Part shown: positions 1-64,000 of the stretch, piece by piece
Numbering within the stretch: position 1 is the stretch's first letter
Layout: each line of letters opens with the position of its first letter
Program-made: the position numbers and the translations under genes
Notes under the pieces: model-generated
Told to the model about the DNA's origin: nothing
Databases searched by the model: none
Seen by the model: only the letters and a program-made list of their open reading frames with translations
From: an uncultured Tateyamaria sp.
Lineage (GTDB): Bacteria; Pseudomonadota; Alphaproteobacteria; Rhodobacterales; Rhodobacteraceae
Length of the DNA stretch: 64,000 nucleotides
Assembly: GCF_947503705.1 (NCBI RefSeq)
Contig: NZ_CANNES010000013.1
Location: 1 to 64,000 of the forward strand
Direction: 5' to 3'

Positions 1-77
1 TAACAATGGACCCCGTCGTCATCAAACACAGATTCATGAACGCAGTCACAAAATAAAAAATAAAAAAAACCAGGGGG

Positions 78-1046
78 TCAGTATCCGCGTGCCGGATCGA
101 CCACATTGAACAGTTCTTGACCGGTCCGCCATCGCGCGAGATTGGTCAAGAACAAGTCAAAAGACGCATCTGCCCAGCCGTCAAAAACCGACGAGCAATG
201 CGGCGAGATAATTGCATTTTCCAATGTCCAGAACGGGCTCTCTGACGGGAGCGGTTCAGTCTCAAAAACATCCAGGACTGCCCCCGCAACCGTACCATCC
301 TGCATCGCAGCCAAGAGGGCCGCCGGGTCAATCACACCGCCTCGTGATACATCCGCCAACACCACGCCCCGCTTCATAGCGGCAAATGCGTCTAGGCCGA
401 GCATGCCCCGCGTCTGCGCAATCAGGGGGGTTGAGACGGCAATGAAATCCGCTTCGGGCAAGACCGTTGGCAGCGCCTCCGCCGTATGAACCTCGTCGAC
501 ATTCTCCATCTGCTCGGGCCGCGCGCGCGTGCCCACAACACGCATCCCAAAGGCTTTGGCACGTGCGGCAATGGCTTGCCCGGTGTGGCCCAAGCCTATG
601 ATCAATAGGGTTTGCCCCTTCAGCGGGCGCACGGTACGGGCCGCCCATTGCCGCGCGCGCTTGTCCGCATTGAGGCCCGGTACATCAAGGGTGAAGTGCA
701 GAAATCCGCCCATCACATATTCCGCCATCATGTCCGCGGCGACCCCCGCGGCATTGGTCACAGTGACCCGGGCCGGATCCCATTGGCCGAAATGATCGGT
801 CCCTGCCCCGCCATTGGCGATCCAGTGAGGGCCGTTCTCGCCAAATAGGGCGGCGCGGGGATATCCCGTTGTGCCCGCAAACCGCACACTATAGACGATG
901 TCGGGGCGGAAACTGGCAAGGCGATCCGGCATGTCGGCATAGGTTTCGCAGCCTTCGACGCGCGCGTCGGGACAGGCCGCTTTCAGCCGTCGCATCAATG
1001 TCGCCGTGTCATCGTTGTGGATCAGAATACGCGGGGCTTCAATCAT
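78..1046 (-). CDS. D-2-hydroxyacid dehydrogenase family protein, NAD(P)-dependent
   Basis: The 322-residue product has the D-isomer 2-hydroxyacid dehydrogenase layout: a split catalytic domain around a Rossmann domain. The nucleotide-binding motif GLGHTG is at about 151-156, and the family catalytic residues are visible as Arg235 (DVSRGG), Glu264 (FETEP) and His283 (SPHCSS). The family reduces 2-oxoacids or oxidises (R)-2-hydroxyacids in the cytoplasm; the substrate cannot be read from sequence. I start at the ATG at 1046, which overlaps the stop of the upstream MmgE/PrpD gene by 8 nt; a longer frame to 1151 would run 35 codons into that gene. It is the last visible gene of a six-gene operon. 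Downstream, bases 1-77 are T-rich on the coding strand, with no clear hairpin. Confidence 0.88.
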   Translation of the reverse strand: MIEAPRILIHNDDTATLMRRLKAACPDARVEGCETYADMPDRLASFRPDIVYSVRFAGTTGYPRAALFGENGPHWIANGGAGTDHFGQWDPARVTVTNAAGVAADMMAEYVMGGFLHFTLDVPGLNADKRARQWAARTVRPLKGQTLLIIGLGHTGQAIAARAKAFGMRVVGTRARPEQMENVDEVHTAEALPTVLPEADFIAVSTPLIAQTRGMLGLDAFAAMKRGVVLADVSRGGVIDPAALLAAMQDGTVAGAVLDVFETEPLPSESPFWTLENAIISPHCSSVFDGWADASFDLFLTNLARWRTGQELFNVVDPARGY

Positions 1047-2385
1047 CGGTTGCCTCAATCCCGGGCAACACCAATCCGAGAAGTTCGCAAAACTGCGCAT
1101 CAGGTTCCAGCAGCCGCGTGCGCATAGACCAAAGCGCGGCGCGGCGCGCATCGTCCAATGGGGCCGCCATCAGGTGAAATTTTGCCTCTACCTCTGTCAA
1201 GTCCATGGGCGCTTCGGGGCCTCCGCGGGCGTGCACATCGCCTGAATGCAGCCTGCGCCCATCGGTGGTGTGCACAGTCACATCAGACCAGCGTCCGTCG
1301 GGAAACCTCTCCGAATGGCGCGCCACATCGGCCAGGGTGATCCGGTCGAGGGCTGCGTTAACACGCGCGTCCTTCAAACCTGCGCCCGTGATATGATCCG
1401 GGCCGACCGCGCCGTGCACCAGCCGCACAGCCAGCGCAAAGGCCAGGGAGTACTGCGCCTGTGATGTTGTGTCGGGCACGCCGCGATACAGTGCTGCAGC
1501 CTGGGCAAAGGTCTGCACTTCGACGCGGGCAATATCGGTATCCGCCAGGTCATGACGCTGCATCACCAGCCCCAAGGCGTCCAACGCCGCATGGGCCCAG
1601 CGACAAATCGGATAGGGTTTGATGTAGTTCTCGGTAATTGTCCAAACCTGGTCCAGATCCTGCCAATAGGCCGCCACTTCAGGCGCTTCGACGGTAATCG
1701 CCGGTGCACCTTCGAACCCGTCCTCAGCCAGCAACACCGCCATCGCGCCCACCAAAGCCCCCATACCAGAGCCGTCATGCAGCATCGTGGGATTGGCGAT
1801 CTCGCGCATCATTTGACTGCGAGGTCCGTGATACTCTGAAATACCCAACGCTTCGCGCAGCGTGCCTGCATCGTGCCCACGCATTCGCGCCCCGATAGCA
1901 GCAACACCCAGCGCGTTCCAGGCCCCGGAAGTGTGGTAATCCTCAACCGTATTGTGCAGGGCGATGGCAGCACGTGCCGATACCTCATAAGACATGGCGA
2001 GGGCCGCCAGGGCGCCCCGCCCACTCAGCTCCGGTAAATGCTCCCCAAAGGCGCAAAGCGCGGGCACAACGGCACAGCCAATGTGCCCTTTGGTCGGGTT
2101 ATAGCCATCATGGGCGTCCAGATTGTCGATCTGGGTCGCAGCGGCAAAGGCCGCCCCGGGGATCGACGCGGCCCGCCCGTCAAAAAGCATATGCGCGCGG
2201 TCCGAAGCGTCACCAGCAAGCATGAACCGCGCCGCATGGTTGCGGGCGATCCGTGCTGGCGCCATCGTTGTCGCACCCGCCGCAACGCCCAACGTGTCGA
2301 TCAGCAAGGTCGACGCCATCTCTAGCGCGGGTTCCGGCACCGCACCCGGGCCCAGCGCGAACGCTGCAATCTCGTCAAATATCAT
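1039..2385 (-). CDS. MmgE/PrpD family protein
   Basis: A 448-residue protein of the MmgE/PrpD family, which includes 2-methylcitrate dehydratase, cis-aconitate decarboxylase and iminodisuccinate epimerase. Full length for the family (about 440-480). It begins with the helical-domain pattern FALGPGAVPEPALEMA, followed by LIDTLGVAAGA and the family-type DAHDGYNPTKGHIGCAVVPA near residues 90-110. The helical N-terminal part carries most of the conserved residues, and the C-terminal alpha/beta lid runs from about residue 270. The ATG at 2385 overlaps the previous stop (ATGA), so translation is probably coupled. Next to a maleate-isomerase-family protein and hydantoinase subunits, it likely dehydrates or epimerises a small dicarboxylate, but the substrate is unknown. 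No signal peptide: cytoplasmic. Confidence 0.88.
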   Translation of the reverse strand: MIFDEIAAFALGPGAVPEPALEMASTLLIDTLGVAAGATTMAPARIARNHAARFMLAGDASDRAHMLFDGRAASIPGAAFAAATQIDNLDAHDGYNPTKGHIGCAVVPALCAFGEHLPELSGRGALAALAMSYEVSARAAIALHNTVEDYHTSGAWNALGVAAIGARMRGHDAGTLREALGISEYHGPRSQMMREIANPTMLHDGSGMGALVGAMAVLLAEDGFEGAPAITVEAPEVAAYWQDLDQVWTITENYIKPYPICRWAHAALDALGLVMQRHDLADTDIARVEVQTFAQAAALYRGVPDTTSQAQYSLAFALAVRLVHGAVGPDHITGAGLKDARVNAALDRITLADVARHSERFPDGRWSDVTVHTTDGRRLHSGDVHARGGPEAPMDLTEVEAKFHLMAAPLDDARRAALWSMRTRLLEPDAQFCELLGLVLPGIEATDD

Positions 2386-3125
2386 CGCCCGCCCTTTTCC
2401 AACAATTGGCCAAAGCCCTGCATTCCGCCGCCTATTCCCAGCGCTCCCAGCGTCTCGAACATGATCGCCTGGTTCGAGGTGACCACCGGTTTGCCGAGGC
2501 GCTGTTCGAGCCTGTCGATCACCTCAACACTGCGCATCTCGGTGCAAGACAGAACTATCGCCTCTGCTGCAACGCTATTGGCCCTCAGGCCCAGTGCATA
2601 GACCGCATCAGGGTCCAGCGCGCCTTGTTCGTGATTTCCCAAAGTGGCGTCGACCTCGGCCCGCGATACGGTCTCAAAGCCCAGGTCGCCCAAAAAGCCG
2701 ACCGCCATGTCGTTGATCGCGGGCACATATGGCGAGGCGAAACCGATCTTTTTGACATTGAGGGCGGTGAGCGCATGAACCAAAGCACCTGCCGCCGTGA
2801 CCGTCTTGGCCCCGCTGGCCGCCGCGATCCGGTCGGCCAGCGCACGATCGAACGCTGGCCCGTGGGTCAACGTCGCCGACGTACATCCATAGATCACCAC
2901 ATCCGGTTTGACGCCCAAAAGCAGCGACAGGGGACCATCAAGGTCGGCCGCCCCCAACCCCTGCATTTGTGCGGCATCGGGCACTTCATCCTCGTCATAT
3001 CCGCCCATGCGCGCGCTGTGGAGCGACACACCGTCGGGGCGCATCAATACCAGATCAGGCTCAAGATTTCCGTTGGTGAAGGGCACCAGGACCCCAAGGC
3101 GCGCGCGCCCGCGTGAAGTTGTCAT
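2382..3125 (-). CDS. Asp/Glu racemase superfamily protein (maleate cis-trans isomerase / arylmalonate decarboxylase type)
   Basis: A 247-residue protein resembling maleate isomerases and arylmalonate decarboxylases. It has the N-terminal LGVLVPFTNGNLEPDL, a first-lobe cysteine in DVVIYGCTSATLTHG (near 75) and a second-lobe cysteine in AIVLSCTEMRS (near 190). The two cysteines in mirrored lobes are the hallmark of cofactor-free Asp/Glu racemase-type catalysis. The ATG at 3125 is preferred over 3146 because it follows GGAGGGG at proper spacing and forms an ATGA overlap with the upstream aminotransferase gene. Both catalytic cysteine positions are present, which fits maleate isomerase, racemase or hydantoin racemase better than the single-Cys arylmalonate decarboxylases. 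Hydantoin racemase-like function would match the neighbouring hyuAB genes, but this is inference. Confidence 0.82.
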   Translation of the reverse strand: MTTSRGRARLGVLVPFTNGNLEPDLVLMRPDGVSLHSARMGGYDEDEVPDAAQMQGLGAADLDGPLSLLLGVKPDVVIYGCTSATLTHGPAFDRALADRIAAASGAKTVTAAGALVHALTALNVKKIGFASPYVPAINDMAVGFLGDLGFETVSRAEVDATLGNHEQGALDPDAVYALGLRANSVAAEAIVLSCTEMRSVEVIDRLEQRLGKPVVTSNQAIMFETLGALGIGGGMQGFGQLLEKGGR

Positions 3126-4204
3126 ACCACCCCTCCGGTTTTCCATTGGATCAGCCGGGCGATGGCCGCTCGGGTAGCTGTTTCAGGCCCCATCGTCATG
3201 CGCAGCGCATGGGGCAGGCCCGCGCCTTGTTGGCGGCGCAGGAAGATGCCCTCGGCTATCAGCGCGGCTTCGACCTCTTGGGCCAGTTCCGCGCTGTCAA
3301 AGCGGATCAGCAGGAAATTCGTGTGACTTGGGACCACATCGAAACCCGCCCTTTGCAGCGTACCGTGTGCCGCGTCCCGCAGGGTGCCGGTAATCTGGCA
3401 GGTTTCGCGCATATAAGCCTGATCGCCTAGCGCTGCGGCCGCTGCAACCTGCGACGCGTGCGGTACATTATTCGGGTTCATCACCTTGCGCAGCTGGGCG
3501 GCAACAGCAGCGGGAAACAGCCCCCATCCCACACGAAAACCCGCCATACCATAGGCTTTTGAAAAGGTCCGCAGGACGACGCAGCCGCCATCTTCGACCA
3601 TATCCCAGCAGCGTGTCTTGTCGTCATCACAGTATTCGCCATAGGCCTCGTCAATGATCAGCAACACGTCGTCACGCAGTCCCGCCCGCAGGCGCAACAA
3701 CTCGGATTTCGGAATGCGGGTCCCTGTGGGATTGCCCGGATTGGCGACGCACACAAGGCTCGTCTCTGGCGCGACCGCCGCCAAGAGCGTATCAACGCAA
3801 ACCGTCTCTTCTTGCTCTGGCGCGGTAACGACGGCGGCCCCCGCCATCTCGGACGCCGTGCGAAAGAATGGGTAGCTGTGCGCTGGCATCAACACAGATC
3901 GCTGAGGCCCCGCATAAACCCGCATCAAACACCCGATCAGATCGAGGGAGCCGTTTCCGCACAGGATTTGATCGGCAGCGATGCCATGCAGATCCGCCAG
4001 CGCGTGGCGCAGCGCCGTCCAATCCGGATCAGGATAGGCGGCCCCGTCTGCCAAGGCTTCTGCCGCCGCCTTAATCACAAGCGGGCTGGGCGGGCGCAGG
4101 CTCTCATTCTGAGCCAATGACACCAGAGCTTTGCCCGGCGGCGGTGCCATCTGAGCCAGGGCATAGGGGGCCATGGTCGCGATATGGGAATGCGGTTGGG
4201 TCAT
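3122..4204 (-). CDS. PLP-dependent aminotransferase, class I/II, HisC-like
   Basis: A 360-residue fold-type I PLP enzyme. The motif NPGNPTG (155-161), the cofactor-contacting Asp185 and Tyr188 (IIDEAYGEY) and the Schiff-base Lys216 (TFSKAYGMAG) are visible. The downstream FRVGWGLFP carries the usual carboxylate-binding Arg region. Length and order match histidinol-phosphate or aromatic aminotransferases and related cobalamin-pathway decarboxylases. Because it sits in a catabolic operon away from other his genes, it more likely interconverts an amino acid and a 2-oxoacid in this pathway than makes histidine. Its ATG at 4204 overlaps the hyuB stop by ATGA, and its stop overlaps the next gene the same way. 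Cytoplasmic. Confidence 0.88.
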   Translation of the reverse strand: MTQPHSHIATMAPYALAQMAPPPGKALVSLAQNESLRPPSPLVIKAAAEALADGAAYPDPDWTALRHALADLHGIAADQILCGNGSLDLIGCLMRVYAGPQRSVLMPAHSYPFFRTASEMAGAAVVTAPEQEETVCVDTLLAAVAPETSLVCVANPGNPTGTRIPKSELLRLRAGLRDDVLLIIDEAYGEYCDDDKTRCWDMVEDGGCVVLRTFSKAYGMAGFRVGWGLFPAAVAAQLRKVMNPNNVPHASQVAAAAALGDQAYMRETCQITGTLRDAAHGTLQRAGFDVVPSHTNFLLIRFDSAELAQEVEAALIAEGIFLRRQQGAGLPHALRMTMGPETATRAAIARLIQWKTGGVV

Positions 4205-5850
4205 GGCTGGCTCCGGTAAAGTGTTGCAGCCGCTTCTGCGCTGACCCGTCCCGCATCAACATCATCTTGCAAGGCCGCGGTATCGCGCGTCTCGGGCGGG
4301 CCAAAACCGCCGCCACCCGGCGTTTCAAAGATCAACGTCTTGCCCGCCTCGATCCTGAACGTGCCCTTGCTGGGCAGATCCGCGCCATCGGCGCCCAAGC
4401 GAATGCGCCCCTTTGCCCCGTCCATTCCGCCATGGCGTCCCTTGGCCGGGTTGCCGACCCGCTCGACAGAGAGGAACAACATGATGTCGTGATCATGGGC
4501 AGCGCGCACCTCGATATGTTGGCCGAGGCCGCCGCGAAATTGCCCGGCCCCACCGGAATCGGGGCGCAGGCTGCGGCTGTGAAAAATCACCGGTGCGGCC
4601 GCCTCCGTCGTCTCGATCTGCGAGCCCCAGACGCCGCTGGGAAAGGCGGTCGCCGACAGGCCGTCCAGCGTGGGCCGGGCCCCGGTGCCGCCGTTGAAGA
4701 CCAGCTCAATAGCGAAATGCGGCGCGCCGTTGGCATCCGCGTCCGCTGCGTGGCGCAAAGGTAGGTCATACATGCACGATGCCCCTTCGGCCGGAACCTG
4801 ATCCGGCAACGCTTGAGACAAGCAACCATAGACCAAATCGGGCGTCATCTGCCCCAAGGTGTGACGCATCGCCACCGGCGCGGGCGCCTGTGCATTCAGG
4901 ATGCAGCCCGCTGGGCCTGTCACGCGAAACGGCTCCAACGACCCAGCATTATTGGGAATTTCAGGCCCAATGATGCATCGCAGCGCAAACACGGTATAGG
5001 CCGTTGCGTAGTTCAGCGGCACGTTGATCCCCTTGCTGCAACACGGATCGGTGCCAGCAAAATCGACACTCAGATGATCTTCGGCAATGGTCAGGGCCGC
5101 CTGCAAAGTGATCTCGGCGTCATAGCCGTCCACAACCAGCCTGTTGCGCCAGGTGCCCTTGGGAAGAGCCGAAATCGCGGCAAGCGTGCCTGAACGCGAC
5201 GTTTCGATGATATAGTCGGCCAGCGCGTCCAGATCGGAAATCCCGAACTCGCCCATCATCTGCGCGAGCCGCGTGGCCCCTGCCTCACAACAGGCGATCA
5301 GGGCGTAAATATCGCCTTCGTTGGCGACAGGTTCGCGGGAATTGGCTTTCACAATCTCCATCAACAAAGTGTTTATCCGGCCCTCACTCATGAGTTTGCA
5401 GGGGGGGATGAGCAACCCTTCGTCATAGATATCCGCGCCGTCCGGCCCCATGCCCAAGCCCCCCAGATCGACAAGATGCGATGTGCAAGAGGTGTATCCA
5501 ATGACCCGGCCATTCAGAAAAACCGGCATCATCAGCAGGAAATCGTTGAGATGCCCGGACGCAATCCAAGGGTCGTTGGTCAGGTAGATGTCGCCGGGTT
5601 TCATATCCTCAGCCGCAAAGGTCGCGACCATCGTCCTGACCGCTTCGGCCATGGTGTTGATATGGCCCGGCGTGCCTGTGACGGCCTGGGCGAGCATGCG
5701 GCCCTCGGCGTCAAATATCCCTGCCGAGATGTCGCCGCATTCGCGCACAATAGGGCTGAAAGCAGCGCGGATCAGAGCCTGGCCCTGCTCTTCCACCACG
5801 GCCAAGAGCCTGTTCCACATTACCTGTAGTTTGGTTTTGGATGGGGTCAT
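4201..5850 (-). CDS. hyuB: Hydantoinase B / oxoprolinase family subunit
   Basis: A 549-residue protein of the HyuB family, the partner of HyuA in ATP-dependent N-methylhydantoinases, 5-oxoprolinases, caprolactamases and acetone carboxylases. Family signatures seen: RAAFSPIVRECGDISAGIF near the start, DIYLTNDPWIASGHLNDF (near 95), GYTSCTSHLVDLGG, FAGTDPCCSKGINVP, and the C-terminal glycine-rich KTLIFETPGGGGFG. The ATG at 5850 follows a GGAGG site and overlaps the hyuA stop (ATGA); the open frame continues to 6141 but only as an extension within hyuA. It forms a complex with HyuA to open a cyclic amide or carboxylate substrate with ATP. The exact substrate cannot be assigned. No acetone-carboxylase-type small third subunit is present, which argues against that subgroup. 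Confidence 0.9.
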   Translation of the reverse strand: MTPSKTKLQVMWNRLLAVVEEQGQALIRAAFSPIVRECGDISAGIFDAEGRMLAQAVTGTPGHINTMAEAVRTMVATFAAEDMKPGDIYLTNDPWIASGHLNDFLLMMPVFLNGRVIGYTSCTSHLVDLGGLGMGPDGADIYDEGLLIPPCKLMSEGRINTLLMEIVKANSREPVANEGDIYALIACCEAGATRLAQMMGEFGISDLDALADYIIETSRSGTLAAISALPKGTWRNRLVVDGYDAEITLQAALTIAEDHLSVDFAGTDPCCSKGINVPLNYATAYTVFALRCIIGPEIPNNAGSLEPFRVTGPAGCILNAQAPAPVAMRHTLGQMTPDLVYGCLSQALPDQVPAEGASCMYDLPLRHAADADANGAPHFAIELVFNGGTGARPTLDGLSATAFPSGVWGSQIETTEAAAPVIFHSRSLRPDSGGAGQFRGGLGQHIEVRAAHDHDIMLFLSVERVGNPAKGRHGGMDGAKGRIRLGADGADLPSKGTFRIEAGKTLIFETPGGGGFGPPETRDTAALQDDVDAGRVSAEAAATLYRSQP

Positions 5851-7949
5851 CTCATGTCCTCCGCCGCGATCTGGTGCAGCCATATGTTGCCTTGCATGTC
5901 TATCTCGGCCCCAAAATCGGCAGTCACGAGTGTGGTGGTTTGCGGCTCGATGATAAGCGCGGGGCCGGTCAGCTGATCTCCCGGTTTCAGCGCCTCGCGC
6001 ATGAACAGGCCCGCATCGCACCAGCGGTCGGTGACATTGCACCAGATGCTGCGGGTTTGCGGGGCCGTCACGACACGGCGGGCGGGCTTGCTTGCAGGCG
6101 CTGACACCGCAGGCGCGTCCGACGACACCGACAGCCCCCAATTGAGTACTTCGATGGTCATGCCGGGCACGCGCCGCCCGAACTGGCGGCTGTATTCCGC
6201 CTCAAACGCGGCTTTCAGCGCCGCGATATCGCTGGGTTCAACAGGGGCATTAGCCAAGGCTATCTCGATCTCGTGCCCCTGCCCTTTGTAACGCATGAAC
6301 GCAACGCGCCGCTCGTGCAATTGACCATCGGGCGCCCCAGCTCGGACCACCGCAGTCGCTTCGTCCAGCATCGTCGCCAAGAGCGTGTTCAATGCCGCCA
6401 CATCCAACCCGTCAAGCGTGGTGTAGTGGGATCTAATGATCTCAAAAGACACAGGCGCAAACAAAAATCCAACGGCAGATCCCACGCCCGGATCGCGCGG
6501 GACCAGGATGCGCCCGACCCCCGCGCGGCGCGCCAAGCGGGTGGCATGCAAGGGGCCGTTACCACCAAAGGCAATCATCACCCGATCTAAAAGGTTCTTG
6601 CCCGATTCCACTGCGTGCATGCGCGCTGCGCTGGCCATCGACTCGTCCACGATCTCGGTCACCGCCGTCGCGGCCCCACCCGCATCCAGATCAAGCGTCG
6701 ACCCAATGCGCGTGGCCAAAGCCGCCTCTGATGCTGACCGGTCAATCCGCAGCCGTCCTTCGGCAAAGCGGTCGGGGTCGATATAGCCCAACGCGATGTC
6801 GGCATCCGTGACGGTGGCCTCTGTTCCCCCCTTGCCAAACCCCACAGGGCCTGGAACAGAGCCCGCACTATGCGGACCCACGGCCACCCGGCCCAAGCTG
6901 TCGACAGAGGCGATCGAACCGCCCCCTGCCCCGATCTCGATCATTTCGATGACGGGAATGCGCACCGGCATCCCTGACCCTTTGACAAAGCGGGCAGCGC
7001 GCGAAATCTCGAACTTGCGGGACATCTGAGGACGAAAATCGTCGATCAGCGCCAGTTTTGCGGTCGTCCCCCCCATGTCGAAGGACAACACCTCGGCCAC
7101 ATCGCTTTCAGCCGCGAGGCGCGCGGCCAGAATGGCGCCACCGGCAGGGCCGGATTCCACCAGCCGGATCGGCAACCGCGACGCCGTTTCAAGCGTCGTC
7201 ATACCGCCCCCGGCAGTCATCATCAGGACGGGACACTGCAACCCTTGGGCTGCGAATCGCGTCTGGATGTCGGCCAGATAGACCGACATAAGCGGCTGAA
7301 TGTAGGCGTTTGCGATGGTTGTGCAGAGGCGATCAAACTCGCGCGCCTCGGGGCTCACATCATGGCTAAGCGAGAGAACAAGCTCGGGCATGGCCGCCCG
7401 CAGCAGGTCAGCCAATCGCAGCTCATGCGCCGGGTTGGCATAGGAATGCAGCAGACAAATCGCCACCGCCTCAATCCCTTCATGTCGCAGCGTATCGACA
7501 AGGCTTGCCACAGCGCTCTCGTCCAGCGGCGCAATCTCGCGGCCCTGTGCGTCCATACGCCCCCCGATGGTCAGCGCATGTTTGCGGGGCACGATCAGGT
7601 CCGGCTTTTCGATATTGGTGGCATATTGGCTGTAGCGACGCTCATAAGCGATTTCCAGAATATCCCGAAAGCCCGCCGTCGTGATGGTCGCAACCCGGGC
7701 CCCGCGCCGCTCGATCAGCGCATTGGTGGCCAGGGTAGTACCATGGATGAAAGCGCTCACCTGGCCCCATCCGCATCCTGCCCGCCCCAGCACCTGCTGC
7801 GCGCCTTCAAGCGCCGCCCGCGCGGGCGCATCCGGGGTGGTCGGTGTTTTGGTCGTAGCCAGAACGCGGGACGCGCTGTCCATCAAAACGGTGTCGGTAA
7901 AAGTGCCGCCAATATCAATGGCCAGGCGCACGCCGCTCGCTGTGTTCAT
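5847..7949 (-). CDS. hyuA: Hydantoinase A / oxoprolinase family subunit
   Basis: A 700-residue HyuA-type ATPase subunit, first gene of the six-gene operon. It opens with the actin-like phosphate-binding motif LAIDIGGTFTDTV (residues 9-21). It continues with IHGTTLATNALIERRGARVA, MTAGGGMTTLETA, VESGPAGGAILAA, SFDMGGTTAKLALI and IGAGGGSIASVD, all diagnostic of the hydantoinase/oxoprolinase family. The length is usual (about 680-720). With HyuB it couples ATP hydrolysis to ring opening or carboxylation of small substrates in the cytoplasm. The start at 7949 has no strong ribosome site but places the conserved N-terminus correctly. The roughly 330-nt gap upstream should hold the operon promoter. 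Its neighbours (isomerase/racemase, PrpD, aminotransferase, dehydrogenase) suggest degradation of a cyclic imide or amide to central metabolites. Confidence 0.9.
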   Translation of the reverse strand: MNTASGVRLAIDIGGTFTDTVLMDSASRVLATTKTPTTPDAPARAALEGAQQVLGRAGCGWGQVSAFIHGTTLATNALIERRGARVATITTAGFRDILEIAYERRYSQYATNIEKPDLIVPRKHALTIGGRMDAQGREIAPLDESAVASLVDTLRHEGIEAVAICLLHSYANPAHELRLADLLRAAMPELVLSLSHDVSPEAREFDRLCTTIANAYIQPLMSVYLADIQTRFAAQGLQCPVLMMTAGGGMTTLETASRLPIRLVESGPAGGAILAARLAAESDVAEVLSFDMGGTTAKLALIDDFRPQMSRKFEISRAARFVKGSGMPVRIPVIEMIEIGAGGGSIASVDSLGRVAVGPHSAGSVPGPVGFGKGGTEATVTDADIALGYIDPDRFAEGRLRIDRSASEAALATRIGSTLDLDAGGAATAVTEIVDESMASAARMHAVESGKNLLDRVMIAFGGNGPLHATRLARRAGVGRILVPRDPGVGSAVGFLFAPVSFEIIRSHYTTLDGLDVAALNTLLATMLDEATAVVRAGAPDGQLHERRVAFMRYKGQGHEIEIALANAPVEPSDIAALKAAFEAEYSRQFGRRVPGMTIEVLNWGLSVSSDAPAVSAPASKPARRVVTAPQTRSIWCNVTDRWCDAGLFMREALKPGDQLTGPALIIEPQTTTLVTADFGAEIDMQGNIWLHQIAAEDMR

Positions 7950-8280
7950 GAAGGTGCCAGATGTTAAGAAGGGTCAGGGATGAGGTTCGCGCGGCGGTGA
8001 GGTCCGCCCGTCAAAAGTCCCTGTCAGACAACCAGATCACATCCGGTCGCGCGGCGCAGCGTTGGATTGGGAAGGATCTGGGTCATCGTCGCTGCCGTGC
8101 ACGGGTCTGTTGCGGCGAACTTGGGCATATGTGCCCGCGATCTGTCAATGGGGCTGTGCCCCGGTTCGCCCTGGTCACCTCATACTGCGCGCAAAATTTA
8201 AGCGGCGCGTGCGGACACCCGCTGCGCCGCTCAACTCAAGTCTCTCAGTCGGACCTGGGGCCTGTCCGACAAACGCAAAC
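7950..8280. other. Intergenic region upstream of hyuA
   Basis: No supportable gene. The short plus-strand frames crossing it have no start context and run into the neighbouring genes antisense. On the minus strand it must contain the end of the preceding flavoprotein transcript (hairpin at 8192-8230) and the promoter of the hyuAB operon. No convincing -35/-10 pair was found. Confidence 0.6.
8192..8230 (-). terminator. Probable rho-independent terminator after the flavoprotein gene
   Basis: Read on the minus strand, GCGGCGC (8230-8224) pairs with GCGCCGC (8208-8202). An inner GCGG/CCGC stem closes a GTGT loop, and TTAAATTTT follows. It lies 51 nt past the flavoprotein stop and before the hyuA transcript. 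The T-tract is interrupted, so strength is uncertain. Confidence 0.5.
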
Positions 8281-9750
8281 CTACCCCTGCGCGGCACCAT
8301 AGCCCGCGCGCCGACCAAAGACAGCACCAGAGGTCAGTCCAGAGCCGCCGGGATAGCCCCCAAAAAAGACCCCGCCCACCAACTCACCGCAGGCAAAGAG
8401 GCCCGGAATGGGGCTGCCCGCCTCGGTCATGACGCTGCCTGCATCGTTCACCTTCAGCCCACCATAGGTAAATGTAATCCCGCCCGTCACGGGAAAGGCG
8501 CGGAAGGGGCCGGTCTCAATTTTTTGCGCCCAGTGGGACTTTGGCGGCGTTAGCCCTTTGGCACTTTTGCCGTCGAGGGCAGTGGGATCAAAGAGCGTGC
8601 TGTCGTCAACAGCGGCATTGAAGGCGTGCAGCGTGGCCAGCGCCGCAGAGCCATCCACACCCTCCATCAGCGCTACCAACTCCTCGAGCGTATCTGCCTC
8701 GACAAAATGCGCGTCGTGGAACCGGTATTCGCCATAAAGCAGATCAAACACCTTGCTGTCGAAGACCTGCCATGCAAATTGGCCCGGCTGTTCGAGGATC
8801 GCCGCCCCATATTGCGCATAGGTATAGTTACGGAAGTTCGCGCCTTCATCGACAAAACGCGCGCCCTCTGCGTTCAGCATCACACCCAAGAAATACGAAA
8901 TCTTGCGGTAATTCTTGCGCTCCCCGGGGGGGAGGTGCAGCCCACCGAATTCCGCCATGTGCAAGTCCATCGGCGTCGCATGGCACCCGGCAAAAAGACC
9001 GTAATCCATCGCTCCGGCGGCGCGGGCCATGACCAAGCCGTCGCCAGTATTGTGCGGCGTGCCGCGCACTTTGGCCGCCTCCCAGTTGGGGCCCATATGT
9101 GTGACCCGCATGTCGGCATTGGCCTCAAACCCACCTGAGGCGAGAATAACCGCATCGGCCCTGATTTCCTCGTCCCCCACGCGCACACCGACCACGGCAT
9201 CGCCGTCCATGATCAGGCCTGTCACCGCACTGTCATAGCGCACTGTACCGCCCATACGTTCCACTGCGGCCAGTTCCATGTCGAACAGGCCCACGCCCTC
9301 ATTCTCCGCCGCCAGGGTCAACCCGCCCCAAAACACATGACGGCCCTCTTTCTCAAAGCTTTGGCGGCTGTAGATCGGCTCGAACTTGACGTCATGAGAG
9401 GCCAACCAACGCATCGTCGCGCCAGAGGTTTTCACCAGCACCTGCTGTTCGTCAGAAAGCGCGCGACCGTCGTTGAACCCTAATAGGTCCTGACTGAATT
9501 TCTCGGTCGTGTAGCTGCCAAAATCCGTGTTGGGCAGGCGGGCATCCTCCGGGTCGCGCAAGAGCGGGATCAGATCCGAGGCCCCGTCATAGGCAAAGCG
9601 CATCGCACCGGCGGTGTATTTCGTATTACCCCCCGCAAGCGCCGCATCCGCTTTCTCCAGCAACAAGACATCAGCACCCGTTTCGAGCGCGGCAATAGCG
9701 GCACAAAGGGCGGCGTTCCCGGTTCCAACGACGATCACGAATTTGGGCAT
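8281..9750 (-). CDS. FAD-dependent oxidoreductase, tricarballylate dehydrogenase (TcuA)-like
   Basis: A 489-residue flavoprotein of the fumarate reductase/succinate dehydrogenase flavoprotein superfamily. The N-terminal FAD-binding fold appears as VIVVGTGNAALCAAIAALE (near 4-22), followed by LLLEKADAALAGGNTKYT, the GGNT pattern typical of this family. VILASGGFEAN marks the second FAD contact, and ITFTYGGLKVNDAG plus a C-terminal LFACGELVGGVFFGGYPGGSG match the tricarballylate dehydrogenase/fumarate reductase end. TcuA oxidises tricarballylate to cis-aconitate; a related tricarboxylate or dicarboxylate substrate is likely here because TctA/B/C and PrpF lie nearby. The ATG at 9750 follows GAGGAAG; the upstream open frame reaches into an operator-like palindrome. 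No TcuB-like electron-transfer partner is seen. Cytoplasmic. Confidence 0.8.
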   Translation of the reverse strand: MPKFVIVVGTGNAALCAAIAALETGADVLLLEKADAALAGGNTKYTAGAMRFAYDGASDLIPLLRDPEDARLPNTDFGSYTTEKFSQDLLGFNDGRALSDEQQVLVKTSGATMRWLASHDVKFEPIYSRQSFEKEGRHVFWGGLTLAAENEGVGLFDMELAAVERMGGTVRYDSAVTGLIMDGDAVVGVRVGDEEIRADAVILASGGFEANADMRVTHMGPNWEAAKVRGTPHNTGDGLVMARAAGAMDYGLFAGCHATPMDLHMAEFGGLHLPPGERKNYRKISYFLGVMLNAEGARFVDEGANFRNYTYAQYGAAILEQPGQFAWQVFDSKVFDLLYGEYRFHDAHFVEADTLEELVALMEGVDGSAALATLHAFNAAVDDSTLFDPTALDGKSAKGLTPPKSHWAQKIETGPFRAFPVTGGITFTYGGLKVNDAGSVMTEAGSPIPGLFACGELVGGVFFGGYPGGSGLTSGAVFGRRAGYGAAQG

Positions 9751-9770
9751 AGGTCTTCCTCTTGGTTTTA

Positions 9771-9788
9771 TGTATCCGCTTGGATACA
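9771..9788. promoter_or_regulatory. Perfect inverted repeat, candidate GntR-type operator
   Basis: TGTATCC (9771-9777) and GGATACA (9782-9788) are a perfect 7-bp inverted repeat around GCTT. It lies 21 nt upstream of the flavoprotein start, inside the divergent gap shared with the plus-strand gene at 9880. GntR/FCD-family regulators commonly bind TTGTAT...ATACAA-like palindromes, so an operator is plausible. No such regulator is encoded in this window. Confidence 0.5.
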
Positions 9789-9879
9789 ATTTGAGTCTTC
9801 CCTAAGGGCGGCTTTTTCAAAAGGCAAGACACTTGGCGCAATACTCCACGACGATTAGGGACAGCATCGGAGGTCACCA

Positions 9880-10569
9880 ATGACAAACACCCTCAAGACC
9901 CTGGCTCGGGACGGCATCTTGCGCGTCGCTATCAACACCGGCAACCGCGCTCTGGTGCAGACCAACAAAGGCACATTGACAGGCGTAAGCCCTGCCCTCG
10001 CCCGTCGCCTCGCCGCAGAGGTCGGGGCCGAGATGCGGCCGGTGATTTATGACGGCGCGGGCAAAGTCTTTGCCGATGCCGATAAAGACAGTTGGGATGT
10101 CGGTTTTCTCGCGATAGATGCGATGCGCGCCCGAAAAATTGCCTTCACCGATCCCTACATTACGATCGAGGCGACATATGCAGTGCGCGCCGCCTCACGT
10201 CTGGTGGATGTGGCGGATGTGGACACTGAAGGTGTCCGCGTGCTGACCGCAAAGGGTTCGGCCTATGACATGCACCTCTCAAAGACCTTGCAGCGCGCCA
10301 CGCTGGAACGTCTTGGCACTCCGCCTGACAGCTTTGCAGCATTTCGCGCAGGGCGCTGCGATGCGGTTGCGGGTGTGCGCGCCTCGTTGGAAGGAGCTTT
10401 TGGTAGCGACCCAGACATTCGCATTCTGCCCGGTGTGTTGACGGCGGTACATCAGGCGATGGTGTTGCCCCATCGGAATGATCCCCGCATCACCGCTCTC
10501 GACGATTTTGTGGCCCGCGCTATAGCCGACGGGTTTGTCAGGCAGGCTGTTCAAACACCTGAGGGTTGA
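9880..10569 (+). CDS. Substrate-binding-domain protein (SBP family 3 type) without a signal peptide
   Basis: A 229-residue protein with the bilobed amino-acid-type periplasmic binding fold: LRVAINTGNRALVQ, a GVSPALARRLAAEVGAE helix, DVGFLAIDAMRARKIAFTDPYI, then TAKGSAYDMHLSKTL and FRAGRCDAVAGVRASLE. It starts directly with the mature-type sequence (MTNTLKTLARDG), with no hydrophobic leader, and a strong GGAGGT site precedes the ATG, so the start is well supported. It may be a cytoplasmic ligand sensor or an enzyme of the cyclohexadienyl-dehydratase-like kind, rather than a transporter component. It is divergent from the flavoprotein, sharing the palindrome-bearing gap, and its last 32 nt overlap the tail of the convergent hydroxyacid dehydrogenase gene. 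Confidence 0.75.
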   Translation: MTNTLKTLARDGILRVAINTGNRALVQTNKGTLTGVSPALARRLAAEVGAEMRPVIYDGAGKVFADADKDSWDVGFLAIDAMRARKIAFTDPYITIEATYAVRAASRLVDVADVDTEGVRVLTAKGSAYDMHLSKTLQRATLERLGTPPDSFAAFRAGRCDAVAGVRASLEGAFGSDPDIRILPGVLTAVHQAMVLPHRNDPRITALDDFVARAIADGFVRQAVQTPEG

Positions 10570-11515
10570 TCATGTGGATCGGCACACCTTCTGCATATGC
10601 GTTGATCTGGTCAAAGATGTCAGAGAATTGCAGGTCGAACTCATCCTCGGTCACATAGCCGATATGGGGCGTGGCCAGCACGTTGGGTTGGGTCAGCAGG
10701 ATGTTGTTCGTGTCCGTCAATGGCTCTTGGTCGAACACGTCGACCGCCGCGTGGATGCGCCCGCGCGCGACCTCGGCCTCTAACGCGCCGGGTGCGACAA
10801 GGCCCGAGCGGGAAGTGTTCACAAAAAGCGCACGCGGCGCCATCGCGGCCAAATCGTCAGCCGTGATCAATCCCCGCGTTTCGGGCTTGAGGCGCACATG
10901 CACACTCACGACGTCAGAGCCGTTAAAGAACGCTTCGCGCGAGGCAGCCACAGTTTCGCCATCCGCAATGGCCCGCGCGCGGCCCGCCTCGGACGCCCAC
11001 CACTGCACATTGATCCCCATCGCCTTGGCATAGCCAGCAACCGCGCCGGCGATCCGACCATAGCCATAAAGGCCCAGCGTCCGCCCCCGCAGCGTGCGCC
11101 CGACACCGGACTGCCAGTTTCCCGCTTTGAGCGACGCCGCCTGTTCGGTGATCTGGCGATAGCTGGCCAGGATCAAGGCCAGCGTATGTTCTGCCGCCGC
11201 ATAAGATGGCGCGCCGCCATGCATGTTTGAACACAGCAGAACGTTTTGCGCGGTGCAGGCATCAACATCTATATGGGGGTATACGCTGCGCTGCGAGATC
11301 AGTTTGAGGTTGGGCAAGCGGGTCAACAGCGCCTCACCGATCTTGGTCCGTTCGCGAAACAGCACCAGCGCCTCGGCATCCTGAACGCGTTCAGCGAGGG
11401 CCACTGGATCAGGCTCGTGATCGGTCCAGACAGTCACATCATGCCCCGCCAGTTTGGCAAAGCAGGGCAAGCCGCGAAGCGTGTCAAACCAATCGTCCAG
11501 AATGTGAACCTTCAT
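10538..11515 (-). CDS. D-2-hydroxyacid dehydrogenase family protein
   Basis: A 325-residue enzyme of the phosphoglycerate/formate dehydrogenase family. The NAD-binding motif GYGRIAGAVA is at 151-160 and the catalytic triad at Arg236 (NTSRSG), Glu264 (DQEP) and His284 (TPHIG). The N-terminal half shows the usual LISQRSVYPHIDVDAC and HTLALILASYRQI. It likely reduces a 2-oxoacid produced in tricarboxylate or oxalomesaconate-type catabolism, given the adjacent PrpF/GalD-like isomerase. Its ATG overlaps the stop of the small upstream gene (ATGA), so the two are probably translated together. Its 3' end overlaps the convergent gene at 9880 by 32 nt, leaving no room for a separate terminator. It is clearly distinct from the dehydrogenase at 78-1046. 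Confidence 0.88.
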   Translation of the reverse strand: MKVHILDDWFDTLRGLPCFAKLAGHDVTVWTDHEPDPVALAERVQDAEALVLFRERTKIGEALLTRLPNLKLISQRSVYPHIDVDACTAQNVLLCSNMHGGAPSYAAAEHTLALILASYRQITEQAASLKAGNWQSGVGRTLRGRTLGLYGYGRIAGAVAGYAKAMGINVQWWASEAGRARAIADGETVAASREAFFNGSDVVSVHVRLKPETRGLITADDLAAMAPRALFVNTSRSGLVAPGALEAEVARGRIHAAVDVFDQEPLTDTNNILLTQPNVLATPHIGYVTEDEFDLQFSDIFDQINAYAEGVPIHMINPQVFEQPA

Positions 11516-11751
11516 CGGCTTTCAACCCCTGCGGTTGGTGTTGGGCTGCGCGGAGTGGGCACAAAAACAAAGGCATTCAACCCTTCCAGCGCCGCCTGCA
11601 CCTTTTGCCGTTCGGCCAGCAGGTGATTGAACTGCACATCGCAGCCCGCGATGGGCGTCGGATAGCTGCTGATTTCAGCATTCAGTATCTGTTTTGCCAT
11701 GTGCAATTCGGTTCTGGCAGCAAGAATGCAATCTTCAAAATCGTCAATCAT
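11512..11751 (-). CDS. Small hypothetical protein
   Basis: A 79-residue protein I do not recognise. It is acidic and helical at the N-terminus (MIDDFEDCILAARTELHMAK) and has a central FNHLLAERQKVQAALEGL helix and a proline/threonine-rich tail. The ATG at 11751 has a strong GGAGGT site seven bases upstream; the longer frame to 11817 reads through an operator-like palindrome. It overlaps the dehydrogenase start by ATGA, suggesting a coupled partner. No membrane segment or signal peptide. Confidence 0.6.
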   Translation of the reverse strand: MIDDFEDCILAARTELHMAKQILNAEISSYPTPIAGCDVQFNHLLAERQKVQAALEGLNAFVFVPTPRSPTPTAGVESR

Positions 11752-11770
11752 GATGGCACCTCCGGGGTTA

Positions 11771-11786
11771 GTATACCACGGTATAC
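11771..11786. promoter_or_regulatory. Perfect 16-bp palindrome, candidate operator
   Basis: GTATACC (11771-11777) and GGTATAC (11780-11786) form a perfect inverted repeat with a 2-nt centre. It lies between the PrpF stop and the ribosome site of the small gene. It resembles the GTAT-containing palindrome at 9771-9788 and GntR-type operators, and could control a promoter for the downstream two-gene unit. There is no T-tract, so it is not a terminator. Confidence 0.5.
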
Positions 11787-11801
11787 CAAAATGAACCACG
11801 G

Positions 11802-12893
11802 TCAATGCCCACCCCATGTCCCCGCGGGGACAAAGACTGATCCTTGCGCCAGTTTCCGCGCGGTCCGTACCAACCCGGCCGATTTGATCGTGAACCCGTT
11901 CTCTGCCTGTGCATAGTCCACCAACACGTCGATTGTGCCCGATGCATGTTCCAACGTGATCGGTGCGGGGGTCACGTTCGGTTTGGCCGCCAGCCCGTCA
12001 GCCACGGTGCCCGGCGTCAAAACGCAGGCCGCAAGACACTGCGCGCCCGTCACCGCCATGGTCGGATGCGTTTTCCATGGCATGAAATAGCGTGTGGCAA
12101 TGGTGCCCCCTTTGGTCGCAGGGGCCAGCACGCCAAACTTTGGCGTGACCGAAGACGACACATCCCCCATCCCCATGAGCGCACCTGCCTTGATCCTCAG
12201 CGCCTCCATCCGCGCAAAGAAGTCCGCGTTTTCGTCAAGCTCAGCTGCGCTCTCATAGCCGGTCAGACCCAGGCTCTCGGCCCGGGCGATGATCATGGGC
12301 ATGGCCACATCCATGCACGTCACCTCAACCCCATCGATCACATCAACCAGCTTGCCGGTGGGCAAAAATGCGCCCGTCACCCCGCCCACGGTTTCCATGA
12401 ATTGCAGCGCCACAGGGGCCGATGTGCCTGGCACGCCGTCAATTCTGGTGTCGCCCTCATAGCTCACCTGCCCGCCGGGCGTCTGGACCATCGCGGCGAC
12501 CCGCGCCTCGGTGTTCACCGCGCGGATGTTGACAGGCGTCTCGCCGTCCTGGACCGGCACCAGCCCCATTTCGATGGCCGCGGGGCCCACGCCGGACAGG
12601 ATATTGCCGCATGTAGGTTTGAAATCGACGAGGCGATCCTCGACGCTCACCTGCGCAAAGAAATAGTCGACATCGGCCCAGCCGTCGGCCGAGCGTGACA
12701 GCATCGCGACCTTGGTCGTGACCGCCGCCCCTCCGCCAATCCCGTCGATGTTCAGCGGATGGCCAGAGCCTACCATGGCGATCAGCACTTCGGCCAATTT
12801 CTGCAAATCCTCGGGCAGATCGGCGCGGTTCAGGTACGGCCCCCGCGAGGTTCCGCCACGCATGAATAGAAAGGGAATGGCGGTCTGGCTCAT
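11802..12893 (-). CDS. PrpF family isomerase, 4-oxalomesaconate tautomerase (GalD)-like
   Basis: A 363-residue PrpF-fold protein, a two-domain, cofactor-independent isomerase. It begins with the signature IPFLFMRGGTSRGPYLNRADLP and has NIDGIGGGAAVTTKVAML. A family cysteine sits in FKPTCGNILSGVGPAAIE (near 95) and another conserved segment is VTCMDVAMPMIIARA (near 190). The full-length architecture fits 4-oxalomesaconate tautomerase of gallate/protocatechuate degradation as well as methylaconitate isomerase; the neighbourhood lacks dioxygenases, so a tricarboxylate isomerase role (for example aconitate or oxalomesaconate isomers) is at least as likely. The ATG overlaps the stop of the TctAB gene (ATGA), tying the enzyme to the transporter. 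Confidence 0.85.
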   Translation of the reverse strand: MSQTAIPFLFMRGGTSRGPYLNRADLPEDLQKLAEVLIAMVGSGHPLNIDGIGGGAAVTTKVAMLSRSADGWADVDYFFAQVSVEDRLVDFKPTCGNILSGVGPAAIEMGLVPVQDGETPVNIRAVNTEARVAAMVQTPGGQVSYEGDTRIDGVPGTSAPVALQFMETVGGVTGAFLPTGKLVDVIDGVEVTCMDVAMPMIIARAESLGLTGYESAAELDENADFFARMEALRIKAGALMGMGDVSSSVTPKFGVLAPATKGGTIATRYFMPWKTHPTMAVTGAQCLAACVLTPGTVADGLAAKPNVTPAPITLEHASGTIDVLVDYAQAENGFTIKSAGLVRTARKLAQGSVFVPAGTWGGH

Positions 12894-14917
12894 GTCAGCG
12901 GCCAGGGCAGATCGACGTATTCCTGCAAAAGGCCCGGCGGAAAGTCACGGTTCAAGAGCCACGCCATGCCACACATGAATGCCAGCCCGGCCACGGTGTA
13001 GATCGTGGCAAACACCAGGCTCACGCCCGCTCGAAAGCGCATGAAGGTAAAGAGGAAGATAACCAACGCCAGGATGAAGCCCAAGAGTGACGTCAGGATC
13101 AGCAGCCCGGCAAACCACGCCAGTGTCGGCCAAAGCCCGTGTTTGGCATTTGCATCCTCACCATTGCGTTCCCGGTCGGCGAAGATCGTGTCCGTCTCGG
13201 GCTTCAGCATCATTCGTATGATCAGGAAGGCACAGCCGACGAGGCAGACGCTGGCCACGAACATCGGGAAGACCCGGTCGCGGCTGTAGCTGGGGATCGA
13301 GGCAGCGTCGTAGAACGCGTAAGCGATGTAGCCTGTGATGACGAGCAGGAATACCAGTGGCGCACGTTTTGAGCCGGACTGCACGTCGCCCTCAGCCATG
13401 ATGTTTTTCGCCTGACGCAGGCCCAGAACCACCGACAATACGGTGATGATCAAGAGAACGATCACGATGGGCGAAAAGATGTAGTCGATCCCTTCCTCGA
13501 ACCCGCGACGGAACCGCGAACTGGCGATTTGCACCGCCTGGTTGGCATAGTTTTCTGCCGGGGTAGCCAGCACGAAGCCAATCAGGAAAGCAGGCCGCGA
13601 CCAGTCGAAGCGGCGCATCAAGAGACCCAGGAAACCAATGGCAAAAAGCGCCACAAGATCCATCAGGTTCTGACCCGATTGGAAGGCCGCAAAGCTGATG
13701 ATCATGAAGAGGAACGGGGCGAGCAGCGCAAAACGGATTGTGGTCAGCTTGGCAATGCCGCCGCTGGCCGCGATGCAGATGATCGTCCCCACCACGTTGG
13801 CCAAGGCCAACAACCATACGATAGAGTATGTTATGTCGAGGTTGTTTTTGAGCATCGCCGGGCCGACTTCGATCTGGCCAGAGCCTAGGAGCGCAATTGC
13901 CCCGATGAAAATCGCCATGGAGCCGGAGCCAGGGATGCCAAAGAGCAGCGTAGGCACCAGCCCGCCGCCTTCCTTGGCGTTGTTCGAGCTTTCCGGCCCG
14001 ATCACGCCGCGCACTTCGCCCTTGCCGAAATTTGACTTGTCCTTGGTGGTTTGCACCGCGTGTCCATAGGCGATCCAGTCCACAACCGATCCGCCCAGAC
14101 CGGGGATCACTCCGACGACAACTCCGATGATTGAACAGCGCACCGACAGCCAGATATTGGCGAACCAGTCGCGCACGCCGTCCAGCCAGCCGCCGCCCAG
14201 TTGCGCCTCGCGGCTGATGGCGCGGTCCTGACGCAAGAGCGATATGATCTCGGGGATGGCAAAGATGCCCAGGCCCACGATAACCAGTTTCAGACCGTCG
14301 GTCAGATAGGGAAAATCATAGGACGACATGCGCAGATCACCCGAGGACGCACCCTCGCCTATGGTGCCGATCAACATGCCAAGGCCCGCCGCGACGATCC
14401 CTTTGATTGCGACGCGCCCCGCAAGGATCCCCACCATCGACAGGCCGAAGATGGTGATCATCAACAGCTCTGGCGTGCGGAACTCCAGCACGATGGGACG
14501 CGCAATCAGGATAAAGACAGTGAGGAAGGTGGCCCCTACAAGACCACCAAAGAGTGACGAAGCAAAGGCCGCTGACAGTGCGCGCGCAGCCAAGCCTTTT
14601 TTCGACATGGGAAAGCCATCCAGCACGGTGGCTTGTGAGGCCGACGACCCAGGGATCCCCATCAAGACAGAAGCGAAGGTGTCAGAGGTTGGGACAACGG
14701 CCACCATGCCCACCATGAGCGCGAGCCCTAGGATCGGATCCATCCCGAACATGAAGGGCAGCAAGAGAGACAGCCCCGCAATGCCGCCCAGACCGGGAAA
14801 GACGCCGATGCACAGGCCCATTACCACGCCCAACACCAGATAGCCCAGAACAACTGGTTGCAAGATCAACGCCCACGCGTCGCCCAATGCCGGCAGTGCC
14901 TCCATGATGACTTCCAT
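12890..14917 (-). CDS. Tripartite tricarboxylate transporter permease, TctA-TctB fusion
   Basis: A 675-residue inner-membrane protein. Residues 1 to about 500 are TctA: the duplicated loop signature occurs as GLCIGVFPGLGG (near 35) and GVVVGVIPGLGGSVVDW (near 270), with VIGPESSNNAKEGG and LLFGIPGSGSMAIF. Residues from about 510 on contain four more hydrophobic segments separated by a charged loop (FADRERNGEDANAKHG), the size and layout of TctB (about 150 aa). TctA and TctB are usually separate genes, so this is a fusion. It imports a tricarboxylate or related acid bound by TctC using the ion gradient. The ATG at 14917 follows GGGGAGGAG. A hairpin separates it from the upstream binding-protein gene. 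Confidence 0.9.
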   Translation of the reverse strand: MEVIMEALPALGDAWALILQPVVLGYLVLGVVMGLCIGVFPGLGGIAGLSLLLPFMFGMDPILGLALMVGMVAVVPTSDTFASVLMGIPGSSASQATVLDGFPMSKKGLAARALSAAFASSLFGGLVGATFLTVFILIARPIVLEFRTPELLMITIFGLSMVGILAGRVAIKGIVAAGLGMLIGTIGEGASSGDLRMSSYDFPYLTDGLKLVIVGLGIFAIPEIISLLRQDRAISREAQLGGGWLDGVRDWFANIWLSVRCSIIGVVVGVIPGLGGSVVDWIAYGHAVQTTKDKSNFGKGEVRGVIGPESSNNAKEGGGLVPTLLFGIPGSGSMAIFIGAIALLGSGQIEVGPAMLKNNLDITYSIVWLLALANVVGTIICIAASGGIAKLTTIRFALLAPFLFMIISFAAFQSGQNLMDLVALFAIGFLGLLMRRFDWSRPAFLIGFVLATPAENYANQAVQIASSRFRRGFEEGIDYIFSPIVIVLLIITVLSVVLGLRQAKNIMAEGDVQSGSKRAPLVFLLVITGYIAYAFYDAASIPSYSRDRVFPMFVASVCLVGCAFLIIRMMLKPETDTIFADRERNGEDANAKHGLWPTLAWFAGLLILTSLLGFILALVIFLFTFMRFRAGVSLVFATIYTVAGLAFMCGMAWLLNRDFPPGLLQEYVDLPWPLT

Positions 14918-14945
14918 GAAATCACTCCTCCCCTTCACTTGTGAA

Positions 14946-14973
14946 AACGCCCCGACCTGTCAGGCGGGGCGTT
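14946..14973 (-). terminator. Intra-operon terminator/attenuator between binding protein and permease
   Basis: AACGCCCCG (14946-14954) pairs perfectly with CGGGGCGTT (14965-14973) around a short loop that itself can pair (CCT/AGG). On the minus strand the stem is followed by TTTTC. It lies between the tctC stop and the tctAB start, a usual place for partial termination that yields more binding protein than permease. Confidence 0.75.
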
Positions 14974-14987
14974 CAAAAAGCGAAGGC

Positions 14988-16094
14988 TTAGTTCAGCGAC
15001 ACGCCGTATTTTTCCTGCAGCCAGTTGACGATGAATGCCTTGGCTTCGGGGGATACGTTTGTGGCGCTGGCCTTGGCGGTTTCAGCCGCCTCGCCGGTCA
15101 TCTGGGGATATTTGCCCAGACGCTTGCCCGAGATTTCGGCGAAGTCCGCACGCGCTTTGACAGCCTCAAACGCGGCTGTGTAAGTCACGATCGCGTCGTT
15201 GCTGGCACCGTTGGGCAAGAACACCATCTTTTGCGCAGGGAAACCCGCGATAAAGAAGGCTTTCCAAGCGTCCCATTTTTCGCCTGATGTTTCGCAAGCG
15301 GGTGTCGCCTCGCACACTTCCTTGAAGGTCGGGATGTCAGGGAATGTTGGGTCACGGACGATGTTGCCTGCATCATCCAGCGCGCCCCAGGTCATCATTG
15401 GCACGGCTGCGCCTGCTTCGACCAGCGGTGTCACGCCCGACAGGTAGGAGGACGAGGTTTGGTAGTCGATGTTTGCTTCGCCGCGCTCAAACATCAGACG
15501 GCCATCGCCGCGACCCTTGATGCCCATGACGCTTTCGACGTTCAAGCCCAGCATTTCCCAGGCCAGTGTCGGCACGAGGTCAAGGCGCGTGGCGCCCTGG
15601 TTGCCATAGATGAAATCCTCGCCTTGCAGTGGCGTGGCATCCATGCCGTCCATCTTTGCTGCCAACTCTGGCGGCAGATAGGCGACGCCGCCTGTGCCGG
15701 AGGCCAGAACGACGTTCCAGTCCGCGTAGTCGTATTTCACTCGTGGATCGCCCAGCAAGAACGGGAATTGAGTGGACCCTGACGAGCCGAAGATCAGCGT
15801 GCCATCGTCATAGGATTGTTCCTGGAAAAAGTTCGCGCCTTTGGTCGAACCGGCACCGGGCATGAATTTCACAACGACTGTAGGCTCGCCTGGCAGTGCC
15901 TCAGACAAAAGCGGCGCGTAGAAGTTGGCCCATTTGGCCGACCCGCCGGTTTCGGAAAATGGGATGATCCATTCGACAGTTTTGCCGGCCAGATCGATAC
16001 CGTGGCCGCCTGCATTGGCTTGCATGGCAAATGTTGCGGTTGCCGCGGCCACAAGGCCAGTGGCCACGCGACGCGTGGTTTTGAAAGTGGACAT
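14988..16094 (-). CDS. tctC: Tripartite tricarboxylate transporter substrate-binding protein (TctC/Bug family)
   Basis: A 368-residue periplasmic binding protein. It has a clear Sec signal peptide: basic start, then VATGLVAAATATFA, and probable cleavage after MQANA. The mature part shows Bug-family features: VEWIIPFSETGGSAKWANFYAPLL and VKFMPGAGSTKGANFF near the N-terminal lobe. It is longer than the usual 300-330 residues because of inserted loops (for example around GDGRLMFERGEANIDYQ), as in the larger TctC-like subgroup. It delivers the substrate to the fused TctAB permease. A GGGAGG site precedes the ATG. It is divergent from a TctD/TctE-like two-component system across 134 nt that holds a GC-rich hairpin. 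Confidence 0.88.
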   Translation of the reverse strand: MSTFKTTRRVATGLVAAATATFAMQANAGGHGIDLAGKTVEWIIPFSETGGSAKWANFYAPLLSEALPGEPTVVVKFMPGAGSTKGANFFQEQSYDDGTLIFGSSGSTQFPFLLGDPRVKYDYADWNVVLASGTGGVAYLPPELAAKMDGMDATPLQGEDFIYGNQGATRLDLVPTLAWEMLGLNVESVMGIKGRGDGRLMFERGEANIDYQTSSSYLSGVTPLVEAGAAVPMMTWGALDDAGNIVRDPTFPDIPTFKEVCEATPACETSGEKWDAWKAFFIAGFPAQKMVFLPNGASNDAIVTYTAAFEAVKARADFAEISGKRLGKYPQMTGEAAETAKASATNVSPEAKAFIVNWLQEKYGVSLN

Positions 16095-16147
16095 ATGTTC
16101 CTCCCGGTTTTTTGGTCCCTTCTCCCAAAGGGGCCGTGATCGAATCG

Positions 16148-16167
16148 CCGGGGGTGTCCGCCCCCGG
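16148..16167. promoter_or_regulatory. GC-rich inverted repeat in the tctC / response-regulator gap
   Basis: CCGGGGG (16148-16154) and CCCCCGG (16161-16167) form a perfect hairpin with a 6-nt loop, 54 nt upstream of tctC and 62 nt upstream of the regulator gene. It has no T-run. It could be a 5'-leader structure of the tctC mRNA or a regulator site; sequence alone does not decide. Confidence 0.35.
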
Positions 16168-16228
16168 TTGATGTCTCATCTTTGACCTGCGAACCTTGCA
16201 TCAGACTTGCATGGATAGAATTTAGGCG

Positions 16229-16903
16229 ATGCGCATCACTTTGGTTGAAGATAATACAAGCCTTTCCAAGGGGATAACGTATCGCCTTGAGGATGCGGGC
16301 CATGCTGTGGATGCGCTTGGCGATGGGACAGAGGCGGCGGATTACCTGAAAACGGACGGGGCCGACCTGGTCATTCTGGACATCAACTTGCCCGGGGTCG
16401 ACGGTCTGACCTTGCTGTCGGACATGCGCAAACGGGGGGATTTGCGCCCCGTTATCCTGCTCACGGCGCGGGCGGAAACGCAGGATCGGGTGATCGGTCT
16501 GGATGCGGGCGCTGATGATTACCTCATCAAACCCTTCGAGATGGCAGAGCTTGAGGCCCGTGTCCGTGCCCTATTGCGTCGCCGTCAAGTCCCACAACCG
16601 CAGCTGCGCCCGGTGGGTCAGTTGCAGTATGACGCCAGTGCCCGCCAGCTTTTTGCCGAAGAGGCCGAGATCGACCTGCCCCGCCGCGAAATGTCAGTTT
16701 TTGAATGTCTGCTGGATGCAGGCGGCCGTCTGGTGTCGAAAACCGCAGTGCTGGATCATGTTTACGGCGTGGGTGCTGATATCGAGGAAACGGTGGTCGA
16801 GGTCTATATTTCGCGCCTGCGCAGCCGCCTGAAACCTTACGGCCTCACGATCCGAACACGCCGTGGTCTGGGTTACCAACTGTTGGTCGAGGACACGGAA
16901 TGA
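16229..16903 (+). CDS. OmpR/PhoB-family response regulator, TctD-like
   Basis: A 224-residue DNA-binding response regulator. The receiver domain (1 to about 115) has the acidic pocket Glu7/Asp8 (LVEDN), the phospho-acceptor Asp51 (VILDINLPGVDG), the conserved Thr (LLTARAE) and Lys (DDYLIKPFEM). The C-terminal winged-helix domain (about 130-222) ends with the typical IRTRRGLGYQL. It is the first gene of a two-gene operon with the kinase (ATGA overlap) and divergent from tctC; the TctD/TctE pair is known to control tricarboxylate transport, so it probably activates tctC-tctAB in response to the substrate. Only a weak AGG ribosome site precedes the start. Confidence 0.9.
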   Translation: MRITLVEDNTSLSKGITYRLEDAGHAVDALGDGTEAADYLKTDGADLVILDINLPGVDGLTLLSDMRKRGDLRPVILLTARAETQDRVIGLDAGADDYLIKPFEMAELEARVRALLRRRQVPQPQLRPVGQLQYDASARQLFAEEAEIDLPRREMSVFECLLDAGGRLVSKTAVLDHVYGVGADIEETVVEVYISRLRSRLKPYGLTIRTRRGLGYQLLVEDTE

Positions 16904-18276
16904 GGCCAAATTCGCTGCGCTCGCGACTGATCCTGATCATTCTGCCGCCTTTGTTGCTGATCGCTCTGGTGGCCGCAGTCTGGCAGTTCCGGGGCACCAC
17001 AATCCGGGCAGAAAGCATCTTTGATCGCGGGCTACTATCCGCCGCCCTTGCCATCTCGCGCGATGTGGCGGTGTCGGATGGCGATGCGCTTAGCCCCGCC
17101 ACGCGGCGGTTGGTCAATGACACCTCTGGGGGTGAATTATTTTATCATGTCTATGCCCCCGATGGCGTGTTTGTCACCGGCTATTCGACGCCCCCTGTCC
17201 TACCGCAAAACGCGCCCGCCCCCCTGACCGAACCATTCTATTACGATGGTCGCTATCAGGGTCAGGACGTGCGTGTGCTTCGCTTTCAGGATGTCACCGT
17301 CGTCAGCGGCGTGGCAGGCATTTTCAACATCACCGTCTGGCAGAGCGCCGATGTGCGTCGCAGCTTCGTCCGCGAGGTACTGTCGCGGTCCTTTGGGGTG
17401 ATCATCCTTTTGGTGCTGTGTGTAGCCGTAGTCGTTTGGTTCGGGGTACGGTTGGGCTTGCGCCCTTTGCTGGACCTTGAACAGGCCATCGCCAAGCGTA
17501 CCCCAAGCGAGCTTGAGCCGATCCGCCGCCGTGTGCCCGCAGAGGCCCAAGGGCTGGTGACCACCCTCAACGATCTGCTGAACCGGGTGTCGCGGCGGAT
17601 CAGTTCCAAGGACGAGTTCATCTCGAACGCCGCGCACCAGCTGCGCAACCCTGTCGCCGGCGTGTTAGCCCTGGCCGAGGCGGTGCAAAACGCGCCCAAC
17701 GCGTCTGCCGCCAAGGCGCGCAGTGCCGAGTTGGTCGACGCCGCGCGCGAGGCGAGCAATCTGACGAACAAGCTGTTGTCCTTTGAAAGGGCCAGTGGCA
17801 CCGATTTGCTGAACTCGGGGACACGGCTCGATCTCAAGGCGCTCATCGCTCAGGTGCGCGAGACGTTCAGCCAGCAAAACACTGATCGCGGCGTCATCGT
17901 CACAATGCGCTTGCCCGACACGCCCGTGATGATCCGCGGCGACGCCGTCATGCTGCAAGAGGCGGTGTTGAACCTGATGAGCAATGCTGTGATCCATGGT
18001 GGCCCGGAACTGTCAGAAATCGCTGTGACCCTGACCAAGACACGCGGCACCGCAATCCTGACGGTGCAGGACGACGGGATGGGTATTGCGCCCGACAAAC
18101 ATGTCGAGGCCATCAGCCGTTTCAGTCAGGCCGGTGGCGGGCCCGGCAGCGGCTTGGGTCTGCCCATCGCGCTCAGGGTCATGGAGAACCACGGCGGCGG
18201 GCTTGAGATCCTGGACAATTCACAAGGTGCTTGCATCCGCATCACCCTGCCACTGAACGAGCAGCCCACCCACTGA
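16900..18276 (+). CDS. Sensor histidine kinase, TctE-like
   Basis: A 458-residue membrane kinase. TM1 covers about residues 9-29, a periplasmic sensor of about 130 residues follows (TctE N-terminal type, with the FYYDGRYQGQDVRVLRF stretch), TM2 about 165-185, then the dimerisation domain with phospho-acceptor His246 (ISNAAHQLRNPVAG). The ATPase domain shows the N box (NLMSNAVIHGG), G1 (VQDDGMGI) and G2 (GSGLGLPIA). It should phosphorylate the response regulator just upstream. Its stop lies only 2 nt from the stop of the convergent choV gene, so neither gene has a separate terminator in between. Confidence 0.9.
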   Translation: MRPNSLRSRLILIILPPLLLIALVAAVWQFRGTTIRAESIFDRGLLSAALAISRDVAVSDGDALSPATRRLVNDTSGGELFYHVYAPDGVFVTGYSTPPVLPQNAPAPLTEPFYYDGRYQGQDVRVLRFQDVTVVSGVAGIFNITVWQSADVRRSFVREVLSRSFGVIILLVLCVAVVVWFGVRLGLRPLLDLEQAIAKRTPSELEPIRRRVPAEAQGLVTTLNDLLNRVSRRISSKDEFISNAAHQLRNPVAGVLALAEAVQNAPNASAAKARSAELVDAAREASNLTNKLLSFERASGTDLLNSGTRLDLKALIAQVRETFSQQNTDRGVIVTMRLPDTPVMIRGDAVMLQEAVLNLMSNAVIHGGPELSEIAVTLTKTRGTAILTVQDDGMGIAPDKHVEAISRFSQAGGGPGSGLGLPIALRVMENHGGGLEILDNSQGACIRITLPLNEQPTH

Positions 18277-18278
18277 CG

Positions 18279-19286
18279 CTATTGCGCGATCCGGTTCAGC
18301 ACGCTGGTGCGCGACACGATGCCGACCGGTGCGCCGTCCTCGACCACCTGCAAAACATCCACATCCTGCATCTGTTCAAGGATCGTCTTGACCGGCAGTT
18401 CAACGTCAATCCGTGGGCCATCCGTTGTCCCCGCCACCATCACATCGCGCGCAGTCAGGACGCCCAGCGGGTTCATATGGGCCACGAAATCAGTGACATA
18501 GTCGTTGACCGGATTGGTGAAAATGTCGCGTGGTGTGCCGCATTGCACGATACGCCCCCCTTCCATAATCGCAATGCGATTGCCGATCTTGAAGGCCTCG
18601 TCGAGGTCGTGGCTGACAAAGATGATCGTCCGGTTACGCTCGGCCTGAAGCTCCAGCAACTCATCCTGAAGCCGGGCGCGGATCAGCGGGTCGAGCGCCG
18701 AAAACGGCTCGTCCATCAACAAGATCGGCGCATCGGTGGCAAAGGCGCGGGCCAAACCCACACGCTGTTGCATGCCGCCGGACAACTCGCCCACCAAGGC
18801 ATCGGCCCGGTCGGCCAGTCCGACCAGGGACAGTTCTTCTTCTACGCGCGCATGCCGTTCCTTGACGCCCATGCCGCCCAATTCCAAACCCAGCCCCACA
18901 TTGTCGCGTACGGTGCGCCAGGGCAGCAGGCCGAACTGTTGAAACACCATCGCGACCTGGCTAAGGCGGATGGCCCGCAGGGTCTTTGCATTCGCCGCCG
19001 TCACCGACGTCATGCCATTTGGCCCCGCGACGCGCACATCGCCTCGCACAACCGCATTCAGGCCGTTGACCGATCGCAACAGCGTGGACTTGCCCGATCC
19101 CGACAGGCCCATCAGCACCAGGATCTCGCCTTCTTCAACCTCAAGCGAGCAATTGTGCACGCCAAGAACCTGACCCGTGGCTGCGTTGATCTCTGCACGT
19201 TCCTGGCCCGCATCCATCAGCGGCAGCGCATCCTGCGGTTTGTCGCCAAACACGATGGAGACGTTGTCGAAAATCACCGCGCTCAT
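18279..19286 (-). CDS. choV: Choline ABC transporter ATP-binding protein
   Basis: A 335-residue ATPase of the ProV/OpuAA class. Walker A GLSGSGKST is near 60-68, the Q-loop VFQQFGLLPW, the signature LSGGMQQRVGLARA, Walker B ILLMDEPFSALD and the H-loop VSHDLDEA. The C-terminal extension (about 270-335, VLQVVEDGAPVGIVSR) is a CBS-like half, shorter than the two-CBS tail of osmosensing ProV, as in choline-specific ChoV. It powers uptake through ChoW. Its ATG overlaps the choW stop (ATGA). Confidence 0.9.
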   Translation of the reverse strand: MSAVIFDNVSIVFGDKPQDALPLMDAGQERAEINAATGQVLGVHNCSLEVEEGEILVLMGLSGSGKSTLLRSVNGLNAVVRGDVRVAGPNGMTSVTAANAKTLRAIRLSQVAMVFQQFGLLPWRTVRDNVGLGLELGGMGVKERHARVEEELSLVGLADRADALVGELSGGMQQRVGLARAFATDAPILLMDEPFSALDPLIRARLQDELLELQAERNRTIIFVSHDLDEAFKIGNRIAIMEGGRIVQCGTPRDIFTNPVNDYVTDFVAHMNPLGVLTARDVMVAGTTDGPRIDVELPVKTILEQMQDVDVLQVVEDGAPVGIVSRTSVLNRIAQ

Positions 19287-20134
19287 GACCGGTTCACCCG
19301 CAACATGCGATCAAGGATGATGGCCACAACGACAATCACCAGCCCGCTTTCAAAGCCCAATCCCTTGTCCACGCGGTTCAGTGCGTTCACAACCGGTTTG
19401 CCCAAACCGTTGGCCCCCACAAGGGCCGAAATCACCACCATCGACAACGACAGCATGATCGTCTGGTTCAAACCTGCCATGATCTGTGGAAAGGCAGATG
19501 GCAGTTCGACTTTCCACAAAAGCTGCCGTTTCGTGGCCCCGAATGCCTCAGCCGCCTCGATCAGCGGCGTGGGCGTTTTGGACACACCAAGATGCGTCAG
19601 TCGGATGGGCGCAGGCAAGACAAAGATCACAGTGGCCACGAGACCGGGCACCTCGCCCAAACCAAAGAACACGATGGCCGGGATCAGGTACACAAATGTC
19701 GGCAAGGTCTGCATGATGTCCAGCACCGGCAACACAAAGGAATAAAGCCGCGCGCGGTGCGCCATGGCGATGCCGATCGGCACCCCGATGGCCATGCACA
19801 ACAGGCAGGCCGACAACACCAGTGTCAGCGTTTCGATCGTCTCTTCCCAATAACCCTGATTCAGGATGAAGAGGAAACCCACCGCGATGAAGGCACAGAT
19901 TTTCCAATTGCGTTGCAGCACCCAGGTGACGGCAACGAACAGGGCAATCAGGATCAGGGCCGGGATCGTCTCGAACGTCCACAGGATGCTGTCGGTCATT
20001 GCCTCCAGCAACATGGCCAGCCCGTCAAAGAACCAGATCATGTTGGTTTCCAGCCAGTCAAATGCGGCCTCGGCGGCGTCATCGACAGGGATTTTATAGG
20101 CGGAAATCCATTCGAGGCTGAGGAAGGATTCCAT
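19283..20134 (-). CDS. choW: Choline ABC transporter permease
   Basis: A 283-residue inner-membrane permease of the ProW/ChoW type. The N-terminal soluble helix (MESFLSLEWISAYKIPVDDA) precedes TM segments such as ALILIALFVAVTWVLQ, ICAFIAVGFLFILN and LTLVLSACLLCMAIGVPIGIAM. The coupling motif EAAEAFGATKRQLLWKVELPSA near 200-220 contacts the ATPase. Together with ChoX and ChoV it imports choline as an osmoprotectant precursor or nutrient. A hairpin lies between choX and choW. Confidence 0.9.
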   Translation of the reverse strand: MESFLSLEWISAYKIPVDDAAEAAFDWLETNMIWFFDGLAMLLEAMTDSILWTFETIPALILIALFVAVTWVLQRNWKICAFIAVGFLFILNQGYWEETIETLTLVLSACLLCMAIGVPIGIAMAHRARLYSFVLPVLDIMQTLPTFVYLIPAIVFFGLGEVPGLVATVIFVLPAPIRLTHLGVSKTPTPLIEAAEAFGATKRQLLWKVELPSAFPQIMAGLNQTIMLSLSMVVISALVGANGLGKPVVNALNRVDKGLGFESGLVIVVVAIILDRMLRVNRS

Positions 20135-20163
20135 CAGTCTATACCTTTGTCAAAATGCGAAAA

Positions 20164-20187
20164 GGCAGGCCCGTACACAGGCCTGCC
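20164..20187 (-). terminator. Intra-operon hairpin between choX and choW
   Basis: GGCAGGCC (20164-20171) pairs perfectly with GGCCTGCC (20180-20187) around an 8-nt loop. On the minus strand it is followed by TTTT. It sits between the binding-protein gene and the permease gene, fitting partial termination that raises the amount of ChoX. Confidence 0.72.
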
Positions 20188-20202
20188 CCGATTTCAGGCG
20201 CC

Positions 20203-21126
20203 TTACAGGCCCAATGCAGACTTGGCAGCGGCCATCGCGTCGCCACCGTCGACAGTTGTCACACCGTCAAGCCAGCCATCCAGAGCGCCGGGGTTGGCGG
20301 ACAGCCAAGCGGTTGCCGCATCCGCAGGCTCCGCCCCGTCATTGAGGATCGCGCCCATGATCTCGTTTTCCATGCCCAGCGAGAACTCCAGGTTTTGCAA
20401 GAGCTTGCCCACATTCGGACACTCGGCCACGTAACCGGCGCGCACGTTTGTCGCCACTTCGGCCCCGCCCAGGTTTGGGCCGAACCAGTCATCGCCGCCC
20501 TCAAGGTACGTCATGTCGAAATTGGCGTTCATCGGGTGCGGTTCCCAGCCGAGGAAGATGATCGGCTTGTCACGTTTGCTCAACCGCTCGACCTGCGCCA
20601 GCATCCCCTGTTCGGAGCTTTCAACCAGCTCAAACCCTTTGAGGCCAAAGGCGTCCGCCTCGATCATGTCGAGGATCAAACGGTTGCCGTCATTACCTGC
20701 TTCAATGCCGAAAATCTGAGTGTCCAACGCATCCGCATTGGCGGCGATGGCATCAAAGCTGTCGATGCCCAACGCTGCACCAGCGGCATTCGTGGCCAGC
20801 GTGTATTTCGCGCCTTCCAAGTTTACGCGCACTGTTTCGACCGTGCCTGCCTCACGGTAGGGGGCGATGTCGGCCTCCATCGTGGGCATCCAGTTGCCAA
20901 GGAACACGTCCACATCACCTTTGGCCAGCGAGATATATGTGACAGGCACCGACAGCACTTCGATTTCAGTGTCATAGCCCAGCGCCTCAAGCACCACGGT
21001 CGTGGCGGCGGTGGTGGCGGTGATGTCTGTCCAACCCACATCCGAGAATGTAACGGTACCGCAATCGGCGAGGGCTGGGCCCGCGGCGGCGATGGCCAGA
21101 ACGGAAAGGCTGTTGCGAAGGTTCAT
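20203..21126 (-). CDS. choX: Choline ABC transporter substrate-binding protein
   Basis: A 307-residue periplasmic protein of the OpuAC family. The signal peptide is short (LRNSLSVLAIAAAGPALA, cleavage before DCG). The mature start TVTFSDVGWTDITATTA is characteristic of ChoX, and the ligand region shows FLGNWMPTMEADI and PIIFLGWEPHPMN. Aromatic residues in these stretches form the quaternary-amine box in the known family. First gene of choXWV. About 170 nt separate it from the end of the eCIS locus transcribed in the same direction; I see no clear terminator there. Confidence 0.9.
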   Translation of the reverse strand: MNLRNSLSVLAIAAAGPALADCGTVTFSDVGWTDITATTAATTVVLEALGYDTEIEVLSVPVTYISLAKGDVDVFLGNWMPTMEADIAPYREAGTVETVRVNLEGAKYTLATNAAGAALGIDSFDAIAANADALDTQIFGIEAGNDGNRLILDMIEADAFGLKGFELVESSEQGMLAQVERLSKRDKPIIFLGWEPHPMNANFDMTYLEGGDDWFGPNLGGAEVATNVRAGYVAECPNVGKLLQNLEFSLGMENEIMGAILNDGAEPADAATAWLSANPGALDGWLDGVTTVDGGDAMAAAKSALGL

Positions 21127-21296
21127 TTATGTGTCTCCCACTTGGATTTTGAGCGCGCCCCGGACCGGATCACGCAACAAGGTGACGCGCCGATTTGAGT
21201 AAGTCCAAGTGCGCGCCCCGCTTTTCTGCGGTCAAGCGTATAGGGGGTGTCACGCGAATTAAAGCGCAATTCTGTGGCCTGAGGATGCTTTGACGC

Positions 21297-22526
21297 TCAG
21301 CGCGTCGCCATCCATGCCTGCCATTGCGTGGGCGGCGCCCCGAAACCGGCTGGGAGCGGTTGGCGCAGCACGGCGCAGACCAGCGCCGCCGCGCGGTTGT
21401 TCATCTGCTGCGGCACGTCATTGAGCAATGTGCCCACCATGGTCACAAAGCCCCGATCAGCCCCTTTTTTCAGAGGCTCCGATAAACCCGCGCTGCGGGC
21501 CGTGGCCAGATCGCGCAGACACAACAATACCCTCCGGTCCTCTTGACCAAGCCCCGCGTAGTCCAGTGTCGGCAGGGCCGCCCCTTGCGCCTTGGGTCCG
21601 AGATCTTTCATCCGGTGATGTCCGACGGCCCAAAGGGCCGCGATCCGTATCCGCCAATCGCTGTCTGCCAAACTGGCAGAGACAAGCGCTCGGGCGGCCA
21701 TGTCGTCCGAAATGCCATCGCTGGTGATGGCAGCACACAGCGCCTCCCAACGAAGTTGCGCAGCACTTGCGTTGGCTGGCGCAGCCCGGGGCGGCACAGT
21801 CAGCAACTCGGTCAAGGCAGCTTCGGGGTCCTGGACGATACGGCCACCGCAGGCCTTTTGCAGGGCATGGGCAAGGCGTGGCGCGCTATGCCCGCGAATC
21901 TCGACGTGCGGAACGCCTGCAGCATCTGCATGCCAATCCACCTCAAGACCCAGATCGGGGTGGCGGGTCCAGGATGCAAATGCGGGCGGATCGATTTGCG
22001 CCACGGCATCGCGATCTTGGGTTAGGCCAAAGTCGCCAGCAATTCGTTTGACACACGCCAGCGTAACATCCCTGACGAGGCACCGCGTGCCGGGCATGTA
22101 GGCAATCCGGTGCAGGTCAAAACCGGGCGGTGCTGTAACCGTGGTCGGGATGTGCGTGACCAGAGCAAAGCGGACGTTGCTCAGCACTTCGGAACACGTC
22201 GGAAGGGCCTCAAGACTGTTGTCCAGATAATCCATCGCAATCGCTTCGAGCGTCTCATGGCACCGCTCCACCAGAGCATAGGGGGCATCGTGCGCCTGCC
22301 AGATGACCGCATCCGAACTCGCATCATGAGCGGCCAATTCGCCCCCGACGTTTTGCGGATCGGTCACGAATTGTGCGGGGTTGCGCCGCAGCGCGCTATC
22401 GAGAGACGCCAAAATAGTGGCGAGGGACAAAGTTGTTTCCCCGAAATCCCCGGACAGCAGATCAGCGATGCGATCCGCCGGTCCATCCCCAATCAAGTCA
22501 CCCGATTTTTCGCGCCACCAGCCCAT
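21297..22526 (-). CDS. Hypothetical protein after the giant HINT/GIY-YIG protein; candidate immunity or accessory factor
   Basis: A 409-residue protein I cannot assign. It begins MGWWREKSGDLIGDGPADRI and has a helical N-terminal part, a central alpha/beta segment containing MPGTRCLVRDVTLACVKRI and GLEVDWHADAAGVPHVEI, and an alpha-helical C-terminus with a HEAT-like stretch (ALVSASLADSDWRIRIAALW). No signal peptide or membrane segment. It starts 3 nt after the stop of the giant gene, the last gene of the eCIS locus. In polymorphic toxin systems the gene directly after the toxin is usually its immunity gene, so a cytoplasmic inhibitor of the nuclease domain is the leading guess. It is large for an immunity protein, so a chaperone or loading factor is equally possible. 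Confidence 0.6.
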   Translation of the reverse strand: MGWWREKSGDLIGDGPADRIADLLSGDFGETTLSLATILASLDSALRRNPAQFVTDPQNVGGELAAHDASSDAVIWQAHDAPYALVERCHETLEAIAMDYLDNSLEALPTCSEVLSNVRFALVTHIPTTVTAPPGFDLHRIAYMPGTRCLVRDVTLACVKRIAGDFGLTQDRDAVAQIDPPAFASWTRHPDLGLEVDWHADAAGVPHVEIRGHSAPRLAHALQKACGGRIVQDPEAALTELLTVPPRAAPANASAAQLRWEALCAAITSDGISDDMAARALVSASLADSDWRIRIAALWAVGHHRMKDLGPKAQGAALPTLDYAGLGQEDRRVLLCLRDLATARSAGLSEPLKKGADRGFVTMVGTLLNDVPQQMNNRAAALVCAVLRQPLPAGFGAPPTQWQAWMATR

Positions 22527-22529
22527 CTG

Positions 22530-25500
22530 TCACCTGCAAGGATTGTGCAAATCGGCGTGCCGTTTGATTTGGTCATCGCTGATCGCATGGATGTCATTGA
22601 TCAGGGTGCTGCGCGGATGTTCTTTCTGCAAGCCCCCATTCTGCCGAATGAAATGCTCTTCCCAGATTGCGGTTTCGTAATCTGACCATGTGCCGCTCGC
22701 AAGTTCGCGGACCTCATGTGTTTCGGCCGTCCAGGGCACATCTTGAAGCTGCTTAGACTCTGACCGCAAGTGTTCGGCAAACCGGCCCTGGACGGTCGGT
22801 TTGTTCGTTTTGCCGACATAAAGGATCACAGTCGGGTCGTCTATTCTGACCACGGCATAGATCCGTTGAACCTGCCGGGACGTGCTCTTCCAGTTTGAGG
22901 TGGTCGCATCGCCCGAACCGTTGTGCACGAGGATGCCCGCCTGCCCCACACGGTACACATGATCGGGCGTGACGATCAGGTTCGCTGTTGTGATGCGCCT
23001 GGCACATAGGCGGACGGCGCTGACCTCTACCGGCGCTTTGGCGCCGCACAGTTTCAATCCGGGATAGAGCAAGGCGGCCGGGCGCCAGTGATCTTTGCCA
23101 GGTCCGACCGCAAAGGGGTGACTGCGGGTGGCGACCAAAACTTCCCCGGTCTCAAGCGTGACCTCGACACAGACCGGAGCCTCGCCCCGAATGACTTCTC
23201 GGACGGTGTTCAAGACGCCCTCATAGCCGTCAACTTCGGCGCCGGGCACGGCGTCCTCAATGGCAATGACTGCCCCACGGGAAACCGAAACCGGCGTACC
23301 CAGTTCAAAGCACGGAATGCGCACCGGATCGCCCAGATTATGGGGCTTTGCGTGGTCAAAGGTGCTGCTTTTTCGCCAGCGGTCCATGAGGTTGGCGATG
23401 GATTCGTCAATGATCTGGCGTCGTTCATCCAGCCCTGCGATCCAACGTTGATATTCCGGCTCCATCCTGAGCGTCGCGTCAAGTGCGCGCATCAAGGATG
23501 GGACAGGCGCATCGCCGGTCAGATTGCGATAGGCTGGCCGGTCGAACCGCGTTTGCAACAGGCGAAACGCTTGCTGACGGCGGCCATCCATAAGGAGATC
23601 GAGCGCACGCTCGGCGGTGCCACGCATCTCTGCGCGTAGCCCTTCGTTATCCGCCATCGCATCCAGCACTTCCTTGAGGTTTTCGGTCGGGCCATCAATA
23701 TGGTCAATCTCGGCTTGAAGCAGATCACGCAGTTCCACCGCCTCGTCGAGGTCCGCGCGTACTTGCGCCGCCTCCTGCATGGCCTGCATCCGTTTGGCCT
23801 TTGCGACGGGATCCTCTGCCGTGCCGCGGACGGTCGCTTTTCTTTTCGGTGTTGCCGCCACATAGCCGCGCGCCTCTGCCGCACTGCCCAAATCGGCCCG
23901 AGCCACTTCGCGCATGAACTGCGCCTCAAGGCTCGCAATCTGTTCCAGCACAAGCGCCCGGCGGCGCGGGTCTAATCCATGTTCGGACAGGCGCGTCATG
24001 CGTTCTTCGATGATGCGCGGCAGTTTGGCGACCTCCAGGTTGGCCTCCCACGCGCCCATGTCGCTGGGATCGACAACGGTTCGGTTCATATGGCGCGCGA
24101 TGCGGTTCATGAACATGCGAACACGACCCGACAGGCCCGCATAGCGGCGCATGGCGTCGACCGTGCCCACGTGCAACTGGATGTCGATGGCCCGCGCATT
24201 CGGGCCCACCTGCAAGGCCACCCCCGTTATGTTGCCTTCGCGGTCCCTCTGAGGCACGGCGCGCACCTCGTCCACCCCAAAGGTGGGATCGTTGACCACC
24301 GATACCTCGACGCGGTTGCGCAGCCGCTGTGGCAACGCCTCGGCCGGGTTGACGGTCCGCCCGCGCGTGCCAGGGGCCACGATGTCGCGCAAGGACGGCC
24401 CAATGCCCGCGATGGCAGAGGCCGGCGCCCCTTCGCGGATGATGATCACCGCCTGTCCTTCGTGCACGTGGACAAAGGCATCGCCAAAGTTGCCACCGTT
24501 GTAGCGTCTGAACTCCGCCCCGTTCACATGGATGATCGGCACATCAGCCACCGCGCCCCGTTCGCGTGGCGGGATCTCGGACAGCAGAGCGCGACGCGCA
24601 TGCCGCTGCGCGCTGCGGATCACATCGGCGTGGTCGCTGTTGGCGGCAGCATAGCTTTCCACATAGCGGGCAAAGTCGCCGGGCGAGGCGCCCGGATTGG
24701 CGTGGCGCCAGTGGCGCAGGTTCCGTTCATGCACCTGCGTTGGCGTGAATGGGTCGGTGTGGACCATCCGGCGCACCCCACGATTAGCAAGATTGCCAGC
24801 GGCCCCCATGATCACGCCGTCGCGCAGATTTGTCAGCGATGCCTCCAACGTGCCGCGCATGATGTTGACCCCGACATTGCCATGCCGCCAATTCTGTTCG
24901 TTCAGCAGGTTGGCCGTCATCGTGGTGGGGATGGCCGAAGCCGCATCTATGGCTTGCGACCGAGCATATTGCCGCCCGGCCCCATGCAGCCGCTGCGAGA
25001 CGCTTTCGCTTAGCCCCTCCCGAGCACTGGCCCTTGCGGTTTGCTGCGCCGCTGCCCGCAAACCAACACGTATGGATTGGCGGCTGATGGCGCTGACCTC
25101 TTGCATCACCCCCGACAACATCACGCGCGCATTCTGTAAAAGCGCACCACCCTTGAGCAAGCCGGCCGTTGCCATCGTCACCGCCAGATCGACAAGGCCC
25201 ACGGCGATATCGGTGCCCAGTTCTTCCATGCCGTAAGCGCCGCCCTTGATCGCTGCCTTGGCCGCGATACCGCTAACCGTGCCGACGATTGAGCCGCTCA
25301 GCGCGATGGCTGCCCCCAACGCAGGCGACAAGGTCCCCCCCGAGAGCACTGTCGCCACGGCGGCCACCACGATGACCACGGCGCTGACCACATAGCCCAG
25401 CACGGTAGTGAAGGTGTCGGCATAGGAATCCACCCGGTCCCTCTGGGCCTGTATGGACGTGCTGACCCGCCCCTTTTGGTCGTTGAAGCTGGCCGTGATG

Positions 25501-28500
25501 TTTTCGCGTTGCTGCGGCGTCAGGCTGGGGTCGCGCATGCGGCGGGCCATCGCCTCCAGCGCGGCCAATTCCTCGCGGGACCGCGACGATTCAGATTCTG
25601 ACGCCCAGGCGCCCAGCAACCCGACGCTGGCCTCGTCGCGCTGTAACCGGCGGCGCAATTCGTCCACTTGCTCGGCGACAGTTGTGGGCGCGCCGTGATC
25701 GTAAAGATCGACAAGGTCATCTTCGTCTCGTCCACTGGTATCTGACTGGATTGCAGAGCGCAGCGTTTCGCCCCCGTGTTCGCGCGACCATCGGGCATTG
25801 AGGCGCTGGATTTCAGCGCGGGTGAGGCCGGACATTCCGCCGCGCAGCTCGGCCATGTCGGTGCCCGCGCCCTCAATGCTGTGGCGCACGCGGGTATAGG
25901 CCCAGTCCAGCCTCCGATCCTCGGGGCGGCCCGGACTGTTTGCATCGCGGCGCATGATCTCGATCCGGGCACGGGCATTGGAGAGATCGCCGCCCGGCCC
26001 AAAGACATTGTCCGACATCGTGTTGTTGATCATGGTGTCGAGCGAGATGCCGTAGCGGTCCTTGAGCCGGGTATCGAGAGCATTCACATTGCCACGCGCC
26101 CGGTCAAAGGCCGCGTCCGCCATGGTTGCCGTCATCTGGCGATCAAGGCCCATGCGGTAATTCTCGATCTGTTCGGCGGTCATGGGGGTGCCCGCGTCAT
26201 CACGGCGGCGGACCTCCTGGGATACGCGGCGCTGTACGCCCCGGCGCAGTTCGGGGCCGCGTTCCAGCGCCACCATATCGGCGGCGGCGGTGTATTGTGC
26301 GGTCACGACGCTGCCCATCGCCTCGTCATCGGCGTAAAAACTGCGTCGTTCGCCCTGCATCCGGCCCGCCGACACCCCGACCATATCGCCTGCCTGAAAG
26401 GCCCGAATCCGGTGGCGATTGCCCTCATCAAAGGCAAACTGATAGCCCACCGCGTTTTCAAGCGCCGTGCCAGACCCCCAATTGTAATTGGACCGTCCTG
26501 CATATTGCGTTTGAAAGGCGTCACTCATTTGCTGGTTGCGGCGATAGACAGCGGCCTCGAACTGCGCAGGGGTCCATCCCTCGCGCCGCGCCCGGGTCAT
26601 TTCCTCACTACGGATGCGGGCATAGACGGCGGCTGCCGCATTTGCATCACTGGACCCAAGCGCCATCTGCATTTCATGCGCTTCGGCCTCGCGCATGTTG
26701 CCCGCAACCATGGCCAACGCACGTGCTCCTTCGGAGCCGCTCATGTCCTCGCGGATGCGGCTTGCCAGGCTTTGACCATAGCGTTCGCGGTACACTTGAT
26801 CGGCTCGTTTCAAGGCCCGGGTGCGATCAGGTTCGGGTAACCTGTTCACAGTCTCAAGGGCCTCGAAAATCTGCCCCTCGCTGGTGCCTGCCCCGTAAAC
26901 GGCGTCGTGAATGGCCTCTGCTGCCGCCTCGCCTTCATCCCCGCGCATCAACGCTTTGGCCCGGCGCCACTCATCCCCCGACAACTCGCCATCCAGATCA
27001 CGGTAGAGCGCATTTTCCCCGCGCCCGTCTGCATAGGCGAATTGATTATAGGCCGCCGTGAGGGCCAGGCGTTCAATCTTGCGCAGACCCGAAAGCTGGC
27101 GAAAGATGACATCCTCTTCGGTGCCCAGATTGTCGTCATAGCCCGCGGCCAGAATTTTGTTGGCGCGTGTGACTGCGCTGAACGTCCCGTTCTTGGCCTT
27201 GGCCGCACTGTCGAGCGCGCGCCACGCGGTGCGGGGCAATGCAAAAAGCTCGGCCTCGACGCGGCGTTCGATCCCGGCTTTTTGGGCGTCCATTTGGCTG
27301 CGCCGGATCGGCGCGCCGATCTGGCGCATCAGTTGCGTCGAATTCTGGATGTTGCGGGCGACGAAGTTGCGCCGCTGTCCTTCGGTCAATGCCTGATAGG
27401 CGGTCAATTCGTCGGCGTTCTGAGCGATCTGCCCTTCGATGCGTTGGCGCACCCGTTGGGCGGCGCGCTGCATCTGCAACCGGGCGAGCCGCGCCTCGGT
27501 TTGCGCCCATGTGTTGGCGGTATCGGTCGCATTTTCGGCCCAGGTATCGAGGTCCCGGACCTTGCTTTGCCACCAGCCTTCGACCGCCCCGTCTTGCGTG
27601 TTGCCCCAATCTCGCAGGGCCCGAAAGGCGTCCGCGCCGGCATTCTGAACATCACGGATATTGAGGGCGATTGTGGCGTCCACGCGCCCTTTCATCTGAC
27701 GAATCTGCGTTTCGATTAACGTTTTTTGGGCGGTTTTCCACGTCTCGGCCGCGCTGACGATCCGGTTGATCGCGCGGCGGGCCGACCAGCTGAGATCGGG
27801 GGGATGGGTGGCTCCGGGAGTGAGGCCGCGTGCGCGTTCCGCGTCGAACTGATCGGCCATGGCCGCCAATTCAACCGCAGTGAGCCACCGGGCCTTGGCC
27901 GCATCAAGCTTGTCGTGCCGCTCCTGTTTTTCGAACTCAAATCCTGCGATGGCCTGGCTGACCTTGGCCTGAATGGTGCGAATGACCCCCTCGGCTGTTT
28001 CCCGAAACCCCATGGCAGGGGCCCTGCCACGTCGGACGTCGCGGGCCTGTTGTCGGGCGGCAGCCGCCTGCGCCTGCGAGGCGGCAGCATCATCCAGCCG
28101 GGCCTGCGCGGTGTCCTCAACGGTCAGCAGGTCACCTGTCGCCGACGCATGCAGCGACGTCGTGCGCGCCTGCGCCTCGCGGTCCAGGGCACGACGACGC
28201 TCTGCCACAGCCGCGTCCAGCGTGGCTCCAGCGGACCCGAGCAGACCCGCCACGCCCTCGACCCGGCCATCCATATCGGCCACCAGATCCGGCACGAGAC
28301 CCTTGCCCAATTGCCCCAATTCAGAAGGGTTTTCCCGGGTCAACACATTGCCGGGGTATTCTTTCATGCCCCCCTTGATCTGATCCAGCACGGATTGCGC
28401 GGCATCCCGCCCACCTGCTTTGAGGTTGGCAATTACAGCGGTGAACATCTCTTGTTCCGCTACCGTAATGGTTGCGGGAGGCAAAGGGTCTGAGGCGACC

Positions 28501-29597
28501 GTGAAGGCGTCAGGTGCCACAGCTTGAGCATCGGCCTGTTCCGCCCCTTCGGCGGGTGTCGGTTGTGGCGCTGCGGCTGTTTCGGTCGGATCAGGCGTGG
28601 CTGGCGCTGTGGGGGTTTCGGTTTCTGCCTGAGCCGCTTGGGGGTTCAGAAGGCTTTCGCGCACTGCCATGAGTCTCGCACGCGTTGCACCTGCCGCCTC
28701 ACCGCGCTGCGCTTCTTCGGCCGTCGGGGTGCCACCGGGGCGCGACAGTTCCAGATCGTCCATTGCACTTGCACCCCGGCGAACGGCGCGCTGTTCTTCG
28801 GGTGACAAAGCCTGGCGGGGCACTTGAACGGTATTGTTGCCCGGACTTGCGGGCACGTCGGGCATGGTTTGGGCGGGCAAGGCGCGCGCGGCGATGACCT
28901 CGATCGCGGCGGTGGCGGGTTGGACCGGATCAGGCACATTGGCAAATTCAGGATCGGCCAGGGGCACGGGCGGCGGACCCGCGATTTGTCGGCGCGTGGG
29001 CCTGCGCCGTGGCCGCCGCGTCGGGCGGGCCGTGGCGCCCCCGCCACCCAGCGGCGGCCCGGGTATCGACGAAGCCGTTTCGCGCGCCGCTTGTGCCACA
29101 GCGGCCGCGCCGCCCCCAGAGGGTACAACCACGCCGCCACCGCGTGGTGCGGCACCCGCCGGTGCAGGGGTGGGCGGCGCAACCACTTCACCAGTCGCCG
29201 CGTCATTGGGTGGTGGAGCGTCGCTGGCATTTGGGGCTTCATCCTCCACCGCAAGCGGTTCGGCAGGGTCAGCGGGTGCTGGGCGACCCGCCTCTGTCTG
29301 CGCCGCTTCTTCCTCTTCCTCGTTGTCTTCGGTGGTCTGATCCGCGTCCACTTCCACAGGTTCTGGCGGGTCGGCTGTTTCCTCCGGCTCGGACAGCAGC
29401 GCGGCAGTCGCCTGGTTGCCGATGCTTTGCTGCGCCGCCAAGGCCATGTCATGCGAAGGCGCAACGCCCTGCGTGCCCAAGAGCTGCGCCAAATAACGCT
29501 GTGTCGCCTCGTCCGCTCCGCGGACATAGTCGCTCCGCCGGTCTGTGGAAGTCGTGGCGGCGGCCTGTTCTCTGACCGGATCAGGGCGGATCACCAT
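22530..29597 (-). CDS. Giant eCIS-associated protein: IGNQA-type N-terminus, annexin-like repeats, HINT domain, GIY-YIG-like nuclease
   Basis: A 2355-residue protein. In order: an N-terminal motif LAAQQSIGNQATAALL (53-68), like that preceding many eCIS cargo cores; a Pro/Ala/Glu-rich linker (about 70-370); long charged helices rich in Gln/Ala/Arg (370-820); four annexin-like repeats (about 820-885, 900-960, 1150-1205, 1241-1300); a hydrophobic segment (about 1395-1450, with a weaker one to 1485); more helices; a HINT domain from Cys2096 to His2225-Asn2226 (ILVHN); and a GIY-YIG-like domain (2246-2330) with YVGKT at 2260-2264, Arg2272, His2276, Glu at about 2313 and Asn2320. HINT domains self-cleave next to the terminal Asn, so the nuclease could be released as a free toxin. 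It lies between the AAA+ ATPase gene and a 409-residue partner. A tape-measure role is also possible. The weak ribosome site makes the start uncertain. Confidence 0.8.
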   Translation of the reverse strand: MVIRPDPVREQAAATTSTDRRSDYVRGADEATQRYLAQLLGTQGVAPSHDMALAAQQSIGNQATAALLSEPEETADPPEPVEVDADQTTEDNEEEEEAAQTEAGRPAPADPAEPLAVEDEAPNASDAPPPNDAATGEVVAPPTPAPAGAAPRGGGVVVPSGGGAAAVAQAARETASSIPGPPLGGGGATARPTRRPRRRPTRRQIAGPPPVPLADPEFANVPDPVQPATAAIEVIAARALPAQTMPDVPASPGNNTVQVPRQALSPEEQRAVRRGASAMDDLELSRPGGTPTAEEAQRGEAAGATRARLMAVRESLLNPQAAQAETETPTAPATPDPTETAAAPQPTPAEGAEQADAQAVAPDAFTVASDPLPPATITVAEQEMFTAVIANLKAGGRDAAQSVLDQIKGGMKEYPGNVLTRENPSELGQLGKGLVPDLVADMDGRVEGVAGLLGSAGATLDAAVAERRRALDREAQARTTSLHASATGDLLTVEDTAQARLDDAAASQAQAAAARQQARDVRRGRAPAMGFRETAEGVIRTIQAKVSQAIAGFEFEKQERHDKLDAAKARWLTAVELAAMADQFDAERARGLTPGATHPPDLSWSARRAINRIVSAAETWKTAQKTLIETQIRQMKGRVDATIALNIRDVQNAGADAFRALRDWGNTQDGAVEGWWQSKVRDLDTWAENATDTANTWAQTEARLARLQMQRAAQRVRQRIEGQIAQNADELTAYQALTEGQRRNFVARNIQNSTQLMRQIGAPIRRSQMDAQKAGIERRVEAELFALPRTAWRALDSAAKAKNGTFSAVTRANKILAAGYDDNLGTEEDVIFRQLSGLRKIERLALTAAYNQFAYADGRGENALYRDLDGELSGDEWRRAKALMRGDEGEAAAEAIHDAVYGAGTSEGQIFEALETVNRLPEPDRTRALKRADQVYRERYGQSLASRIREDMSGSEGARALAMVAGNMREAEAHEMQMALGSSDANAAAAVYARIRSEEMTRARREGWTPAQFEAAVYRRNQQMSDAFQTQYAGRSNYNWGSGTALENAVGYQFAFDEGNRHRIRAFQAGDMVGVSAGRMQGERRSFYADDEAMGSVVTAQYTAAADMVALERGPELRRGVQRRVSQEVRRRDDAGTPMTAEQIENYRMGLDRQMTATMADAAFDRARGNVNALDTRLKDRYGISLDTMINNTMSDNVFGPGGDLSNARARIEIMRRDANSPGRPEDRRLDWAYTRVRHSIEGAGTDMAELRGGMSGLTRAEIQRLNARWSREHGGETLRSAIQSDTSGRDEDDLVDLYDHGAPTTVAEQVDELRRRLQRDEASVGLLGAWASESESSRSREELAALEAMARRMRDPSLTPQQRENITASFNDQKGRVSTSIQAQRDRVDSYADTFTTVLGYVVSAVVIVVAAVATVLSGGTLSPALGAAIALSGSIVGTVSGIAAKAAIKGGAYGMEELGTDIAVGLVDLAVTMATAGLLKGGALLQNARVMLSGVMQEVSAISRQSIRVGLRAAAQQTARASAREGLSESVSQRLHGAGRQYARSQAIDAASAIPTTMTANLLNEQNWRHGNVGVNIMRGTLEASLTNLRDGVIMGAAGNLANRGVRRMVHTDPFTPTQVHERNLRHWRHANPGASPGDFARYVESYAAANSDHADVIRSAQRHARRALLSEIPPRERGAVADVPIIHVNGAEFRRYNGGNFGDAFVHVHEGQAVIIIREGAPASAIAGIGPSLRDIVAPGTRGRTVNPAEALPQRLRNRVEVSVVNDPTFGVDEVRAVPQRDREGNITGVALQVGPNARAIDIQLHVGTVDAMRRYAGLSGRVRMFMNRIARHMNRTVVDPSDMGAWEANLEVAKLPRIIEERMTRLSEHGLDPRRRALVLEQIASLEAQFMREVARADLGSAAEARGYVAATPKRKATVRGTAEDPVAKAKRMQAMQEAAQVRADLDEAVELRDLLQAEIDHIDGPTENLKEVLDAMADNEGLRAEMRGTAERALDLLMDGRRQQAFRLLQTRFDRPAYRNLTGDAPVPSLMRALDATLRMEPEYQRWIAGLDERRQIIDESIANLMDRWRKSSTFDHAKPHNLGDPVRIPCFELGTPVSVSRGAVIAIEDAVPGAEVDGYEGVLNTVREVIRGEAPVCVEVTLETGEVLVATRSHPFAVGPGKDHWRPAALLYPGLKLCGAKAPVEVSAVRLCARRITTANLIVTPDHVYRVGQAGILVHNGSGDATTSNWKSTSRQVQRIYAVVRIDDPTVILYVGKTNKPTVQGRFAEHLRSESKQLQDVPWTAETHEVRELASGTWSDYETAIWEEHFIRQNGGLQKEHPRSTLINDIHAISDDQIKRHADLHNPCR

Positions 29598-29602
29598 CGC
29601 CG

Positions 29603-31615
29603 CTACCGCGCGGCGTCAAGCCGCCCGAAATCGGCGGCAATGGGTGTGCGGCCCGCCTTGGACAACTCCCGTTCGATGGCGCGCAAAAGGTGGGGCATGC
29701 CGATGGGGGTACCCATGGCTGCGGCCAGATAGGCCGCCGCGAGCGCAGCGTTTCGGATGTCGCCACCGGACAACTCGAACGTCTCGGCAATGGCGCTCAG
29801 ATCAACGGTGTCGGCCAGCGGGGCCTGCGCGGGAAATGCCCGTTGCCACAGCGTGCGTCGCCCAGTTGCATCCGGCAGCGTAAAGGCCAGCGCGTGGCCG
29901 ATCCGGCGGGCAAAGGCATCGTCCATATTGCGTGGTAGGTTGCTGGTCAGGATCACCAGCCCTTCATGCTCTTCAATACGCTGCAACAGATGCGAGACGG
30001 TGAGGTTGGCATAACGGGCATGAGCGTCATTTTGCTCGGTCCGCGCACCGAAGAGGGCGTCCGCCTCGTCACACAGGATCGCAACGCCCGCTTCGGCGGC
30101 AGCCTCGAACAGCCGGTCAATCTGTTTCTCGGTTTCGCCCAGATATTTATCAAAGATACTGGCCAGTGATGCACGATAAAGCGGCACCTGCGCTGCGCGC
30201 GCCACCACGCTGGCCGCCATTGTTTTACCCGTGCCGGAGGGGCCGGAGAACAGAGCAAGGCAGTGGCGCGCCTGTGGGTTGGAATGCACAAAATCCCAGT
30301 CGCCCAGAACCGTCGGCCAATTGGTGACAAAGGCGGTCAATTCGTCCAACTGGCGTGCAAGGGTTTCAGACAGAACGAGGTCATCGCGGGTCCAGCGGGC
30401 TTGAACGGGGCGCAAAAGCGATGGCAACGGCGCGCGGTCATGTGCCTCGGCCCCCCAGTTCAGCCGCGCAATGCCCGCAGGGCCCAAACGCGTGCCCCAG
30501 GCAATCCGGGTCAGCGCCGCCTCGTTTAGCCCACCGTCTGTGCGCCGCAACCAAACCAACCTATCGGTCGCCTCCAAGGGTTTGAGCGCGATCCGTTCGA
30601 CTCGGGTCGGGGCCGCCGTGGTGATCCGGTGGGCAAGGTCGGTGCCTGCCGACAGCGCAAAGGGGACGCCATGTGACAAGAGCTGCGTCACACCTGAAAT
30701 GGCAGAGGCGTCCCGCGCCAGGTCGTCCGCAACGATGTATAGAAATGCACCCCGCAGCATGGCCTCGCGCGCGGCCAAGATGATCAGGTTTTCAGCCTCT
30801 GCATTGGCGGGCAGACGGCTCAGATCAAGGCGCAAGAGGCTCTGCCCGTGCTGCATTGCGCGTCTGGCGGCAAGTGCTTGTTGTCCGCTGTCACGCCGGG
30901 TTTCAAATACAGTGACGGGTTTCGCGCCGATGAGCATCGTCAAAAGATCGGGGGCCCAATCCTCGGCTTCGGGATCAAGCGGCGTAAGCGCATGCGAAAG
31001 AGCGGCTGGCACACCTGCCACCTGTCCCAAAAGCGCCATGGCAACCCGCGCATCCACCCCGAGCGCACGATCCGCCAGGCCCGTTTGCACACCGGGCGCC
31101 AGTGGCACCAACAGTCGGTGGCGCAGCAATGGGGCATCGTCGGCAAATGCACCCAGCGCATCGAAACGCGCATCTGGCGCAAGCATGTCTATGATAAGGT
31201 TGGGACTGGCGCAATGGCGCGTCACATCGTTTTGCGCCATGGCCAAGGCTGACCGGTAACGGCTGTCGAGAGCGGGGGCAGCGGCCACCATCAGAGCGGT
31301 TCGTTCGAACGGATCCAAGCCAAACGTCGCTGCAATTTGGTAAAGCGGCGGTGTTGGCGCGAAGGAAGCGCGCGCGTCGATGATCTCGCGCAGCGGGTCC
31401 TCGGACCGCGTTGGAATATCTGTAGGCGTGAGGCCCGCGATGACGTAGTCTGTGTCCAGCTTCAGCCCGCGCAAAGTGCTGTCGTCGAAGCGTTTTTCAT
31501 CCTCCAGACGTCGCAGATAGTCGGCAATGCGGGCATTGAGCCATTGAAATTCGGCCTCGATATGTTCCGCGGCAGAGGCAAAGGGTTGGGTGCGCACTGT
31601 GTCCAACCGCATCAT
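29603..31615 (-). CDS. eCIS AAA+ ATPase (Afp15/Pvc15-like)
   Basis: A 670-residue protein. The N-terminal 400 residues form a helical region with a degenerate ATPase-like half. The C-terminal AAA+ module has Walker A (GPSGTGKT, about 456-463), Walker B with sensor context (VAILCDEADALFG, about 507-520), ILTSNLPRNMDDAFARRIGHAL carrying sensor 1 and the arginine finger, and the lid GGDIRNAALAAAYLA. Such ATPases are conserved in eCIS loci and thought to help assembly or loading of the particle in the cytoplasm. The ATG at 31615 overlaps the upstream stop, and the giant gene starts 5 nt downstream, so the two are probably linked in function. Confidence 0.9.
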   Translation of the reverse strand: MMRLDTVRTQPFASAAEHIEAEFQWLNARIADYLRRLEDEKRFDDSTLRGLKLDTDYVIAGLTPTDIPTRSEDPLREIIDARASFAPTPPLYQIAATFGLDPFERTALMVAAAPALDSRYRSALAMAQNDVTRHCASPNLIIDMLAPDARFDALGAFADDAPLLRHRLLVPLAPGVQTGLADRALGVDARVAMALLGQVAGVPAALSHALTPLDPEAEDWAPDLLTMLIGAKPVTVFETRRDSGQQALAARRAMQHGQSLLRLDLSRLPANAEAENLIILAAREAMLRGAFLYIVADDLARDASAISGVTQLLSHGVPFALSAGTDLAHRITTAAPTRVERIALKPLEATDRLVWLRRTDGGLNEAALTRIAWGTRLGPAGIARLNWGAEAHDRAPLPSLLRPVQARWTRDDLVLSETLARQLDELTAFVTNWPTVLGDWDFVHSNPQARHCLALFSGPSGTGKTMAASVVARAAQVPLYRASLASIFDKYLGETEKQIDRLFEAAAEAGVAILCDEADALFGARTEQNDAHARYANLTVSHLLQRIEEHEGLVILTSNLPRNMDDAFARRIGHALAFTLPDATGRRTLWQRAFPAQAPLADTVDLSAIAETFELSGGDIRNAALAAAYLAAAMGTPIGMPHLLRAIERELSKAGRTPIAADFGRLDAAR

Positions 31616-33282
31616 ACCGCCCTCGGCAATTGCAGCATGACCGGGCCGCTCGCTGTTTCGACCAATGTGCCACCCATCCCACCCATGCGCAGGACCAGAT
31701 CCAACGGCACTGACGGCAGGCGAATACTGGCCGGCCCCCCGGGTTCAAGCCTGCCCCAGCCCGCCAAAAGCCTGTCCCAACTCCAAGCTGCACTCGCCCC
31801 CTGAAGACCATGCAAACGGCGCGCAAAATCGCCATAAGCTGCCCGCGCCAACAGAACCCAAGGCCGTCGCGCGGCGCGGTGCCGTATGTCGAACCAGGCC
31901 AAATCGACGGCCGGATCACGCGCATCGGGGGCGGGTAGTTGGGGGCCTGCGCCCATGCGTCGGATCAAGCGGTCCGCGCGGCGTCCGTCCCCGAGCCACA
32001 GCCAGTCTTGCGTGTGGCGGTCTTGAACGATGCTCAGGCGTCCGACCCGCGTCACGGTGGGGACAACCGGAAATGGGTGGCGGCGCGCGGCAAAATGGAC
32101 GGCAAAGCGGGCCGCCAGGTCGGGCGGCGGATCGGGCATAGCATAGTCCTTGGGAACGTGATCACACAACCAGTGCAACGCGGGATCGTTCCACGCCTCG
32201 TGATAGGCACGGCCCGCCAAGGCGGCGGCCAGGGCCAGCCGCGCCGGACCTGCCGCATCGCCCGCTGGTAAAAGGTCTACCAGCTTGAGTTCCATGACGG
32301 ACCGCCAAAGGACAAAGACACCGGCAAAGCCAGTTTCGATGCCAGCGGATAGTTCGGGTGCGCCTTGCGGGCTGGCGCTCGATATCCTTTGGGGCCGTGT
32401 TTCTGGTTTGACGGAGTGTGCCTGCGCAGGTTCTGTGTCTGTTTTTGGCATTGGTGCACTGTCGCTGGGCACCGGTTCAACGTACGTCACGGCGCCCGCA
32501 TTCTCCGCCTCGCTTGCAAGACGGATGGCACGTTCGACCACGGCAAAGCTTGGCATAGGCGCATGGGGTTCTGTGGATGCAACATCGACCAAGGCCGTCA
32601 AAGCCGCGCCAAAAGAGCGTTTCGGCGTCGCGGTGCGTTCGTGCACCAAACGTGCCATCAGCGTGGGTGACAGCGTTGGCCGCTGCCCGCGCACGGCAGG
32701 CAGAAGCACGCGCAAAATTGCGCGACACCCCACGTCGCCAATGCGCGTGCAGAAAAGGCGCATGCGGTCTTCGCGGGCGATCAGGGCGAGCGCGGGCAGC
32801 GCGACGTCGGGCTCGGCTGCAAGGGTCAGGCGTACGGCGTCTGCGGGCGGCAGAGCCGCATGATGGCGATAGCGTGCAAATTGCCACTGATGTGCTGCGG
32901 TTCCGTCCGCTTGCGCCCACAGGCACGCAGCAAGCCAAGCCGCGCGGGTGTCATACCTACGCACGCCCTCAATGACTTCACCGGCCAGCAGGCCCGCAAT
33001 CTGATCGCGCAGTTGCGCTGCAAAGCCTGCCACCAGATGAGGCACGCCCTGCCCCGCCTCTGCCTGAAAGCGCACCGTCATCCGTCGTACCACCCAATAG
33101 CTGGGGTCGTTGGGGTCAAGGCAGTTGTCCAGGACCTTTTGCAGAGCCGTGGCAATATCCGCTTTTTCTGGCAAGGCTGGCGGCAAGCCCGACCCATGAT
33201 GAAAAAGCTTCAGCTCGAGTGCACCCACTCTCAAACTGGCCCGCGCGTCTTCAGACGCAGTCAGGCGCGCCGCACCCGTCAT
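31612..33282 (-). CDS. eCIS-conserved protein of unknown role
   Basis: A 556-residue protein matching the architecture of a family repeatedly found beside eCIS ATPases. It has an N-terminal helical part with VEVIEG-like DTRAAWLAACLWAQADGTAAH repeats, a Pro-rich linker (about 270-315), then ETGFAGVFVLWRSVMELKL, a motif like the GGLFYL(I/L)N segment of that family. It ends in a beta-rich domain (LSIVQDRHTQDWLWLG; final LDLVLRMGGMGGTLVE). The ATG at 33282 overlaps the upstream stop (ATGA); the frame open to 33345 starts inside the previous gene. No enzyme motif, signal peptide or membrane segment. It could be an assembly factor; the recognition is from memory of the family, so moderate. Confidence 0.65.
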   Translation of the reverse strand: MTGAARLTASEDARASLRVGALELKLFHHGSGLPPALPEKADIATALQKVLDNCLDPNDPSYWVVRRMTVRFQAEAGQGVPHLVAGFAAQLRDQIAGLLAGEVIEGVRRYDTRAAWLAACLWAQADGTAAHQWQFARYRHHAALPPADAVRLTLAAEPDVALPALALIAREDRMRLFCTRIGDVGCRAILRVLLPAVRGQRPTLSPTLMARLVHERTATPKRSFGAALTALVDVASTEPHAPMPSFAVVERAIRLASEAENAGAVTYVEPVPSDSAPMPKTDTEPAQAHSVKPETRPQRISSASPQGAPELSAGIETGFAGVFVLWRSVMELKLVDLLPAGDAAGPARLALAAALAGRAYHEAWNDPALHWLCDHVPKDYAMPDPPPDLAARFAVHFAARRHPFPVVPTVTRVGRLSIVQDRHTQDWLWLGDGRRADRLIRRMGAGPQLPAPDARDPAVDLAWFDIRHRAARRPWVLLARAAYGDFARRLHGLQGASAAWSWDRLLAGWGRLEPGGPASIRLPSVPLDLVLRMGGMGGTLVETASGPVMLQLPRAV

Positions 33283-35372
33283 GGCATCAGAACCGCGACA
33301 TAAGAGAACCTGTTCAGGCGGCCGTCGGAATCTTCGATCCGCCAATGGACCGGAAAGGTCACGCGGTTACCATTCGACACCGAATGGGTGCCGTTCGTGT
33401 AGTGCACGCGCCAGCGCGCATTGATGGCGGGGCCCGCGTTGCTGATGTCTGACAAACCCACCATAAGCTGGGCCGAACCCACATTGGTGATCCGCGAAGT
33501 GACGACCTCCAGCGAATGGATGCCAGAGCCTGCGCCACTTTCGTTCAGATTGACCTCGCCCGTGATCACGTCGACCAGGACGTCTTGCCCGCGCGAGGTC
33601 AGCCCCCCGGTGACTTCGACATCACGCCCGAAAAAACCATCGCCCTGATTGTCGACCCAGAATTGTTCGGTAAATCCCGCAGCCTCCGGTCCGACAACAA
33701 ATCGGTCGAGGCCACCAGAATCATTGCCAATGCGCACCCGCAGATGGTGCGCCTCATTTCCTGAGCGGTGGCGGTAAATCTCGAGAGGATCGCCGTCCTC
33801 GTTTCCATTGGTGTCCAGAAAGGCGACCCTTTGACCATGGGTCTCGATCCGGCCGCGAGACCGCACCCCGCCTTCGACCGTAAGCCTGCTGGCATTGTCC
33901 AGGGTCATCGCTGTGGCGCCCCCGCCGTTGGACAGGGCGCCATCATCATGGCCGCCGCCGCGATACCAGGCAAAATTCCGACGCGACCGAGCGTAAAGCG
34001 TGTTGTTCTGCACGCCGATCCCGCTTTCCTGTCCCGACATCTCGAAATTGAGGACCTGCCGGTAATCCTGACCGAACTCCAGGGCACCCTGGCTGGTCAG
34101 CCGCATCAGCTGTTCCCCATCCGTGCCCGGATCACCCACGCCTGGCTCATGTGCGCCTCGGTGATACCAGTAGAAACTGTTGCCGGTCCGGGAGTAGAAA
34201 CTGGGCCCTTGCCAACCGATCCCTTTTTGACTGGGTTCAGGATCGCTGGGCACACCCAGATCAATCGCTTGGCGCGCGCTGTCGGTGAACCGCAACCGCC
34301 CATTTGGAATGTCGACCATCCCGTCGGCGCGCATGGACACGACAATAGCCGCCGGATCGGTGTCATAGGGCTCAAGCCCCGTGCCAACGGTCAGTCGCGC
34401 ATTCAGCGCTGCGTCGTCCTCGCCGATCTGGGCACGCAAATCCGCCCCACTGCCCACGGCATCGGGCACCCGGCGCAGTGTCAGAGGCACGGTTTCGTCG
34501 CTCCCACCCACCGACTGAAAGCTGAGCATGCCGCCATGCAGATAGGCGTCCGCCTTGCCGATCACGCGGCCCTCGATCGTTACCCGCCCTTCTACCGTGG
34601 CGAAGTCTTCAGCGTCCGGGCCGCTCAAATGGGGTGTGCGCGGCGCAACGCGCAAAGTGCCGTGATCAGACAACAGCGACCCACCGATAAAGCCCGCGTT
34701 CACGCGCCCCGTGGTCAGGTCAACCGGGAAAACGACAGGGCGAAACTTGCCCACGGTCCCATCCCAACGCACGCTGCCCAACCGGATGGGCCAAAAGCCT
34801 GATGATCGCGGATCGGGAAAGTCCTGTGCAGGTAGGGATTTGTCCCAGGGCAGCACCGGTGCCCCCCCGTCCGGTGAGCCGTCGGCCAGAGCCGGTTTCG
34901 CCTCCAGCCCGCCCACGATCAGCGGGTCATGTTCGGTCGTCAAAGTGCCTACGATAAAGCGATAGGTTTCAACCACCCGACTATAGGCCGTATCGCCGAT
35001 GCAGATGGTCGTGCGTACATCATCCACGTCGCGGCGGGCGTTTTCGTCATAGTGGATCCACAACTCCAACAATCGTTCGGAATTGAAAACGGCAAACAGT
35101 TCGGGCGGAACCGCCACGGGATCAAGCAGCGTGATCCGCCGACCGAAACCATCCACGATCAGCCCCGGCTGCACCTTGATATCGACAAAACCATCATCGC
35201 CTTCGCGCGGGGTCTCGACAATCTCGCAGCCCTGCACGATGCCCCATGTGTGCGGCCCCAGATCGTGCCGGGCGCGGGCATCGCGGTGGTATTGCTGCTC
35301 CAGCCGGAAATCCTCGGCACCCACCTGCTGGAACTGGAAATAGTTCATCCGTTCGATGCTGTCCTTGCTCAT
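33279..35372 (-). CDS. Putative eCIS tail-fibre/decoration protein, paralogue 3
   Basis: A 697-residue protein. Its N-terminal 110 residues are related to those of the next two upstream genes: FQQVGAEDFRLEQQYHRDAR, then HDLGPHTWGIVQGCEI and VQPGLIVDGFGRRI. The middle contains beta-rich repeats; two similar copies read SFYSRTGNSFYWYHRG and TLYARSRRNFAWYRGG (about 395-500), each followed by a short MRLTSQGALEF or MTLDNASRLTVEG strand. The C-terminal 200 residues look like a tail-fibre tip (VEVTGGLTSRGQDVLVD). It is likely an exposed fibre or receptor-binding protein attached through its N-terminal domain. A good AGGAG site supports the ATG at 35372. The next gene overlaps by ATGA. Confidence 0.65.
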   Translation of the reverse strand: MSKDSIERMNYFQFQQVGAEDFRLEQQYHRDARARHDLGPHTWGIVQGCEIVETPREGDDGFVDIKVQPGLIVDGFGRRITLLDPVAVPPELFAVFNSERLLELWIHYDENARRDVDDVRTTICIGDTAYSRVVETYRFIVGTLTTEHDPLIVGGLEAKPALADGSPDGGAPVLPWDKSLPAQDFPDPRSSGFWPIRLGSVRWDGTVGKFRPVVFPVDLTTGRVNAGFIGGSLLSDHGTLRVAPRTPHLSGPDAEDFATVEGRVTIEGRVIGKADAYLHGGMLSFQSVGGSDETVPLTLRRVPDAVGSGADLRAQIGEDDAALNARLTVGTGLEPYDTDPAAIVVSMRADGMVDIPNGRLRFTDSARQAIDLGVPSDPEPSQKGIGWQGPSFYSRTGNSFYWYHRGAHEPGVGDPGTDGEQLMRLTSQGALEFGQDYRQVLNFEMSGQESGIGVQNNTLYARSRRNFAWYRGGGHDDGALSNGGGATAMTLDNASRLTVEGGVRSRGRIETHGQRVAFLDTNGNEDGDPLEIYRHRSGNEAHHLRVRIGNDSGGLDRFVVGPEAAGFTEQFWVDNQGDGFFGRDVEVTGGLTSRGQDVLVDVITGEVNLNESGAGSGIHSLEVVTSRITNVGSAQLMVGLSDISNAGPAINARWRVHYTNGTHSVSNGNRVTFPVHWRIEDSDGRLNRFSYVAVLMP

Positions 35373-35396
35373 CGGGTGCTCCTGTGTCGGTTGGGG

Positions 35397-37190
35397 TCAG
35401 CCCTTGCGGGGTTTGGTCGCCTTGGTGGCGCCCTTGGTTGGGGTGCGGCGCTTGGTAGTGGTTGCGGTCGTTGTTCGGGGCTGTTGCTTGGTGATCGGTG
35501 CCATTTCCGCGCGCATCGCTGTGACTTCCTTGCGCAGCGCCTCGATCTCTTTGCGCACGTCCTCGACCTTAGGGGTCATGACCTCTGTGTCCGGCTTCTT
35601 GGGGGCCACGACGGTTGCCGCGGCCTTTTCAAACTGCGCCGAGATCGTGGGCAGGATTGGCGTGTCCGAGAATTTGGCCGCCATCGCCACATAACGGCGC
35701 GGAAGGGCAAAATCGTCTTTGGTGATCTCGCGGCGCAGCTTGCCCGAGGGGTCCACCTGGTCCAGCAAAGGCATCAAATCGTTCACCAAGGGCGAGTTCC
35801 GGCGCAGCAGGTCAGGCCGACAACACAGTGATGCCAGCGCCCGGGCAAACAGCGGGATGAGCGGGATCAACGACATCCAGTAGAAGGTTGACGGGAAGGC
35901 ACCCGCATATTTGCGACAGCTATGATTGCAGATCGAAAGGATCTTGCCGTTCTTGACGCTGATACAGGCCAGTTCCACCCGCGCGTCACAGGGATCGTCG
36001 GGGCATTTGGGCAAGAAGGCCCGGCAGATACAGTCAAGGATTGCCTGCACCCACGCCGCCACGAGGTCGGCAGACATCTGTTGTGCTCGCGCGATGTAAT
36101 CCGCGCGGTTTTCGCCTTCGGCCGTATTGGTCTGGGTGGCGGGCGGCGCCAACTTGACCTCGGCCGTGGCCCGCAAAAGCTGACAACGGGTAGAGCCATG
36201 GTCGTCCTGTAGCACCTCCAGCACCGCGGCCCGTACATGGCACAACGCCAGATGCACGTCGTCCAGGTTCAGATCGCTCGCTGCCAGTTGGCTGGGCGTC
36301 CCGCCCGACAGCTGCGATAGTACGACGGTGTCCTGTTTGGTCAGCCGGTTGGTTACCGTCTGCACATCATTGATCACGCAGTTAAGGATATTTCGCAAAA
36401 GCGACTTTTCGGGAATGAGTGTTCCGATGAGGCCCAGAGGCTGCCTGTCGGCAACTCCGATTGTATCACGACCCTGACCGGTAAAACTGGGCGCGCAGGG
36501 TTCCTTGCGCGGGATCAGCGTCACGTCAAAACATTCACGGACCCGGCGCGGGGCGCAAGCATTGCTGGCTGCAAGCGTGCTTGGTTTGTAATTGGTCACA
36601 GGTTTGGTGCGGGTTGTACTGCCGCACCCACAAGACCCGCCGCCACCGCAATCGCCATCGCAACCACAAGACACACCGCCACCTTTGCCAATGGTGTCGC
36701 ATGCGTATCCACCTGTCGTCAGGCGTTGGCCCACTGCCGTCTGGACCTCGCGATATTCCAGCGCGATGCACCAATGGCTGAGTGCGTCTCCGCAGCCGTC
36801 GTCCCGAGGCGGCACCCACGGGTCGCAATCTCTGGGCCGTTTGCGGGCCACCCGGGTGCAATCCCGGATCGCTTCGATCACGTCATAGCGGACGGCATCA
36901 GCCACCACGATGTCGTCCCCGCACGGGTCAATGGCATAGCCTGGGCGGATCGTCACCGACCCCTCGCAGTCATGGCATAGCACCTCAAGCCCACAGACGA
37001 CGCCCCAGCCATGCTGGTAACGGTTGTGGAGCCGGTTCTTGGTCTGCACATAGTCCTGCAAGGCCGTCAAGTCCGCCGCCGTCAGGGTCTGCCCGGTGCC
37101 AAAAAGCGGGCGCTCCGCCGTCTCAAGTCCGACACAGGCCGCACAGCAGCACGGGTCGTGGGTGTCGCAATTACAGTTTGTCATCGACAT
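35397..37190 (-). CDS. Cysteine-rich eCIS protein, paralogue 2, with C-terminal coiled coil
   Basis: A 597-residue protein. After a Cys cluster (NCNCDTHDPCCCAAC), it shares with its neighbours the block LTAADLTALQDYVQTKNR, HNRYQHGWGVVCGLEV and IRPGYAIDPCGDDIVV (about 35-97). Further Cys/Gly runs follow (SCGCDGDCGGGGSCGCG, near 200), a helical middle, then ACISVKNGKILSICNHSC and a hydrophobic stretch FYWMSLIPLIPLFARAL. It ends with a coiled coil (KVEDVRKEIEALRKEVTAM) and a Lys/Thr-rich basic tail. The many cysteines suggest disulfides or metal sites in an extracellular particle part. The start at 37190 has GGAG at good spacing; ATG 37184 is an alternative. Confidence 0.65.
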   Translation of the reverse strand: MSMTNCNCDTHDPCCCAACVGLETAERPLFGTGQTLTAADLTALQDYVQTKNRLHNRYQHGWGVVCGLEVLCHDCEGSVTIRPGYAIDPCGDDIVVADAVRYDVIEAIRDCTRVARKRPRDCDPWVPPRDDGCGDALSHWCIALEYREVQTAVGQRLTTGGYACDTIGKGGGVSCGCDGDCGGGGSCGCGSTTRTKPVTNYKPSTLAASNACAPRRVRECFDVTLIPRKEPCAPSFTGQGRDTIGVADRQPLGLIGTLIPEKSLLRNILNCVINDVQTVTNRLTKQDTVVLSQLSGGTPSQLAASDLNLDDVHLALCHVRAAVLEVLQDDHGSTRCQLLRATAEVKLAPPATQTNTAEGENRADYIARAQQMSADLVAAWVQAILDCICRAFLPKCPDDPCDARVELACISVKNGKILSICNHSCRKYAGAFPSTFYWMSLIPLIPLFARALASLCCRPDLLRRNSPLVNDLMPLLDQVDPSGKLRREITKDDFALPRRYVAMAAKFSDTPILPTISAQFEKAAATVVAPKKPDTEVMTPKVEDVRKEIEALRKEVTAMRAEMAPITKQQPRTTTATTTKRRTPTKGATKATKPRKG

Positions 37191-37209
37191 CTTTCCTGCT
37201 CCTTTTGGT

Positions 37210-39696
37210 CTAGCCGCGGTCGGAACCGTCACCGACGGTAAACCAGCTGAGGAAACGGCCCCCCTCGACGCCGTCACCGGTGGGGCAACGGTTCGGAAGG
37301 CCGGGGGCGAAATGGTTGGCGTCCAGGGCCGGGTTCACAACGACTGTGGCCCCCGGATTGCCCAGATCAGGCACCTCGATCTCCTTGGCACCCAGGATGT
37401 GATCCCCTTCCAGCACCACGCGGTAATCCCCGGGAGGGAGCCGGACAGGTTCGTTGTTGGGGCCAAGTGGGCGCATACGGACGCCGGTCACGGCCGTGTC
37501 GCTTGACGCCTCGCGGGGCACATCAAAGCCCGCTCCGCACTCGGCCTCCACGATCACAGGCTCGATCACGACATCGACATTGCAATAGCAATAGGTGCGC
37601 AGCCGTGTTTCCTCGCGGTGCGGCCCACTGCGCAGAAGCAGTTGCACTGACTGTTCATGCAGGGTTTCAGCCAGAACGGGGCGGTCCATGTTGAAGGCAA
37701 TGACCAGCCCGTCCCGTTCGATCCGGCTGACCTCATCCCGGCTAAGGGGGGCGCGCCTGTTATGGGTCCAGTTGATGCCAACGATATGCGGCAGGTCCTC
37801 GCGTAGACCGACGCCGTCTGCACCATCGGCTCCATTCGTGCCGTCTTGACCATCCTGGCCATCGGCGCCATCCGCACCGTCGGTGCCATCTGCACCGGGC
37901 AGGCCGGGCGGCCCCTGCTCGCCTGCCGCGCCGCCCCCGTTTTCGGCAATACAGGCCAGCACTTCAGCGATCAGGCTCGTGGAGGGTAACAAGCGCCGCT
38001 CCGCCCGATTGTCGATGACGCCATCGGTAAAGGGATCTTCCCAGCGGTACGCCTCTATCGTGGCCAGAACGAGGGCATCATCCGCCTCGCAAGTGGGACA
38101 CGGGTCCAGCACATCATCAAGCCGATCAATGCAGCGTTCGGCGCTGATCATGTACTCGGCCAAACCGCCCGGTACCCGTGGATCGGCATCCACGGCATCG
38201 CCAGCAAAGGCCACCAACAAGCGCTTGTCATGGGTCAGGGCCACAGACCGGGCGTCCTGCGGTGCCTTGATCGGCCCGCTCAGCACCGGGCTTGTACCCA
38301 GCACCAGTCGCGCGACAGAGAGCAAGCGCAATTGCGCCTCATCCGCCGCATTGCGGTAGAGCAGGTAAAGCCAATTGCCCCCGGCGGAGAAAACACCGTC
38401 CACAGGCACACCCGACAAACCGGTGACCGGCGCGCCAAGCGCTGTCAATCGGTCACTCGCCGCTGCGGCATCCGGCGTGACAGAGACCAGCAGCATCCGA
38501 TCATTGGCCGTGTCGGCCAGGGCCAGCATGTCAGTGCCGTCGCGACTTGATCCTGCGGCCATGGCGATCCGACTGCCCGCATCCGCCAAGGGCATATCAA
38601 TCAGGGACAGATCAGACAGGCGCAGCGCGCTCATCAACCCCGCATCCCCATAGTGAAGATAGGCGAAGGCGCCCCCTGCTCCAGAGACCAGACCTGCCAC
38701 AGCATGCGGCAGGGCAATCTCGGCCGGGGCCGACGGATCGGCGGCAGCGCCCACATCGTCCTCCCAAACCCGCAGCGTCGCGTCGTCAGCCGAGGCCAAG
38801 GCAAGGCGGTCACCTGCGAGGACCGACATGAATGCCGTTTCGCCGATTCCTGCCGCCGCGAGAGTGCGGATCGGGACCGCCGCGATGTCAGCAGTGTCCA
38901 GCACCGCGATCCCAGCATCCCCACCGCCTTCGGGCACCAGCATCACCATCAGACGCGTACCATCCGCAGACAAGGCCACGTCACGCCCCTGCCAGCCGGA
39001 AAACCCAGCGCTGCCAACGATGGCGTCGGTTGTGCTGTCCAGCACCAAAAGCTCCGAAGGGGCCTCGCCCGTCAAAACGTAAACGCGGGACCGTGCATCA
39101 TCGACGGCAACTGCCGTGGCCCGGTCAATGTTGTTTGTCGAAGACCAGTCGATGGTCTCAAGGCCGTAAGATAGATCCTGAACCGGACGGTCCAAGGCAA
39201 TCTCGAATTGATAGCCATCCACCAGTTTGCCTGGCAAACAGGCCTGATCATCACCACAACCGTTGAACACCGCAGGCACAGGTTCGGTAGGGCACTCGGC
39301 ATAGCGCAGGATCAGGCTGACCCGATGGGGCGCGTCATCCTGCATCTCCGAAGACCCATTCCGTGCACGCCACATGTCCAGAAACAGCGCCCTCAGGTCG
39401 ATCATCGCCGGCTCGCGCACCAGAATCTCGCGGCCACAACAATCAATGGCGTACCCCGGCTCGACCACCACAAACTGTTCGCGGCAGGCGGGATTGGGAT
39501 GCTCGTGTACCTTTAGACCACAGGCCGTTCCCCACCCATGCAGGTACTGGTTGTGGCGCCTGTCCTTGCCCAGAAAATAGGTCTGTTCGTCAAGGAAGTC
39601 CTTGGCGCTCATCGGTTTTCCGTCAAACAGCGTGTTTCGGGCCAGCTGTGGAGGATCACAGCTTGGGCACTCGACCGGTTTGCATCCGTGCGTCAT
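37210..39696 (-). CDS. Putative eCIS fibre/adhesin with beta-propeller and collagen-like segment, paralogue 1
   Basis: A 828-residue protein. The N-terminal domain (about 22-95) carries LFDGKPMSAKDFLDEQTYFL, HNQYLHGWGTACGLKV and VEPGYAIDCCGREILV, the same pattern as its two neighbours. Residues of about 185-520 look like a propeller: repeated strands such as VAVDDARSRVYVLTGE, DVALSADGTRLMVML and RLALASADDATLRVWED. Next comes a collagen-like Gly-X-Y run (about 589-630, with GPPGLPGADGTDGADGADG), then a C-terminal beta domain of about 190 residues. Collagen-like stalks in bacterial and phage proteins trimerise to extend binding tips, so this is probably a receptor-binding fibre. An AGGAG site precedes the ATG. 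Confidence 0.68.
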   Translation of the reverse strand: MTHGCKPVECPSCDPPQLARNTLFDGKPMSAKDFLDEQTYFLGKDRRHNQYLHGWGTACGLKVHEHPNPACREQFVVVEPGYAIDCCGREILVREPAMIDLRALFLDMWRARNGSSEMQDDAPHRVSLILRYAECPTEPVPAVFNGCGDDQACLPGKLVDGYQFEIALDRPVQDLSYGLETIDWSSTNNIDRATAVAVDDARSRVYVLTGEAPSELLVLDSTTDAIVGSAGFSGWQGRDVALSADGTRLMVMLVPEGGGDAGIAVLDTADIAAVPIRTLAAAGIGETAFMSVLAGDRLALASADDATLRVWEDDVGAAADPSAPAEIALPHAVAGLVSGAGGAFAYLHYGDAGLMSALRLSDLSLIDMPLADAGSRIAMAAGSSRDGTDMLALADTANDRMLLVSVTPDAAAASDRLTALGAPVTGLSGVPVDGVFSAGGNWLYLLYRNAADEAQLRLLSVARLVLGTSPVLSGPIKAPQDARSVALTHDKRLLVAFAGDAVDADPRVPGGLAEYMISAERCIDRLDDVLDPCPTCEADDALVLATIEAYRWEDPFTDGVIDNRAERRLLPSTSLIAEVLACIAENGGGAAGEQGPPGLPGADGTDGADGADGQDGQDGTNGADGADGVGLREDLPHIVGINWTHNRRAPLSRDEVSRIERDGLVIAFNMDRPVLAETLHEQSVQLLLRSGPHREETRLRTYCYCNVDVVIEPVIVEAECGAGFDVPREASSDTAVTGVRMRPLGPNNEPVRLPPGDYRVVLEGDHILGAKEIEVPDLGNPGATVVVNPALDANHFAPGLPNRCPTGDGVEGGRFLSWFTVGDGSDRG

Positions 39697-39709
39697 GGCA
39701 GGCTCCTGG

Positions 39710-41899
39710 TCACTTGAGGGTTGTGTCGATCCCCAGACGGGTGCCTGGGGTTAGTGAAAATGCATGGGGCGGTCCGGCAAGGCGGATGTCGTCACCCAAA
39801 ATGGAGTGGTCGGCAGTTGCGGTTTCGGGCGGTGTGCTCAAAATCGTGTTCACGCCCAACAGAGTGTCGCAGCCCATGACAAATTGCGGCCGCATGACCC
39901 GAATATCCACGGCTACGTGGGCGGGCCGCGCGGCCTCCACCACAGCCTCTAGCTGTGCCAGATCGGTGTCTGTAAATGCGTCTGTGACGGGCACATAGAC
40001 GCTGGCACGATGCGCAAAGGCCGCGATAGGATCGGTCAGCGGATCGCCCCCATCGACCAGCGTGAACCGCCCAATCTCGGAATAGCCATCCAACTCCAGC
40101 CGCCGCACCAGATCAGGGCCCCATAGGGTGCCAGCCCCGTCCAACACGCTTTCGTCCAGGGTCATCCAGCGGCGCAGTTTGTAGTGTTCCACGATCTTGG
40201 TCGCGATGCCGGTATAGATTTCAACATGGCGACGCAGTCCGTCGAGGGTGCCCTTGATCCGAAAGAGTTTCGGGGCCTCGGCGACCAATTTGCGCCGCCG
40301 CGCGACAGACCATTTGCGATCGAGCGCGAGGCCGATCCAGCCGCCCAACCAGCCAAGGAAATCGTCGCCGTGGGTGTCGGCCTCGGCCGCAGGCGTCGCC
40401 ATCGGATCAAGGTATGCAGCCAGTTTATCAAGCGGCTCCAGCGTATCTGCGCGCACCTCGTCAAAGAGCATCATGAACCGTTGGAGGAAATCTGCGCTTT
40501 GCGGCTCGGACGACCAGATGGCAGGCAGGTGCCGCGCGGACGATCGGCGCGGATAGGTCACCGTCATCGCACTGACCTCGGGGGTCTGCACGCCGTCGCC
40601 CGCCAGTTCAAGTTGTAGCCACAAATACCGTCCGGGCGGCGTGCGGATCGCGGCCACAGCCTCGCCATTAAGTGCGTTCAGCGGGGTTTGAACCCACGCG
40701 CTGTCGGGCAGCGCAGAAAGTGTCACGTCGTCCAGAGCCGCATCGCTGGAATAAGCCAGCAAGTGCAACGCCGTGCCTTCAGGGATCGTTGCCGCCAATC
40801 GCGCGCGGTCCCAAACGGTGCCTGCTCGTCCACCGTCCAATCGCTCGAACCGGGCAACGCCGCCCTCAAGCCGCGCCACCTGCTCCGAACGTTGCAAACA
40901 GGGGGTCAGACGCGAGCCGACAAGGGCGCGACCGTCGCTGTCAAAGGCAAGAACATCGCAGTCCACCGGGATCAGGCGATCTTGTGACACCGTGTCGATC
41001 CGACCCGAGGGGGCACAGCAGTGTGGCCGGGCCGCCCCCTGCAAGCGCGACGAGACCCAGATCGTTCCATCACGGTCCACGGCAAGCGCGCCCGCCTCAA
41101 TCGGGTCGGGCAGCATTTCGGGGTCCGCGCTCCGTGCGATAATCTGACCCTCTTCATCCAAACGTGCCACCGATGGACAGCCAGTTTCGAGCACAAAGAG
41201 CGCCCCATCTGACCCAACAGCTAAGGCATCGGGGCCTTGCAGCGGTGCAAAGTGGCCGCTTGCCCCATCACTTGTCCGCATCAGGCAACCGCGCCAATCA
41301 AAATAGGCGATCGTACCAGTCGTAGTCTCGCTGACTGCGATCCGCCCGCCCGGCAATGCGGCGATATCGACCGGATTCCAGACATTGTCGGGCAAGTCCA
41401 GCGTGCCGTCCGGTTGCCCGCTTGTTGGGTCAATGCCCTGGTTTGGCTTAAGCGGTTGGAGTGCACCATCGGCCACTGCAAAAGGCCCCCACTGCCGCTT
41501 GATCCGCCAATCCAGAAGACATATGGCTGAGACCATACGCGTACGTTTGTCGAGAACCAGAAGTTCGCCTGACCGGGTGACAGTCAGGGCACGGGGTTCC
41601 AAAAGACCTAGCCGTTTGCCCTGCCTGCAAGGGATCGGCGCGAAACGTTCGACGCACGGGTCGTACCAAACCAGCTTGCCGCGTGCGGTGATCAGATAGA
41701 TCTGCCCACCCGGTCCGGTCGCCGCTTTGCGCGGCATGGCGCGACCGCCCAAATCGCCACTGGGATCGTTCAGAGCTCGCAAGGTCCCGGGCCGCTGCGC
41801 GAGCCGTAAGCCATCCGCATTCCACACCAACCCGGTGCTGGTTGCCGCGCGCCATCCGGTCAGCGGGTCAAGACGGAAACTGGGTTGAACGGCCATCAT
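39710..41899 (-). CDS. eCIS baseplate/tail protein (gpI/Afp12-like) with N-terminal propeller-like domain
   Basis: A 729-residue protein. Residues 1 to about 440 form an NHL/PQQ-like propeller (repeated units: YLITARGKLVWYDPC, ELLVLDKRTRMVSAI, ALAVGSDGALFVLETG, ALAVDRDGTIWVSSRL). From about 455 on it matches the P2 gpI-like tail-protein domain of eCIS and tailed phages: HLPAIWSSEPQSADFLQRFM, LDKLAAYLDPMATP, FLGWLGGWIGLALDRKW and LFRIKGTLDGLRRHVEIYTG. GpI-like proteins join the baseplate wedge to the fibres. Genes for three putative fibres follow immediately, supporting this. The ATG at 41899 overlaps the baseplate J stop. Confidence 0.82.
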   Translation of the reverse strand: MMAVQPSFRLDPLTGWRAATSTGLVWNADGLRLAQRPGTLRALNDPSGDLGGRAMPRKAATGPGGQIYLITARGKLVWYDPCVERFAPIPCRQGKRLGLLEPRALTVTRSGELLVLDKRTRMVSAICLLDWRIKRQWGPFAVADGALQPLKPNQGIDPTSGQPDGTLDLPDNVWNPVDIAALPGGRIAVSETTTGTIAYFDWRGCLMRTSDGASGHFAPLQGPDALAVGSDGALFVLETGCPSVARLDEEGQIIARSADPEMLPDPIEAGALAVDRDGTIWVSSRLQGAARPHCCAPSGRIDTVSQDRLIPVDCDVLAFDSDGRALVGSRLTPCLQRSEQVARLEGGVARFERLDGGRAGTVWDRARLAATIPEGTALHLLAYSSDAALDDVTLSALPDSAWVQTPLNALNGEAVAAIRTPPGRYLWLQLELAGDGVQTPEVSAMTVTYPRRSSARHLPAIWSSEPQSADFLQRFMMLFDEVRADTLEPLDKLAAYLDPMATPAAEADTHGDDFLGWLGGWIGLALDRKWSVARRRKLVAEAPKLFRIKGTLDGLRRHVEIYTGIATKIVEHYKLRRWMTLDESVLDGAGTLWGPDLVRRLELDGYSEIGRFTLVDGGDPLTDPIAAFAHRASVYVPVTDAFTDTDLAQLEAVVEAARPAHVAVDIRVMRPQFVMGCDTLLGVNTILSTPPETATADHSILGDDIRLAGPPHAFSLTPGTRLGIDTTLK

Positions 41900-43893
41900 C
41901 CACGTCCTTCCGGAAAGAGCGTCAGGGTGTGATCACGGGCAAACACCAGCTCGCCCGGGCAGATGGGGATATCTCGACAGAATGGAGCAAGCTCGCCATT
42001 CACGCGGATTGCCAGTTGCCCATCGGCCAGCCGCAGAATGTCGCGTGTCTCGATCACGAGGCGGTAAATGTCGGAATAGTAGATGTCACCGCCAAACGGC
42101 CAACCGAGCCCGTTTTGGCCTCCGGTGAGCGGGTGCAAAAAAGCATTCAACCGCGCTTCGAGATCCTCGCGCACCATTTCGGGATTGGCTGTGCGCCCCA
42201 CAACGATATCGGCTTCGATACTGACCTCGTTATAAGTCGGCGCAACGACATGCAGTTCGGTCGATACAAGGCGCACCTTGTCGAGATGCGTCGCCACTTT
42301 GGCCAGCGTATGCGCGCTGGGGATCGGGTTGGGCGCATCGCCATCAGGCACCACGATCACAGTCACCGAACCTGGAATTTCGATGCCGGGATAGCGCGGA
42401 TGGGCCAGAGCCATCGCATGGGCGCGGCGCACGCCAGCCTGCAAGGCCAGCGTTTCAAAATCAATGGCCGTGACAGCGCGCCCGTTGGCCGCAATTTCCG
42501 AAGCGGCGCGGGCCTTGGCCGCGTTCACGCTTTCCTCATTTGCCCCGCCGGTGGCCGGGAACGGATTGGTGACTGCTTGCACCCCGGGCAAGTGGCTCTG
42601 GATCGTGGTGATCGTACCGCCCGGCAGATTTCCGCGACGCCCACCGCCGGACTTGTAATCTGCTGCCTGGATATTGCCCACGCCCGTAGCAGGCGCGTAA
42701 ACCGCTGGGATCAAACCTTTTTCCCCTGAACCAAAGGTAATCCGACCCGTGGCATGGTTGAGGGTGAAATGGCGATCTTCGGGGCCGGAGGCATGGAAAT
42801 CCTCGACCTCCTGCCACGGCTGAAACCCTTCGCCCTCGTCTACCTCAAGCCGCACGGATGGGATCGTCACCACATCACCCGTTGCCGTCACGTGCAACTC
42901 GGGTTCATCGCGCGGCAGCACGGGCGTTCGGGCCAGCGTAAAGGTCTGGTTCGGCACGCCCAGGCTCCGCCCTACGTTCTCTGCCCGCAAAGAGATATGC
43001 TGGCGGGCCTGCACGCAATTGGACAGGATGGCGTCCAGTCGCGGGGCCTTTTCCCAACTGGCATCGACGACACGGCAGCGTATCCAATAGAGCGGATCGC
43101 CCACATCGCCGCGCCGCGCTTTTTTGGCGCTGACCCCTGGGCCGCGCAGGACGATGTAACCGTCTTGGGTAAAAGCGGTGGTTTCGTCCCGCAGCACAGT
43201 CATGGGTTGCCAATGGGCTGCGTCGAAATACTCCCACACCAGCTCTGCCGGGGGCGGCAAGTCGTAGATTTTGGCTGGATCCGTACGACTTTCGCGCAGC
43301 GGCGCCTCCTCCAGCCGCGAAGTGCGGAGATAAAGGTGGATGGGGCCGTTCGTCATTCCCGCAGACCCGGCAAAACCCAGCATCAAGGCAGCACCGGCCC
43401 GCGTGCGCGGACCGAAGGGGGTAAAAGACTGCCCATCCGCCTCGGCCGCGACTGTCGCTTGCGAAAAAGAGAAGCCATCCCACAATTGCACTGCACTGAG
43501 CCGCGTGCCTAAAACCGGCAAGGCCTCTGTCGTCTCGAATACGACAGGGCCGTCCGCGTCGCCACCCGCCGCAATCTGGGTGCCGGCCGCAATCACAATC
43601 TCAGACACATCAACGCGGGCCGCGGTGAATTGCACGACAGTGCCCGCGGGGCTGGCCTGAATCCGTTCGATCCCCAACATTTGCAGCATTTTGACATAGA
43701 CCCGGTCCGGCACACGATTGAGCCGATAGAGGGTCATGTCCGTCATCCAGGCAAAAAGCTTGGCGAGCGCCATACCGGGATCGCTGTCATTCGTATCTGT
43801 CCATTCCGGCAGAAATCGAGGCTTGAGGCGCACGATCTCGGCCACGATATCTTCATAGCGGCGATCGTCCAGGTTCGGGGCTTCAAGTGGCAC
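41896..43893 (-). CDS. eCIS baseplate assembly protein J (Afp11-like)
   Basis: A 665-residue baseplate wedge protein. Recognisable parts are the N-terminal LDDRRYEDIVAEIVRLKPRFLPEWTD, the wedge helix DPGMALAKLFAWMTDMTLYRLNRVPDRVYVKML, and the gpJ-like C-terminal half (AVTAIDFETLALQAGVRRAHAMA and VTVIVVPDGDAPNP). I start at a GTG (43893) rather than the ATG at 43950: the GTG lies 7 nt after GGGAGG and overlaps the gp25 gene by 11 nt, and the upstream ATG has no ribosome site. It builds the hexagonal baseplate around the spike. Confidence 0.88.
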   Translation of the reverse strand: MPLEAPNLDDRRYEDIVAEIVRLKPRFLPEWTDTNDSDPGMALAKLFAWMTDMTLYRLNRVPDRVYVKMLQMLGIERIQASPAGTVVQFTAARVDVSEIVIAAGTQIAAGGDADGPVVFETTEALPVLGTRLSAVQLWDGFSFSQATVAAEADGQSFTPFGPRTRAGAALMLGFAGSAGMTNGPIHLYLRTSRLEEAPLRESRTDPAKIYDLPPPAELVWEYFDAAHWQPMTVLRDETTAFTQDGYIVLRGPGVSAKKARRGDVGDPLYWIRCRVVDASWEKAPRLDAILSNCVQARQHISLRAENVGRSLGVPNQTFTLARTPVLPRDEPELHVTATGDVVTIPSVRLEVDEGEGFQPWQEVEDFHASGPEDRHFTLNHATGRITFGSGEKGLIPAVYAPATGVGNIQAADYKSGGGRRGNLPGGTITTIQSHLPGVQAVTNPFPATGGANEESVNAAKARAASEIAANGRAVTAIDFETLALQAGVRRAHAMALAHPRYPGIEIPGSVTVIVVPDGDAPNPIPSAHTLAKVATHLDKVRLVSTELHVVAPTYNEVSIEADIVVGRTANPEMVREDLEARLNAFLHPLTGGQNGLGWPFGGDIYYSDIYRLVIETRDILRLADGQLAIRVNGELAPFCRDIPICPGELVFARDHTLTLFPEGRG

Positions 43894-44299
43894 GGCCGGC
43901 ACCTCCCTCGTCGAGTAGATAGAAAGGGAACACCAGGTTCCCGGCGGCATGGGTTGCGCGCAGGCGGTAGTCGATCCCGATCATGAGCTGGTTGGGCGCA
44001 TCGCCTTCGGTCACCGAGATGTCGACAATGTCGATCCGACGCTCCCAACGCAGTAAGGCGTCGCGGACCTGATGGGCAATCTGGGCCATGTTTGCGGGCG
44101 TAATGTCGGAAAAGACGTAGTCGTGGATGCCACAACCAAAGGTCGGGTTGCGCTTTAGCTCGCCCTTGGAGGTGGCCAGGATCAGCCAAATGGATTGCTG
44201 GACCAACTGTTCTTCATTGGCCGTCGCAATGGCCCCGTTGGGCGTGACCCGAAGTGGAAAGGCAAACCCTTGGCCCAGAAATGCGCGCGACGTCCTCAT
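43883..44299 (-). CDS. eCIS baseplate wedge protein, gp25-like (Afp9-like)
   Basis: A 138-residue gp25/GPW-family protein. Typical segments are QGFAFPLRVTPNGAIATANEEQLVQQSIWLILATSKGE (split over residues 10-46), then RNPTFGCGIHDYVFSD and VRDALLRWERRIDIVDISV. This small protein starts sheath polymerisation at the baseplate and clamps the wedge. The ATG overlaps the stop of the preceding unknown gene (ATGA), and the last codons contain the ribosome site of the baseplate J gene. Confidence 0.9.
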   Translation of the reverse strand: MRTSRAFLGQGFAFPLRVTPNGAIATANEEQLVQQSIWLILATSKGELKRNPTFGCGIHDYVFSDITPANMAQIAHQVRDALLRWERRIDIVDISVTEGDAPNQLMIGIDYRLRATHAAGNLVFPFYLLDEGGAGRAT

Positions 44300-45075
44300 G
44301 GCACCGCCTCGATCAACTGTTCGAGAACTGTCACGGTGTCCTCAAGCTTCTTGACGGTCTTTTCCAGCGCTTCGGCGTCTTCGGGGTCGCCCAGTTCGGG
44401 CAGTTCGAACGAAATCCCAGCCATTTCGAGGAATGTGGTGACCATCGGCATGATGTTCACCACCGGGCCAAGTGACGCCTGCGCATGAGCGGCCGAATTG
44501 GCTGCGTTTTCCTGAGCGCATTCCAGCACGGCCATCAATTGGGTGTTGCCAGCGGCTTCTGCCGCTTCAAGGCGCAGGCTGATGCCCTTCATGACGCCCA
44601 GAACCGTTTTCAGGCTACCGATCACGCATTTCAGAACCGCGATGATCAAGCGCAGCAAATCGCGCACAAAGTTGAAGATGCCGGCCCCCGGCACAAGCAT
44701 TCCGAAACAGGGCAAGAGGTCCGCCGCCGCATTGGCGAATTTGGGCGCGGCCTTGGCCATCTTTTCGACCGCCGACGGGTCCGTCGGGGAAGTCAGACCG
44801 CCGATGATATCAATCAGCGGCTGCAACAGGCCGAGGATTTTCAGAACACACTCGATACTGACCAAAAAGGGCTGAAGTTGCACAAGAACATTGGTCGCCA
44901 GCGAACAGTCGCTGGGAATGCCATTGGTCAAATCGGCAATCGCCTCGATCCGGCCGCCATTGGGCAGGCTCAGCCCCATGTCGCCCACCTGAGGAAAGGA
45001 CAGATCGGCACAGGCAGGCAGCGCCATCAACCGCTTCAGATCCTCGGGGACAGGTATGGTATCGGTGTGCAACAT
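44296..45075 (-). CDS. eCIS-locus protein of unknown function, helical
   Basis: A 259-residue protein without a recognised family. It is largely alpha-helical with apolar stretches (IECVLKILGLLQPLIDIIGGL, split near 75-95; FVRDLLRLIIAVLKCVIGSL near 135-155) and a C-terminal heptad-like helix (EALEKTVKKLEDTVTVLEQL). It lies between the gpV-like spike gene and gp25, where a PAAR spike tip is often found, but it has no PAAR pattern. It may be a lumen-facing or assembly protein. No signal peptide; the hydrophobic helices are amphipathic-looking rather than clear membrane spans. Confidence 0.6.
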   Translation of the reverse strand: MLHTDTIPVPEDLKRLMALPACADLSFPQVGDMGLSLPNGGRIEAIADLTNGIPSDCSLATNVLVQLQPFLVSIECVLKILGLLQPLIDIIGGLTSPTDPSAVEKMAKAAPKFANAAADLLPCFGMLVPGAGIFNFVRDLLRLIIAVLKCVIGSLKTVLGVMKGISLRLEAAEAAGNTQLMAVLECAQENAANSAAHAQASLGPVVNIMPMVTTFLEMAGISFELPELGDPEDAEALEKTVKKLEDTVTVLEQLIEAVP

Positions 45076-45079
45076 CGCC

Positions 45080-45595
45080 CTAGATCACCGCCGTGCCATA
45101 ATTGAACTGTCGGTCGCGCCCGGGGCCGGTGATCTTGACGATGGGCGCATCCAATTCGATGATCGCCTGCGCCTGCATTAGGATCTTGCCGTTGGACATG
45201 ACGATCTTGTTGCCATTGGCATCCTCGATCACGATCGATCCCGCCCCCTCTGCCCCCGGCGTCGCATCAATCATGCGGATCGTATGACCGTTCTTGGAGC
45301 GGATGATCCGCTCGCGCGGGTGGCTGGTGGGCGGCGCATCCTGTCCGTTCCAGGTGTAGCCCAGGATCACCGGCTGTTCGGGGTCACCGCTGAGAAACCC
45401 CACGACCACCTCGTCCTCGAGTTCCGGCGCAAAGAAGAAGCCCCGGTCATTGCCCGCCATCGGGGCGGCCACAGGCGCCCATGCGGTGTTGGAGCGCCCG
45501 GGCGCGCCCGGTAGTTCGACTTTGATCCGGCCAAGATTGTCGGTGTCATCGACATCTATCACCAAGGCGGTGACAAGGCCCTCGCGCGGGTTCAT
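45080..45595 (-). CDS. eCIS spike protein, gpV/gp5-type OB and needle part (Afp8 C-terminal-like)
   Basis: A 171-residue protein with the OB fold of phage baseplate protein V/VgrG: LVTALVIDVDDTDNLGRIKVEL, WAPVAAPMAGNDRGFFFAPELEDEVVVGFL and GDPEQPVILGYTWN. A short beta-helical needle follows (IVIEDANGNKIVMSNGKI, then IIELDAPIVKITGPG). In Afp8 and VgrG this is joined to the gpD part in one chain; here it is a separate gene overlapping gpD by ATGA. I therefore start at 45595, although the frame is open to 45826 inside the upstream gene. It forms the central spike at the particle tip. Confidence 0.85.
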   Translation of the reverse strand: MNPREGLVTALVIDVDDTDNLGRIKVELPGAPGRSNTAWAPVAAPMAGNDRGFFFAPELEDEVVVGFLSGDPEQPVILGYTWNGQDAPPTSHPRERIIRSKNGHTIRMIDATPGAEGAGSIVIEDANGNKIVMSNGKILMQAQAIIELDAPIVKITGPGRDRQFNYGTAVI

Positions 45596-46863
45596 GTGCC
45601 CTGCCCTCCTGTTGTGTCTTGCGTGCCAGCAGCGTCCTCGACGGGATTGATCCGCTGCGCGGTGAAGCTGGTGCGATAGCCCTGATCGTTGATCACGTGG
45701 CTGGTGGTCAGAATGTGGTAAGCGCCATTGAAATGCCGCCCGACGCCCAGAATGTGCACCGTTTGCCCCGCCCGCATGTCCTGTAGGCCGATGCAAGTGC
45801 CGGTGGCCGTCACCAGGTTCAGGCAATTTGCGGTAAGGGTCTGGATCGCCAGCGCTTCGGCCTCTTGTTGAGTGCGCACGGGCGGCTCGGTGATCACCTC
45901 CTGGCGGTTAGCGGCACGCGCCACACCGATCAGATCAGCATTGGGGCGGTCGGCAATGGGAATATCTTCGATGGTCTTGGTGACCTCGATCCGTTCCTTG
46001 GCATTGCGATCCCAACCGCAGACCTTGGCCGACCACAGCATCCGTGAATTCGAATAGGTGGGGTGGAAAGACACCAGCGACTTGCCCCATTCCAGCACAT
46101 AGCTGACGGCGCGGCCCTCGCTGGGCGGGCCAAAGCGGATCGTGTTGATGGGATCACCGTTGTCGTCGTAGTCTTCCTCCAGCGCGACGCGGTATCCAAG
46201 CGGGCGCGCGCGCTGCATCAGAAAGACGATCGGGTATTGCCCGTTCATAAAGATATGCTCGTGCGGCGTTTCGCGGTTGCGCGCCTCAGGGTCGATGATG
46301 ACCGGAATGCCAAAGCCCGGCTTGTTGTTTCCCGGCTCGGCGGGCCGCGAAAGGCTTTCGGCCATGTCGCTGTCGCGGATGCTGGGCGCGCCGTCCTCGG
46401 GCCAGGACCAGGTGTATTGGCGGTCGCGCAACTGATCGAGGACGTTCAGCCCGCTTACGACCAGCTTTGAATGGCCGTCTTCGGAAAATTGCACATCCAC
46501 CGAGGTAACCATGCCCAGCACCATGTGGTTGAGATTGCCGACATAACCCATGGACACCAACAGCTCCTGGCCCGGCTCAAACACATCAGGATGCTCGTTG
46601 CTGGCAACCTCCGTATCATGGCCAAAATAGATGGGTTGATTGCGCTCAGCGTCCCAGTTGTTGACGATCAGGGTAAAGCCATCGACCTGCTCCAACCCAT
46701 CCTCATATTTGACCTCAATGATGTCGCGCACAGCGCCCGACGGGTACTGCGTGCTGTTGGGATCGGCCGTATCGGGCGGGATGGTGCCCAGCATGAATAC
46801 CTGAAAGTCCGGCACAAAGAAGTCGCGCTGATCGGTGGCAAGACGGATAACGTCAGCGGTCAT
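45592..46863 (-). CDS. eCIS spike hub protein, gpD/gp27-type (Afp8 N-terminal-like)
   Basis: A 423-residue protein related to phage late-control protein D, which forms the trimeric hub under the tail tube. Indicative segments are IIEVKYEDGLEQVDGFTLIV near 50, EPGQELLVSMGYVGNLNHMVLGMVTSVDV (near 95-125), and the later GWDRNAKERIEV and AGQTVHILGVGRHFNGAYHI. It works together with the gpV-like protein encoded next. Overlaps of ATGA at both ends (with the LysM gene and the gpV gene) point to fixed ratios through coupled translation. Confidence 0.85.
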   Translation of the reverse strand: MTADVIRLATDQRDFFVPDFQVFMLGTIPPDTADPNSTQYPSGAVRDIIEVKYEDGLEQVDGFTLIVNNWDAERNQPIYFGHDTEVASNEHPDVFEPGQELLVSMGYVGNLNHMVLGMVTSVDVQFSEDGHSKLVVSGLNVLDQLRDRQYTWSWPEDGAPSIRDSDMAESLSRPAEPGNNKPGFGIPVIIDPEARNRETPHEHIFMNGQYPIVFLMQRARPLGYRVALEEDYDDNGDPINTIRFGPPSEGRAVSYVLEWGKSLVSFHPTYSNSRMLWSAKVCGWDRNAKERIEVTKTIEDIPIADRPNADLIGVARAANRQEVITEPPVRTQQEAEALAIQTLTANCLNLVTATGTCIGLQDMRAGQTVHILGVGRHFNGAYHILTTSHVINDQGYRTSFTAQRINPVEDAAGTQDTTGGQGT

Positions 46864-47582
46864 GGCGCGCTCCCCGTGATGTGCATCGGTTCCATCTCAA
46901 TGACCTGACCGGGTTCCAGGTCTTCGGGATTGTCGAGGCCGTTGCTTGCAGCCGTGTCGCGCCATTGCGACCCGTCGCCACCATCAGCTTCGGCCACATC
47001 CGTTATGGTTTCGCCCTCCTCAACGACACGGGTGTGCGGGCGGCCGGGGCCATCGCCACCCTGTTCGGCCACCATTTCGGAAAGCGTCTTGTATTCCTTC
47101 AGAGACAGCGAGATCGTCGCCCGCAACGGCTTGCCCAGCGACGAGAACATGGTGAAGCGTTGGCGAACCGTCTCGACCACCCCCTTGAACCCATGGCGGT
47201 TCGCGGCCAGCGTCGAATAGCTGCGCCCACCCGGAAAACTGTCGAGGCCCCACGTAAACAGCACCACGGGCAAGGCGCGGGTGGCTGGGTCAATCTGGAT
47301 CAGTTGGTAAAACGGATCGGTCTTGGTCGTCACAGGATCCGCCTTGGCGCCGGTGCCACCCTTGTCGGTGCTGTCAAAAAAGAGATCCATCGTCAGGGTC
47401 TCGACCTGACCCCGAATGAACTGGAGCATCGGGCTGCTCAGACCCGGAACCGGCACTTCGGCCAGTTGCGCACCCTTGGTCAGCGTGTATTCGCTAGGGT
47501 TGTAAAGCACTTCAAGTGGCGCGCCCACGGGCGATCCATCGGCCTTTAGCCGCTGCATCTGGGCTTTGGCCAACCACTGCAT
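46860..47582 (-). CDS. eCIS LysM-containing tube/baseplate protein (Afp7-like)
   Basis: A 240-residue protein. The N-terminal part matches the CIS tube/hub family: LEVLYNPSEYTLTKGAQLAE, then LTMDLFFDSTDKG and PVVLFTWG. The C-terminal 60 residues are LysM-like (VVEEGETITDVAEADGGDG, followed by NPEDLEPGQVIEM). Afp7-type proteins link the inner tube to the spike hub. The ATG at 47582 overlaps the preceding stop as TGATG; an in-frame GTG at 47585 would also be possible. Confidence 0.87.
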   Translation of the reverse strand: MQWLAKAQMQRLKADGSPVGAPLEVLYNPSEYTLTKGAQLAEVPVPGLSSPMLQFIRGQVETLTMDLFFDSTDKGGTGAKADPVTTKTDPFYQLIQIDPATRALPVVLFTWGLDSFPGGRSYSTLAANRHGFKGVVETVRQRFTMFSSLGKPLRATISLSLKEYKTLSEMVAEQGGDGPGRPHTRVVEEGETITDVAEADGGDGSQWRDTAASNGLDNPEDLEPGQVIEMEPMHITGSAP

Positions 47583-47764
47583 CACACGAGGTCCCGCGAG
47601 CGGTTCCGTGCTGTACTACGCAGCGCGCGTTCTTCGTCGAGGCGGGCGCCAAGGCGGCGCGCTTCCGTCAGTTTCTGCACGACCTCAGCCACAATTTCGG
47701 CCTTGAAGCCCTGCACGTCGAGGCTCAGCGCCTCGCCAGTCATCTCTTCAATATCAATGTCCAT
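47582..47764 (-). CDS. Small eCIS protein, DUF5908/Afp6-like
   Basis: A 60-residue protein in the position of Afp6, between the second tube gene and the LysM gene. Its start MDIDIEEMTGEALSL and helix VAEVVQKLTEARRLGARLDEE fit the DUF5908-type small eCIS proteins. An AAGGAG site nine bases before the ATG at 47764 fixes the start. The role is unknown; because of its size it may bind the tube or baseplate as a small clamp. Confidence 0.7.
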   Translation of the reverse strand: MDIDIEEMTGEALSLDVQGFKAEIVAEVVQKLTEARRLGARLDEERALRSTARNRSRDLV

Positions 47765-47778
47765 CTTGTGCGTCTCCT

Positions 47779-48294
47779 TTAGCTGAACAGATTGGCCACA
47801 GTGTCGACGACCGACCCGCTGCCCGCACCCGTCTGGCGCAACCCCTCGTGGGCAATTTCGATTTCTTCGACCGCGACTTGCGATTGTGAGGCGTGCATCG
47901 TCGGGCCGGTCCAGCGCACAGGCAGACCGCGCACAAAGCGCCATACCCGCACCGTTTCACCCTGATCATCCAGCAGGCTGATGACGCCATCACGGCGCTT
48001 GCCCTTGCCCTCGATAAAGTCCTGATGCCAGCGCCACAGATCGGCGGAGGTGACGACCCCCCGGCGCAGTTTGATATTCGTCCAATTGGGTCGCCCGACA
48101 AACTTGAGGGTGGTACCGTTGTTGCCACCCTCGGCATAGCTTTCGGCAGGAATGCCGACCTCCAGCCCCGAGCATTCGGCAAATCCACCCTCGGGCGGGG
48201 TCCCGACCGACAGCGTGATCAGCGCGCCGACGCTACCGCTCTTGGAAAAGGTGATGGTAAAGTTGTGGCCCAGCGCGGGGTTGCCTTTGCTCAT
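47779..48294 (-). CDS. eCIS inner tube protein 2 (Afp5-like)
   Basis: A 171-residue tube protein of the gp19/Hcp-like family. Segments typical of CIS tubes are HNFTITFSKSGSVGALITLS, GGFAECSGLEVGIPAESYAEGG, RPNWTNIKLRRGV, DLWRWHQDFIEGKGKRRDGVI and the C-terminal VAVEEIEIAHEGL. The position before the DUF5908 and LysM genes suggests the baseplate-proximal tube ring. The ATG at 48294 gives an ATGA overlap with the sheath stop and is preferred over 48303. Confidence 0.9.
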   Translation of the reverse strand: MSKGNPALGHNFTITFSKSGSVGALITLSVGTPPEGGFAECSGLEVGIPAESYAEGGNNGTTLKFVGRPNWTNIKLRRGVVTSADLWRWHQDFIEGKGKRRDGVISLLDDQGETVRVWRFVRGLPVRWTGPTMHASQSQVAVEEIEIAHEGLRQTGAGSGSVVDTVANLFS

Positions 48295-50627
48295 GCGGGC
48301 CACCCCCCTGCGCCGGTCAGTTCCGCCAAATCCATTGCATCAAGCGTGAAGGTCAGGCGCAGCAGGACAAATTCGGCGGGCATCGCAGGTGCAATCCCGA
48401 TCAGCACCACGAATTCCCCATTGTCCACGGCGGCCGCATCGCGGTTGATGACCACCTGAAAGGCCTCGTCAGCGCTCTCGCCGCGCAGTCGAACTGCTTG
48501 CCATTCCAGTTCCAACAATCCTTCGAGGGTGGCGATGATCCGCTGTTCAAAGGCCCGGTTGGCAGGCTCGAAAACGGCCCAGGCCAGCTCGCTCCGGAAG
48601 GTGCGTTTGAGGCGGATGAACAGGCGGCGGACTGTCAATTGCACCCAGTCGGGATGGCGCGACAGGGTGCGGGCCCCCATGATGCGAATGCCCCGCCCGG
48701 GGCGGAGCGTGATGGCGTTAATGCCCTGTTCGTTCAGCATCGCGTGGCGCGTGTCGTCCACCGTGCAGGCGGTGGCCGCCGTCCAGTCCAGCGGTTGGTT
48801 TGCCGGGGCGGCGCGGCCAGGGTCGTCGTCAACCCGCGCAAATTGGCCAAGCACGTGGCCCGACGGCGGCACGCGCCTCAATAGGCGTCCGCCCTGATCC
48901 AAGGGGTCGGCCACGTCGATCCACGGAAAGTATGTGACGGCATAGCTGCTGTCAAAGCGTTGCCGCCAGCGGATCATGTCGGGCCAGTCGAGGCACTCGC
49001 CCGCCTCTGACAGGGGCATGTCCAGTACGGCAACCCGATCGCCTCGCACCGCACAGTGTTCAACCAAGCGCTGCTGAATGGCCTCGATATCCGGCTGGGC
49101 AAAGCCCGGCGTGGCCTCGACAAGGACATCCGGCGTGGCAGGTGGTGGCATGTCCAACGGATCGGGGCACAGGGCGCAAGGATCCGGCTCTTGCTCCTCA
49201 GGGGTTAGAGTTGCGCGCGCAGGCTGGGCCAAAAGCGTGATGTCGGGCATGGCAAGCGCGGCAGGTTCATCATGGTTTTCAAATAGGCGCAAACCGCTGC
49301 GGGCCATATCCTCGGACCCGGTGAAATCAACAGGCCGCAGCATCGCCGTTCCGTCGCGCCCGCCCGCCAAAACGGCCACGCCGCGTGCAAGGCTGGGCCC
49401 TTGGGCATCAATCCAGCGGTCGGTCAGTCCAGGCATCAACGCAACTTCGATCAGGCGCGAAGCGGTGTTGACCGAGCTTTGGGTCGGAGCATCTGGCGGC
49501 GGCAGATCAAGGTTTTCGTGTGTTTCGACCAACCGGCCATTTTCACTGACAGACAGGGCAAATACGTGCCGACGCAACAGGATTGGCCGTGTGCCGTCCG
49601 CCGCCAGCGCCATATCAAAACCCGCCATGGAATCGTTGAATTGAACCGACAGCGTGGCCGCATCAACACCGCGCACAATTGTCCGCATATCGGCGGCACC
49701 GTCCTGCGAGAGCAAGACAAAGCTGCCAGCCGCCAGGCCATCGACGCGGTCAAGACTGAGCACATCCGTGGGATCAGGCACCGGACGTACACGGCTCAGA
49801 TAGTCGCCTGCAAAACCGGTGGTCACCCGCACGCTCAGCCCATTGCCCCAACGCCCCGGATTGCGCGCCGATATGCTCAGCAGCGGTTCACCGTTCTGAT
49901 CCGGCACAAGGGTCGCAGCCGCGCCCGCGCCCAACCCGACACGAATGGTCTTGGTCAGGTCAAATCGGGCATCCAAGGGGCGCGCCCACGTGACAACGGC
50001 CCCGGCGACGGAGGCCACAAGCCGTTCATCCATCGCCGTCGAGGCAATGGCGATGGGACGGGTCAGGTCGAAATCAGCCGCCACCGGCTGGTCCCAACTC
50101 AGAGTACGGGTCGCAAGATCGACAGCCGCGATCAGACGTTCGACAGGCCGGGCGCCGCTCTGCTTGAGGATGGCGTGGTTGCCCGGCATGAAGCCTGACA
50201 CGGTGCTCACAATCGAGGCCAAGCGCTCGGCCGGTTGCGCGCCGTCGGTCAGGGCCTCACTGCTTTGCACAAGGGTTGCGACAGCACCGGGGCGGATACG
50301 TGCCGTGTCGGCCAACAGGCTGCTGGCACCATCCAAGGGCTGCGCACCTGACGTCTGCGAATTGAGCGCAGGGGCCGCCACCCGCAACACGTGGCACCGC
50401 GTCCCGCCATTGTCGAAAAAGCCACGGACGGCATAGGCAAGATAGGCGTTGTCCTGAAAATCGCCAAAGGCCGCGACAAAATCCGGCCACCCGTCAATGA
50501 TAACCACCTGTCCCAACGGGCCACGCGCCGCGATGCCCACAAAACCCGCGACATCCATGCGCTCAGGCACAGACGGGACGCGGGTTGCGCGGGCGACATG
50601 AACGCCGGGATGGGTGGGTTGGAACAT
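48291..50627 (-). CDS. eCIS contractile sheath protein, larger paralogue
   Basis: A 778-residue sheath protein. It has the sheath N-terminus (THPGVHVARATRVPSVP, then VAGFVGIAARGPLGQ), FFDNGGTRCHVLRVA and a conserved C-terminal domain with GRGIRIMGARTL, LIRLKRTFRSELAWAVFEP and GIAPAMPAEFVLLRL. It is longer than a minimal sheath: residues of about 100-450 contain extra beta domains exposed on the outside, and near 490 a proline/cysteine-rich stretch (EPDPCALCPDPLDMPPP). The ATG at 50627 overlaps the stop of tube 1 as TGATG. In eCIS the several sheath paralogues occupy different positions along the particle. Confidence 0.9.
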   Translation of the reverse strand: MFQPTHPGVHVARATRVPSVPERMDVAGFVGIAARGPLGQVVIIDGWPDFVAAFGDFQDNAYLAYAVRGFFDNGGTRCHVLRVAAPALNSQTSGAQPLDGASSLLADTARIRPGAVATLVQSSEALTDGAQPAERLASIVSTVSGFMPGNHAILKQSGARPVERLIAAVDLATRTLSWDQPVAADFDLTRPIAIASTAMDERLVASVAGAVVTWARPLDARFDLTKTIRVGLGAGAAATLVPDQNGEPLLSISARNPGRWGNGLSVRVTTGFAGDYLSRVRPVPDPTDVLSLDRVDGLAAGSFVLLSQDGAADMRTIVRGVDAATLSVQFNDSMAGFDMALAADGTRPILLRRHVFALSVSENGRLVETHENLDLPPPDAPTQSSVNTASRLIEVALMPGLTDRWIDAQGPSLARGVAVLAGGRDGTAMLRPVDFTGSEDMARSGLRLFENHDEPAALAMPDITLLAQPARATLTPEEQEPDPCALCPDPLDMPPPATPDVLVEATPGFAQPDIEAIQQRLVEHCAVRGDRVAVLDMPLSEAGECLDWPDMIRWRQRFDSSYAVTYFPWIDVADPLDQGGRLLRRVPPSGHVLGQFARVDDDPGRAAPANQPLDWTAATACTVDDTRHAMLNEQGINAITLRPGRGIRIMGARTLSRHPDWVQLTVRRLFIRLKRTFRSELAWAVFEPANRAFEQRIIATLEGLLELEWQAVRLRGESADEAFQVVINRDAAAVDNGEFVVLIGIAPAMPAEFVLLRLTFTLDAMDLAELTGAGGWPA

Positions 50628-51076
50628 CAGGCAGCCGCCAGGGTCAGTTCGACGCGGTCCACGGCGATCTCGATCATCTCGATGGCCACGTCATTGGAGG
50701 TCGCATTGAAACTCGGTCCCTCCCACTTGGTGATGAACCCGTTGCGGAAAGACCAGCGCAGCCGGTCCACCTGCAACTCATCCGTCAGGATGATGGCCCC
50801 GTCGCGTAAAGGGGCGGCACCGTTCATGATTTCCAGGTACCAGTTCCACAGTTGCAGATCGGTGGTGATGCCACGCTTGGCCTGCAGGTTTGTGAACTTG
50901 CGCAACCCATAGAGTTTGCGCACGTGCAGGTAGGCCTCGTCGCCTTCACGGTACTCGACCGCGTCCGTCTCAAAGGAAAGGCCCGAGAATTCGCTGCAGG
51001 AAAACCCGCTGATCCCCTCGAATTCCACCCGAAAGTTAAAGCCCTTGTAGGGGACGTTTGGATCTCTGTCTGGCAT
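50627..51076 (-). CDS. eCIS inner tube protein 1 (Afp1-like)
   Basis: A 149-residue tube protein, the main building block of the inner tube. Typical parts are NFRVEFEGISGFSCSEFSGL, VEYREGDEAYLHVRKLYGLRK, LQLWNWYLEIMNGAAPLRDG and the C-terminal VAIEMIEIAVDRVEL. The ATG at 51076 follows AAAGGA; the longer frame to 51175 runs into the sheath gene. It lies between the two sheath genes, and differs from tube 2 mainly in loops. Confidence 0.92.
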   Translation of the reverse strand: MPDRDPNVPYKGFNFRVEFEGISGFSCSEFSGLSFETDAVEYREGDEAYLHVRKLYGLRKFTNLQAKRGITTDLQLWNWYLEIMNGAAPLRDGAIILTDELQVDRLRWSFRNGFITKWEGPSFNATSNDVAIEMIEIAVDRVELTLAAA

Positions 51077-51089
51077 GGTCTGTCCTTTC

Positions 51090-53153
51090 TCAGGCTTCGC
51101 TGGCGAACATCGCGCTTTGGGTCTGGCTGATTTCCAGGATGATGAATTCGGCCGGTTTGACCGGAGCGATCCCAATCTGCATCCGCAATTGGCCGTTATC
51201 GATATCGAGTTGGGTCATCGTGCTGGTGCCGCAGCGGATAAAGAACGCTTCTTCCTTCTTTGTTCCGAGCAGGGCACCGCGTCGCCATTGCTGGGTCAAA
51301 AACGCATCGACCGAGCCGATCAAGCGATCCCACAGACGCGGGTCATTGGGTTCAAGCACAGCCCATTGCGTCCCGATCTCGAGCGAGCGCTCGATCTGCA
51401 CGAAGAGGCGGCGCACGGCGAGGTATTTCCAATCCGACAGGCTGGTGATGCAGCGCGCGCCGTAGATCCGGATGCCCATGCCATCAGCGCGCTTGTCGAG
51501 GATCGCGTTGATGTTGTTGGGCATCGGGTTGAGGATCTCGTGCTCACCCTTGGTGATCATCACCTCAACATCCGTCACATTGCGCATGACTTCATTGGCG
51601 GGGGATTTGAACACACCTCTCTCATTGTCAACGCGGGCGCACAAACCCGCCATGTGGCCCGCCGGGCCAATGGCGCGCGGTTGATCCTCAACATCGCGGA
51701 TGATGATGCGGGGATAGTAGATCGCCGCATATTTGCTGTCGAAGCGCAGCCGTTGGGCCTGAATACCCGTCAGCGATGGGATCGCAGACCCCGTCGCTTC
51801 GGGATCAAGCAGCGCCACGCGGTAGCGCAAGCGTTCGCATTGCTCGATCATGGCGCCCTGCACGCCTGCATCCCCCCATCCGGGGGCACAGATGATTGAA
51901 ATATCGTCAATCACCTCAAGTGCGCGCAAGCCTGTCCGTGCCCCCGCCCCGCCATCCACGCCGCGGATTTCGGCGGCATTGGGCGCGTCATCAATACCTG
52001 CGGTCGTCGCAGGCAGGCTGATACCATCGTCGCCCACGGGATACACCATCGGGTCGGTGTCGGCGGGCATGGATGCTGCATCAATCCGCAACAGGGCCGA
52101 GCGTTGGTTGATCTGATCCACGACATATTTGCCCGGCACGTCGGCCATGGTCAGGCCGGAATACACCTCGGTGACCGCATCGTAACTGGCGGTAAGCGAA
52201 AACTCCTGCACCGTCAGAACCGTTTCAGTCGCGGGCGCCACAGGCGCGACTGAGGCCACGGCAGGCCCTGCAAGGGTGACAATCGTACCGTTCACCGCCG
52301 TCACCTGGCGCAGTATCTTGTCCGTATCCGGGCCGCGATCAATCTGGACCCAGGCATTCACGTAAAACCCGGCCGAGGATGCGAGGCGGACATTGGTGTC
52401 GTCGACCGCAGGCGCGCCGACGAACCCGATTGCCACGCCGCGCGCAGCTGTGATCCGCTGGGTCGTGATCTCGATTTCGTCACCCCAGCTGCCGGGCTCT
52501 GCCGCTGTCAGAGTGAGGCTTGCGGGTCGTGCCGCGACTTGCGGCACACCATCCGCATCCAGCCCACCCAACCCGCTGGTCACGGTCGAGGCCGTGGCGC
52601 GAAAGGCTGTCGGGCCCGCAGGCGTGATGTCGAGGTTCGCAGTCAGCGTCACGTCGCCTGTGGCGCTATCCACGCCCGCCGCCGCAATCGCCATGGCTGA
52701 CGATGTATAGGTGATCCCGTCTTCGATATAGGTGAAGGTCAGGGCTGTGCCTTCACGCAGCCCGAGCGTGCTGGTCAGGCGGGCTGTAGGTCCGCCAACG
52801 GCAGCGTCCGCGCCTGGGGCCAGACGGGCAATGACGCCCCCTTGAGTGGCAAAGGCCGTGGCAGCCGCCGTGTTGCCTGCCGCGCGCATGACATAAAGCC
52901 GACGACCGCCATTGGCGAAAAAACCTTGGGCGGCATAGAATAATTCTCCAGCCGTACCCGCCGCGGCAGGCAACGCACCGCCAAAGCGTTGGCGGAATTG
53001 CAGCATGTTTGTCACGAGAACCGGCGTGCCCGACACCGGGCCTCGCACGGCATGGCCAACCATGCCGGTCGTGCTGGTGCTGACCGCCTCGATGGAGGGC
53101 GGCTTGAGGTCTTTTTCTTCGATATAGACGCCCGGAGCGCGATACTCAGCCAT
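51090..53153 (-). CDS. eCIS contractile sheath protein, main paralogue
   Basis: A 687-residue sheath protein. The N-terminus EYRAPGVYIEEKDLKPPSIE is the classic tail-sheath start, followed by GMVGHAVRGPVSGTPVLV, FFANGGRRLYVMRAAG, and the C-terminal GMGIRIYGARCI, RRLFVQIERSLEIGTQWAVLEP and GIAPVKPAEFIILEI. The middle (about 100-380) contains inserted beta-rich outer domains. It wraps the tube and contracts to drive it. An AAGGA site precedes the ATG. The C-terminal half is clearly related to the 48291-50627 sheath. Confidence 0.92.
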   Translation of the reverse strand: MAEYRAPGVYIEEKDLKPPSIEAVSTSTTGMVGHAVRGPVSGTPVLVTNMLQFRQRFGGALPAAAGTAGELFYAAQGFFANGGRRLYVMRAAGNTAAATAFATQGGVIARLAPGADAAVGGPTARLTSTLGLREGTALTFTYIEDGITYTSSAMAIAAAGVDSATGDVTLTANLDITPAGPTAFRATASTVTSGLGGLDADGVPQVAARPASLTLTAAEPGSWGDEIEITTQRITAARGVAIGFVGAPAVDDTNVRLASSAGFYVNAWVQIDRGPDTDKILRQVTAVNGTIVTLAGPAVASVAPVAPATETVLTVQEFSLTASYDAVTEVYSGLTMADVPGKYVVDQINQRSALLRIDAASMPADTDPMVYPVGDDGISLPATTAGIDDAPNAAEIRGVDGGAGARTGLRALEVIDDISIICAPGWGDAGVQGAMIEQCERLRYRVALLDPEATGSAIPSLTGIQAQRLRFDSKYAAIYYPRIIIRDVEDQPRAIGPAGHMAGLCARVDNERGVFKSPANEVMRNVTDVEVMITKGEHEILNPMPNNINAILDKRADGMGIRIYGARCITSLSDWKYLAVRRLFVQIERSLEIGTQWAVLEPNDPRLWDRLIGSVDAFLTQQWRRGALLGTKKEEAFFIRCGTSTMTQLDIDNGQLRMQIGIAPVKPAEFIILEISQTQSAMFASEA

Positions 53154-53183
53154 GGCAAGAGTTCCTTATGTTTGAGGGCAAAT

Positions 53184-54269
53184 TCATGGGACAAGATACC
53201 AATCGACGGGCCCAGCCCGCAGCGTGGCCACCGCGAGGGCGGCGCTGTCGGTCGTGAGACCGGGGGCAGATACCTCCAGCGTAGGTACGCCGATGCGGGC
53301 GAAACCCGGGACCCGGTAATCACCCGCCGGGCCGGTCACGATCTGAGCATCGTGATACCGGTCGGGCTGGCCTGCAGCCCGCAGAACCAGAACACCGCCC
53401 GAGGCCGGCAAGGCTTCCAGCCACAGAACCGCCTCACCGGCAAAACTCTCGCCGACCAGCGCTGCATTGGCACCGCTAAAGCCGCCAAGAGTGAACCGGT
53501 TCATGGTCGTGCCGGTCGCAATGGTGCCAATCAACGGTTCGCTGAGCCGCGCAAGGGCGGCAGGGGCGGGTTGATCGGGATGGGCCAGAACCTGTGAAAT
53601 CTGGGCATAAATCCGTCGGTGTTCCGGACCTGTGCGCAACAGCTGACCTGCACTAACCCCCGTCCCATCCGTCATGGCGACAAAAGCTTGGCCCGCTTGC
53701 GCGTCCTCGAACACCACCACATCCGCTTGCGGCGCAATGGCCCGGCGGCGCAGGGTGGCCCCCGCCCCGGGTGCCGCCCGCAAAGGTTGGCGCAGCAGCA
53801 AGGGCAGTTCGCCGCCCGGCGCAGGCAGCGGCGAAATGGACAAGGTCGCGCCCGGCACAGGCTCATAGGTCGGGGTCGGCCCAACCGTGCGCCCATAGAC
53901 GCGGCCACCAATGGCAAAGGGCGCGGCCCGCATGGCAAAGTCGACGCGAAGCGGCAGCGGGGCGAACGCGGGAATGGTGATGTTTTGCACGCGCGCCCGG
54001 TAGCCTTCGGCGCTCAGTGTAACCGTCGTCGCATGGGGAACGGACCGATCGGAAAAAACCGTGGCGGCATTTCCCGCCAGACCGATGTCACTGTCTGACC
54101 GGGCGGCAAAAAGCAGCGGCTCGGGGCTGGTGACCTGCACCTCGCGGGCCATGGCGCGCCCGTCCGCATCATCGCTGACCTGACCCGTGATAAAGATACG
54201 GTCGCGGCCAACGACATCCGGCACCACATGATAGGTCCGACCTCCGCTTATGACGGCAGTCCCCCTCAT
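53184..54269 (-). CDS. eCIS-locus Ig-like / carboxypeptidase-regulatory-like protein
   Basis: A 361-residue, mostly beta-stranded protein. Two segments resemble carboxypeptidase-regulatory or Ig-like domains: ITGQVSDDADGRAMAREVQV with ATTVTLSAEGYRARVQNITI (about 25-110), and AIGGRVYGRTVGPTPTYEPV plus the C-terminal YRVPGFARIGVPTLEVSA. No signal peptide. Its position between the cap gene and the sheath gene suggests a particle component, perhaps a decoration or cap-proximal protein. The ATG overlaps the previous stop (ATGA). Confidence 0.62.
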   Translation of the reverse strand: MRGTAVISGGRTYHVVPDVVGRDRIFITGQVSDDADGRAMAREVQVTSPEPLLFAARSDSDIGLAGNAATVFSDRSVPHATTVTLSAEGYRARVQNITIPAFAPLPLRVDFAMRAAPFAIGGRVYGRTVGPTPTYEPVPGATLSISPLPAPGGELPLLLRQPLRAAPGAGATLRRRAIAPQADVVVFEDAQAGQAFVAMTDGTGVSAGQLLRTGPEHRRIYAQISQVLAHPDQPAPAALARLSEPLIGTIATGTTMNRFTLGGFSGANAALVGESFAGEAVLWLEALPASGGVLVLRAAGQPDRYHDAQIVTGPAGDYRVPGFARIGVPTLEVSAPGLTTDSAALAVATLRAGPVDWYLVP

Positions 54270-54856
54270 CCTGCATCTACAATCTGGCTATATTCCGTCT
54301 GGCGGTCAGTGACGGCTGGAGCGCGCTCAAAGCTGCGGGTCGAGGCGATTGAGGCGTATTCCACCAGATACGGCACGCTCAGCCGGTAGGGTTCGTTCAT
54401 GGCCTGCCAGATGCGCAGGCTGTTCTCGAACCCCTGCTTTTCAATGTGGATGCGCAGCGGTGCATCGTCGGAACCTTGCAGCCCCTCATTTGTGAACTCA
54501 GGGCCAAGGCGCGCATTGGCGTCAAAGGCCTGCATCGCGTGGCCCAGTAGCCGCTGAGTTGTGACTTCATCCGCACTGAGCGGGGTAACGAGGTAATGGA
54601 GCGTGAGCGACAACGGCGCAGGCATCATCCGGCCATCCGGGCGCAAAGTGGGCAGCGCATTGTCCAACTCGCCATAGCGTTGAACGCGAAATAACCAAAG
54701 CGACACGATATTGGCCCCTGCGGCTGGCGTGCCAATCTCGCGAGGTGAACGTAGATCAACGGTCGTTCCCAGGAACGGACCAGCATGGGTAAAAACAGAG
54801 CGCAACAAGGCTTGCAACGACTGGCTGACCTGGCTAATGGCGGCGGACCCGGCCAT
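54266..54856 (-). CDS. eCIS tail terminator/cap protein (Afp16/Pvc16 N-terminal-like, DUF4255)
   Basis: A 196-residue protein of the Pvc16_N type. Features: helix AAISQVSQSLQALLRSVF, then VDLRSPREIGTPAAGANIVSLWLFRVQRYGELDN, LSLTLHYLVTPLSADE, and QRLLGHAMQAFDANARLG. The C-terminal LSVPYLVEYASIASTRSFERA resembles the closing strand of the cap family. Afp16-like proteins end tube and sheath growth. The ATG at 54856 starts 1 nt after the TAA of the preceding gene, next to a G-rich ribosome site (GAGGGGGGG); the frame open to 55015 lies within that gene. Confidence 0.85.
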   Translation of the reverse strand: MAGSAAISQVSQSLQALLRSVFTHAGPFLGTTVDLRSPREIGTPAAGANIVSLWLFRVQRYGELDNALPTLRPDGRMMPAPLSLTLHYLVTPLSADEVTTQRLLGHAMQAFDANARLGPEFTNEGLQGSDDAPLRIHIEKQGFENSLRIWQAMNEPYRLSVPYLVEYASIASTRSFERAPAVTDRQTEYSQIVDAG

Positions 54857-54857
54857 G

Positions 54858-55220
54858 TTATGCCCCCCCCTCAATAGCGGCGCAGAGCGATCCGACGGAG
54901 ATGTCATTGAGGGTCGCAACCTCTTGACGCCATTCGCGCAACTGGATTTGTGCGGGGCCGTTGAACAAGGTGATGATCCGGCGATCGGGTCCGCCGCTTT
55001 GCATCCACTTTTCAAGGATATCGGGGCGGCGCACGGTATCGGCGGCCCCGAGGATCAGCACTTCGGGCGTATGGGTCGCAATCGCCGCTTCGAGGTTTTC
55101 AGTGGGCACATTGTGGGCCACGACTTCGGCATTCGCACAGCGCGCGATCGCCTCGCTCACCAGCATCCAATGCATCGTTGCCACCTGGTCGGCCAGAATT
55201 TTCAGCGGTGCAGCGCCCAT
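54858..55220 (-). CDS. Small possible pseudo-receiver protein at the start of the eCIS locus
   Basis: A 120-residue protein with an alternating strand/helix pattern like a response-regulator receiver: KILADQVATMHWMLVSEAI, AEVVAHNVPTENLEAAI, PEVLILGAADT and RRIITLFNG. The usual phospho-acceptor Asp after the third strand is replaced (LILGAADT), so phosphorylation is unlikely. The ATG at 55220 follows GGAGG at six bases and is preferred over 55253. First gene of the structural eCIS cluster; possibly a regulatory or assembly partner of the LuxR-type protein upstream. The fold call is inference from pattern only. Confidence 0.55.
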   Translation of the reverse strand: MGAAPLKILADQVATMHWMLVSEAIARCANAEVVAHNVPTENLEAAIATHTPEVLILGAADTVRRPDILEKWMQSGGPDRRIITLFNGPAQIQLREWRQEVATLNDISVGSLCAAIEGGA

Positions 55221-55512
55221 TCGCGTCCTCCATCTGACACGATGCTGCATCAACGATCACATGTTGGACCATGGACCAAAGCCGCCCAAATTCGGCCCTG
55301 AACCGGATGTAGGCGGATGGCCTAGACCATCCTTGCCCGCGGTCTGGACCATATGGCCCGGACCGCTCGCCGGAACATCAAAGGGCCCGCGGAGCCGCAG
55401 GCCATATCGTGGGGATTTTGGGGAGGTTGAGGACGTTTCTGCAGACAACGAGACGGGGCCCGCAGTTCATACCGGGGGCCCCCATCACGCTGGTTGGTTT
55501 GAGAGTCGTCGC
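55221..55512. other. Gap between the LuxR regulator and the eCIS cluster
   Basis: 292 nt without a supportable gene. A 63-codon minus-strand frame at 55257-55448 lacks a ribosome site and resembles no protein I know. This gap most likely holds the promoter of the eCIS operon, with the regulator transcribed separately or by read-through. No clear -35/-10 pair was found. Confidence 0.45.
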
Positions 55513-56181
55513 CTAGAACCGGCCCGCCCGGGCCATTGCGCCTGCTTCCTGCCTGCGCGTGACTTCCAGTTTTTCCAGCACATTGTGCACATGGTTCTTG
55601 ACCGTGGCGGCGCTGATGCCAAGGCGGCGGGCGATTTCCTTGTTGGTGGCGCCGCGCTCCAGGTCCGACAGAATCTGCGTCTCGCGCGGTGTCAAACGGC
55701 GCGTGACCTCCATGGGGCGGCACTGCTCCACACGGTCGATCAGGGCCGTGACCAAGGCGGCGGTGGTGCGGGGCGTGCTGGAAAACTCACCCCGGGCCAC
55801 ACTGCGGATGGCGGCAACGACATCCTCGATGCTGCCATTGTCATCGACAAATCCCGCCACCCCCAACTGCGCCCAGTCGGCAACGTCGAGACTGGTGCTG
55901 CCAATGGCGATGCCGACCAGCTTGCTGCATGGACAGACACCCCTCAGGGCAGCCGCAAAATCGCTCGCCCCGGCAGAGGCGATATCGAGAACCACGACAT
56001 TGGCCCGGCCTTCGACAATTTTTCTGGTGGATTGATCATTCAACCGCCCGCGCCCGATGATCTCAACCTGATCACAGCGCGAGAGTTGCAGATGCAAGCC
56101 TTCGGACACCAGGTCCACATTGCTTGCGACGAACACATGCGGCAAAGCCGCTGTTTCAGTGCCGAACGGGGATTGGTCCAT
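55513..56181 (-). CDS. LuxR/NarL-family regulator with degenerate receiver domain
   Basis: A 222-residue protein. Residues of about 12-130 have a receiver fold; an Asp is kept in VVVLDIASAG. The acidic pair at the first strand is missing (VFVASNVDL in place of a DD motif) and the conserved Lys is replaced (AGFVDDNGS), so classical phosphorylation is doubtful. The C-terminal LuxR helix-turn-helix is intact: LTPRETQILSDLERGATNKE, IARRLGISAATVKNHVHNVL. It is located directly upstream of, and in line with, the eCIS locus and is the best candidate for its regulator. I start at ATG 56181; the nearest good GGGAG site lies 14 nt away, so the start is uncertain. Confidence 0.78.
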   Translation of the reverse strand: MDQSPFGTETAALPHVFVASNVDLVSEGLHLQLSRCDQVEIIGRGRLNDQSTRKIVEGRANVVVLDIASAGASDFAAALRGVCPCSKLVGIAIGSTSLDVADWAQLGVAGFVDDNGSIEDVVAAIRSVARGEFSSTPRTTAALVTALIDRVEQCRPMEVTRRLTPRETQILSDLERGATNKEIARRLGISAATVKNHVHNVLEKLEVTRRQEAGAMARAGRF

Positions 56182-56543
56182 GACCCGACAGTATGCTCCC
56201 TTTAATTCAGTCGGTTTTAGAGGCCGACCGCAACCGGTATGCCGTGCATGCAACCCTTGCTATCCCCGTATGCAAGAGCGATGCCGCGACGCGGTTTCAT
56301 TTCAGAAATATCCGCACTAATTTCTATTTAAACGCGAAAACGATTATCCCGTTAAAGTAGTCCCTACGTCGATTCGAGGCAAGGCAGCCCTCGGCCACAA
56401 CAAGAACCCGACATTTTTCCGCCGATCAGACATCCTGAACCCAGGTCAATTTCGTGGTTGAGCACAACGGTCGCACGAGAGAGAGTGACGGCACATCGTC
56501 GGACGGGCGCCATGCCAACGCGCCGCAAAAGGGGAACACCATC
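56182..56543. other. Divergent intergenic region, AT-richer than its surroundings
   Basis: 362 nt between the eCIS regulator (minus) and the IlvD-family gene (plus). No gene is supportable. The stretch at about 56298-56360 is clearly AT-richer than the rest of the window and is the likely location of promoters for both directions. Plus-strand frames before 56544 lack ribosome sites. Confidence 0.5.
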
Positions 56544-58277
56544 ATGCACCGCAAGGACAAATCAGAGCTGCGTTCGGCCCGCTGGTTCGCCCCTGACGAT
56601 CTGCGGTCCTTTGGGCATCGGTCGCGCGCAATGCAGATGGGGTTGGATGCTCAGGATTGGGAAGGCAAGCCCATCATCGCCATCCTTAACACATGGTCCG
56701 AACTGCAACCCTGCCATATGCATTTCAAGGATCGGGTCGAATTCGTTAAAAAGGGCATCTTACAGGCTGGCGGGATGCCTGTCGAAATCCCTGTGCATTC
56801 GCTGGGCGAACAGCTTTTGAAACCCTCTGCCATGCTTTATCGCAACATGGTCGCGATGGAGGTTGAGGAAGTCCTGCGCTCCAACCCGGTGGATGGGGCC
56901 GTTCTGATGGGCGGCTGTGACAAGTCCACGCCTGCTCTGGTCATGGGGGCGGTGTCGATGGGCCTGCCTTTCATCTTTCTGCCTGCCGGTCCGATGCTGC
57001 GCGGGAATTACGCGGGCAAGGTTCTAGGCTCGGGCGCGGATGCCTGGAAATACTGGGATGCCCGGCGCGCAGGCGAAATATCGGCGGATGAGTGGCAGGG
57101 GATCGAGGGCGGCATTGCCCGCAGCTATGGCCACTGCATGACCATGGGCACAGCCAGCACGATGACGGCCATCGCCGAAGGGTTCGGGCTGTGCCTGCCC
57201 GGCGCCTCGTCGATCCCGGCCCCCGATGTGGGCCACCAAAGGATGAGTGCGACCTGCGGGCGACGCATTGTCGACATGGTATGGGAAGATCTGACACCGG
57301 ATCAAATCATCACCCCTGCCAGCACCCGCAATGCGGTCACGGTCGCGATGGCCACGGGCTGCTCGACCAACGCTATTATTCATCTCATAGCCATGGCCCG
57401 GCGCGCAAGGGTGCCATTGGAGTTGGCCGATCTGGACGCCATCGGGCGCACAACACCGGTGATCGCCAATATCCGCCCCTCTGGGTCTGAATATCTGATG
57501 GAAGATTTCTTTTACGCCGGCGGCCTGCCTGCCTTGATGAACGAGTTGGGCAACAAGCTGGATCTGAGCGCCGTGACGGTGACCGGCAAACCCTTGGGCG
57601 ATTGCATCAAGGGCGCGCCAAACTACAACCCGGACGTCATTCGCCCCTTGTCCAACCCGGTCTATCACGAGGGGTCGCTTGCCGTGCTCAAGGGCAATCT
57701 GGCGCCTGATGGGGCAGTGATCAAACCTGCAGCCATGGACCCGAAATTCATGACCCATCGCGGCCCTGCCCTTGTCGCCGACAGCTACGCCGCCCTCAAG
57801 GCGATCATTGATGACCCCGACGCGCCTGTGACGGCCGACACTGTCCTGATCTTGCGCAACGCAGGCCCCCAAGGCGGCCCCGGCATGCCCGAATGGGGGA
57901 TGATCCCGATGCCACAAAAGCTATTGAACGAGGGGCATCGCGACATGGTTCGTCTGTCAGATGCGCGAATAAGCGGCACGAGCTACGGGGCCTGCATCCT
58001 GCACGTGGCACCCGAGGCGTTCATTGGCGGGCCGCTGGCCTTGATCGAGACGGGCGACATCATCGTGTTGGATGTGCCGAACCGCCGTTTGGAAGTTGAG
58101 TTGCCAGAGGCTGAATTGGCCACCCGCCGCGCCGCGTGGACCCCGCCAGAACCACGCTATCAACGCGGCTATGGCTGGGTGTTTTCCAAACACGTGGAGC
58201 AGGCCGACAAAGGCTGCGACTTTGACTTTCTCCGCACCGAATTTGGCGGCCCGGTACCAGAGCCCGAGATTAACTAG
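56544..58277 (+). CDS. IlvD/Edd-family dehydratase, sugar-acid (arabinonate/xylonate) dehydratase-like
   Basis: A 577-residue [Fe-S] dehydratase. The three cluster-ligand cysteines typical of pentonate dehydratases are visible at Cys57 (SELQPC), Cys125 (GGCDKSTPA, with Asp126 and the metal-near Lys127) and Cys198 (GHCMTMGTAS). The spacing is very close to that known for L-arabinonate dehydratase. The C-terminal ARISGTSYGACILHVAPEA is the family end. It dehydrates an aldonic acid to a 2-keto-3-deoxy acid in the cytoplasm. The ATG at 56544 follows AAGGGG; an upstream ATG at 56454 would add 30 non-conserved residues. It is convergent with an aldo/keto reductase, and the two stops share a CTAG. 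Confidence 0.87.
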   Translation: MHRKDKSELRSARWFAPDDLRSFGHRSRAMQMGLDAQDWEGKPIIAILNTWSELQPCHMHFKDRVEFVKKGILQAGGMPVEIPVHSLGEQLLKPSAMLYRNMVAMEVEEVLRSNPVDGAVLMGGCDKSTPALVMGAVSMGLPFIFLPAGPMLRGNYAGKVLGSGADAWKYWDARRAGEISADEWQGIEGGIARSYGHCMTMGTASTMTAIAEGFGLCLPGASSIPAPDVGHQRMSATCGRRIVDMVWEDLTPDQIITPASTRNAVTVAMATGCSTNAIIHLIAMARRARVPLELADLDAIGRTTPVIANIRPSGSEYLMEDFFYAGGLPALMNELGNKLDLSAVTVTGKPLGDCIKGAPNYNPDVIRPLSNPVYHEGSLAVLKGNLAPDGAVIKPAAMDPKFMTHRGPALVADSYAALKAIIDDPDAPVTADTVLILRNAGPQGGPGMPEWGMIPMPQKLLNEGHRDMVRLSDARISGTSYGACILHVAPEAFIGGPLALIETGDIIVLDVPNRRLEVELPEAELATRRAAWTPPEPRYQRGYGWVFSKHVEQADKGCDFDFLRTEFGGPVPEPEIN

Positions 58278-59269
58278 CAGTAGCCTTCAACCCCGACCCA
58301 CTGGTCGTGGGTATAGCGGTCGCCATGGGCCCAGCCGACGGGTAGCACCGCCTCGATCTGTGCCATGGTCTGATCCGTCATGGCAAAGCTGCTGCCCTCG
58401 ACACATTCGCGCAAATGTGCCGCGGTCCGGGTCCCGGGAATCGGGATCAGATGCGCCCCGCGTGCCAGACACCAAGCGATACACAGCACGATGGATGTCG
58501 TGCCCAAATCGCGGGCCAGGGCATGAAACTCCTGCACCTTAGCGACGTTCAAACTGAAATTCGGCTCGGTAAAGCGTGGGGTCCCGGTGCGAAAATGGCC
58601 CGGCTCAAACTGCGTCGGATCGGGTGGTGTCTGGGCAAAGATCCCCCTGCCCAAAGGCGAGAACGGAACAAAGGCCACATCCAATTCGGCGCAGGCCTGG
58701 ATCATGCCAAGATCAGGCTGGCGGGTCCACAAGGAGTACTCGCTTTGCACCGCATCGACGGGACCAACAGCCACGGCCCGACGCAAGGACGCGGGCGAGA
58801 TTTCCGAAAATCCGATACCCCCGATCTTGCCCTCCTTCTTGAAGGCAAGCAGCGTTTCCATCACTTCCTCGATGGGCAGGTCCGCGTCGCGACGATGCAT
58901 GTAATAAAGATCAACGTGATCCAGACCCAGCCGACACAACGAGGCTTCGAGCGCATCGCGCAAATAAGGCGCCTTATTGTTGAAACTGCGTTTGCCCGTT
59001 TCGGGGTCGCGCCAGATGCCCGCCTTTGTGGCAATAGTGAAATCGCCCGCATTGCCGTTCAGGAATGTGCCAATGATGGTTTCGGACACACCCATCCCAT
59101 AGACATTCGCGGTGTCCAGGAAATCAAGGCCCAGGTCGCGGGCAGCCGCCAAAGTCTCGTGCGCCTCGGCTTCGGTCGTGGGGCCGTAGGATCCGCCAAA
59201 GCTCCAGCATCCCAAACCAACCTCTGACACCATTTTTCCGTCCTGACGGATTTTGCGGGTCTTCATCAT
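58274..59269 (-). CDS. Aldo/keto reductase
   Basis: A 331-residue NADPH-dependent reductase of the YajO/Tas-type AKR family. It begins with VSEVGLGCWSFGGSYGP, and the catalytic tetrad appears as Asp and Tyr in DTANVYGMGVSE, Lys in TKAGIW and His in YYMHRRD. The C-terminal cofactor part includes PFSPLGRGIF and IPGTRTAAHLREC. It may reduce a sugar or aldehyde related to the convergent sugar-acid dehydratase, but the substrate is unknown. ATG 59269 and ATG 59266 both follow a GAGGAG site; the upstream open frame to 59515 has no start context. Confidence 0.88.
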   Translation of the reverse strand: MMKTRKIRQDGKMVSEVGLGCWSFGGSYGPTTEAEAHETLAAARDLGLDFLDTANVYGMGVSETIIGTFLNGNAGDFTIATKAGIWRDPETGKRSFNNKAPYLRDALEASLCRLGLDHVDLYYMHRRDADLPIEEVMETLLAFKKEGKIGGIGFSEISPASLRRAVAVGPVDAVQSEYSLWTRQPDLGMIQACAELDVAFVPFSPLGRGIFAQTPPDPTQFEPGHFRTGTPRFTEPNFSLNVAKVQEFHALARDLGTTSIVLCIAWCLARGAHLIPIPGTRTAAHLRECVEGSSFAMTDQTMAQIEAVLPVGWAHGDRYTHDQWVGVEGYC

Positions 59270-59386
59270 GCGCTCCTCATCTTGCAACTCAGCGTCCGTG
59301 CATGGCAGGTTAGCATCCGAGATCCGGACAAGCGACCGGAGGGTGCAGACAAAGGCATGAAAGCCGTCACAGGATAGGATCACAGC

Positions 59387-59692
59387 GTGGCACAGGACGA
59401 CGACAAGATCGAAGGACGCCTGCACGGCGAACAGTTTGAACCGGAATCGCCCGACAACCTGCTCATGCGGTTGATCTTCATGCTGTTGATTGCCGTGATG
59501 ATCTCGTTGGCGCAAACCGTGCTGGGCGCGGTCACGGTGATCCAGTTCATTATCATGTTGATCAACAATAAGGAGCCGAACGAGCGGTTGGCCGATTTTG
59601 GCACTGACCTCGGCATCTGGATTGCCAAGGCGGCGCGTTATCAGACCGCCGCCAGCAACGTCAAACCCTGGCCTTGGACAGACCTGGACTAG
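59387..59692 (+). CDS. DUF4389 family membrane protein
   Basis: A 101-residue protein with two adjacent membrane helices (LIFMLLIAVMISLAQTVLGA and VTVIQFIIMLINN) and the DUF4389 C-terminus: NERLADFGTDLGIWIAKAAR, then YQTAASNVKPWPW. The function of the family is unknown. It is divergent from the aldo/keto reductase gene, and its stop shares a CTAG with the stop of the convergent mnhG gene. Confidence 0.78.
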   Translation: MAQDDDKIEGRLHGEQFEPESPDNLLMRLIFMLLIAVMISLAQTVLGAVTVIQFIIMLINNKEPNERLADFGTDLGIWIAKAARYQTAASNVKPWPWTDLD

Positions 59693-60087
59693 GCTGCTTT
59701 CTCTGCATCGTCACCTGATGTCGACCGCCCGTTTTCCGGCGAGTTCAGCGTCGACCATGTGTCATCGCGCGGTGGTTCGGGTGGGGTTTCGCACGCGCGG
59801 CGGTGGATGTTCACCTTGGCAATGAAATTGGCCGAAATCGGCGCCGTCACAAACAGGAACGACATGATCAACAGCTCGTGCAAAGATGTCTGACCAAAAG
59901 TGAACGAGTGGATCATTGAGGCGAGCAACAGCATGCCAATGCCGATGGTGCCCACCTTGGTGGGGGCATGCAGGCGCGTCATGGGGTCGTTGAATTTCAG
60001 CAGGCCGATAACGCCCACGGTAACAAAGCCCGCCCCGATCAACAGGCAGATTGCGACCGCATAGGTTCCGATAATTTCACCACTCAT
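59689..60087 (-). CDS. mnhG: Multisubunit Na+/H+ antiporter subunit G
   Basis: A 132-residue MnhG/PhaG protein. Two to three membrane helices (AVAICLLIGAGFVTVGVIGLL, IGIGMLLLASMIHSF, LLIMSFLFVTAPISANFIA) surround the family motif NDPMTRLHAPTKVGTIG. A hydrophilic tail of about 45 residues follows. Last gene of the antiporter operon. The ATG overlaps the mnhF stop (ATGA). Confidence 0.9.
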   Translation of the reverse strand: MSGEIIGTYAVAICLLIGAGFVTVGVIGLLKFNDPMTRLHAPTKVGTIGIGMLLLASMIHSFTFGQTSLHELLIMSFLFVTAPISANFIAKVNIHRRACETPPEPPRDDTWSTLNSPENGRSTSGDDAEKAA

Positions 60088-60371
60088 TCGATGATGTCCC
60101 CCCGCAGTATAAAGCGCGCCAGCGCCACGGTGGACACAAAACCCAGCATGGCAATCAACAGCGACACCTCAAAATAAATCTGAACGCCCTGGTAAATGCC
60201 CAACAGAACAACCAGCCCCAGCGCGTTGATCACCATCGTGTCCAGCGCAAGAATACGGTCGCCAGTGGTCGGCCCCAGGGTGAGGCGCACCATTGACAGG
60301 ATCTGACCCGCCGCAAGGGCGACAAAGGCGATGATCATCGCAACATCGAGGAAGCCGGTAGCAGCGGTCAT
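60084..60371 (-). CDS. mnhF: Multisubunit Na+/H+ antiporter subunit F
   Basis: A 95-residue MnhF/PhaF protein with three membrane helices. The family motif LTLGPTTGDRILALDTMVINALG is split over residues 31-53. A short hydrophilic end (ARFILRGDIIE) follows. It forms part of the Mrp-type complex that exports Na+ or K+ against H+. ATGA overlaps at both ends. Confidence 0.9.
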   Translation of the reverse strand: MTAATGFLDVAMIIAFVALAAGQILSMVRLTLGPTTGDRILALDTMVINALGLVVLLGIYQGVQIYFEVSLLIAMLGFVSTVALARFILRGDIIE

Positions 60372-60868
60372 GCGAAGATCTCCTTCAGGCGGGCCTCATA
60401 GCGGGTCTTGATCTCGTCGCGCACGGCGTCCGGGTCATCGGTGTGCAGCACATGCACCAACAGGCTGTGCCCCTCATCTGACAAATCCGCCGAAACAGTG
60501 CCCGGCGTCAGGGTGATCGTGCCCGCCAGTACGGTGATCGCTTCGGGCTGGATCAGCTCAAGCGGCACCACGATCCAGGCCGGTTTGAGTTTGGCGTTGG
60601 GCACCGTCAGCACAATCCACGCCACTTCGATATTGGCCAGGATGATGTCGTAGAGCACGATGAGGCTATAGCGGACCATCCGCCACACGTGGAACGATTG
60701 CGGCGTGTCAGGCCACCAGATCGACGTGCTCCACGGGATGATGATGCCAAGGATTATGCCAAAGACAACCATGCCCGCCGACACTTCGTTCTGGAGCATC
60801 GTCCAGACGATGGCGAGCAGGATGGTCAGAAACGGGTGCGGCAAAAGCCAGCGAAATGCGCGTTCCAT
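60368..60868 (-). CDS. mnhE: Multisubunit Na+/H+ antiporter subunit E
   Basis: A 166-residue MnhE/PhaE protein. The N-terminal half has two membrane segments (FLTILLAIVWTMLQNEVSAG and VVFGIILGIIIPW). The cytosolic half carries the family pattern LAGTITLTPGTVSADLSDEG and VHVLHTDDPDAVRDEI. It starts 1 nt after the mnhD stop and its own stop overlaps mnhF. Confidence 0.9.
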   Translation of the reverse strand: MERAFRWLLPHPFLTILLAIVWTMLQNEVSAGMVVFGIILGIIIPWSTSIWWPDTPQSFHVWRMVRYSLIVLYDIILANIEVAWIVLTVPNAKLKPAWIVVPLELIQPEAITVLAGTITLTPGTVSADLSDEGHSLLVHVLHTDDPDAVRDEIKTRYEARLKEIFA

Positions 60869-60869
60869 G

Positions 60870-62411
60870 TCAGTACCCCTCCTTTGGTGTACTCAGCTTA
60901 CCAGGGGTGCCGACCACAGTTTCGATATAGGGTTCCGGCGCGAAAAGTTGCGCCGCCATGGTCGTGGTGTAGCCATGCACGACACCGGCAAAGACGGTGT
61001 GTGCCGCCAGAAGGGCCACAAGGCCCCCAACCGCCACATAGGACATGACCGAAGGGCGATCGAGCTGCGGCGCATCCTCGTCCACCGTCACGCCATGAGC
61101 CTTCCAGAACAGAATGCTGCCTGCGCGCGCAAACCCCAGAATGCTGATCAGGCTTGAGCCCAACACAATCACCCAGATCCAGGCCATCGCGCTGCTGTCA
61201 TAGGCAGCCTCCAACACCAGCAGCTTGCCGATAAAGCCCGACAGGGGCGGCAAACCCGCCATGGCGATGGCGCCCACGAAAAACAGGGCTGCCGTCAATG
61301 CGGCCCCCGCCGCAGGCGCTTGGGCTGTCAGATGCAGGTTCCCCCGCCCGGTGCGCACCAGATCAGAGATCAAAAAGAGCGCAGCACCCGCCAGGGTCGA
61401 ATGCACGATATAGTATAGCGCCGCAGCAATACTTGCGGGCGTAAAGAGCGAGATGGACACCATCACCATCCCCATCGACCCAATGACCGAAAAGGTAATC
61501 AACCTGTCCAGCTTTTTCGCGGCCAACACGCCAATCATGCCGATAGCAAGCGACACCAAGGCTGCGGGCAACAGCCAAACGTCATGAAGGCCTGCCGTGA
61601 CTTCAACATCCGGTGGGAAGATCATCGTATACACCCGGATGATCGCATACGCGCCCACCTTGGTCATGATCGCAAAGAGGGCCGCGACTGGCGCAGGCGC
61701 CTCGGCATAGCTGCTGGGCAGCCAGAAGTGCAATGGCACCAATGCAGCCTTGATAGCAAAGACCAAGAGCAGCAGCACAGCCGCCACACGGATACCAACA
61801 GTTGCGTCCGGTCCGATCAGGTCGACCCGGTTGGCCAGATCCGCCATATTCAGCGTCCCCGCCTCGGCATAGATCGATCCAAGCGCAAACAGGAACAGGG
61901 TCGAGCCGATCAGGTTAAAGAGCACATATTGCACCCCTGCCCTGAGCCGCGCATCACCGCCCGCATGGATCATCAACCCATAGGACGCGATCAACAGTAC
62001 TTCGAAGAACACAAAGAGGTTGAAAAGGTCGCCCGTCAGAAACGCCCCCATGATCCCCATCAGCTGGAACTGGAACAGTGCATGGAAGTGCCGCCCGCGG
62101 TCATCCCAGCCTGAGCCAATGGCGTAAAGCAGCACAAAGAGCGCCAACACCGCCGTGAGCAGCACCATCATGGTCGACAACCGGTCCCCCACCAGCACGA
62201 TGCCAAAGGGGGCCGCCCAATCGCCCAATTGATAAAGCAGCACAGTGCCGTCAGAGGTCTGCCAGGCCAGTCCAGCCGCCGTCGCGATCAGCGCCAGAAC
62301 GCCGACAACCGAAAACACCCGCTGGATGCCGATGTGATAGCGTGCCGCCAGCACGATGAAGGGGGCCAGCAAGGCCGGCAGAATAACGGGGGCAACGATC
62401 CAATGGGTCAT
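60870..62411 (-). CDS. mnhD: Multisubunit Na+/H+ antiporter subunit D
   Basis: A 513-residue MnhD/PhaD protein, homologous to the proton-pumping NuoN/NuoM/NuoL subunits of complex I, with about 14 membrane helices. Family segments: GAFLTGDLFNLFVFFEVLLI, with the functional Glu of the channel; AALVPLHFWLPSSYAEAPAP; and the mid-membrane Lys region LDRLITFSVIGSMGMV. The C-terminal end is soluble. The ATG at 62411 overlaps the mnhC stop. Confidence 0.92.
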   Translation of the reverse strand: MTHWIVAPVILPALLAPFIVLAARYHIGIQRVFSVVGVLALIATAAGLAWQTSDGTVLLYQLGDWAAPFGIVLVGDRLSTMMVLLTAVLALFVLLYAIGSGWDDRGRHFHALFQFQLMGIMGAFLTGDLFNLFVFFEVLLIASYGLMIHAGGDARLRAGVQYVLFNLIGSTLFLFALGSIYAEAGTLNMADLANRVDLIGPDATVGIRVAAVLLLLVFAIKAALVPLHFWLPSSYAEAPAPVAALFAIMTKVGAYAIIRVYTMIFPPDVEVTAGLHDVWLLPAALVSLAIGMIGVLAAKKLDRLITFSVIGSMGMVMVSISLFTPASIAAALYYIVHSTLAGAALFLISDLVRTGRGNLHLTAQAPAAGAALTAALFFVGAIAMAGLPPLSGFIGKLLVLEAAYDSSAMAWIWVIVLGSSLISILGFARAGSILFWKAHGVTVDEDAPQLDRPSVMSYVAVGGLVALLAAHTVFAGVVHGYTTTMAAQLFAPEPYIETVVGTPGKLSTPKEGY

Positions 62412-62761
62412 GACCGGCCCTCCGCCTGCGTATCGTCTTGGGGCTGGTCATCCACGTGATCGTCGTCCGAACCAAGGTAGGCCCCAAGTGCGATCATCAC
62501 GACTACCGCTGTCATCCCAAAGGAAATCACGATGGCCGTCAGCACCAGAGCCTGCGGCAGTGGGTCGGCGTAACTTTCCATACTGTCGCGCAGCACTGGC
62601 GGCGCGCCTACGGTCAAACGCCCCGAGGCAAAGAGGAATACGTTCACCGCATAGGTCAGCAGCGAGATACCCATTATCACCGGGAACGTGCGCAGACGCA
62701 GAACCAGATACAGGCCGCCCGCAGTCAGGATGCCAATGGCAGATGCAACAAGCAATTCCAT
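62408..62761 (-). CDS. mnhC: Multisubunit Na+/H+ antiporter subunit C
   Basis: A 117-residue MnhC/PhaC protein, NuoK-like, with three membrane helices. Motifs: GGLYLVLRLRTFPVIMGISLLTYAVNVF (residues 15-42) and PLPQALVLTAIVISFGMTA, the conserved family end. A short acidic tail (DDDHVDDQPQDD) follows. It starts 1 nt after the stop of the mnhAB gene. Confidence 0.92.
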   Translation of the reverse strand: MELLVASAIGILTAGGLYLVLRLRTFPVIMGISLLTYAVNVFLFASGRLTVGAPPVLRDSMESYADPLPQALVLTAIVISFGMTAVVVMIALGAYLGSDDDHVDDQPQDDTQAEGRS

Positions 62762-62762
62762 G

Positions 62763-64000
62763 TCACACGCCCTCCTTTGCGGATCCGGCCCCTTCGGGCG
62801 CTAAGTCTCTGGATGGGTCAATATCCATAGGGTGGTCGGTGTCGGGCGTGTGGGCCCGACGCGCCAGCCGCGAAAAGCTTTCCAGCGACAACATCACAGC
62901 GCCCACAACAGCCAGGAACACGCCAACGTCAAAGAGCGCCGCGGTGGCCAGCTCAAACTTCTCGAAGGGCGGGATGCGCACATATGTAAAGTCAGAGGTC
63001 AGGAAGGGCTTGCCCACGAACCACGACCCGATACCGGTCAAACCCGCCACCAGAACGCCCGCACCAATCACCCCGTGATAGGGATATTTGAGACGCGCAG
63101 AGGCCCAGGAAAAACCGCTGGCCATGTACTGCATCACAACGCCGATGGACACGATGAGGCCCGCAATGAACCCGCCGCCCGGCTCATTGTGGCCGCGCAG
63201 GAAGATGTAGAAACCAACCATCAGAACCACAGGCATGATCACACGCGTCAGCACCACCATCATCATCGGGTGCATATCGCCGGCACGCGGCTGATCCGGC
63301 AAACGGTTTAACAGACGCGCCCGCACCGGCCCGCTCAGCAATGTTTCGGTCAGCGCATAGATCAGCAGGGCCGCAATACCCAACACGATGATTTCGCCGT
63401 AGGTGTCAAAGCCCCGGAAATCCACAAGGATCACGTTGACGACATTGGTGCCGCCCCCACCCTTGTAGGAATTGGCCAGATGGAATTCTGAGATCGGCGT
63501 CGTGACCGCGTCGCGCAGCAAATAGTGATAGGCCAGCCCAAAGGTGGCAAGGCCCCCGGCAATGGCCACGGCCGTGTCGCGGACACGCCGCAAGACAGTG
63601 CTTTCCACGGGCGTCGTTTTGGGCAGGAAGTTCAGCGCCAAAAGCAGCAGGATAATCGTGACCACTTCAACCGTGAATTGGGTCATGGCAAGGTCAGGTG
63701 CGCTGAAGAACACAAAACCGATGGAAACCATCAGGCCCACAATCCCAATCAGGATCAGTGACAACAGGCGGTTGCGATGCATGAACACCAACCCAACCGT
63801 GGCCGCCGCCAGCATCGCCCAACCGGCAATAGCCACGGGTCCCGCCGCCTGCATCTCGCGCGTGGCGGGGCCGACGGTGCCCGTGCTCCAAGCATGATAA
63901 CCGGCAGCAATGATCGCAACGGCTCCGATCGCCGCATAGCGCGAGAACGCACCATTGTGCAGCGGCAGGATCACAGCTTGGGCCGCTTTTGCCACCGACT
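62763..64000 (-). CDS. Multisubunit Na+/H+ antiporter subunit A/B fusion, C-terminal part (cut by the window edge)
   Basis: The visible 412 codons run from the right edge; the GTG at 63995 is not a convincing start, since the frame stays open to the end of the window. The visible part is the C-terminal end of MnhA (SAPDLAMTQFTVEVVTIILLLLALNFLP and VNVILVDFRGFDTYGEI, each split across membrane segments), fused to MnhB (MPVVLMVGFYIFLRGHNEPGGGFIAGL, MQYMASGF and GSWFVGKPFLTSDF). MnhA-MnhB fusion is common in alphaproteobacterial PhaAB-type antiporters. First visible gene of the operon A/B-C-D-E-F-G. Confidence 0.9.
   Translation of the reverse strand, partial: SVAKAAQAVILPLHNGAFSRYAAIGAVAIIAAGYHAWSTGTVGPATREMQAAGPVAIAGWAMLAAATVGLVFMHRNRLLSLILIGIVGLMVSIGFVFFSAPDLAMTQFTVEVVTIILLLLALNFLPKTTPVESTVLRRVRDTAVAIAGGLATFGLAYHYLLRDAVTTPISEFHLANSYKGGGGTNVVNVILVDFRGFDTYGEIIVLGIAALLIYALTETLLSGPVRARLLNRLPDQPRAGDMHPMMMVVLTRVIMPVVLMVGFYIFLRGHNEPGGGFIAGLIVSIGVVMQYMASGFSWASARLKYPYHGVIGAGVLVAGLTGIGSWFVGKPFLTSDFTYVRIPPFEKFELATAALFDVGVFLAVVGAVMLSLESFSRLARRAHTPDTDHPMDIDPSRDLAPEGAGSAKEGV

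Follow-up and report, generated by a model that had tools for sequence, protein, structure and literature searches.

In the 64,000-nucleotide stretch of DNA analysed here (the window), we identified an eCIS operon that encodes, toward its 3′ end, a giant protein of 2355 residues with annexin-like repeats, a HINT domain and a GIY-YIG-like C-terminal domain. Judged from its sequence and setting, this protein is probably a cargo of that eCIS, with a C-terminal nuclease released by the HINT domain. The parts are known ones (eCIS, annexin cargo, HINT release and a GIY-YIG-type toxin); what is new is that they occur in a combination excluded by the reference survey (Zhang 2012, PMC3482391; selected sections of it are used throughout). 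An earlier note on this DNA had suggested an eCIS that delivers a self-processing nuclease. This suggestion is supported by the HINT domain (by profile and by residues), the eCIS operon and synteny, from which we infer cleavage, loading and nuclease activity.

The reading frame extends on the minus strand from an ATG at 29597 to a stop at 22530 and is open, with no internal stops. The earlier note had placed it correctly and counted its residues correctly, and had given no strand. Homologues of 2315 and 2380 aa hold the same operon position elsewhere, which shows that the gene is real and not a chance frame. It starts 5 nt past the stop of an AAA+ ATPase gene, directly after it as the note had observed, and this ATPase is of the eCIS type; it ends 3 nt before a gene for a HEAT-like protein. 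The features of the locus are as follows.

21297..22526, minus strand: HEAT-repeat-like protein of 409 aa, 3 nt downstream of the giant gene; candidate immunity protein or partner (HEAT matches weak and under the cut-off; in Roseomonas and G263, homologues also lie downstream of the effector)
22530..29597, minus strand: annexin/HINT/GIY-YIG-like protein of 2355 aa, proposed eCIS cargo (open frame; homologues at the same operon position)
29603..31615, minus strand: eCIS AAA+ ATPase with winged-helix domain (PF22977, E=1e-25; PF00004, E=3e-22)
31612..55015, minus strand: eCIS structural operon, several genes of which have no Pfam match (Pfam and PHROGs; largely colinear in Roseomonas and G263)
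55513..56253, minus strand: LuxR-type response regulator-like gene upstream of the operon (sequence read by eye)

The assignment to an eCIS locus was confirmed by Pfam and PHROGs and by the largely colinear loci in Roseomonas and in G263, a genome from a family other than the window's. The operon encodes a Pvc16-type terminator (PF14065, E=1.2e-27), two sheath proteins, two gp19-type tube proteins, a CIS_tube/LysM protein, a Phage_base_V spike protein, gp25, baseplate J, a Tail_P2_I protein and a collagen-containing tail-fibre-like protein. In Roseomonas, the gene at the place corresponding to the LuxR-type gene is annotated as a response regulator.

HINT domains have been reported to go with T2SS, T5SS, T7SS and TcdB/TcaC and not with T6SS (PMC3482391, sections used). 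Thus, of the usual export routes named in the earlier note for toxins with HINT and a nuclease, T5SS and T7SS stand and T6SS does not. This preference would also suit a polymorphic toxin of the usual kind that uses another secretion route and lies beside eCIS genes by chance. We regard such a coincidence as very improbable: the gaps of 5 nt and 3 nt are operonic, the gene has the same position in three distinct loci, and no segment exceeds the hydropathy threshold within the first 1391 residues, so that no Sec signal is apparent there. Judged on synteny, another export route is unlikely.

Within the giant protein, which we read as eCIS cargo, the following parts were distinguished.

28488..29597, minus strand: hydrophilic low-complexity N-terminus, residues 1-370, with SIGNQATAALL (G60 N61 Q62 A63) (from the sequence)
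26937..27128, minus strand: annexin-like repeat 1, residues 824-887 (repeat HMM, i-E 6.9e-11)
26700..26888, minus strand: annexin-like repeat 2, residues 904-966 (repeat HMM, i-E 9.4e-6; PF00191, E=3.6e-8 at 892-954)
25716..25865, minus strand: annexin-like repeat 3, residues 1245-1294 (repeat HMM, i-E 2.5e-8)
25152..25424, minus strand: hydrophobic region, residues 1392-1482 (Kyte-Doolittle 19-residue mean up to 2.64; similar segments in three relatives)
23838..24380, minus strand: shared pre-toxin module, residues about 1740-1920 (also in a Streptomyces eCIS_core protein and before other C-termini in genomes G1002, G525 and G579)
22920..23312, minus strand: HINT domain, residues 2096-2226, with C1 = C2096, TRSH 2157-2160 and HN 2225-2226, followed by G2227 (profile against 2lwy, E=6.2e-11; residues)
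22533..22874, minus strand: GIY-YIG-like nuclease domain, residues 2242-2355 (Y, Y-V-G, R, H, E and N the same in all three complete members; PF01541 match under the cut-off, E=0.0013)

We infer that the N-terminus is a loading signal. The published trend for such signals in eCIS is a hydrophilic N-terminus with an aromatic residue among the first eight (PMC11297309, in the part used). By direct count, the first 35 residues have a Kyte-Doolittle sum of -37.6 and the first eight include no aromatic residue. The GN[QR] of the N-terminal SIGNQATAALL is common to the Roseomonas and G263 homologues. Annexin PF00191 was the one Pfam family above its cut-off in a scan of the whole protein (33.8 bits against 25), and a repeat HMM, built from the three repeats of a Chloroflexi relative, found three clear repeats and one further, insignificant stretch. 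The annexin-like repeats described in the earlier note are therefore confirmed.

The HINT assignment is secure as a reading of the sequence, given the clearer Pfam scores of relatives and the match of a three-tail profile to the solved bacterial intein-like domain 2lwy (positions 15-146). This profile was built from the tails of the window protein, G263 and Roseomonas, the Roseomonas row being incomplete at its start. In the last 276 residues of the window protein, both PT-HINT (16.2 bits against a cut-off of 27.7, E=0.013) and Hint_2 (E=0.04) fell below cut-off. With the Roseomonas protein, PT-HINT exceeded the same cut-off when the last 351 residues were scanned (30.9 bits) and fell just short of it with the whole protein (27.0), and Hint_2 scored 28.3 bits in the G263 tail, just below its cut-off of 28.4. 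C1, TxxH and HN-Gly are kept in all three complete members. In the window protein, where a HINT domain from Cys2096 to Asn2226 had been noticed before, these residues are intact. An intein was considered and rejected: protein splicing requires Cys, Ser or Thr at the +1 position after the terminal Asn, and this residue is Gly in all three members, which points to cleavage instead of splicing. The fragment past N2226 has a computed size of 129 aa and 14.8 kDa, in agreement with the cleaved fragment of about 14 kDa predicted earlier. From known HINT chemistry, a single mutation should abolish the cleavage.

In the mechanism that we propose, the ATPase would recognise the hydrophilic N-terminus as a loading signal and the protein would be packed in the tube. 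After injection, the annexin-like and hydrophobic part may help the protein at or across a membrane. The HINT domain would then cyclise N2226 and cut before G2227, and the 14.8-kDa nuclease so freed would cut DNA. Since the expected cleavage site (N2226/G2227) is defined to the residue, it would offer a way to ask whether a cargo of an eCIS must be cut after injection, and when.

HINT domains usually cleave spontaneously once they have folded, and nothing in the sequence shows how cleavage would be held back. In addition, a proline stands immediately before the C1 cysteine, both in the window protein (P2095) and in G263. These points agree with a HINT domain that is active already in the producer, while the protein is being loaded or earlier, or that is inactive, and hence is not the release step in a target. 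We give this reading a minor share. Against it, freeing the nuclease in the producer would call for an immunity protein there, which the HEAT-like gene may provide, and the release domain directly precedes the toxin, as in the HINT rule of the survey (PMC3482391, sections used).

The C-terminal domain quite likely has a GIY-YIG fold, as far as residue patterns and comparisons indicate. PF01541 matched the last 125 residues of the window protein at 19.4 bits against a cut-off of 22.6, the E-value being 0.0073 when the last 276 residues were scanned. The window protein has Y2247, Y2260-V-G, R2272, H2276, E2313 and N2334, none of which varies in the alignment of the three members; all three complete members end in H-x-P-C-R. 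Thus, of the GIY-YIG-like nuclease claimed in the earlier note, the YVG/Arg/His/Glu/Asn set stands, being kept in all three members, and the Pfam match is marginal and below cut-off. A motif pattern for this domain, written after the sequences had been seen, matches this family only, neither UvrC nor YhbQ, and is not independent evidence.

Other comparisons of this domain gave a mixed picture. No GIY-YIG match was listed by Pfam for the Roseomonas and G263 tails, which were scanned as longer tails only; no GIY-YIG structure in the PDB set was matched by the domain profile or by the window domain alone; and the window domain had no match in PHROGs or NCBIfam. A profile comparison with a two-sequence UvrC/YhbQ reference was negative, the reference alignment itself being poor, and the T4 region taken as a GIY-YIG reference has no GIY-YIG gene annotated in it. 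The window domain aligns locally to residues 1-110 of Escherichia coli UvrC through Y, YVGK, R and E. The score against UvrC 1-110 was reached by 14 of 1000 shuffles for the window domain, 15 for G263 and 727 for Roseomonas; against full UvrC the counts were 58, 63 and 779, and against YhbQ 138, 9 and 1000. The Roseomonas domain is thus no nearer to UvrC or YhbQ than shuffled sequences are.

The sequence support is therefore marginal and differs among Pfam, PDB, profile and shuffle comparisons, as might be expected of an eCIS cargo whose C-terminal domain is not a GIY-YIG nuclease and has another fold and activity. Such a cargo, which would be compatible with a HINT domain that is inactive or acts in the producer, seems rather unlikely to us, in view of the order Y / YVG / R / H / E / N kept in all three members and of the UvrC 1-110 alignment, with its conserved positions and 14 shuffles in 1000. 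If the GIY-YIG reading is right, a GIY-YIG-type nuclease would be added to the known cargo of eCIS.

Homologues were sought in plasmids, genomes and viral contigs. Two of 72,556 plasmid records matched, and one contained a long homologue, in Roseomonas marmotae p1318-4 (P0002), of 2315 aa with 30% identity over 75% of the query. It is annotated as a hypothetical protein and lies between an ATP-binding protein and a homologue of the HEAT-like protein in a largely colinear eCIS locus. G263 contains a full-length homologue of 2380 aa with the same tail, after the ATPase in a largely colinear eCIS locus. It had been asked whether homologues occur only outside eCIS loci; the opposite was seen, all three complete members (window included) being located in an eCIS locus after an AAA+ gene. 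A truncated Chloroflexi homologue, cut by the end of its short contig before the HINT domain, also follows an AAA+ gene (one of 187 pattern stretches in a scan of genome contigs). In two scans of viral contigs, 58 and 66 stretches matched the pattern and none was confirmed as a homologue.

Of 385 genomes of the window's class, three were matched by a core profile (residues 1230-1920): the window's own, G263 and, weakly, one other. In further, overlapping samples the profile matched 5 of 398 genomes of the phylum, 2 of 195 of the order of G263 and 3 of 196 of the window's own order, with no further full-length member in any of these. In these samples, weak core matches were seen in G050, G627 and G937. 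The HINT/nuclease tail was found in one of 20 genomes of the window's genus, its own. The C-terminal domain alone matched only the window's genome and G263 among 398 genomes and had no match in phages or plasmids. Members of the family thus seem to be few and widely scattered, and the family may have spread by lateral transfer.

Identity between the window protein and G263 is 60% in the repeats region, 65% in residues 1701-1920, 31% in the linker (1921-2090), 41% in the HINT domain and 68% in the C-terminal domain; with Roseomonas it is 38% in the HINT domain and 32% in the C-terminal domain. Between the window and G263, no other segment compared is as well conserved as the C-terminal domain, so this domain is probably under selection. 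Its coding stretch has a GC content of 0.55, lower than the 0.63-0.68 of the other stretches measured, which would suit a cassette acquired late, though its conservation between the window and G263 suggests that it is seldom exchanged.

We also examined 15 other eCIS loci, as fetched stretches with ORFs of at least 120 aa. Seven were in genomes, these being the 10 that matched the eCIS ATPase winged-helix model minus the window's genome, G263 and G579, the last left out because no eCIS marker was found in the 20 kb fetched on either side. The other eight were plasmid loci chosen among the matches listed (60 of 135 plasmid records with a related ATPase). Although these loci contain related structural genes, the effector had no phmmer match in the fetched stretches. 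An eCIS of Cereibacter contains a different nuclease-like protein two genes after the ATPase.

These data bear on whether the giant protein is mainly structural, a tape measure or internal scaffold with a minor or decaying HINT/nuclease tail. In favour of such a role, the gene lies inside the operon in every member, neither Pfam nor PHROGs pointed to a tape-measure gene elsewhere in that operon, the hydrophobic segments of the protein resemble those of phage tape measures, and identity with G263 is 46-65% across residues 821 to 1920. We nevertheless consider a structural role unlikely, since the other eCIS loci gave no match to the protein in the fetched stretches, the HINT and C-terminal residues are kept in all three members, and the order of an annexin domain and then a C-terminal toxin is that of cargo in the published PVC set (PMC3482391, sections used).

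The HEAT-like gene adjoins the effector on its downstream side in all three complete members, and a phmmer search of the 15 other loci with its product gave nothing at E<=1e-4. This distribution fits immunity or partnership better than a structural role, and the protein would most simply be the producer's immunity protein or a holding partner for the proposed cargo. Imm-HEAT is a named class in the sections of the survey used (PMC3482391). If the HEAT-like protein is indeed an immunity protein, the target would include bacteria.

DUF4157 (eCIS_core) is a marker domain of eCIS toxins whose role "remains to be studied" (PMC8213781, in the part used). It is frequent but not universal in eCIS cargo or neighbouring proteins, and was detected in neither case here. 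Pfam gave no DUF4157 match in the window protein or three relatives. A profile search of the window's genome gave none at E<=0.001, with 14 controls silent and a Streptomyces protein found by the same model at E=1e-22. The DUF4157 motif was absent from the fetched Roseomonas and G263 stretches, in a motif search known to miss cases. By motif or annotation, the domain was present in at least 5 of the 15 other eCIS loci, a lower bound because the motif missed annotated cases. HINT was not detected in any of the 15 with the family HINT HMM (best non-member score E=2), which did detect the HINT toxin L062 of Streptomyces at E=2.4e-15; the HMM derives from three related sequences with this one positive control and could miss divergent HINT domains.

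In the sections of the 2012 survey used here, HINT was reported to be "never" used with PVC-SS/eCIS and to be mutually exclusive with DUF4157, the metallopeptidase of that system (PMC3482391). The two domains were proposed there to be functionally equivalent, because they looked mutually exclusive and HINT was unseen in the system. The predicted HINT-bearing eCIS proteins break the "never" and fit the "exclusive": three genes in eCIS operons with HINT and without a DUF4157 match are the combination that functional equivalence would predict. In these proteins, the HINT domain may thus take on the release function that has been attributed to DUF4157 elsewhere among eCIS toxins. If it replaces DUF4157 as the release step, it would be a natural exception that supports DUF4157 as the normal eCIS release protease. 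We tentatively propose a DUF4157-free eCIS branch in which HINT is the releasing autoprotease, the toxin being carried uncleaved in the tube until ejection and only then cut off by Asn cyclisation, at a moment perhaps set by the annexin repeats as they engage a membrane; we would not yet call this probable. No description of HINT in eCIS cargo was found in the literature searched, which comprised no subscription papers, preprints or supplementary tables, so that an unremarked table entry may exist. The terms "hint" and "GIY-YIG" occur in neither PMC8213781 nor PMC11297309, and PT-HINT is named only as a general pre-toxin marker in PMC11796102, in the part used.

Giant cargo of the Afp18 type is similar in length to the window protein and is found in an eCIS, with a different toxin. 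HINT toxin L062 (Streptomyces NBC_00334 plasmid) likewise has its HINT domain toward the C-terminus before the toxin region, but no eCIS marker was detected in the fetched 24 kb around it. The annexin toxins of PVC-SS/eCIS in Haliangium and Microscilla (Zhang 2012, PMC3482391; PMC3894181; parts used) share with the window protein the eCIS linkage and the order of annexin, then C-terminal toxin. They differ in being listed with DUF4157 and a single annexin domain, whereas the window protein has three annexin-like repeats, no DUF4157 match and a HINT domain just before the toxin. Tox-URI1 (GIY-YIG/URI; PMC3482391, sections used) is a C-terminal GIY-YIG-superfamily nuclease, sometimes with HINT, and shares the Y, YxG, R, E, N pattern; the [RK]xxE part of its published motif is AIWE in the window domain, and the export routes listed for it in those sections do not include PVC. 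Delivery of a nuclease by an eCIS is itself already known from Pne1, the nuclease effector of MACs (PMC10598620, in the part used), which we compare here by description.

The earlier note had called for homologues in other eCIS loci with varying C-termini. Such homologues were found, and no variation of their C-termini was seen, the same kind of tail being present in all three complete members. Different C-termini, a mark of polymorphic toxins, were seen only among distant proteins that have the pre-HINT module (residues 1740-1920). Residues about 1740-1992 match a Streptomyces plasmid protein with eCIS_core (E=1e-22) and without a HINT match; no eCIS markers were detected around it in the stretch fetched. 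In two proteins of G1002 and in G525 and G579, part of the module (about 1785-1915) is followed by a deaminase-like end or by other nuclease-like ends, the types being assigned by eye from motifs, so what comes after the module there looks like a toxin. These hits were found by hmmsearch with its filters off, the default filters having missed proteins. The window's spike-type protein matched an ORF close to the gene for one of the G1002 proteins.

The same C-terminal end, H-x-P-C-R, was present in all three complete members, that is, the window protein and its homologues from a Roseomonas plasmid and genome G263. Identity between the C-terminal domains of the Roseomonas and window proteins is only about 32%, yet this end is common to both.

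Window 22530-22547, minus strand: H-x-P-C-R end of the window protein (residues 2351-2355)

A further relative was detected in a Chloroflexi stretch.

L004 2858-8431, Chloroflexi MAG JACRBK010000062.1: relative of the window protein

Its annexin-like repeats were stronger than those of the window protein (PF00191, E=1.1e-30) and contained GxGT[DN]E loops; the contig stops ahead of any HINT domain.

The pre-toxin module, which precedes HINT in the window protein, was shared by two proteins of genome G1002, whose ends differed, appearing deaminase-like and nuclease-like by eye. Close to the L047 protein is an ORF to which the window's spike-type protein gave a match.

L047 6788-10180: module-bearing protein
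L048 7312-10479: module-bearing protein

Compared to the window eCIS, a related eCIS of Cereibacter azotoformans contained a different nuclease-like cargo (predicted by eye) near the same place.

L054 17369-21178, plasmid p2: 1269-aa protein, two genes after the ATPase

An RGHLLN motif in the C-terminal part of this protein resembled, by eye, that of DNA/RNA non-specific nucleases, and no HINT match was found in it.

Two sheath and two tube genes were observed in the window operon (47779-53153), and both pairs had counterparts in G263 and were annotated in the Roseomonas locus. Searches of Pfam and PHROGs gave no significant match for the large 577-, 697- and 626-aa operon genes (31612-37277) and recognised no tape-measure gene among the operon genes.

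Two neighbouring genes were also noted.

Window 55513-56253, minus strand: gene upstream of the operon that resembles, by eye, a LuxR-type response regulator
Window 56454-58277, plus strand: gene for L-arabinonate dehydratase, adjoining the eCIS locus (match to NF009559, 1048.6 bits)

The former is probably a regulator; a response regulator is annotated at the corresponding position in the Roseomonas locus. The dehydratase is an ordinary metabolic neighbour.
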